This document shows positions 1-22,689 of a DNA stretch of 22,689 nt, piece after piece; the stretch's first letter is position 1, and every line of letters begins with the position of its first letter. Below the pieces are notes generated by a model, which was given only the letters and a program-made list of their open reading frames with translations, was not told where the DNA came from and did no database searches. The translations under genes were made by a program, and so were the position numbers. This stretch comes from a virus, in IMG/VR virus record IMGVR_UViG_3300017969_005705, positions 1 to 22,689 of that record; one strand, given 5' to 3'.

Positions 1-1
1 A

Positions 2-247
2 GTGTATCTCGAAAATGATTTAATTGTAAGAGCAAAACAGGGAACAAACACTTATCAAATTCAATTTGAAGTAAGGTTACAAGATGACGATACCGGTGAT
101 CAACGATTGCCAGCTACAGAACCAGGACCGGCAGTAGACGAAAATGTTAACGGGACAATTACTTGCTCAGTAGATGAATTTAAGGCTGTAGGTTCTTACG
201 TTGCTATAACTAGTCCTACTTATACTACTGATTCAGCTTTCCAATAA
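2..247 (+). CDS. C-terminal end of an unrecognised protein, possibly virion structural
   Basis: The frame is open from the window edge to a TAA at 245-247. The first codon is GTG, but the window starts one base earlier, so this is most likely the last 81 residues of a longer protein and not a real start. The visible part is acidic, rich in Thr, Asp and Ala, and has one Cys and no membrane segment. Strand-like stretches such as TYQIQFEVRLQ and GTITCSVDEFKAVGSYVA suggest a beta-rich fold. A late promoter-like motif lies about 25 bases beyond the stop, so the gene probably closes a separate transcription unit. A phage structural role is only a guess from composition and setting; I do not recognise the family. 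Confidence 0.55.
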   Translation: MYLENDLIVRAKQGTNTYQIQFEVRLQDDDTGDQRLPATEPGPAVDENVNGTITCSVDEFKAVGSYVAITSPTYTTDSAFQ

Positions 248-270
248 ATTGATAGTTTTTTTAGTAAGTC

Positions 271-278
271 TATAAATA
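271..278 (+). promoter_or_regulatory. T4-like late promoter motif TATAAATA
   Basis: An exact match to the T4 late promoter -10 element TATAAATA (NATAAATA in cyanophages) lies in the 50-base gap between the first partial gene and the gene starting at 298. It would drive the long rightward run of overlapping genes that begins at 298. Late promoters of this kind have no -35 element, and none is evident here. The motif is short and the DNA AT-rich, so a chance match is possible. The intergenic position and spacing to the next start favour a real site. Confidence 0.55.
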
Positions 279-297
279 TTTTTTTAAAAAAGGTTTT

Positions 298-645
298 ATG
301 GACGAACGACTTGAAAAAGCTATTAAATTTTCCAATTATATGGCCTCTTTACACAATCAAAAAAGGTCATTTCAAGAAAAGTATTATCAAGATTTAATTT
401 ATTTTTTTAATGGAAGTCAATTTACAGTTACAAAAGAATTAATATCCTTTTGTAAAATTATGTTAGATTCTTCTCAAACAGAAATAATTTTAATAGATGA
501 TAATCAAATTCCAACCGAAATAGAAAATTTAGAGGAATTTTTTAATAATATTAAAAATATCTACATAAATGCTTCAAATGAATTTATTGTAAGTTATAAT
601 AGAATAAAAAAAGAACGGACAATTGAGAATTTAGTAGATTTATGA
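298..645 (+). CDS. Small conserved-type hypothetical protein (115 aa)
   Basis: This ATG start has a purine-rich AAAAAAGG ending five bases ahead of it, a plausible ribosome binding site. The product is 115 residues, mostly helical in character at the N-terminus (DERLEKAIKFSNYMAS), followed by the segment KYYQDLIYFFNGSQFTVTKE and an acidic stretch around residues 64-80. There is one Cys, no signal peptide and no membrane helix. Small proteins opening with a similar MDERLEKA segment are, to my recollection, seen in T4-like marine phages, but I can name no function. The stop overlaps the next start in an ATGA arrangement at 642-645, so it is translationally coupled to the glycosyltransferase-like gene downstream. 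Confidence 0.75.
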   Translation: MDERLEKAIKFSNYMASLHNQKRSFQEKYYQDLIYFFNGSQFTVTKELISFCKIMLDSSQTEIILIDDNQIPTEIENLEEFFNNIKNIYINASNEFIVSYNRIKKERTIENLVDL

Positions 646-1538
646 GTAAAGGTATTTTACTGTATGCAAGAAATAATTCAAAAATAGATTATACTAAACA
701 AGCTTATTTCTTGGCAAAAAGAGTTAAAAATATTTTAGGGTTACCTACATCAATAGTAACCGATAGCGAATTGTATTTGAAAACACAATTTCCGGATTGT
801 GAAAAAGTTTTTGATAAAATTATTCCCATAGTATGGTCGGAAAATAGTAACATTGATGGCACTATTTTAAGTAAATTTGAAAATCATTTTTACAAATTAT
901 ATAGAGATGGTACTATATCTAAACAAAAGTTAGCTTTTAAAAATCAATTAAGATCTTCGGCATATGATGTTACACCTTATAATGAAACTTTATTATTAGA
1001 TACTGATATAGTGCTATCTAATACTAATTTTTTACATTGTTTTGAACAGAAAAATAATTTTCAAATTTATCATGAATCCTTTGATTTAGCTGGTTTTAGA
1101 GATTATTCTGAATTTAAGTATATAAATGATATAGGAATTAAATTTTATTGGGCAACAATAGTCTTTTTCCGGAAAACGGAAGAAAACAAAATATTTTTTG
1201 ATTTATTAAAACATATCCAAGACAATTGGAATCATTATAAATCAGTTTTTCAAATAAATCAAAGTTATTTTAGAAATGATCATGCTTTTAGCATAGCTAT
1301 ACATATTATGAATGGTTATACAGAAGGAGATTTTGCGTCTTCTTTACCTGGTAAACTTTATTATACTACAGATAAAGATATTTGTTGGGATATAGATAAA
1401 AATAAAATAACTTTTTTATTAGAAAAAGAAAATTATGTCGGAGAGTATACATTGGCATCTTGGAATGATGTTACAATACACGTTATGAACAAATTTAGCC
1501 TTAATAGATGTATTGATAAGGAATTAAAAAATGTCTAA
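642..1538 (+). CDS. Glycosyltransferase-like protein (GT-A fold, DxD), copy 1
   Basis: A 298-residue protein that probably transfers a sugar from a nucleotide-sugar donor. The N-terminus (GILLYAR, then a helix and SIVTD near residues 35-41) looks like the first Rossmann-type unit of a GT-A fold. LLLDTDIVL at residues 117-125 contains a DxD metal/nucleotide-binding motif (D120-T-D122). A further D-HAFSIA segment lies at 213-219 and IHVMNKF near the C-terminus. The same three landmarks recur in the next gene, so the two are diverged tandem paralogues. The closest known pattern is the GT8-like group, but the exact family is unclear. No signal peptide or membrane helix is seen. It overlaps the previous gene by 4 bases and the next by 8. 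Confidence 0.72.
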   Translation: MSKGILLYARNNSKIDYTKQAYFLAKRVKNILGLPTSIVTDSELYLKTQFPDCEKVFDKIIPIVWSENSNIDGTILSKFENHFYKLYRDGTISKQKLAFKNQLRSSAYDVTPYNETLLLDTDIVLSNTNFLHCFEQKNNFQIYHESFDLAGFRDYSEFKYINDIGIKFYWATIVFFRKTEENKIFFDLLKHIQDNWNHYKSVFQINQSYFRNDHAFSIAIHIMNGYTEGDFASSLPGKLYYTTDKDICWDIDKNKITFLLEKENYVGEYTLASWNDVTIHVMNKFSLNRCIDKELKNV

Positions 1539-2355
1539 TGGGTTTTTATTTTATGCTGATGGAAATGAATATGTAACACAAGCATGTTTATCGGCAATGA
1601 GTATTAAAACAAAAAATGATGTATCTATTAGCATAATTACAAAGAACAAAATTTTGCCAAAGTATCAAGGATTGTTTGATAACATATTAGAACCTTTATG
1701 GTTAGAACATGATGATTCGAGATATAGTATTTTAAATAGATGGAAATTATATCATAATACTCCATATGATAAAACTATTGTATTAGATACAGACACATTA
1801 GTCTTACAAAATTTAAATTTGTGGTGGAAATTTTTTGAAAATTATAATCTTTTTTTCTTAAATAAAGTTTTTACTTATAGATCTACAATTGTAACTGATA
1901 ATTATTACAGGAAATTATTTGAAACTAATCATTTACCTAATTTATATTCGGGAATGCATTATTTTTTAAAGTCACAAAAATCTAAAGATTTTTTTGCTTT
2001 AGTAGAATTAATATCAAAAAATTGGGAAATGTTTTACGGACAATTTTGTAAAGAATATTATCCTAAATATCCTAGTATGGACGTTTCATTTTCCATTGCA
2101 AGTAAAATCTTAGATAATGATGTTGAAATTACAAATAATATTGTAAATTTTGTAAAATTTGTTCACATGAAAAAGAATATCCAAAATTGGAAAAATGTTA
2201 CAGGTGAATGGCATGATAAAGTTGGAACTTATTTAAGTCCAAATTTAGATTTTTATGTGGGAAATTATTTGCAAACCGGAATTTTCCATTATGCATCTAA
2301 AAATTTCTTGTTAGATAATATTTTTAAAAAATATGAAAAATTTTTGGGAATTTAG
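1531..2355 (+). CDS. Glycosyltransferase-like protein (GT-A fold, DxD), copy 2
   Basis: A 274-residue protein, paralogous to its upstream neighbour. It opens with GFLFYADGNEYVTQA, shows the DxD motif in TIVLDTDTLVL (D86-T-D88), repeats the D-x-SFSIA landmark at 184-190, and ends with a conserved-looking GIFHYASKNF. The order and spacing match copy 1 except for a shorter N-terminal region before the DxD. The predicted role is transfer of a nucleotide-activated sugar in the cytoplasm; donor and acceptor cannot be read from the sequence. The ATG at 1531 lies inside the end of the preceding gene (8-base overlap), which argues for one polycistronic unit. Two bases separate its stop from the next ATG. 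Confidence 0.7.
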   Translation: MSNGFLFYADGNEYVTQACLSAMSIKTKNDVSISIITKNKILPKYQGLFDNILEPLWLEHDDSRYSILNRWKLYHNTPYDKTIVLDTDTLVLQNLNLWWKFFENYNLFFLNKVFTYRSTIVTDNYYRKLFETNHLPNLYSGMHYFLKSQKSKDFFALVELISKNWEMFYGQFCKEYYPKYPSMDVSFSIASKILDNDVEITNNIVNFVKFVHMKKNIQNWKNVTGEWHDKVGTYLSPNLDFYVGNYLQTGIFHYASKNFLLDNIFKKYEKFLGI

Positions 2356-2357
2356 AT

Positions 2358-2906
2358 ATGTTTATACAATTTGATCCAGCGAACGGAGAGCTTATTCGTG
2401 TAACAAATACCCAACCTGATTTTGATTTTATAGAAGTAGATAAAGAAGATATTATTGAAGTCCATACTGGAAAAATTTCTGCAAAAAAATATATTGTTGT
2501 TTTTAATGATAAATTAGGGAAGTACCAATTACAGAAAAAAGATGTAATTAATGTTTTTAATACTACAATACACAATATTTTATATGAAATTCCTACAAAT
2601 AAAAATAGAGAAGGAATTACCATTATTCAAGATATATCAAATAGTTGCTGGAAATTTTTAATAAATAAAGATTTAGAAATTGACTTAAAATCTAGAAATT
2701 CTTTTACAAATTATTCTTTATATTTTAGTGTTACTGAATTAGGAAATCCTAATGTACTTTACAGGCAACTAGAAATTAATTTAGAACAATTAGTAAAAAA
2801 TCATTATCAGATAGTTAGTTTTTTACATGATTTTGAAAGTAGTGAATTATTAATAAGCATTTACACAAATAAAATATTTGAATATAACTATGAAAGAAAA
2901 GAATAA
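2358..2906 (+). CDS. Hypothetical protein (182 aa)
   Basis: I do not recognise this protein. The N-terminal third contains short alternating strand-like segments (FIQFDPANGELIRVTNTQPD, then VHTGKISAKKYIVVFN). The middle holds a possible IPTNKNREGITIIQD turn-strand unit, and the rest is a mix of strand and helix. There is a single Cys and no signal peptide, membrane helix or repeat. The frame uses the same AT-rich codons as its neighbours, the ATG follows the upstream stop by 2 bases, and its TAA shares one base with the next ATG (TAATG at 2904-2908), so it is very likely translated. A glycan-binding or structural accessory role is possible from the setting only. Confidence 0.65.
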   Translation: MFIQFDPANGELIRVTNTQPDFDFIEVDKEDIIEVHTGKISAKKYIVVFNDKLGKYQLQKKDVINVFNTTIHNILYEIPTNKNREGITIIQDISNSCWKFLINKDLEIDLKSRNSFTNYSLYFSVTELGNPNVLYRQLEINLEQLVKNHYQIVSFLHDFESSELLISIYTNKIFEYNYERKE

Positions 2907-3832
2907 TGGAAAATACATTCCGTGTATTAGACTATGATATAATATATTTAAGTTATGATGAACCTAATGCAGAAAAAAATTATGCTGATTTAGTTACAAA
3001 AATTCCATGGGCAAAAAGAGTTCACGGTGTAAAAGGTTCTGATTCTGCTCATAAAGCTTGTGCAGAGTTGAGTGAAACAGATAGGTTTGTTACTATAGAT
3101 GGCGATAATAGAATTAGAGAGCATTTTCTAGCACAAGAAATTAATTTTGAGCAACATGTTGAATTAAAAAATAAGGTTATATCGTGGTGCGGTCATAATG
3201 TAATTAATGGATTAATGTATGGTAATGGCGGAGTAAAATGTTGGCCTAAAGAATTTGTTTTAAATATGAAAACTCATGAAAATGCTGCACCTGATAATCC
3301 ACATGCCCAAGTTGATTTTTGTTGGGATGTAGAATATATACAGATGAATAGTTGTTTTAGTGACATTTATAATAATGCAACACCACAGCAAGCATGGCGG
3401 GCAGGATTTAGAGAAGGGGTTAAGATGGCGCTTGATCAGGGAGTAAAGCCTTCTTTAGATGATTTTTATAAAAATCATTGGAAAAATCTACATCGGTTGT
3501 ATATATGGTTAATGATAGGAGCAGATATTGAAAATGGTTTATGGGCAATATTAGGAGCAAGGCAAGGTTTATACAAAACTATGTGTACAGATTGGGATTA
3601 TGTGAATGTGAGAGATTTTGAATACTTAAATAATTTATGGAATAAAGAATTGTTGTGTATAAAAGATAATGATTTAGAAAAAGAAATTAAGCAAATAGGA
3701 AAATATATTATAGGAGAATTGAAAATTCCTATCGGCGTAGATCCATTAAGTAAAGATCAGAGCGTATTTTTTAAAACAGTTTATTTAAATCCTGCACGAA
3801 TATCTAATAAAATAATAGATGTAGAAACATGA
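2906..3832 (+). CDS. DxD transferase-like protein (308 aa) of the family seen in the 655-aa gene
   Basis: This protein aligns over nearly its full length with the C-terminal half of the product at 16450-18417 and with the broken copy at 19749-19969. Shared landmarks are LSYDEPNAEKNY near residue 15, RVHGVKG followed by AH (38-49), IDGDN at 64-68 (a DxD-type motif, D65-G-D67), INGLMYGNGGVK at 97-108, W-x-x-x-FRE-x-x-K-x-A at 161-172, and IW-x-x-IG-x-D with I-x-GA-x-x-G at 197-218. The first part resembles a GT-A nucleotide-sugar transferase, so glycosyl transfer is the best guess. It lacks the tandem repeats carried by the 655-residue relative. The stop overlaps the first radical SAM start by 4 bases (ATGA). 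Confidence 0.68.
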   Translation: MENTFRVLDYDIIYLSYDEPNAEKNYADLVTKIPWAKRVHGVKGSDSAHKACAELSETDRFVTIDGDNRIREHFLAQEINFEQHVELKNKVISWCGHNVINGLMYGNGGVKCWPKEFVLNMKTHENAAPDNPHAQVDFCWDVEYIQMNSCFSDIYNNATPQQAWRAGFREGVKMALDQGVKPSLDDFYKNHWKNLHRLYIWLMIGADIENGLWAILGARQGLYKTMCTDWDYVNVRDFEYLNNLWNKELLCIKDNDLEKEIKQIGKYIIGELKIPIGVDPLSKDQSVFFKTVYLNPARISNKIIDVET

Positions 3833-5202
3833 ATGAGATAGATCATATCAAGAATGTTTTAGATATTACAAATAAAGAAGTAAGTCCAACATTTTGTTTA
3901 GCTAAATGGCATCATACAACTCTTTATCTGCAAACTGGGGAAACGCATAGCTGTTATCACCCGCCTCCGCATAAAATATTAATAGAAGAAATAAAAAATA
4001 ATCCTAGTGCTTTGCATAATACAAGTGAAAAAAAAATGCAAAGAAGTTTAATGTTAAAAGGAGAAAAGCCTGTAGGATGCAATTATTGTTGGAATATAGA
4101 AAATTTAGGGTCCGAGTATGTAAGTGATAGGCACATAAAGACAGCAAGTATTTATACACCAGAAAGATTAGCTGAAATAAAAAATAATTCTTTTGATTTT
4201 AACATCAATCCAGAATATATAGAAATTTCTTTCTCGAATGAATGCAATTTTAAGTGTGGTTATTGTCATCCTAAAGCAAGTAGTAGATTTTGGAACGAAA
4301 TTGAAGAATTTGGACCATACAAAGACAGTACAGAGCATAGGCAAGATATAGATTGGTTTACAGTTTATAAAACCGAAGATGAAAATCCCTTTGTAGAGGC
4401 ATGGTGGAAATGGTGGCCTACTGTATCAAAAACACTTAACATTTTAAGAATAACAGGTGGAGAACCTTTATTGCACAAAAGTACTTGGAAATTGTTAGAC
4501 CTTTTAGATAAAAATCCTAAACCCTATCTTCAAATTGAATTAAATACAAATCTTGGAGTTAAAAAAAGTTTAATTGAAAAATTAGTAAAAAAAATAACAA
4601 AATTACATCAAGAGAATAAAATTAAAAGTTTTAAATTGTATTCATCTATAGATACATGGACGAGTAGAGCCGAATATGTTAGAACAGGACTAGATCTAAA
4701 ATTATGGGAAGAGAATTTAGATTATTTTTTAATGAATTCTAACTATCCAATAACTTTTATGATTACTTTTAATATATTTTCAGTAACAAGTTTTGATAGC
4801 TTATTGTTAAAGATATTAGAATGGAGAAAAAAGTATAACAATGATAAAGTAGAGCAATGGCAAAGAATAAGATTTGACACTCCACATTTAAAAGAGCCTT
4901 ATATTTTTGATATGAATATTTTGCCAAAAAGTGAATATCTTCCTTATATGTACAAACACATGGACTTTTTTAAAAAAAATTTAGATGATAATAATAAATT
5001 AAAATTTTCTACTATTGAGTTGAAAAAATTTGATAGGATTTTGAATTATATGAAAGGAACAGAATTTTCTGAGTTGAAACTTTTAGAAATAAGGAGAAAT
5101 TTTACAAATTGGTTTGATGAATATGATAGAAGAAGAAAGTTAAACAGATACGATTATTTTCCTGAAATGAAAGGTTTCTTTGAGTTGTGTAAAAAAATAT
5201 AA
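3829..5202 (+). CDS. Radical SAM protein 1, N-terminal Cys cluster (twitch/SPASM-like), 457 aa
   Basis: A radical SAM enzyme that would cleave S-adenosylmethionine with a [4Fe-4S] cluster to make a 5'-deoxyadenosyl radical. The cluster motif is CNFKCGYC (C139, C143, C146) and the SAM-contacting GGEP is at 210-213. Ahead of the core is a Cys set C23 (FCLAKW), C42, C84 and C87 (CNYC), spaced like ligands of an auxiliary iron-sulfur cluster. It differs from its neighbours in having a single Cys at position 42, where the others have a CC pair, and Lys in place of Pro in FCxxPW. The C-terminus carries the D-x-x-R...FPE signature near residues 433-446 shared with other members here. The substrate is unknown. 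The start is the ATG of an ATGA overlap with the previous gene. Confidence 0.88.
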   Translation: MNEIDHIKNVLDITNKEVSPTFCLAKWHHTTLYLQTGETHSCYHPPPHKILIEEIKNNPSALHNTSEKKMQRSLMLKGEKPVGCNYCWNIENLGSEYVSDRHIKTASIYTPERLAEIKNNSFDFNINPEYIEISFSNECNFKCGYCHPKASSRFWNEIEEFGPYKDSTEHRQDIDWFTVYKTEDENPFVEAWWKWWPTVSKTLNILRITGGEPLLHKSTWKLLDLLDKNPKPYLQIELNTNLGVKKSLIEKLVKKITKLHQENKIKSFKLYSSIDTWTSRAEYVRTGLDLKLWEENLDYFLMNSNYPITFMITFNIFSVTSFDSLLLKILEWRKKYNNDKVEQWQRIRFDTPHLKEPYIFDMNILPKSEYLPYMYKHMDFFKKNLDDNNKLKFSTIELKKFDRILNYMKGTEFSELKLLEIRRNFTNWFDEYDRRRKLNRYDYFPEMKGFFELCKKI

Positions 5203-6355
5203 TGACTATTTGATATTTATTGATAACACACAAAATTTATATGATGCTATACAGATTGATAATATATATATAGAAAGATTATTTGGTGTATTTAATGGGT
5301 TTGATATCACAAAAGTTAGAAATATTTCTTATTTAAATTTTGCTCCTGAAAATGTTCTGAAGCTAGTATTATGCCATATGCATTTGCCACTAAATTATGA
5401 AATAAATCTTGCTGATGAAACATTAATTAAAATTAATAATTCTCCTAATACTTTTTTATGGATTGTTAGTTTTTTTGAATTCTTTTTTGCCCAAGACAAA
5501 CTTTTAAATTCTATTAATTCTAGGATAATACAAGAAAAAAAAGTTATACTAACTACAAGTAATAGTAACTATAAGAATAAAATAATTAATAAAGTAAAGT
5601 TTACGTCTGTAAATACATTCTGGTGGGGATTTCATCGACATGTAATTAATCATTACCCACAGACTGCTCTTATCAAACCTTTGGAAAAGTATGATAATTT
5701 GAAGAGAGCTAAGAAAAAATTTTTATGTTTAAATCAAAATTTAAAAACTCACAGAATTTGGACAGTTTATCATATTTTAAAAGAAAATGCAGAAAAGCAA
5801 GGTTACCTCAGTTGCAGATTTGATTTAATGATTAAATTACAAAAAGATTCTGTTTTAGCAGGTTGGTATAGCAATATTAATAGGTTACCAGACAAAGATA
5901 TCGCTGAAAAGATGTCTAATGGAATTATTTTAGATAGGATTAAAGGTAAATCCGTATATAGACCAGAAGATTCTATAATGTCATATTATATGAAGTCTTT
6001 ATTCAGTATTATAACAGAATCTGATGTAGTAGAAGATTTTGTTACAGAAAAAGTATATAAAGCAATTTGTTGCTCACATCCTTTTATTATAATAGGAAGT
6101 AAAAAGTATATTACAACATTACACTCACTTGGTTTTCAAACGTACGAAGAAATATTCGGAACATCTTATATTGATAATGAACATGATTTTCAAAGATTTG
6201 TTAAAAAAATAAAAATAATGCCGCTAGATGTAATTAAGGAAAAAATTGTTGCAGTAAAAAACAAAGTAGAATATAATTATAATCATTTTCTGCAAACACC
6301 TTTACCGTTTAATCAAATAATTGAAGATATTTATAAAGTATTAGAAAATGAATAA
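5180..6355 (+). CDS. GT-B-like transferase, exostosin/GT10-like C-terminal region (391 aa)
   Basis: The C-terminal half has the pattern FVTEKVYKA (287-295), HPFIIIGS (300-307) and LHSLGFQTYEEIF (314-326), which resembles the nucleotide-sugar-binding region of exostosin- and GT10-type glycosyltransferases. A paralogue on the other strand (20624-21721) shares this region and the earlier K-x-F-x-C-x-N...HR segment (180-192 here). The role is likely sugar transfer; donor and acceptor are unknown. It is the only non-radical-SAM gene inside the radical SAM block. The start is uncertain: TTG at 5180 has AAAGG five bases upstream and overlaps the previous gene by 23 bases; another in-frame TTG lies at 5210, and no ATG is near. 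Residue numbers assume 5180. Confidence 0.7.
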   Translation: MSCVKKYNDYLIFIDNTQNLYDAIQIDNIYIERLFGVFNGFDITKVRNISYLNFAPENVLKLVLCHMHLPLNYEINLADETLIKINNSPNTFLWIVSFFEFFFAQDKLLNSINSRIIQEKKVILTTSNSNYKNKIINKVKFTSVNTFWWGFHRHVINHYPQTALIKPLEKYDNLKRAKKKFLCLNQNLKTHRIWTVYHILKENAEKQGYLSCRFDLMIKLQKDSVLAGWYSNINRLPDKDIAEKMSNGIILDRIKGKSVYRPEDSIMSYYMKSLFSIITESDVVEDFVTEKVYKAICCSHPFIIIGSKKYITTLHSLGFQTYEEIFGTSYIDNEHDFQRFVKKIKIMPLDVIKEKIVAVKNKVEYNYNHFLQTPLPFNQIIEDIYKVLENE

Positions 6356-7559
6356 AACCTTTTGTATATATCCTTGGATAAATTTCCATACAACAACTGA
6401 AGGAAGATGTAAGCTATGTTGTCATGTTTACACAGAAGATTATATTAAAGTAGGTGATAATGATGCTATTGTAGGGCATCATGATATAGATCAAATATGG
6501 TTCGGTGATTATATGGAAAATGTTCGTAATAAAATGCTAAATGGAGAGCCAGTTAAAGAATGTAGCAGATGTTATGAACACGAATTAAAAGGTATAGAAA
6601 GCAGTAGAGAATGGGCTAATAAAAATTATTTTACTAAACAATATCTAAGTTTAGAATATCCTAAACATTTAGAGTTAAGATTAGGAAATAAATGTAATTT
6701 AAAATGTAATAGTTGTTGGAGTGTTAGTAGTAGTAATTTATATAAAGAGCGTAAAAAAATTATGTCTATAGATAAGGACATTCCAGACTGGATCAATAAT
6801 CAATGGCATCATGAAATTAACATTGTGGAAAGTTTTGATTTTAAATGGTTTGAAACTAAAGAATTTTCGACTTTTATTGATAAAGTTAGTCCTACACTAG
6901 AAAAATTATATTTAACAGGAGGAGAACCAACTTTAATAAAAGCAAATGTAAATGTGTTAAATTCTTTAATAAAATATAATAATAATAGTTGTTATGTAGC
7001 ATGGACTACTAATTTAACATCTTGGCCACAAGAATTTTATGAATCTTTAGATTTTTTTGATAGCAGTGAAGTCCAAATGAGTATTGATGGATATAAATCT
7101 TCAAACACATACATCAGATATCCTACCGAATGGGATATTGTAGAAAAAAATTTTAAAAATGCGTTGGATTTACCTAGTAAAGTTTCGTTGAAAGTATATT
7201 TTGTTGTACAAGCTTGGAATCTGTTAGATATTAGAAAGCTTGTAACATGGTTAGAAACATTTGAAAGGAAAATTGATTTTGTACCTATATTTTTAGAGTA
7301 TCCGGATCAGTTACATTCAACAGTTTGGCCTAAAGAAGTGATTGAATTTATAATTAATGATTTACAAAAGATTTATACAAAAAGGCACAGTAATTCAATA
7401 GAGAGAATTATAAATTATTTACATGATTCTATTTATGATAAAAAGAAAATAACAAAAATGAAAGAATTCATTGCCATTAACGATAAATATAGGAAAATTA
7501 AATTTAAAGATATATTTCCTTATTTCCATCAAATAATAGAAAAAGAGTGCAAGATTTAA
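6348..7559 (+). CDS. Radical SAM protein 2, N-terminal Cys cluster (twitch/SPASM-like), 403 aa
   Basis: The radical SAM cluster motif is CNLKCNSC (C116, C120, C123), followed by LTGGEPT with GGEP at 191-194. The N-terminal segment is FCIYPW (C6), a CC pair (C24, C25) and CSRC (C72, C75), the pattern repeated in five other proteins of this window and probably ligating a second iron-sulfur cluster. The C-terminus has a weaker form of the shared signature (INDKYRKIKFKDIFPYF). The enzyme class is clear; the reaction is not. Radical SAM proteins with extra clusters act on peptides, sugars and cyclitols among others. The ATG at 6348 lies 8 bases inside the preceding gene, and the next gene starts 13 bases before this one ends. 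Confidence 0.88.
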   Translation: MNKTFCIYPWINFHTTTEGRCKLCCHVYTEDYIKVGDNDAIVGHHDIDQIWFGDYMENVRNKMLNGEPVKECSRCYEHELKGIESSREWANKNYFTKQYLSLEYPKHLELRLGNKCNLKCNSCWSVSSSNLYKERKKIMSIDKDIPDWINNQWHHEINIVESFDFKWFETKEFSTFIDKVSPTLEKLYLTGGEPTLIKANVNVLNSLIKYNNNSCYVAWTTNLTSWPQEFYESLDFFDSSEVQMSIDGYKSSNTYIRYPTEWDIVEKNFKNALDLPSKVSLKVYFVVQAWNLLDIRKLVTWLETFERKIDFVPIFLEYPDQLHSTVWPKEVIEFIINDLQKIYTKRHSNSIERIINYLHDSIYDKKKITKMKEFIAINDKYRKIKFKDIFPYFHQIIEKECKI

Positions 7560-8524
7560 AAGCAATTATACCAGCAAAAGAAAAATGGTGTAGTATAGTT
7601 TGGCAAGTAAATGATTGGTGCAATTACAGGTGCTCATACTGCAATGATTGGAACTGGGCTGGTAGGAACAAGAATGATAAAAACATTAATTTAATTGTAA
7701 ACACTCTTGAAAATATAATAAATTTTTATAAAAAAAATGGATATAGATATTTTAAATTGTATCTTAGTGGTGGTGAACCGACTTTTTGGGACGGACTGAT
7801 TCCTGTTGTAGAAAAATTTAGGGAGTTAGCAACTTGGCCAGGCAGTTGTGTTGGAATCAATACAAATTTTAGTAGATCAACAACTTGGTGGGAAGAAAAT
7901 CATCATTTATTTGAAGATGTTGTTGCCAGCTATCATGCAGAATGGACCAAAGAAGAAAAATATCTTAATTCTTTTAAATTTTTACAAACGAAGAAAAACT
8001 ATTTATGCAGTCGTATAATGATGCATCATCAGCTATTTCAACAATGTATTAACTTTGGTGAACGTATAAAAAAAGAGTGTCAAAATTATATAATAGAATA
8101 TGCTCCTGTTTATGACGAATTAAGACCAACAACTGACCCTTACAATTATAATGAGAAATGGCAAATGGATTTTTTTAAAAATAATAGTACAGTTTATAAA
8201 CAAACTGTGCCAATTAAAAAAAATCCTAATTATGCATGGGCGAAAATAGAATTTATTGACGGTACAACATCTCCTATCAACACAAATGCTTTAATAACTG
8301 AAAGGAAAAATTTTTTCAAAGGATGGACTTGTAATATCCATGAAAGTTTGCATATTCATCCAAATGGAAAAATTCAAGCTGCAAGTTGCGGAGTTGGTCC
8401 AGTTCTTGGCAATATTGTTCTTGGAGAATTTAATAGTCATTTAGTAGAAGGTGTAATTTGTCCAAAAAACCATTGTCATTGTGCAGCTGATTTTAACATT
8501 ACAAAATTTAAACAAAGAACATAG
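7547..8524 (+). CDS. Radical SAM protein 3, C-terminal Cys cluster (SPASM-like), 325 aa
   Basis: This enzyme has the reverse layout of its neighbours. The radical SAM motif CNYRCSYC comes early (C25, C29, C32) with GGEP at 75-78. A Cys cluster lies at the C-terminus: C262, C281, C305, C310 and C312 (ending KNHCHCAADF), preceded by HPNGKIQAASC, a SPASM-like arrangement for an auxiliary [4Fe-4S] cluster. No FCxxPW segment is present, although a lone C15 precedes the core. Trp is abundant around the motif (VNDWCNY, NDWNWAG). The start is a GTG at 7547 overlapping the previous gene by 13 bases; there is no in-frame ATG ahead of the cluster motif. The substrate is unknown; it may act with the surrounding radical SAM enzymes in one pathway. 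Confidence 0.86.
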   Translation: MQDLKAIIPAKEKWCSIVWQVNDWCNYRCSYCNDWNWAGRNKNDKNINLIVNTLENIINFYKKNGYRYFKLYLSGGEPTFWDGLIPVVEKFRELATWPGSCVGINTNFSRSTTWWEENHHLFEDVVASYHAEWTKEEKYLNSFKFLQTKKNYLCSRIMMHHQLFQQCINFGERIKKECQNYIIEYAPVYDELRPTTDPYNYNEKWQMDFFKNNSTVYKQTVPIKKNPNYAWAKIEFIDGTTSPINTNALITERKNFFKGWTCNIHESLHIHPNGKIQAASCGVGPVLGNIVLGEFNSHLVEGVICPKNHCHCAADFNITKFKQRT

Positions 8525-8538
8525 ATATAATTTAAAAA

Positions 8539-9843
8539 ATGGTAGTAGATAAAAATAAATTGCTAAAAGAATCTAAAACATTTTGTATGTTTCCGTGGAT
8601 GCATATTTACTCTAATCCTGACGGAACTACATGGCCCTGCTGTAATACTGAGCCTGAGGTTATAAATGAATCGTTGGAGAACAAGACTTTAGAAGAAATT
8701 TTTGTTAGCGAAAAATGGAATCAGTTGCGATTAGACATGCTTGAAGGAAAAGAAAATCCAGCATGTAGAAAATGCTATGCAGTTGAAAAAGCAGGCGGTG
8801 CAAGTTATAGAAGTTATGCAAATAAAGATTTTGGTAATAATATTGATTTGGTAGACAATACTTTACAAGATGGTAGTTTAGAATCGGTACAATTTAAATA
8901 TATAGATATTAGGTTTAGTAATCAATGTAATCAGGCATGTGCAACATGTGGGCCTGAATTTAGTACTTATTGGCAAAAACTATTAATAGATAATGACAGA
9001 TTTTTTGATAAATTTAAAAAATTTTATAGGTTATCAAATCATTCAAAAGAGAACATTTTTGAACAGTTAAAACCTCATTTTCCTACTGCTCAAGAAATTT
9101 ATTTTGCAGGCGGCGAACCTCTAATTATGGATGAGCACTATCAAATATTAAATCATCTAATAGATATAAAAGCTAATGATACTGTAAAGTTAAGATACAA
9201 TAGTAATTGTAGTAATTTTTACTATAAAAAAAGTAGTGTTATAAATTTATGGAATAAATTTAAATATGTTAAGTTAGGAGCAAGTGTAGATGCTGTTGAA
9301 GATGTTGCAGAGTTAATAAGATTTGGTACTAATTTTAAAACGTTATCTAGTAATTTAAAAGAAGCATTAACTTGTGAAAATTTAATATTACAATATGATA
9401 CTGTTGTAAGTGTACTAAACATTGATCATTTACCTTATATGTATGATTATTTGTTAGAAAATGATTTAGTGAATAAACAAACATGGTTTACACTTAATTT
9501 AGCCTTCACCCCTCTTCCTTTTAGTTTAACTAGTTTAATACCTAAATATAAAGAAAAATATTCCAAAAAAATATTAGATTATGCAGATTCTTTAGAAAAT
9601 AGAAAAGTTAAAAATATAGGAACATCGGCAAAAGAATTTTTAATTAATCAGTTAAGAGCAATACCTAATTTCATGTATGGAAGTGATACTTGGGAAAAAG
9701 ATGAAAAATGGTATGGGTTGCATGCACTTGTAGGTTGGACTATTAGAGATCATCAAGCTTTTGAAAATCTTATACCTGATGTTTATGATATGGCATTTAA
9801 TATAGCAAACAGATATGATAGAAATGGAAACAGAATTTCCTAA
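8539..9843 (+). CDS. Radical SAM protein 4, N-terminal Cys cluster (twitch/SPASM-like), 434 aa
   Basis: The N-terminal cluster segment is FCMFPW (C16), WPCC (C34, C35) and CRKC (C76, C79). The radical SAM motif is CNQACATC (C130, C134, C137) and GGEP is at 191-194. The segment YIDIRFSNQCN places it with proteins 5 and 6, which follow in tandem, so these three look like products of local duplication and divergence. Its C-terminus departs from the others: the D-x-x-R...FPE signature is replaced by RDHQAFENLIPDVYDMAF and then a short basic tail. It is preceded by a 14-base gap, the only break within the radical SAM run, with no clear ribosome binding site before the ATG. The substrate is unknown. 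Confidence 0.88.
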   Translation: MVVDKNKLLKESKTFCMFPWMHIYSNPDGTTWPCCNTEPEVINESLENKTLEEIFVSEKWNQLRLDMLEGKENPACRKCYAVEKAGGASYRSYANKDFGNNIDLVDNTLQDGSLESVQFKYIDIRFSNQCNQACATCGPEFSTYWQKLLIDNDRFFDKFKKFYRLSNHSKENIFEQLKPHFPTAQEIYFAGGEPLIMDEHYQILNHLIDIKANDTVKLRYNSNCSNFYYKKSSVINLWNKFKYVKLGASVDAVEDVAELIRFGTNFKTLSSNLKEALTCENLILQYDTVVSVLNIDHLPYMYDYLLENDLVNKQTWFTLNLAFTPLPFSLTSLIPKYKEKYSKKILDYADSLENRKVKNIGTSAKEFLINQLRAIPNFMYGSDTWEKDEKWYGLHALVGWTIRDHQAFENLIPDVYDMAFNIANRYDRNGNRIS

Positions 9844-11020
9844 ATATTTCTGTATGGCACCTTGGGTGCATATGAGTATATGGCAAACAGGAGATGCTTA
9901 TCCATGCTGTATTTACGATTGGCAAACACCAATTGGCAATATAAATCAGCAAGGAATTTATCAAACTTGGAATAGTCAAAAAATGAAGCAGTTACGCCTT
10001 GAGATGCTAAGAAATATTCCAGCACAAGGCTGTACAAAGTGTTTTGATTATGAAAAGAAAGGTATTTTATCTTATAGGCATAAGATGAATAAAGATTATA
10101 AACATCATTTTGATTTAGTAAAGTCTACAGATGAAACTGGCAAAGTAGAAAAATTGAATATTGCATATTTTGATGTAAGATTTTCAAATTTGTGTAATAT
10201 GAAATGCAGGTCTTGTGGTGCTCACTTTAGTAGTAAATGGGGAGAAGATCTTTACGGATCTCCTAAGATTATTGAAATCGAGTATGAGAATTTATGGGAA
10301 GAAATTGATCTTTTGTTGCCAAATGTAGAAGAAATTTATTTTACAGGAGGAGAAAGTTTATTCATGCCTCAGCATTATAAATTGTTAGATAAACTAATAC
10401 AAAAAAAGTTGTTTCCAAAATTAACGTATAATAGTAATGCAAGTAGATTAAATTTAAAAAATAATCATGTTGCAGATTATTGGAAGTATTTTACTGATAT
10501 AGAATTTTATATTAGTTTTGATCAAATATATGATAAGGCAGAATTTGCTAGACACGGTCAACAATGGAATATTATTTATAAAAATTTAATGTATATTAAA
10601 AACAATTTAAAACATGTTAAATTACGTCCTAATCCGACAATTAGCGTATTAAATATTTTAGATTTAGCTAATATAGTAAAATTTTGTTTCGATGAAAAAA
10701 TTTCATACAAATATCAAATGAATATGAACAATTTACTTATAACTCCTGAATATTTAAGTTGCACTATATTACCAAAAAGGTTAAAACAACTTGCAGAAGA
10801 AAGAATTAATTTTTTTATTAAAGAATTAAAATCTTATGACATTGAAAAAAATAATTTAGAAAAACTAAAACATAGTTTTTTAAAAGTTATAGAATTTATG
10901 TATAGTGCAGATAATACTCATATGATACCTATTTTTAAAAAAGAAATGCAAAGTTTAGATAAAAAAAGAGGTGAAAATTTTGTTAAAACCTATCCAGAAA
11001 TGACAGAGTTGTATGATTGA
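9815..11020 (+). CDS. Radical SAM protein 5, N-terminal Cys cluster, GGES variant (401 aa)
   Basis: The layout matches proteins 4 and 6: FCMAPW (C13), PCC (C31, C32), CTKC (C73, C76), then the radical SAM motif CNMKCRSC (C127, C131, C134). The motif that normally reads GGEP is GGES at 178-181 (FTGGESLF); Gly-Gly-Glu, which contacts the methionine end of SAM, is kept, so activity is still expected. The C-terminal signature LDKKRGENFVKTYPEM is clear. The ATG at 9815 gives a 29-base overlap with the upstream gene; a second in-frame ATG at 9824 is equally possible. Closest relative in the window by eye is protein 6, with matching phrases VRFSNLCN/IRVSNLCN and YQTWNSQKM/YQIWNSNSM. Confidence 0.88.
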   Translation: MIEMETEFPKYFCMAPWVHMSIWQTGDAYPCCIYDWQTPIGNINQQGIYQTWNSQKMKQLRLEMLRNIPAQGCTKCFDYEKKGILSYRHKMNKDYKHHFDLVKSTDETGKVEKLNIAYFDVRFSNLCNMKCRSCGAHFSSKWGEDLYGSPKIIEIEYENLWEEIDLLLPNVEEIYFTGGESLFMPQHYKLLDKLIQKKLFPKLTYNSNASRLNLKNNHVADYWKYFTDIEFYISFDQIYDKAEFARHGQQWNIIYKNLMYIKNNLKHVKLRPNPTISVLNILDLANIVKFCFDEKISYKYQMNMNNLLITPEYLSCTILPKRLKQLAEERINFFIKELKSYDIEKNNLEKLKHSFLKVIEFMYSADNTHMIPIFKKEMQSLDKKRGENFVKTYPEMTELYD

Positions 11021-12206
11021 AAATAAAGTATTTTGTATGATGCCGTGGATACATATGCATGTTTGGCCTGCAGGTACAGTTTATCCTTGTTGCATGGCCG
11101 ACCCAGAATTACCTATAGGAGATCTTAATAATAATTCAATTTATCAAATTTGGAATAGCAATAGTATGAAAAATTTACGGAAAAATATTCTTGCTAATAA
11201 AAGATCTCCTGAATGTAAACGTTGCTATGAATTAGAAGAAAATAATATACATACTTTAAGATTAAGTTCTAATGAAAATTTTAAGCATAGATTAGAAAAA
11301 ATACATAGCACTAAGGAAGATGGGTCGGTTGAAAAGTTTAATATGTATTACATGGACATACGGGTAAGTAATCTTTGTAATTTAAAATGTAGATCTTGTG
11401 GACCTCAGCTTAGTAGTAGCTGGTATGAAGATCATATTAGTTTACATGGAGATATACAACAACAGAAAATTTTAAAAGTTAATAAAAACTTTGTTAAAGA
11501 TTTATATCCATTATTATTAGATGTTGAAAGAGTTTATTGGGCAGGTGGTGAACCGTTAATAACTGAAGAACATTATGATATTTTAGACTTTTGGATAGAT
11601 AATAATAAAACAAATATTAAATTAGATTACACAACTAATTTTACTCAAATGAGGTATAAGAAAAAAACAATATTTGAGTATTGGAATTTTTTTAAGAGTG
11701 TTAGAGTAGCAGCTAGTTTAGATGCAAATTATAAAAAAGGAGAATTTTTAAGGAAAAATATTTCATGGAGTCAAATTGTTCAAAATAGAAAAGACATGAT
11801 AAAAGAATGTCCGGATGTATATTTTGAAATAACTCCTACTGTAAGTGTATACAATGTTTTTAATTTACCGGATTTTCATAAAGAATGGATTGAAGCAGGG
11901 TTGTTACGTCCGGAAAACTGGAGAATAAATATTTTGCTAGATCCTGTTTATATGAGATTACAAATTTTACCTATAGAATTGAAAAAATCTGTAACAAAAA
12001 AATACGAAAATCATATCAAATATTTAGAACAATTTCCAAATACAAAAAATGTTATAGATGGGTATAACAGTATCTTATCTTTTATGTCTGTAGGCAGGGA
12101 AAAGGAAATACATAGATTTAAAATTAAGACAAAATTATTAGATGAATTACGAAATGAAAACTTTAGAGATGTCTTTCCAGAATTAACAGAAATTGCTTAT
12201 GAATAG
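11013..12206 (+). CDS. Radical SAM protein 6, N-terminal Cys cluster (397 aa)
   Basis: N-terminal FCMMPW (C8), PCC (C26, C27) and CKRC (C68, C71) precede the radical SAM motif CNLKCRSC (C122, C126, C129); GGEP is at 178-181. The C-terminal signature LDELRNENFRDVFPEL is one of the clearest in the set. Similarity to protein 5 runs through the whole chain, including PIGDLNNNSIYQIWNSNSM against PIGNINQQGIYQTWNSQKM, which supports recent tandem duplication. It overlaps the upstream gene by 8 bases and the downstream B12-type gene by 8, counted from the ATG preferred for the latter. The reaction is unknown. Near-identical layouts with divergent core sequences suggest that the neighbouring paralogues act on related but different substrates. 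Confidence 0.88.
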   Translation: MIENKVFCMMPWIHMHVWPAGTVYPCCMADPELPIGDLNNNSIYQIWNSNSMKNLRKNILANKRSPECKRCYELEENNIHTLRLSSNENFKHRLEKIHSTKEDGSVEKFNMYYMDIRVSNLCNLKCRSCGPQLSSSWYEDHISLHGDIQQQKILKVNKNFVKDLYPLLLDVERVYWAGGEPLITEEHYDILDFWIDNNKTNIKLDYTTNFTQMRYKKKTIFEYWNFFKSVRVAASLDANYKKGEFLRKNISWSQIVQNRKDMIKECPDVYFEITPTVSVYNVFNLPDFHKEWIEAGLLRPENWRINILLDPVYMRLQILPIELKKSVTKKYENHIKYLEQFPNTKNVIDGYNSILSFMSVGREKEIHRFKIKTKLLDELRNENFRDVFPELTEIAYE

Positions 12207-14379
12207 TAAAATTGTAGATTTTTTTAGTTTACCAGATGCTCGATCAAAAGATAAAATTAAAAAACCTAATAAAGTAACAGCAGAAGATAAACATACTGCT
12301 ACACTTGAGATTATAAAAGAATTAAGTAAAGTAAGCCAAAAAGGGCTTGAAAATTTAGAAATTAATTACAATGTAGACAGAAAAACAAAAATTGTTCTTT
12401 GCTTATTGCCAGAGTGGGATTCAAATTTTCCTCCATATAACTTAGCAAAGCTTGCAGGCGCAATAAAAGTAAGCGGTTTTTTTTGTAAAAGTTTTGATTT
12501 AAACGCAGGAGCTCATCATTATTATCAAAATTTAGATAACAAATTAGATTATTATCCTTGGTCTCCCTTACGAGATTTTCATTGGCAAAATAATTTATAT
12601 TTTGAGGAATTGCATCCTGTGTTACAACCTTATTTTGATAAAAAAATACAAGAGATCGTTGAAATATCTCCGGATATTGTAGGTCTTACACTTTATTATT
12701 GTAATTATGAACCTTCTATTTATGTTGCAAATGAGCTAAAAAAATTCTTACCTAATATTAAATTTGTTGTAGGAGGACCTCATACTCATAATAGTTTTTT
12801 CAAAAGCAATAGTATTTTTGATTACGTTGTAAATGGAGAAGGTGAAAAACCTTTATTAGATATTTTAGAACAAATAGAGCAAGAAAAAGAAGTAGAGTTT
12901 ACAGATAAAAATGATAATAGTTTTTTTATTAGACAACCTGAAAACCAACGATATAATTTAAGTACTCTCCCATCACCTGATTATTCTGATTTTGATTTTT
13001 CACTTTATAAATTTCCTAATGGAGCATTGTGTGAAATTAGTAGAGGTTGTATTGCTAAATGCACATTTTGTGAAGAAACCCATTTTTGGAAATACAGGCA
13101 AAGAACTGCATTAAGCACACTAGAAGAAATTGAACGTATGTATTATACCTATGGTACAAATGTTTATTGGTTTATAGATAGTTTAGTTAATGGAAATTTA
13201 AATGAGTTAAGAGCTTTTTGCAGGGCAGTTCATCGGAAAGGATTAAAAATACACTGGACAGGATATGCTAGGTGCGACGGCAGAATGGATTTAGAGTATT
13301 ACAAAGATTTAAAAAAGGGAGGCTGTACAGTTTTAAATTATGGTATTGAAAGCGGTAGTCAGAAGGTCCTTGATAAAATGGATAAAAAAGTTACTGTTGA
13401 AGAAATGGAAGCAAATTTTAGAGATGGCAGTGCTGCTGGCATAGGTGCAATGACAAACTGGATAGTTGGTTTTCCTAATGAAAGACATATCGATTTTGAT
13501 AATACTTTAACATTTTTGTACAGAATAAAAGATAAAGGGTTATTATCTATAGCGCAAGGAACAGGATTTGTAGTAGGAGTAGATACTATAGTAGGACAAA
13601 ATTTTGACAAATTTGATCTCTTGCCCTATTATTATTATGATCATTGGATAACAAAGGATTTTAAAGCAAGTATTGCTCACAAAATGGTAAAAAATAAGCT
13701 TTTCAGTATATTTACAGACTTGATTAAGACAGACGAGGCTTGCGCTAAACCAACTAGAGAAAGGTTAGCTCAGGAACATTATAGAGTTGATTTTTTGAAT
13801 CCTGAGTTAGAAAAAGAAATACAATATACTTCAAAAGATTTTAATTATAATATAATAAATTCAAATATAGGACCATTCCAAGATAGTTTAATGAATGAAA
13901 TTTGGCCTTTTTTTCATATTTTGTGGAAAATAAAAGGTGGTTATAGTTTTCAACTGCTATTTAATATTAAGTTAGATCAAGAAGAATGGGGTATCAGGGG
14001 GTCGGCACCACTTAATTCTCTAATTAAATTTGATATTGATAATAATGGCAAATGGAAAGCCGATTGTACATTTGAATATAAGCAAGAAGATTATAATGGA
14101 TGGAATGATGTAAAATGGAAAGATCATTGGGGAAAAGAATTTTGTGCTCCAGATCCAGTAGGACCAGTGTGGAAAGTAACAGATTTTACAAGAGATACAA
14201 GTAACAGTGCAATACGTGCAAGAAAACTTGCTTGGAGAGATGATATTAAATATGATAATAGAGATCCGAAAAATGCTTTTAACGAAGACGAATATACGCA
14301 AATAGTACAAGAATTTTTAAATTATAGAAATATAAATTTTAGTTTTAATTATGAGTTCAAAAACAATGGAAAATGGTAG
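12199..14379 (+). CDS. Radical SAM protein 7: B12-binding-type (class B), 726 aa with long C-terminal extension
   Basis: Residues about 64-225 form a Rossmann-like segment of the cobalamin-binding type (KIVLCLLPEWDSNFPPYNLA, then DIVGLTLYY, IKFVVGGPHTHNSFF and VVNGEGEKPLLDIL). The radical SAM motif follows in SRGCIAKCTFC (C284, C288, C291), then YGIESGSQKVLDKM (381-394) and WIVGFPNE (421-428), typical of the class B/Elp3-like barrel. Such enzymes often methylate unreactive carbons or rearrange rings. I see no DxHxxG cobalamin motif; many radical SAM relatives lack it. The last ~250 residues are Trp- and Asp-rich and unrecognised. I prefer ATG at 12199 over the in-frame TTG at 12193, because it gives the usual 8-base overlap and a normal start codon. 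Confidence 0.85.
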   Translation: MNSKIVDFFSLPDARSKDKIKKPNKVTAEDKHTATLEIIKELSKVSQKGLENLEINYNVDRKTKIVLCLLPEWDSNFPPYNLAKLAGAIKVSGFFCKSFDLNAGAHHYYQNLDNKLDYYPWSPLRDFHWQNNLYFEELHPVLQPYFDKKIQEIVEISPDIVGLTLYYCNYEPSIYVANELKKFLPNIKFVVGGPHTHNSFFKSNSIFDYVVNGEGEKPLLDILEQIEQEKEVEFTDKNDNSFFIRQPENQRYNLSTLPSPDYSDFDFSLYKFPNGALCEISRGCIAKCTFCEETHFWKYRQRTALSTLEEIERMYYTYGTNVYWFIDSLVNGNLNELRAFCRAVHRKGLKIHWTGYARCDGRMDLEYYKDLKKGGCTVLNYGIESGSQKVLDKMDKKVTVEEMEANFRDGSAAGIGAMTNWIVGFPNERHIDFDNTLTFLYRIKDKGLLSIAQGTGFVVGVDTIVGQNFDKFDLLPYYYYDHWITKDFKASIAHKMVKNKLFSIFTDLIKTDEACAKPTRERLAQEHYRVDFLNPELEKEIQYTSKDFNYNIINSNIGPFQDSLMNEIWPFFHILWKIKGGYSFQLLFNIKLDQEEWGIRGSAPLNSLIKFDIDNNGKWKADCTFEYKQEDYNGWNDVKWKDHWGKEFCAPDPVGPVWKVTDFTRDTSNSAIRARKLAWRDDIKYDNRDPKNAFNEDEYTQIVQEFLNYRNINFSFNYEFKNNGKW

Positions 14380-15703
14380 TAGATTAACAGATACTTATTG
14401 CTATCATATAATGCAAGGAGTAAGTATTTCTGGTGTAGGTAGAGCAAGGCCTTGTTGTGTGTCTGAGCCTATGAATATTAAAAATTTTGTCTCTCCAGAA
14501 AGTTTAAAGATTTTTTCTAATGATAATGATAAAGGACATGTTTGCAGTAATTTAGAAGAACTAATTAATGATCCTGTTTTAAAAAAAATAAGGGCAAATA
14601 TGTTACTAGGAAAACGTTCTGATGAATGCAAATATTGTTATGCAAGAGAAGATGCAGGATTAACAAGTTTTAGACAAATACATAATGACATACATGAAGA
14701 TAAAATAGATAAAAAAATTAAAAATGTTAGGGCTGATGGTTTTTTAAAAACAGAAGCAATTTCGTATTTGGATATTACTTTAGGAAATATTTGTAATTTA
14801 AAATGTAGGACTTGTAATCCCTGGTCTAGTCATAGTTGGTTAGAAGAAGCTAAAGTTATTCCTCATATTAATATAGATAGTAAATATTCATTAGAAAATT
14901 ATGTGAATTCAGAACAGTGGTATGTTCATGCATTTAAAACAGGTTTTTTTGATGATGTTTTACCTAATGTAAAACATATAAATTTTTTAGGAGGAGAGCC
15001 TTTAGTTGTAGAGGTGCATTATGAGTGGCTGCAAAAAATAGTTGAAAAAGGATTATCAAAAGAAATAGAATTGCATTATAACACAAATCTTACAACTTTA
15101 CCTAGGAAAATTTTAGAAATTTGGAAATATTTTAAGATGATACATTTATCATTAAGTATTGATGCAGTAGGTAAATTAGCATATTATGTTAGATATCCTA
15201 GCAAATGGAAAAATATTGAAAAAAATGTAGATAAGTTAATTGTTTATTCAACTAATAGTAAAAATTTCAGTGTTCAGACTCATTTAACATTAAGTGTACT
15301 AAATATTTTTGATATTGATAATGTATTAAATTGGTGTATAGAACAATATAATAAATGGCATTTTATAGATAATAAAAGTTTTGTTCATTATGGGTATAGA
15401 AATATGTTACCTCATGTAAACATAGTAGAAAATCCCGAATATATGCATGTAAGGCATCTTCCCAATGATGTAAAGAACATTGTTTGTAAAAAAATAGACA
15501 AAGTGTGTCAATATATTTCTCACTTAGGCATTCCTGATTGGGAAATTAACAAATTGAATGACATTTTAAATTTAAAAAGTATGATTAATTTAGATAGGAA
15601 CGAAAAAAGTTGGAATAAATTTATTGAAAATACTAATGCAAGCGATGCATTTAGAAAATTATCTATTAAAGAATATATAAATTGGACAAATACACACATA
15701 TGA
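14351..15703 (+). CDS. Radical SAM protein 8, N-terminal Cys cluster (450 aa)
   Basis: The radical SAM motif is CNLKCRTC (C148, C152, C155) with LGGEPL (GGEP 214-217). The N-terminal cluster segment has C17 in DTYCYHIMQG in place of the FCxxPW of the others, then RPCC (C35, C36) and CKYC (C93, C96), with one extra Cys (C65) in a ~20-residue insertion. The region between the motif and GGEP is longer than in proteins 4-6. The C-terminus has only a faint form of the shared signature (DAFRKLSIKEYINW). It is the most diverged of the six N-terminal-cluster enzymes. The start overlaps the B12-type gene by 29 bases; an in-frame ATG at 14366 is an alternative. The stop overlaps the next ATG as ATGA. 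Confidence 0.86.
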   Translation: MSSKTMENGSRLTDTYCYHIMQGVSISGVGRARPCCVSEPMNIKNFVSPESLKIFSNDNDKGHVCSNLEELINDPVLKKIRANMLLGKRSDECKYCYAREDAGLTSFRQIHNDIHEDKIDKKIKNVRADGFLKTEAISYLDITLGNICNLKCRTCNPWSSHSWLEEAKVIPHINIDSKYSLENYVNSEQWYVHAFKTGFFDDVLPNVKHINFLGGEPLVVEVHYEWLQKIVEKGLSKEIELHYNTNLTTLPRKILEIWKYFKMIHLSLSIDAVGKLAYYVRYPSKWKNIEKNVDKLIVYSTNSKNFSVQTHLTLSVLNIFDIDNVLNWCIEQYNKWHFIDNKSFVHYGYRNMLPHVNIVENPEYMHVRHLPNDVKNIVCKKIDKVCQYISHLGIPDWEINKLNDILNLKSMINLDRNEKSWNKFIENTNASDAFRKLSIKEYINWTNTHI

Positions 15704-16446
15704 AAACGCTTGTATCTATAGGATGTAGTCACATGGCTGGATCCGAATGTGATGGTAAAGGTACTGATACTCCTATACAACGATCTAAATCTTTTCCAGC
15801 TAGAATTGCAAAGGATATTAATTACAATTATATAGATTATTCTGTTCCTGGTGCAAGTAACGAATCTACTTTTAGAAAATTAGTAGAATTTGTAACAGAA
15901 AATACTAACTATAAAGATTACTTTTTTTTAATTGGAATAACTAGTCCTTATAGGTTAGAGTTAAAATATTCTAAAGATAATAATTATGTACATGGTACAT
16001 GTCTAGATCCAGCAATACAAGAACAAGAAAAAAAATATTTTCCGTTAACTTCTGGTACAATGGATAGTATTATACAAGAAAAGAGTATGAGAGCGTTAAA
16101 AACTAATCTTAGTTTGTGGAATGAAGAGTTACGAGAACATCAAACTATTGTGATAGCATATGCAATCCAAAGAATTTGTATTAGTTTAAACTTAAACTAT
16201 TTTATATTAAATACCTGTCATGAATTATGGCCTAACGGAAGAGAAAAAAGTTTAGCAATATGCAATAACTTAGATTGGACTTATTATGATCATCCGTTAG
16301 AAAGAGAGTATTCTTACTTTTTTAGAGCAAAGGAAATCTACAAACTAACTAATATTACACCTTATGGACATCATTATGAAGAAGCGCATGTACTTTATTC
16401 GAAATATTTGTTGGATAAATTAAAATCTCTTTATAAGTTCGATTAA
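15700..16446 (+). CDS. SGNH/GDSL-hydrolase-like protein (248 aa)
   Basis: The N-terminus LVSIGCSHMAG carries a block-I-like Ser (S10 in GCSH) of the SGNH fold, followed by a GASN segment at 51-54 (block-II-like Gly) and a late HHYEEAHVLYSKYL that could supply the catalytic His. The usual GxND of block III is not clear; IGITSPYR (from about residue 76) sits where it is expected. Family members remove or transfer acyl groups, for example O-acetyl groups on polysaccharides, which would fit the glycan genes around it. The catalytic role is an inference and an inactive relative is possible. The ATG at 15700 forms an ATGA overlap with the preceding stop; an in-frame TTG at 15682 is less likely. Three bases separate it from the next gene. 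Confidence 0.65.
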   Translation: MKTLVSIGCSHMAGSECDGKGTDTPIQRSKSFPARIAKDINYNYIDYSVPGASNESTFRKLVEFVTENTNYKDYFFLIGITSPYRLELKYSKDNNYVHGTCLDPAIQEQEKKYFPLTSGTMDSIIQEKSMRALKTNLSLWNEELREHQTIVIAYAIQRICISLNLNYFILNTCHELWPNGREKSLAICNNLDWTYYDHPLEREYSYFFRAKEIYKLTNITPYGHHYEEAHVLYSKYLLDKLKSLYKFD

Positions 16447-16449
16447 CTT

Positions 16450-18417
16450 ATGTTTGATATTTTTTATATATCTAATGTCAAAGATGAAAACTTTTTTAAA
16501 ATAAAAAGCATTTACATTACTGTAAAAAAAGTTGACACAATTGAAGAAGCTCAAGAAAAATCCTTAACAAAATTTTTATGGGTTATTTGGAATGATGTTG
16601 ATGTAGAATTTAATTTTGATTTTATTCCTGATGAATGGAGTCAAAATATTACCCATGTGTTTAAAAATGACAATTGGTATGACGGTGTATGGTTATTACC
16701 AAAAGATATTAAGTTATCAAAAAAAGAAATAGAAAATAGATTTATTGTATCAAGAAAAGAAGTTGATCTTGTTGTATCAAAACCTATTAGTTTTGATATT
16801 TTTACTATAGAAACCTATAATGATTATTTATATGCTTTAGAAAATTCTAAAACCGAAATGTTTTGGGGCACGTGTAGTTCTATAGATACAGAAAATTTTA
16901 ATTTTAATTTTTATTTTCCTTTTTATGATAGATATAACAGGACAGAAAATCATGCATTTATACATAGAGTAGGAGATAAAGATTATTATAATGGGTTGTT
17001 TTTATTTTCTAAGCATAAACCAGTTACTAAAAAAGAAATTGATTATAGGCACTTAGTTTCTCGTAAGGAATGGGACATAGTTGCAAGTACACCTGTTAAG
17101 TATGATCAATTTAATATTGAAACATATGATGATTATCTATATGCATTAGAAAATTCTAAAACTGAAATGTTTTGGGCAAATACACCTAATATAGATACAA
17201 GCAATTTTGATTTTGATATGTATTTTACCCACGATAATGAATATGATAGAAAGATAAATCACGCATTCATCCATAGGGTTGATGATAAAGATTACTACAA
17301 TGGATTGTTTTTATTATCTAAGCATAAAATTTTATCAAAAAAAGAAATTGAATTTAGACATTTGGTTTCACGTAAGGAATGGGACATAGTTGCAAGTACA
17401 CCTGTAAATTACGCTATAATGAATGTAGATAATTACGATGATTATTTGCATGCATTCAAAAATTCCACTACAGAATTATTCTATGCAGTTCCGATGCAAG
17501 TTAAAGATATAGTTATTCCTAATTTATATTTTACACACGATGACGAATATAATAGAAAAGAAAATCATACATTCAAAAACATATGTAACGGAGAAGAAAA
17601 AGACAATGGAGTCTTTTTATGTTCAAAACATAAACCTATTAGTAAAAGAGAGCTTGAGCATCGACATATTGTACATAAAAAATCTTGGGATATTATTGTC
17701 TCTAGGCACAAGCCATATGATGTAGTGTTTATGAGTTATGATGAAGCATTGGCAGACAAGCACTATGAGCAATTGTTAAAGAAAGCACCTTACGCTACTC
17801 GGGTTCATGGTGTAAAAGGTATCCACCAAGCACATATACAGGCAGCAAAGCAATCGCAGTCTGAGATGGTATGGATTGTAGATGCCGATGCTATATTGTT
17901 GGATGATTTTAACTTTGATTTGTTTGTTGAGAAATGGGATAGAGAAACAGTTCACGTATGGAGATCAAAAAATCCTATTAATAATTTAGTTTATGGTTAT
18001 GGAGGAATAAAATTATTTCCCCGACAACTTACTGTCAACATGGATACTTCAAAGCCTGATATGACTACCTCAATCACAGATAAGTTTAAAGCTATGCAAG
18101 AAGTATCTAATATTACTGCATTTAATGTTGATGAGTTTTCGACTTGGAAATCTGCTTTTAGAGAATGTTGTAAATTAGCATCTAAGGTAATTGATAGACA
18201 AAAGTCTCAAGAAACTGAACAAAGATTAGATATATGGTGTACAATTGGCGAGGATAAAGAATTTGGAAAATATTCTATAGCTGGCGCAAAAGCAGGAAGA
18301 GAGTACGGTTATAAAAATCAAGATGATGTAGAAGCATTAAAGAAAATAAATGATTTTGATTGGTTAAAGGTTTATTGGAATGAATATAAAAATTTTAAAG
18401 AAATTAGAATAGATTAA
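16450..18417 (+). CDS. Tandem-repeat protein fused to a DxD transferase-like domain (655 aa)
   Basis: Residues ~1-420 hold four copies of a ~103-residue unit, roughly 1-112, 115-216, 219-320 and 322-420. Each has an acidic Asn/Asp/Phe segment (for example NFDFDMYFTHDNEYDRK), a DKDYYNGLFL-type strand, SKHK, and a closing VSRKEWDIVAS-type phrase. Units 2 and 3 are nearest; unit 1 is most diverged. Residues ~421-655 match the 308-residue protein at 2906-3832: RVHGVKG (451-457), VDAD (477-480, DxD type), INNLVYGYGGIK (510-521), W-x-x-x-FRE (566-572), IW-x-x-IG-x-D (595-602) and IAGAKAG (610-616). This part is probably a GT-A-like transferase. The repeats may bind the polymer or acceptor, or space the catalytic domain. 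No signal peptide is seen. Confidence 0.72.
   Translation: MFDIFYISNVKDENFFKIKSIYITVKKVDTIEEAQEKSLTKFLWVIWNDVDVEFNFDFIPDEWSQNITHVFKNDNWYDGVWLLPKDIKLSKKEIENRFIVSRKEVDLVVSKPISFDIFTIETYNDYLYALENSKTEMFWGTCSSIDTENFNFNFYFPFYDRYNRTENHAFIHRVGDKDYYNGLFLFSKHKPVTKKEIDYRHLVSRKEWDIVASTPVKYDQFNIETYDDYLYALENSKTEMFWANTPNIDTSNFDFDMYFTHDNEYDRKINHAFIHRVDDKDYYNGLFLLSKHKILSKKEIEFRHLVSRKEWDIVASTPVNYAIMNVDNYDDYLHAFKNSTTELFYAVPMQVKDIVIPNLYFTHDDEYNRKENHTFKNICNGEEKDNGVFLCSKHKPISKRELEHRHIVHKKSWDIIVSRHKPYDVVFMSYDEALADKHYEQLLKKAPYATRVHGVKGIHQAHIQAAKQSQSEMVWIVDADAILLDDFNFDLFVEKWDRETVHVWRSKNPINNLVYGYGGIKLFPRQLTVNMDTSKPDMTTSITDKFKAMQEVSNITAFNVDEFSTWKSAFRECCKLASKVIDRQKSQETEQRLDIWCTIGEDKEFGKYSIAGAKAGREYGYKNQDDVEALKKINDFDWLKVYWNEYKNFKEIRID
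17062..17405 (+). repeat. Intragenic tandem repeat with two identical 35-base blocks
   Basis: Bases 17062-17096 and 17371-17405 are identical over 35 bases. The period of 309 bases is exactly 103 codons, the repeat length of the encoded protein. Both encode RKEWDIVASTPV. Identity at the DNA level, with diverged flanks, points to recent duplication or gene conversion between repeat units 2 and 3 of the 655-residue protein. Confidence 0.85.
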
Positions 18418-18514
18418 TTCGTTACATCCTAAAAACGTTTTAGATTTGGGCTGTGGTTATAATGAATTTAAAGGAAAAATACATAATTTACTAGGGTTAA
18501 TCAATAGTAAATAA
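18413..18514 (+). pseudogene. Remnant of a class I methyltransferase (motif I region only)
   Basis: The frame starting just after an in-frame TAG at 18410-18412 reads to a TAA at 18512-18514 and contains HPKNVLDLGCGYNEFKGKI. This is a textbook SAM-binding motif I (V-L-D-L-G-C-G) with the segment that follows it in phage methyltransferases. There is no start codon, the N-terminal helix is missing, and the protein stops about 12 residues later, in place of the expected acidic motif II region (it reads LLGLINSK). The 5' end is cut by the end of the 655-residue gene and the 3' end by the late promoter-like motif of the next gene. It is too short to function and is best read as a leftover of a recombination event. 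Confidence 0.72.
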
Positions 18515-18517
18515 ATA
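18510..18517 (+). promoter_or_regulatory. Late promoter-like motif AATAAATA
   Basis: A NATAAATA match (the cyanophage form of the T4 late promoter -10 element) lies 13 bases ahead of the ATG at 18530, in the 112-base gap after the 655-residue gene. It overlaps the stop of the methyltransferase remnant. It could give the dehydrogenase its own transcript. The short leader that would result and the AT-rich background make this less certain than the site at 271-278. Confidence 0.42.
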
Positions 18518-18529
18518 TTAAAAAGCAGT

Positions 18530-19756
18530 ATGATGAAAATAGGATATATAGGCTTAGGCAAGCTAGGCATGCCCTGTGCCGAAGCAATTGTAGATAAAGG
18601 ATTCTTAGTCGAAGGATATGATATCAATACTGTATACAGCAAAAAAGTTCTTGTCTTAGACAGCATCGAATCAGCAGTAAAAAATAAAGATATTGTTTTT
18701 GTAGCAGTACCTACACCACATAGCAAAATGTATGATGGCGCGACACCATCCACAGATTTACCACCAAAGGATTTTACATATAATATAGTTACAGATGTTC
18801 TAATAGAAGCTAATAAGCATATGAACAAGAATCAATTATTAGTTCTAATTAGCACAGTTCTGCCAGGCACTGTAAGACGTGAGTTTGCTAAGTTAGTAAC
18901 GAATACAAGACTTATTTACAACCCATATCTTATTGCTATGGGAAGTGTAGCATATGATATGGTAAATCCTGAAATGGTAATGATTGGCACTCAAGATGGT
19001 AGCGAAACAGGCGACGCCAAACTGTTAAAAGAGTTTTATCAAAACATTATGGAGAATGATCCACGTTATGTAATTGGAACTTGGGATGAGTGTGAATGTA
19101 TTAAAGTATTTTATAATACTTTTATTTCAGCAAAGCTAAGTTTAGTTAATATGATACAAGACGTAGCTGAACGTCAAGGTAATATAAATGTTGATGTCGT
19201 TACAGAGGCACTAGCTCAGTCAGATAAACGTATTATGGGCCCACAATATATGACAGCGGGTATGGGCGATGGCGGAGCGTGTCATCCAAGAGATAATATT
19301 GCTCTGCGCTGGATGGGTCAACAGTTAGATTTAGGATATGATATTTTTGATTGCATTATGCAAGCTAGGGATATTCAAGCAGAAAATTTAGCTACAGTAT
19401 TAGTAACAGAATCTCAAAATAATGATTATCCAATAGTAATACACGGTAAAGCATATAAGCCAAATGTCGCATACACGGAAGGTAGTTACAGTATGTTGGT
19501 TGGACACTATTGTGAAGCAATGGGAGTAAAGCCAAACTATTTAGATCCATTGACTGGTGATAACTACGAACCACTTGGACCTTGTGTATTTTTATTAGCT
19601 CATAACTCATATGTTACCTATCAACATACAGGACAAAATTATGAGAATAAGCTATACTGTAAAATTCCTAATGATTCAATTGTAGTAGATCCGTGGAGAG
19701 CCTATAAAAATGATAAATGCAAAGTAATTCATTACGGTAATACTCGCCATGTATGA
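18530..19756 (+). CDS. UDP-glucose/GDP-mannose 6-dehydrogenase-like protein (408 aa)
   Basis: The N-terminus has the NAD-binding GxGxxG (G8-L-G-K-L-G13), a YDIN acidic end to the second strand, and VAVPTP at 58-63, as in nucleotide-sugar dehydrogenases that oxidise UDP-glucose or similar to the uronate by two NAD-dependent steps. The central helix region KVFYNTFISAKLSLVNM keeps the family Lys (K192) and Asn (N196). The catalytic-Cys loop is GDGGACHPRD with C251 present; the Lys that usually follows in family members is Arg here. The C-terminal nucleotide-binding domain runs to the end, including IHGKAYKPN. The start may be either of two consecutive ATGs at 18530 and 18533. The substrate sugar cannot be assigned. 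Gene remnants lie on both sides. Confidence 0.82.
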   Translation: MMKIGYIGLGKLGMPCAEAIVDKGFLVEGYDINTVYSKKVLVLDSIESAVKNKDIVFVAVPTPHSKMYDGATPSTDLPPKDFTYNIVTDVLIEANKHMNKNQLLVLISTVLPGTVRREFAKLVTNTRLIYNPYLIAMGSVAYDMVNPEMVMIGTQDGSETGDAKLLKEFYQNIMENDPRYVIGTWDECECIKVFYNTFISAKLSLVNMIQDVAERQGNINVDVVTEALAQSDKRIMGPQYMTAGMGDGGACHPRDNIALRWMGQQLDLGYDIFDCIMQARDIQAENLATVLVTESQNNDYPIVIHGKAYKPNVAYTEGSYSMLVGHYCEAMGVKPNYLDPLTGDNYEPLGPCVFLLAHNSYVTYQHTGQNYENKLYCKIPNDSIVVDPWRAYKNDKCKVIHYGNTRHV

Positions 19757-19969
19757 TATTGTTTTTATTTCATATAATGGGCCAAATGCTGATGAAAACT
19801 GGGCAGCATTAAATGGTGCACAGTTGGTGCAGATAAACCTTATGGAGAGCATGCCATAGCAGGGGCTAAAGCAGGCAGAGAATATGGTTATAAACATACA
19901 GGCAATGTAGAAGCATTAAAACAAATAAATGATTGTGATTGGTTAAAGGAGCAATTTGACAGTAACTAA
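19749..19969 (+). pseudogene. Internally deleted, frameshifted copy of the DxD transferase-like family
   Basis: The ATG at 19749 overlaps the dehydrogenase by 8 bases and opens a frame reading MYDIVFISYNGPNADENWAA, the N-terminus of this family (YDIIYLSYDEPNAEKNY in the 308-residue protein). After about 21 codons the match stops, and the frame ends at TAG 19857-19859. In another frame, from 19814 to a TAA at 19967-19969, the C-terminal end of the family appears: WCTVGADKPYGEHAIAGAKA and onward to INDCDWLKEQF, matching residues 596-640 of the 655-residue protein. About 150 residues, including the DxD motif, are gone and the frame is broken at the join. By hand, bases 19814-19949 and 18235-18370 match at about 107 of 136 positions without gaps. 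Confidence 0.85.
19945..19951 (+). promoter_or_regulatory. Ribosome binding site AAAGGAG selecting a TTG start
   Basis: AAAGGAG, one of the strongest Shine-Dalgarno matches in the window, ends four bases before the TTG at 19956. There is no ATG or GTG nearby in the methyltransferase frame, so this site decides the start. It sits inside the last codons of the broken transferase-like copy. Confidence 0.6.
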
Positions 19970-20633
19970 AATTTTAAACGGCATTGAATATTTGTATCCA
20001 GAAAATAATTTGATAGCACAAATAAAAAGAACTCTCAATTCATTTCCAGAATGCGAAGAGGCACTTACAGATGCGTTGTCTATTGGCCAACTGAAGAGTA
20101 AAATGTGGCTTATCGATCATCTACCAAATAATTTAGGTATTGTGTTTATTTGTGCAGGATGGTATGCTGTATTAGCGAGTATTATGTTTGAAAGTAATTT
20201 AAGGTTTGATAAAATTAGATCATTTGATATTGATAAATCTTGCGCTAATATCGCTGATACATTTAATAGAAAATATGTAGTTAATGGTTGGAAATTTAAA
20301 GCATCTACATTAGATATTCATAAATTAACATATCCGCTTACATATACAACATATCGAAAAGATGGCAGTAGTGTTGACTTGACAGAAATGCCTAATACAA
20401 TTATAAATACATCATGTGAACATATAGATAATTTTAGGTTATGGTATGATCATTTACCGCCTAATGTATTATTATGTTTACAAACAAATAATTATTTTGA
20501 AATAGAAGACCACATCAATTGTTCAAAATCGTTAGATCATTTCGCAGAAACAACTCCAATGTCTAATGTATTATTTGAAGGAGAGCTTCCTCTAGAAAAA
20601 TATAATAGATTTATGAGAATTGGCTACAAATAA
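19956..20633 (+). CDS. Class I SAM-dependent methyltransferase-like protein (225 aa)
   Basis: Residues 62-74 (VFICAGWYAVLAS) sit where motif I of a Rossmann methyltransferase is expected, with CAGW in place of GxG. RSFDIDKS at 88-95 is the acidic motif II that binds the SAM ribose, and NTIINTSCEHID at 147-158 takes the place of motif IV. Length and order fit a small-molecule or glycan O-methyltransferase; the substrate is unknown. The start is TTG at 19956, chosen because AAAGGAG precedes it by four bases and the next candidate starts would cut into conserved sequence. The start lies in the tail of the broken transferase-like copy, 14 bases before that copy's stop. It converges with the minus-strand gene, with a 10-base overlap of the two 3' ends. 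Confidence 0.7.
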   Translation: MTVTKILNGIEYLYPENNLIAQIKRTLNSFPECEEALTDALSIGQLKSKMWLIDHLPNNLGIVFICAGWYAVLASIMFESNLRFDKIRSFDIDKSCANIADTFNRKYVVNGWKFKASTLDIHKLTYPLTYTTYRKDGSSVDLTEMPNTIINTSCEHIDNFRLWYDHLPPNVLLCLQTNNYFEIEDHINCSKSLDHFAETTPMSNVLFEGELPLEKYNRFMRIGYK

Positions 20634-21721
20634 ATTTTATTGTAAAATTTAAATTTAGTAAAATCAAAAATATATTGTCTTCCATGAGGAGGCAGAACTA
20701 TTTTTCCAAAGTCTTTATGTAAGTCGTTATCATATATAAAATTTGGAATAGTAGTTTTGCTTACTTCAACTAGTTTGTCTAAATTATATTCTGCCACTTC
20801 TCTTGTTATGTGCCACAATTCATATGGATCTCTATTACAAAGATTTTTTACTTGCTCAACTACGGCAGTTATTCTATCTGATAATTTTTCATAATTGTCA
20901 AACTCATAATTAAATATAGAGTCATATAATTTGAATCCGTAATCTTGTAATTTTTTGTGTGCATATTGTTGCCCAACAATTATGAATGGTTTCAACATTG
21001 CTAAACAATAGCTAGTTTTTTCTGTAAAGAATATCTTATTATCAAATAATGATTGATGTTCAGTTTCTGGAACAATATGAATTGGTGCTTTATACCATTC
21101 GTTGGGCAAATACATTTTTACTAAATTAATCTGTTTTAAGTGGGTATCTTTTTCTTTGTAAGTATAATGCCTTTGTGATGCAAATGTTTTTATTTCTGGA
21201 GTCCAATGCTTAAAAATGTTGTTACTTTTTGGAATTTGTAAAACGTTGATATATCCATTATTTTCTAATTGCTGTTTGTAGATTTCATCTAAAAGTAAAC
21301 CTCGATGCTCTCTAAATTTTGCATTCATACATATAAATGTTTTATCAAACTTATAATTTATTAATTCAAATGGATCTAGATTGTATTCCTGATATAAATG
21401 CAAATCGCCTAAGCCAGTATTAAACCAGAAAGTTGGCCAATGTGTGATTGTAATATTTTCTTCAAGAACTCCTAACCGCCTTTCTATACGTTTTTTATCT
21501 ATGTCAAGATTACAAATAAAATGTAGTTTTAATTTTTTATAAATTTTACTAGATCGACTAGCTTTATGAAAAGTAACTGGCCAAGTATATTCATGTGGAT
21601 AAACTATGAAAAATTTGCCTTTTTTCATATTTTTTAGAACATATTGTACTTGAGTTGAAATAGTGCTAGATTGGCGAAACCAATGCTCGCCATTTTCTTT
21701 TATGTATAGATAATTATTCAT
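20624..21721 (-). CDS. GT-B-like transferase, exostosin/GT10-like C-terminal region (365 aa)
   Basis: This is the only gene on the minus strand. It is a paralogue of the protein at 5180-6355: KTFICMNAKFREHR at 127-140 matches KKFLCLNQNLKTHR, and the C-terminal donor-site-like region FFTEKTSYCL (231-240), KPFIIVG (244-250) and LQDYGFKLYDSIF (258-270) matches its counterpart in order and spacing. The N-terminal ~110 residues differ and are unique to this copy. The likely role is sugar transfer, with unknown donor and acceptor. The opposite orientation, convergent overlap with the methyltransferase and a 163-base divergent gap behind it suggest that it arrived as a separate unit. The start is the ATG read from 21721. 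Confidence 0.7.
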   Translation of the reverse strand: MNNYLYIKENGEHWFRQSSTISTQVQYVLKNMKKGKFFIVYPHEYTWPVTFHKASRSSKIYKKLKLHFICNLDIDKKRIERRLGVLEENITITHWPTFWFNTGLGDLHLYQEYNLDPFELINYKFDKTFICMNAKFREHRGLLLDEIYKQQLENNGYINVLQIPKSNNIFKHWTPEIKTFASQRHYTYKEKDTHLKQINLVKMYLPNEWYKAPIHIVPETEHQSLFDNKIFFTEKTSYCLAMLKPFIIVGQQYAHKKLQDYGFKLYDSIFNYEFDNYEKLSDRITAVVEQVKNLCNRDPYELWHITREVAEYNLDKLVEVSKTTIPNFIYDNDLHKDFGKIVLPPHGRQYIFDFTKFKFYNKIYL

Positions 21722-21850
21722 GAGAATTTTCTCGCTAATTAGAGTACACTTAATAAATCAGTAGTTACACTTGATTTCTCTACAAACTACCCAATATCTA
21801 TAAGTTGTAATTGATTATTCCATCTTTTTTTCAGTGTAGTGTTTTTTTGA

Positions 21851-21858
21851 CATAAATA
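21851..21858 (+). promoter_or_regulatory. Late promoter-like motif CATAAATA
   Basis: A NATAAATA match on the plus strand, 26 bases ahead of the ATG at 21885, in the 163-base divergent gap. The distance to the start codon is close to that of the TATAAATA at 271-278, which supports it. It would transcribe the cytidylyltransferase and the gene after it. Confidence 0.5.
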
Positions 21859-21868
21859 TTTAAAATTA

Positions 21869-21876
21869 TATTTATA
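21869..21876 (-). promoter_or_regulatory. Possible minus-strand late promoter motif TATAAATA
   Basis: Read on the minus strand, 21876 to 21869 is an exact TATAAATA, pointing toward the minus-strand transferase that begins at 21721. It lies 11 bases from the plus-strand motif, and the two form an inverted repeat (21852-21859 with 21868-21875). It would imply a leader of more than 130 bases, and AT-rich DNA makes chance matches common, so this is a weak call. Confidence 0.3.
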
Positions 21877-21884
21877 TAGGTATT

Positions 21885-22550
21885 ATGGAAAAAATAACAG
21901 CAGTTTTGCCTTGTAGATTAGGCAGTACAAGATTAAAATTTGATAAACAGTCAGCTCCGTTTGGTGATACAACGCTAATAGAATTAAAAGTTAACCAATT
22001 ATTAAAATCAAAACTAATTAATGATATAGTATTATCAACCGATGATGAAAAGATTTTTAAAAAATTTGCCAATGTTGACAGAGTAAAAGTTTACGAAAGA
22101 GATTCAAAACTATTGCATAGCACTGATAGTAATTCATTAATAGAAGTTTGTTTTCAACATGTACCTAACGGTTATGTATTGTTAACTCATTGTACAGTTC
22201 CATTTTTTGACGAGTATGATAAGGTAATTGAATATTACAAAGCAAATAATTGCGATTCAGTTTCAACAGCAAGAAGAATTGGATCTTTTGTAATGGATGG
22301 CGTTAATATAATGAATTGGAACCGCACAGGTAGTAATGACTTGTGGCCTAAAACACAAGAATTACCAAAATGGTATGAAATAGATAGTGCTGTAGAACCG
22401 TTTATGCATATAGATATAATGAAAGAACGCTATGATAGAGTAGGTTACAAGCCAATGTATTATGAAACCAACGCCTTACAATCAATTGATATTGACACTG
22501 AAGAGGATTGGAAGTTAGCAGAAACTCTTTATAAAAAATTAAATGGATAA
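21885..22550 (+). CDS. Cytidylyltransferase, CMP-sugar (NeuA/KdsB-like) synthetase (221 aa)
   Basis: It likely activates an acidic sugar by transferring CMP from CTP. The N-terminal AVLPCRLGSTRL at 6-17 is the nucleotide-binding loop of this family. LSTDDEKI (50-57), LLTHCTVPFF (99-108) and the closing IDIDTEEDW (201-209) follow in the family order; the last is the usual metal-binding end. The length of 221 is near that of known CMP-acylneuraminate and CMP-KDO synthetases. Which sugar it uses cannot be told; a phosphosugar nucleotidyltransferase with another substrate is possible. AGG four bases before the ATG and the late promoter-like motif at 21851 support the start. It would feed activated sugar to the transferases nearby. 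The stop overlaps the next gene by 8 bases. Confidence 0.8.
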   Translation: MEKITAVLPCRLGSTRLKFDKQSAPFGDTTLIELKVNQLLKSKLINDIVLSTDDEKIFKKFANVDRVKVYERDSKLLHSTDSNSLIEVCFQHVPNGYVLLTHCTVPFFDEYDKVIEYYKANNCDSVSTARRIGSFVMDGVNIMNWNRTGSNDLWPKTQELPKWYEIDSAVEPFMHIDIMKERYDRVGYKPMYYETNALQSIDIDTEEDWKLAETLYKKLNG

Positions 22551-22689
22551 CGATTTATTTCATAAATTTTTTAATAACACTAAAATTGTTGATCATGTCG
22601 GCGAAATTATTCCTGCTACTTATAATGATTGGATTGAATATCGTAATAATTATGATTTTTTCTTAGGTCATATCAAACAAGAACATTTG
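22543..22689 (+). CDS. 5' end of an unrecognised gene running off the window
   Basis: An ATG at 22543 lies 8 bases inside the end of the cytidylyltransferase gene, the same coupling seen repeatedly upstream. The frame stays open for all 49 codons to the window edge. The visible part (starting MDNDLFHKFFNNTKIVDHVG, then AT-rich-coded IIPATYNDWIEYRNNYDFF) has no recognisable motif. Position alone suggests that it belongs to the same sugar pathway. Confidence 0.65.
   Translation, partial: MDNDLFHKFFNNTKIVDHVGEIIPATYNDWIEYRNNYDFFLGHIKQEHL

Follow-up and report, generated by a model that had tools for sequence, protein, structure and literature searches.

A probable viral GT-A glycosyltransferase preceded by an array of degenerate GT-A-like units

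We analysed a 22,689-base stretch of DNA from a virus (hereafter the window) and found that the tandem repeats of one of its proteins are very probably degenerate GT-A glycosyltransferase cores that share homology with the protein's own transferase domain. The protein is very probably a C-terminal GT-A enzyme, ahead of which an arm is built from degenerate GT-A modules of common origin with it, and it belongs to a large family in viral contigs from water samples, in which the arm varies in length.

Repeat units and transferase domain of the window protein

The array gene, its parts, and the stand-alone relative of its transferase domain are as follows:

16450 to 18417, plus strand: whole array gene, 655 aa, four degenerate GT-A units and one GT-A transferase domain (from the ORF list, alignment, AlphaFold, and profile comparison)
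16450 to 16788, plus strand: U1, first unit, aa 1-113, which still has beta1-alpha1-beta2, the opening elements of the transferase fold, and reads N-D-V at the DxD, second Asp position kept
16789 to 17100, plus strand: U2, aa 114-217
17101 to 17409, plus strand: U3, aa 218-320, closest to U2 (72% in aa and 77% in DNA over aligned codons)
17410 to 17709, plus strand: U4, final unit, aa 321-420, whose closest relatives are last units in other proteins
17062 to 17096, plus strand: 35-nt block, first copy, identical to 17371-17405 at an offset of 309
17371 to 17405, plus strand: 35-nt block, second copy
17710 to 18414, plus strand: transferase domain, GT-A core at aa 421-558 with VDADA (D478, D480), then a helical tail up to aa 655
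2906 to 3832, plus strand: 308-aa protein homologous to the transferase domain and encoded on its own, zero units (from alignment)

The original prediction, made from the sequence alone, had described four tandem units of about 103 residues within residues 1-420, and this anatomy was confirmed: with U2 as phmmer query, U3 (E = 2.4e-51), U4 (2.6e-28), and U1 (4.2e-14) were all found, the C-terminal domain matched weakly (2.5e-4), and the units measured 100-113 aa (n = 4). A period of 309 was detected at 16801-17405 (TRF), and the identical 35-nt blocks described as lying exactly 309 nt apart are indeed there, as a single pair. Since an identical run of at least 35 nt arose in 1.7% of 5000 codon-order shuffles that kept the overall U2/U3 similarity, this identity is only mild evidence that the block is a recent conversion tract. 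The proposed homology between the C-terminal domain and the 308-residue protein also held, with aa 423-645 aligning at 33% identity (E = 8e-32).

The repeat itself had been left unrecognised, and here profile comparison went further, making it recognisable as a degenerate GT-A module akin to the transferase. An alignment of 127 units was compared by hhalign with one of 93 transferase domains (the non-identical ones among 150), giving a probability of 96.3 and P = 1.8e-9; against the 22 transferase domains from bacterial-genome loci alone, P was 6.8e-6. In controls, the best probability among 30 column-shuffled profiles was 2.8 and that of a reversed profile was 0.2.

Predicted structures were consistent with this assignment. 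AlphaFold modelled the whole protein with a pLDDT of 91.2 and a pTM of 0.71, and the unit models follow the strand and helix order of the transferase domain minus alpha1-beta2, a start that U1 retains. The transferase model (421-558) matched B4GALNT1 with Z = 11.3 (rmsd 2.6; 136 aligned), followed among solved structures by IspD (11.2), ThuS (10.8), and WrtF (10.6); IspD is a nucleotidyltransferase of related fold and scores like the GT-A enzymes for this model. Modelling one unit alone, which had been proposed as a check, succeeded in that U3 gave a mixed alpha/beta fold with a pLDDT of 96.6 and a pTM of 0.88, but its structural matches were modest: the top rows for a unit were GT-A or nucleotidyltransferase chains at Z of 6.5 or less, where common arrangements score too, and the best Foldseek E value was 0.028.

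The DxD motif was present in 41/41 transferase-domain cluster representatives (38 by pattern and three read by eye). Both aspartates were found in 0/291 units, while the second Asp position was kept in 34/37 first units and 60/214 internal units. In a Pfam scan of the window protein with E up to 1, the only match was PF00535 (Glycos_transf_2), under its gathering cut-off (17.4 vs 23.3 bits), and neither a TPR nor a dioxygenase domain was detected.

Copy number and turnover of the units

We searched viral contigs with the window protein (44 loci), a unit alignment (78 loci; best 80 of 249 matches), N0, the N-terminal domain of tail-linked members (79 loci; best 80 of 91 matches), and an array that lacks the enzyme (11 loci). 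The unit and N0 searches each retained their 80 top-ranked relatives (of 249 and 91, respectively), so the full family exceeds this sample, and its counts lean toward the query.

Counting copies per homologue, as had been suggested, revealed 0, 2-11, or 16 units rather than a fixed four. Among 98 distinct complete transferase-bearing proteins, the unit counts (with proteins in brackets) were 0 (17), 2 (1), 3 (13), 4 (4), 5 (18), 6 (8), 7 (2), 8 (6), 9 (10), 10 (1), 11 (12), and 16 (6); L199 (a frameshifted 11-unit gene), ORFs that were incomplete or no longer than 330 aa, and repeated sequences were excluded from this set. Every listed protein that possesses a transferase has a single one, at its C-terminus. 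The zero-unit proteins make up 17/98, and the arm is therefore dispensable in some lineages; all 17 retain the N0 domain, a family weakly related both to the units (P = 6.7e-5) and to the transferase (P = 1.7e-5). The two-unit protein is a piece of a gene broken by a stop in L111 and L173. This in-frame stop lies inside the array (L111, 6063-8600 and 8604-9911; likewise L173), and L107, on another contig, lacks it and reads through. In L117 the array gene is present as two frames that overlap by 23 nt (7035-8333 and 8311-9288), as it is in L121 and L123; these splits represent a programmed frameshift, a real break, or a shared error.

Units at the two ends of the array are fixed by position, and those between them are gained and lost as entire modules. 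In a nearest-unit analysis of 261 near-complete units, of which only 11 were first units, 36/40 last units were nearest to the last unit of another protein, and 33/210 internal units were nearest to a unit in their own protein (shuffled mean 7.35, maximum 18, over all 261 units). Recent duplicates were found in L114 (units 3/4; 88% DNA identity, 69 nt of it unbroken), L048 (units 6/7; 86%, 68 nt unbroken), and L082 (units 4/5; 88%). Moreover, L207 (nine units) and L206 (eight units) have transferases that are 99.5% identical and differ by the gain or loss of unit number 4 (312 nt), with the rest in register.

This turnover is slow. Copy number differed in 8/143 protein pairs with a transferase identity of at least 0.90, and all eight fell within the L206/L207 lineage. 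We therefore rejected a hypervariable or phase-variable repeat, since close relatives are almost always equal in copy number. The idea that recombination lengthens and shortens the array was thus upheld by the range of 0-16 units, the 312-nt indel, and the recent duplicates, whereas fast turnover was not; a constant set of four evenly diverged units was not found. Two further events were observed: a 69-aa in-frame deletion within unit 6 (L202 vs L204), off the module borders, and a junction at position 5105 in each of L004 and L005, which are 99.6% identical from within U1 on and unrelated upstream, reflecting either recombination or a chimeric contig.

Genomic settings and distribution

Family members occur in two settings. 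Those bearing N0 adjoin tail genes in 54/54 distinct cases, in the order tail-fibre-like ORF, phrog_1409, phrog_1574 (Anp1-like transferase), array gene, nudix, and then a tail sheath/sheath stabiliser family and a virion structural protein. The upstream fibre ORFs mostly extend past the ends of the compared loci. At the phrog_1574 position in L062, PF03452 scored over its cut-off, and the nearest named relatives of the virion structural protein (38%) are in the large-genome phages Phosso (469 kb) and Atu_ph07 (490 kb). In contrast, members without N0, the window type, had radical SAM or UDP-glucose dehydrogenase neighbours in 28/30 cases and tail genes in 0/30. Downstream of the array gene, the window contains:

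18530 to 19756, plus strand: UDP-glucose/GDP-mannose dehydrogenase-like cassette gene
19749 to 19959, plus strand: decayed second transferase copy that has lost the middle of the domain and keeps its two ends
19956 to 20633, plus strand: 225-aa gene, which usually adjoins the array gene in members of the window type and resembles a methyltransferase by eye alone
21885 to 22550, plus strand: cytidylyltransferase (CTP_transf_3), nucleotide-sugar activation

In the decayed copy, roughly the first 24 and the last 46 transferase positions survive. Its DNA is 96.6% identical to the 3' end of the L003 array gene and only 78.6% identical to the window's own array gene, and this closer likeness to L003 suggests that an older allele stood here before the present array gene and the dehydrogenase took its place. 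Upstream, 3829-15703 is a run of radical SAM genes, in which the ORFs at 3829, 12193 (with a B12-binding domain), and 14351 match PF04055, the ORF at 8539 matches NF033640, and those at 6348, 7547, 9815, and 11013 are alike by eye. The protein end encoded at 2-247 is weakly similar (E = 3.6e-4) to a 347-aa ORF located 5' of the array gene in the tail-linked L170 locus, and the start of the window may thus adjoin a virion gene.

The transferase domain was also encoded at 15 bacterial-genome loci (Bdellovibrionota, Mucilaginibacter, Dyadobacter, and others), part of which could stem from phage sequence that was binned into MAGs. A separate unit was present at 0/15 of these loci, and the unit profile matched 0/13 of the bacterial genomes concerned and 0/240 genomes of one phylum, 15/240 of which carry the transferase; as a positive control, the same profile matched 3/3 virus records. 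Missing in the bacteria searched and detectable in virus records, the unit array looks, from these sequence searches, like a viral elaboration. In L125 and L126, the dehydrogenase, a bare transferase, and the 225-aa gene are adjacent to one another. Other architectures were observed as well: the transferase domain is fused with a homologue of the 308-aa type in L127 (2985-4634) and L130 (7125-8672), with a radical SAM/SPASM-like part slightly under Pfam cut-offs in L134 (6747-8708), and with Glyco_tranf_2_4 in L139 (7650-9560).

Known sequences offered few counterparts. A tblastn search of 50,697 phage records with four family proteins (from the window, L020, L008, and L036) returned zero matches; the structural gene of a family locus matched 60 of the same records, so the search itself works. 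NCBIfam held zero families for the array protein, PHROGs gave only a marginal match to an unknown family (E = 0.015), and PDB sequences gave zero matches to the transferase profile. In BFVD, two proteins of uncultured Caudovirales phage, A0A6J5LK21 (E = 2.3e-35) and A0A6J5L5L5 (E = 2.3e-31), match the whole model and, to judge from that structural agreement, probably belong to the same family as the window protein; both are uncharacterised, with neither name nor description in the BFVD table.

Arrays without an enzyme and a possible role of the arm

Three contigs of 236-330 kb hold both array kinds, and in each the tail-linked copy has lost all or part of the transferase. In G004 and G005 this copy is an 845-aa protein composed of N0 and seven units, the seventh shortened, with zero transferase, a form present in six contigs in total. 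In G001 (L154, 6073-7674, plus strand; 330-kb contig) it is a 534-aa protein in which the GT-A half of the transferase is lost and the helical end is kept. Two of the enzyme-less arrays are located as follows:

L152, 6586 to 9120, minus strand: 845-aa tail-linked array without transferase, reading frame open
L153, 5413 to 7947, plus strand: 845-aa tail-linked array without transferase, reading frame open

Between G004 and G005, dN/dS was 0.066 for the 845-aa array (dN 0.026, dS 0.394), indicating that the enzyme-less array is maintained by strong purifying selection; in the enzyme-bearing 857-aa paralogue the values were 0.119 for the array and 0.007 for the transferase. On these substitution rates, the array probably has a function of its own, apart from the enzyme. 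A 692-aa protein with five units and no transferase match (L211) may be a further enzyme loss or a frameshift.

An explanation that we hold with belief and doubt in about equal measure is that the protein is a GT-A glycosyltransferase with a non-catalytic arm of dead modules, acting on a virion or surface glycan. The enzyme would use a nucleotide sugar, supplied in the window's setting by the cassette, to assemble or terminate a glycan, either at the cell surface or on the virion, where the tail fibre would be the target in the tail-linked setting. Donor binding would be lost in the dead modules, and the extended arm would bind the acceptor or fix its distance, a role for the modules to which we incline somewhat less than halfway. 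Recombination among neighbouring modules would reset arm length between lineages. The glycan- or surface-binding function put forward in the original prediction may hold as well. A bolder version, which we advance tentatively and would not expect to hold in full, is that aquatic jumbo phages made a novel kind of modular carbohydrate-recognition arm, a ruler of up to 16 pseudo-enzyme modules, from their own dead glycosyltransferase copies; recombination would reset its length and middle and so tune which tail-fibre or cell-surface glycan is handled, and the arm could work without an enzyme.

Alternatively, the dead modules could dock pathway enzymes as an assembly line rather than bind an acceptor, the partners being the radical SAM, dehydrogenase, and 225-aa gene products, or the Anp1-like transferase in the tail setting. 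Neighbours are constant in both settings, and a selected enzyme-less array could act in trans with the enzyme-bearing paralogue of the same contig; however, copy number ranges from 0 to 16 despite unchanged tail-setting neighbours, which one module per partner would not predict, and we consider such a scaffold doubtful. It is unlikely that the array serves the virion structurally, as a fibre or an adhesin-like protein, with the transferase either attached as a modifier or left over. The tail-linked site does adjoin fibre and sheath-family genes, some arrays have lost the enzyme, and length varies by whole modules, as it does in other repeat fibres, but most members retain the transferase (98 distinct complete proteins), it is the most constrained part of the 857-aa pair, and the window type is found apart from tail genes in 30/30 cases. 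For the enzyme-less arrays themselves, a place in the virion or a scaffold role would fit just as well as an arm. That the units still function as donor- or metal-binding sites of a multi-site transferase is improbable: the retention of the second Asp position, mainly in first units, would fit, but none has both aspartates and the units lack the alpha1-beta2 of the transferase domain. Finally, although every viral locus is a metagenome contig, the L004/L005 junction could be a chimera, and L199 is frameshifted, it is highly improbable that copy-number differences are assembly artefacts of the repeats, given that unit number recurs (16 in 12 complete loci of one cluster and 11 in 13 of another, some of which overlap on one contig) and that the average DNA similarity among the units within one protein is mostly 55-65%, too low for easy collapse.

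The glycosyltransferase with a dead-module arm resembles several known systems in part. The collagen lysyl hydroxylase-glycosyltransferase LH3/PLOD3, chains of which were among the Foldseek matches, has one inactive domain together with a dioxygenase domain, and we know of no modular gain or loss in it. The inactive GT-A-like AC domain of LH3 stands in line with the active GT domain, according to one article (PMC6082870). LH3 thus sets an example of a single inactive GT-A domain adjacent to an active one, whereas the window family has arrays of up to 16 and the window protein lacks the dioxygenase domain. The chondroitin polymerase K4CP and CHSY3-CHPF, also among the structure matches, have multiple GT-A domains per protein or complex, full-length and at most two per chain, and, unlike the window family, they are not known to have an array of DxD-less cores. 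TPR-type O-GlcNAc transferase, a functional analogy only, places a variable-length repeat arm for substrate recognition before the glycosyltransferase; its arm consists of TPR helices and its enzyme is GT-B, whereas in the window family the repeats have the fold of the enzyme to which they are fused. Among titles and abstract openings, with few subscription papers and no bioRxiv, we found no description of long inactive GT-A arrays. Another article (PMC12619734) places several putative glycosyltransferases in the core genome of one large-aquatic-phage lineage.

Single inactive GT-A domains next to active ones were already known, and the long arrays appear to be the new part. A natural series of 0-16 modules at one conserved locus, together with arrays that lack the enzyme, provides a way to ask what pseudo-glycosyltransferase modules do and whether the reach for substrate depends on array length. 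Viral contigs commonly carry this family, which the family libraries searched lack, and its description would also give a name and a handle to large uncharacterised phage proteins that adjoin tail genes.

Follow-up and report, generated by a model that had tools for sequence, protein, structure and literature searches.

Displacement of C-terminal coding sequence is known from Rhs and T6SS effector genes, both in rhs loci (Jackson et al. 2009) and in the arrays of Vibrio cholerae (PMC5361080). The mechanism proposed for it combines homology on one side with illegitimate joining on the other (PMC5361080). Homology-facilitated illegitimate recombination is itself known from competent bacteria and from conjugation in E. 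coli (PMC3240628). We suspect that an event of this general kind shaped a glycosyltransferase gene in the virus sequence analysed here, and left behind the gene remnant found at 19749-19969. Based on sequence comparisons, this remnant is probably the recombination scar of two genes, rather than a single gene with a deleted middle. The window, that is, the whole stretch of DNA under study, is a complete IMG/VR virus record of 22,689 bases, and the features of 16450-20633 described below lie on its + strand. Elsewhere in the window, positions 3829-15703 hold an extended series of genes, several of which encode radical SAM-like proteins (judged by CxxxCxxC-type motifs in the translations), and a B12-binding radical SAM protein at 12193-14379 was confirmed by Pfam.

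The preliminary description of this DNA had seen in 19749-19969 a broken copy of a transferase-like family, with N-terminal and C-terminal family sequence in two frames, about 150 residues lost from the middle and a start that overlaps the upstream dehydrogenase gene by 8 bases, and had taken it as evidence of turnover. All of these points were borne out. The family N-terminus (21-22 codons) is fused out of frame to the family C-terminus (51 codons), and the catalytic middle is missing. Frame 1 from the ATG at 19749 reads MYDIVFISYNGPNADENWAAL and then continues out of register to a stop at 19857-19859 (36 codons), and the other frame, from the TGG at 19814, reads WCTVGADKPYGEHAIAGAKAGREYGYKHTGNVEALKQINDCDWLKEQFDSN up to the stop codon at 19967-19969. 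The N-terminal stub occupies 19749-19812 and shares bases 19749-19756 with the dehydrogenase gene (DH). It is followed by the join at 19813, where about 1 base (A) may represent microhomology, and by the C-terminal remnant at 19814-19969.

The stub finds matches in many members of the family that lie next to a dehydrogenase gene, the best reaching about 82% over 22 residues. For the C-terminal part, the match to the 655-residue protein encoded by gene X has E = 1.5e-20, and the 79% base match given earlier was reproduced (110/140 bases). For both halves, the family matches exceed what chance would be expected to give. Relative to the short family members of 222-228 aa, the remnant lacks about 150 residues, and the invariant acidic DxD-type pair is among them. 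Without this pair and the ~150 residues around it, the remnant cannot be an active enzyme, and the loss of the DxD region likewise led us to reject a programmed frameshift yielding a functional protein. The stub has Gly (GGG) at a site where 38/38 aligned family members have Glu, and the C-terminal remnant has Cys (TGT) at a site that is mostly Phe in relatives; with one such change in each half, these are weakly consistent with dead sequence. Among the loci compared, only two others have split family genes, both with the two halves present and no middle missing, and remnants of the kind described here look rare.

The parent family of both halves is predicted to have a GT-A glycosyltransferase fold. 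An AlphaFold model of the C-terminal domain of X (17695-18417) has a mean pLDDT of 91.7, and the PDB matches listed for it are mostly GT-A glycosyltransferases (WrtF, GalNAc-Ts, ArnC), the best with E 2.4e-05 and a TM score of about 0.4. The DxD-type acidic pair (D63 and D65) is invariant in 38 aligned family members. The match to Pfam Glycos_transf_2 scores 17.4 bits, below the cut-off of 23.3, and we therefore file the family as GT-A fold only and not under Pfam GT2. Among the isolate phages searched with the GT domain, none carries this glycosyltransferase family, and no relative was found in the species genomes searched with the GT query.

Gene X is open across 16450-18417, with an intact core and a different 3' end from that in the remnant. 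Its 5' part (16450-18230) encodes N-terminal repeats and most of the GT-A domain, and its present 3' end (18231-18417; WCTIGEDKEFG...FKEIRID and a stop) would be a newcomer that restores the X frame. This 3' end is 79% identical to the remnant, and its closest DNA match (86.9%) is in the X gene of another viral locus, L117. The repeats of X lie at 16450-17700. Given that X ranges from 549 to 979 aa among relatives, the repeat number appears to vary.

Two types of family gene follow a dehydrogenase gene in related loci. The short type, Y, has 222-228 aa and starts with MYDIVFISY, and the repeat-bearing type, X, has 549-753 aa and starts with M[YF]DIFYI. The preliminary description had derived both ends of the remnant from one gene. 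Position-specific profiles that contrast X-type genes with short DH-adjacent genes, and that classified all leave-one-out controls correctly, instead place the halves in different subtypes: the tail, with +32.8 bits, scores as X-type, whereas the stub, with -29.5 bits, scores as short-type. A tree of the C-terminal columns, which has few columns and deep forks that do not resolve and so was used only for this pair and its nearest rows, joins the tail to the X gene of L004, the nearest relative found (support 97/92); the next nearest rows are other X genes. Three repeat-bearing genes elsewhere combine an N-terminus scored as short-type with a C-terminus scored as X-type, and a hybrid parent gene is thus conceivable.

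Intact family genes between DH and a methyltransferase gene, for which the preliminary description had suggested searching related contigs, are common among viral contigs (nine loci and others). They lend some weight to the explanation first offered for the remnant, an in-place deletion. In that scenario the order X-DH-Y-methyltransferase is ancestral, Y lost about 150 codons where it stood, and L004 separately gained the tail of Y by recombination between X and Y. Simple deletions are also common. Nevertheless, the lost gene would have needed a short-type start and an X-type tail, a combination found in none of the short DH-adjacent genes among all family members, and we consider this explanation unlikely, if still the one to be taken most seriously after our own.

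In L117, X is followed directly by the methyltransferase gene, without DH upstream, and in four relatives including this one X directly overlaps the methyltransferase gene. Since this is a normal order, the border between the tail and the methyltransferase gene in the window is a natural one. The methyltransferase gene itself (MT; 19956-20633) is predicted to fold as a class I SAM-dependent methyltransferase, and starts with TTG, 14 bases before the end of the tail. In relatives, the family gene tail normally extends 14-17 bases over the MT start, and its WLKE codons form an AAGGA(G)-like site. The corresponding site in the window, AAAGGAG at 19945-19951, is an SD-like sequence within the WLKE codons of the tail just upstream of the TTG. 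The earlier remark that the tail supplies the ribosome binding site of MT was therefore right, given that both the overlap and the SD-like sequence recur in relatives. The idea offered with it, that the fragment persisted on account of the signals in its ends, is dispensable here.

The key comparison is with L004/L035 (IMGVR_UViG_3300044723_007862), which is 97% identical to the window over the minus-strand gene at 20624-21721 and 99% over the downstream cytidylyltransferase gene. In this relative, the tail type preserved in the remnant is the 3' end of one intact X gene, and is 96.6% identical to remnant positions 19813-19959 over 147 bases of DNA. The core of X at 17281-18230 is 99.6% identical to that of L004 over 950 bases (4 differences), and the last 460 bases (17771-18230) are the same in both. 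At 18231 the window departs from L004, whose sequence beyond this point is ~79% identical to the present X tail of the window. The first matching base of the remnant, 19813, aligns with X position 18234, and thus the switch point in X and the border of the tail coincide within 4 bases. If the two breakpoints were independent, we estimate the chance of such a coincidence at 1-3%, assuming a uniform breakpoint over ~600 bases. An in-place deletion would require a separate event in L004 with a breakpoint matching that of the deletion within these 4 bases, and so it is not supported as the best reading of the remnant.

Two other observations were made in this comparison. The 950 near-identical bases of X lie between flanks of about 79%, which could reflect a recent or separate exchange, or strain mixing during assembly. 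At positions 2439-2467 of L004, after DH, there is a short stretch resembling an X-type start, ATGTATGATATATTTTATA, followed by a stop before MT. This match, although short and AT-rich, suggests another scar at the same slot, possibly from an independent and larger loss.

The change between the two viruses may also have run in the opposite direction. The window arrangement would then be the older, and the X gene of L004 would have formed by a crossover between the two 79%-identical tails, with the DH segment looped out. The two tails are in effect direct repeats flanking DH, and looping out is a simple event; the scar itself would in that case be of earlier origin. That crossover, however, would need to lie only a few bases into a 147-base homology, the base C at L004 position 1043 occurs in neither window copy, and L004 has a different DH (77-78%) and MT (76.5%) in place. 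On balance we consider this direction improbable, and somewhat more so than a deletion in place. Because only one close relative is present in the collections searched, the direction of change is unpolarised. A correlation of similarity profiles, carried out on the proteins, singled out neither tail as native to the X core.

Searches for further relatives gave little. When viral contigs were scanned for the peptide WCTVGADKPYG, no further record containing the join at 19813 came up, and the only close contig was that of L004, where the tail lies inside an intact gene. A search with the minus-strand gene returned the same contig and no further close relative, and one with the gene before X found no relative. 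The searches also found no donor with the same order of tail, fragment and DH.

The join is thus known from a single record, and the two contigs share an almost identical X core set between divergent flanks, a situation in which an assembler may change from one strain to another. It might be supposed that the join at 19813, or that between the core and tail of X, is a chimera of co-occurring strains. We regard this as very improbable. The overlap of ~1 base at 19813 leaves a k-mer assembler nothing to join on, and a misjoin there is unlikely because the family members seen have no sequence of k-mer length in common across the join. The conserved-site change in each half, consistent with dead sequence, also argues against an artefact.

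The segment between the two tails has fragments at its borders. DH (18530-19756) belongs to the UDP-glucose/GDP-mannose dehydrogenase family and is 77.7% identical in DNA to the DH that follows X in L004; the MT genes of the two viruses are 76.5% identical. The 112 bases between X and DH (18418-18529) encode ~28 residues, NSLHPKNVLDLGCGYNEFKGKIHNLLG, that correspond to an internal piece of class I methyltransferases about 225-232 residues long; intact members of this family occur in other viral contigs at 71-82% identity. This spacer thus holds a second broken gene, and would be a further border scar of an inserted segment. Taken as a whole, 18231-19812 has homology at its left end, a gene fragment inside and another gene fragment at its right end.

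We suspect that the tail in the remnant is the displaced original 3' end of X. In the proposed ancestor, X would have ended in the tail now at 19814-19969 and overlapped MT by the usual 14-17 bases. Foreign viral DNA, consisting of an X-type tail, the fragment of a methyltransferase gene, DH and the opening codons of a short family gene, would then have supplied a segment of 1,582 bases (18231-19812), which entered X by copying at a break near 18230, through either one-sided homology or template switching. At its left end, homology within the conserved "...RLDIWCT" codons would have guided the joining and left X open with a new tail. The right end would have joined without homology, at ~1 shared base, after 21-22 codons of the gene that follows DH. 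The former tail of X would have been pushed 1.58 kb downstream to its position before MT, where it still gives MT its ribosome-binding site. One such event would account for two breakpoints at nearly the same point of X, for halves of different subtypes and for the natural overlap between tail and MT.

If this reconstruction is correct, a fragment that has the look of a simple deletion can in fact be the end of a gene moved elsewhere, and the comparison with L004 gives borders at base level for an exchange of modules between uncultured viruses. A broader and more speculative idea, which we think unlikely to hold as a general statement, is that viruses of this group exchange tails together with cargo such as a dehydrogenase or a methyltransferase, with the conserved 3' portion of the repeat-bearing glycosyltransferase gene as a recurrent docking site. 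Were it true, this would amount to tip exchange of the rhs kind, directed at sugar modification. If displacement proved recurrent, viral glycosyltransferase genes would offer a setting in which to examine how such viruses swap sugar-modifying functions.

Among known processes, the mosaicism of phages produced by relaxed homologous recombination, in the terms in which PMC3945230 presents it, resembles the present case in that diverged phage sequences are exchanged at conserved coding stretches. Relaxed recombination as outlined there would on its own leave the non-homologous right border in the window unexplained. Homology-facilitated illegitimate recombination also yields an acquired segment with one homologous and one non-homologous border (PMC3240628). 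It is usually measured, however, with linear donor DNA in bacteria, whereas in the window it would be deduced from one virus sequence, and no recipient bases were lost. The closest parallel is probably with the rhs and T6SS loci: as in those, a conserved 5' core reads into a new 3' end, and the ancestral 3' part would have been displaced downstream. Unlike those loci, the gene here encodes a predicted GT-A-fold glycosyltransferase in a virus contig; neither a toxin nor an immunity gene takes part, and what lies between the tails as cargo is a dehydrogenase gene plus a methyltransferase fragment. With the tail belonging to a GT-A glycosyltransferase domain and a dehydrogenase gene between the two tails, the locus does not have the make-up of a polymorphic toxin and immunity system. 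By analogy, then, the X locus would work like rhs displacement but is not an rhs system. The present case suggests that this kind of displacement, familiar from toxin genes, may also affect glycosyltransferase genes of viruses.
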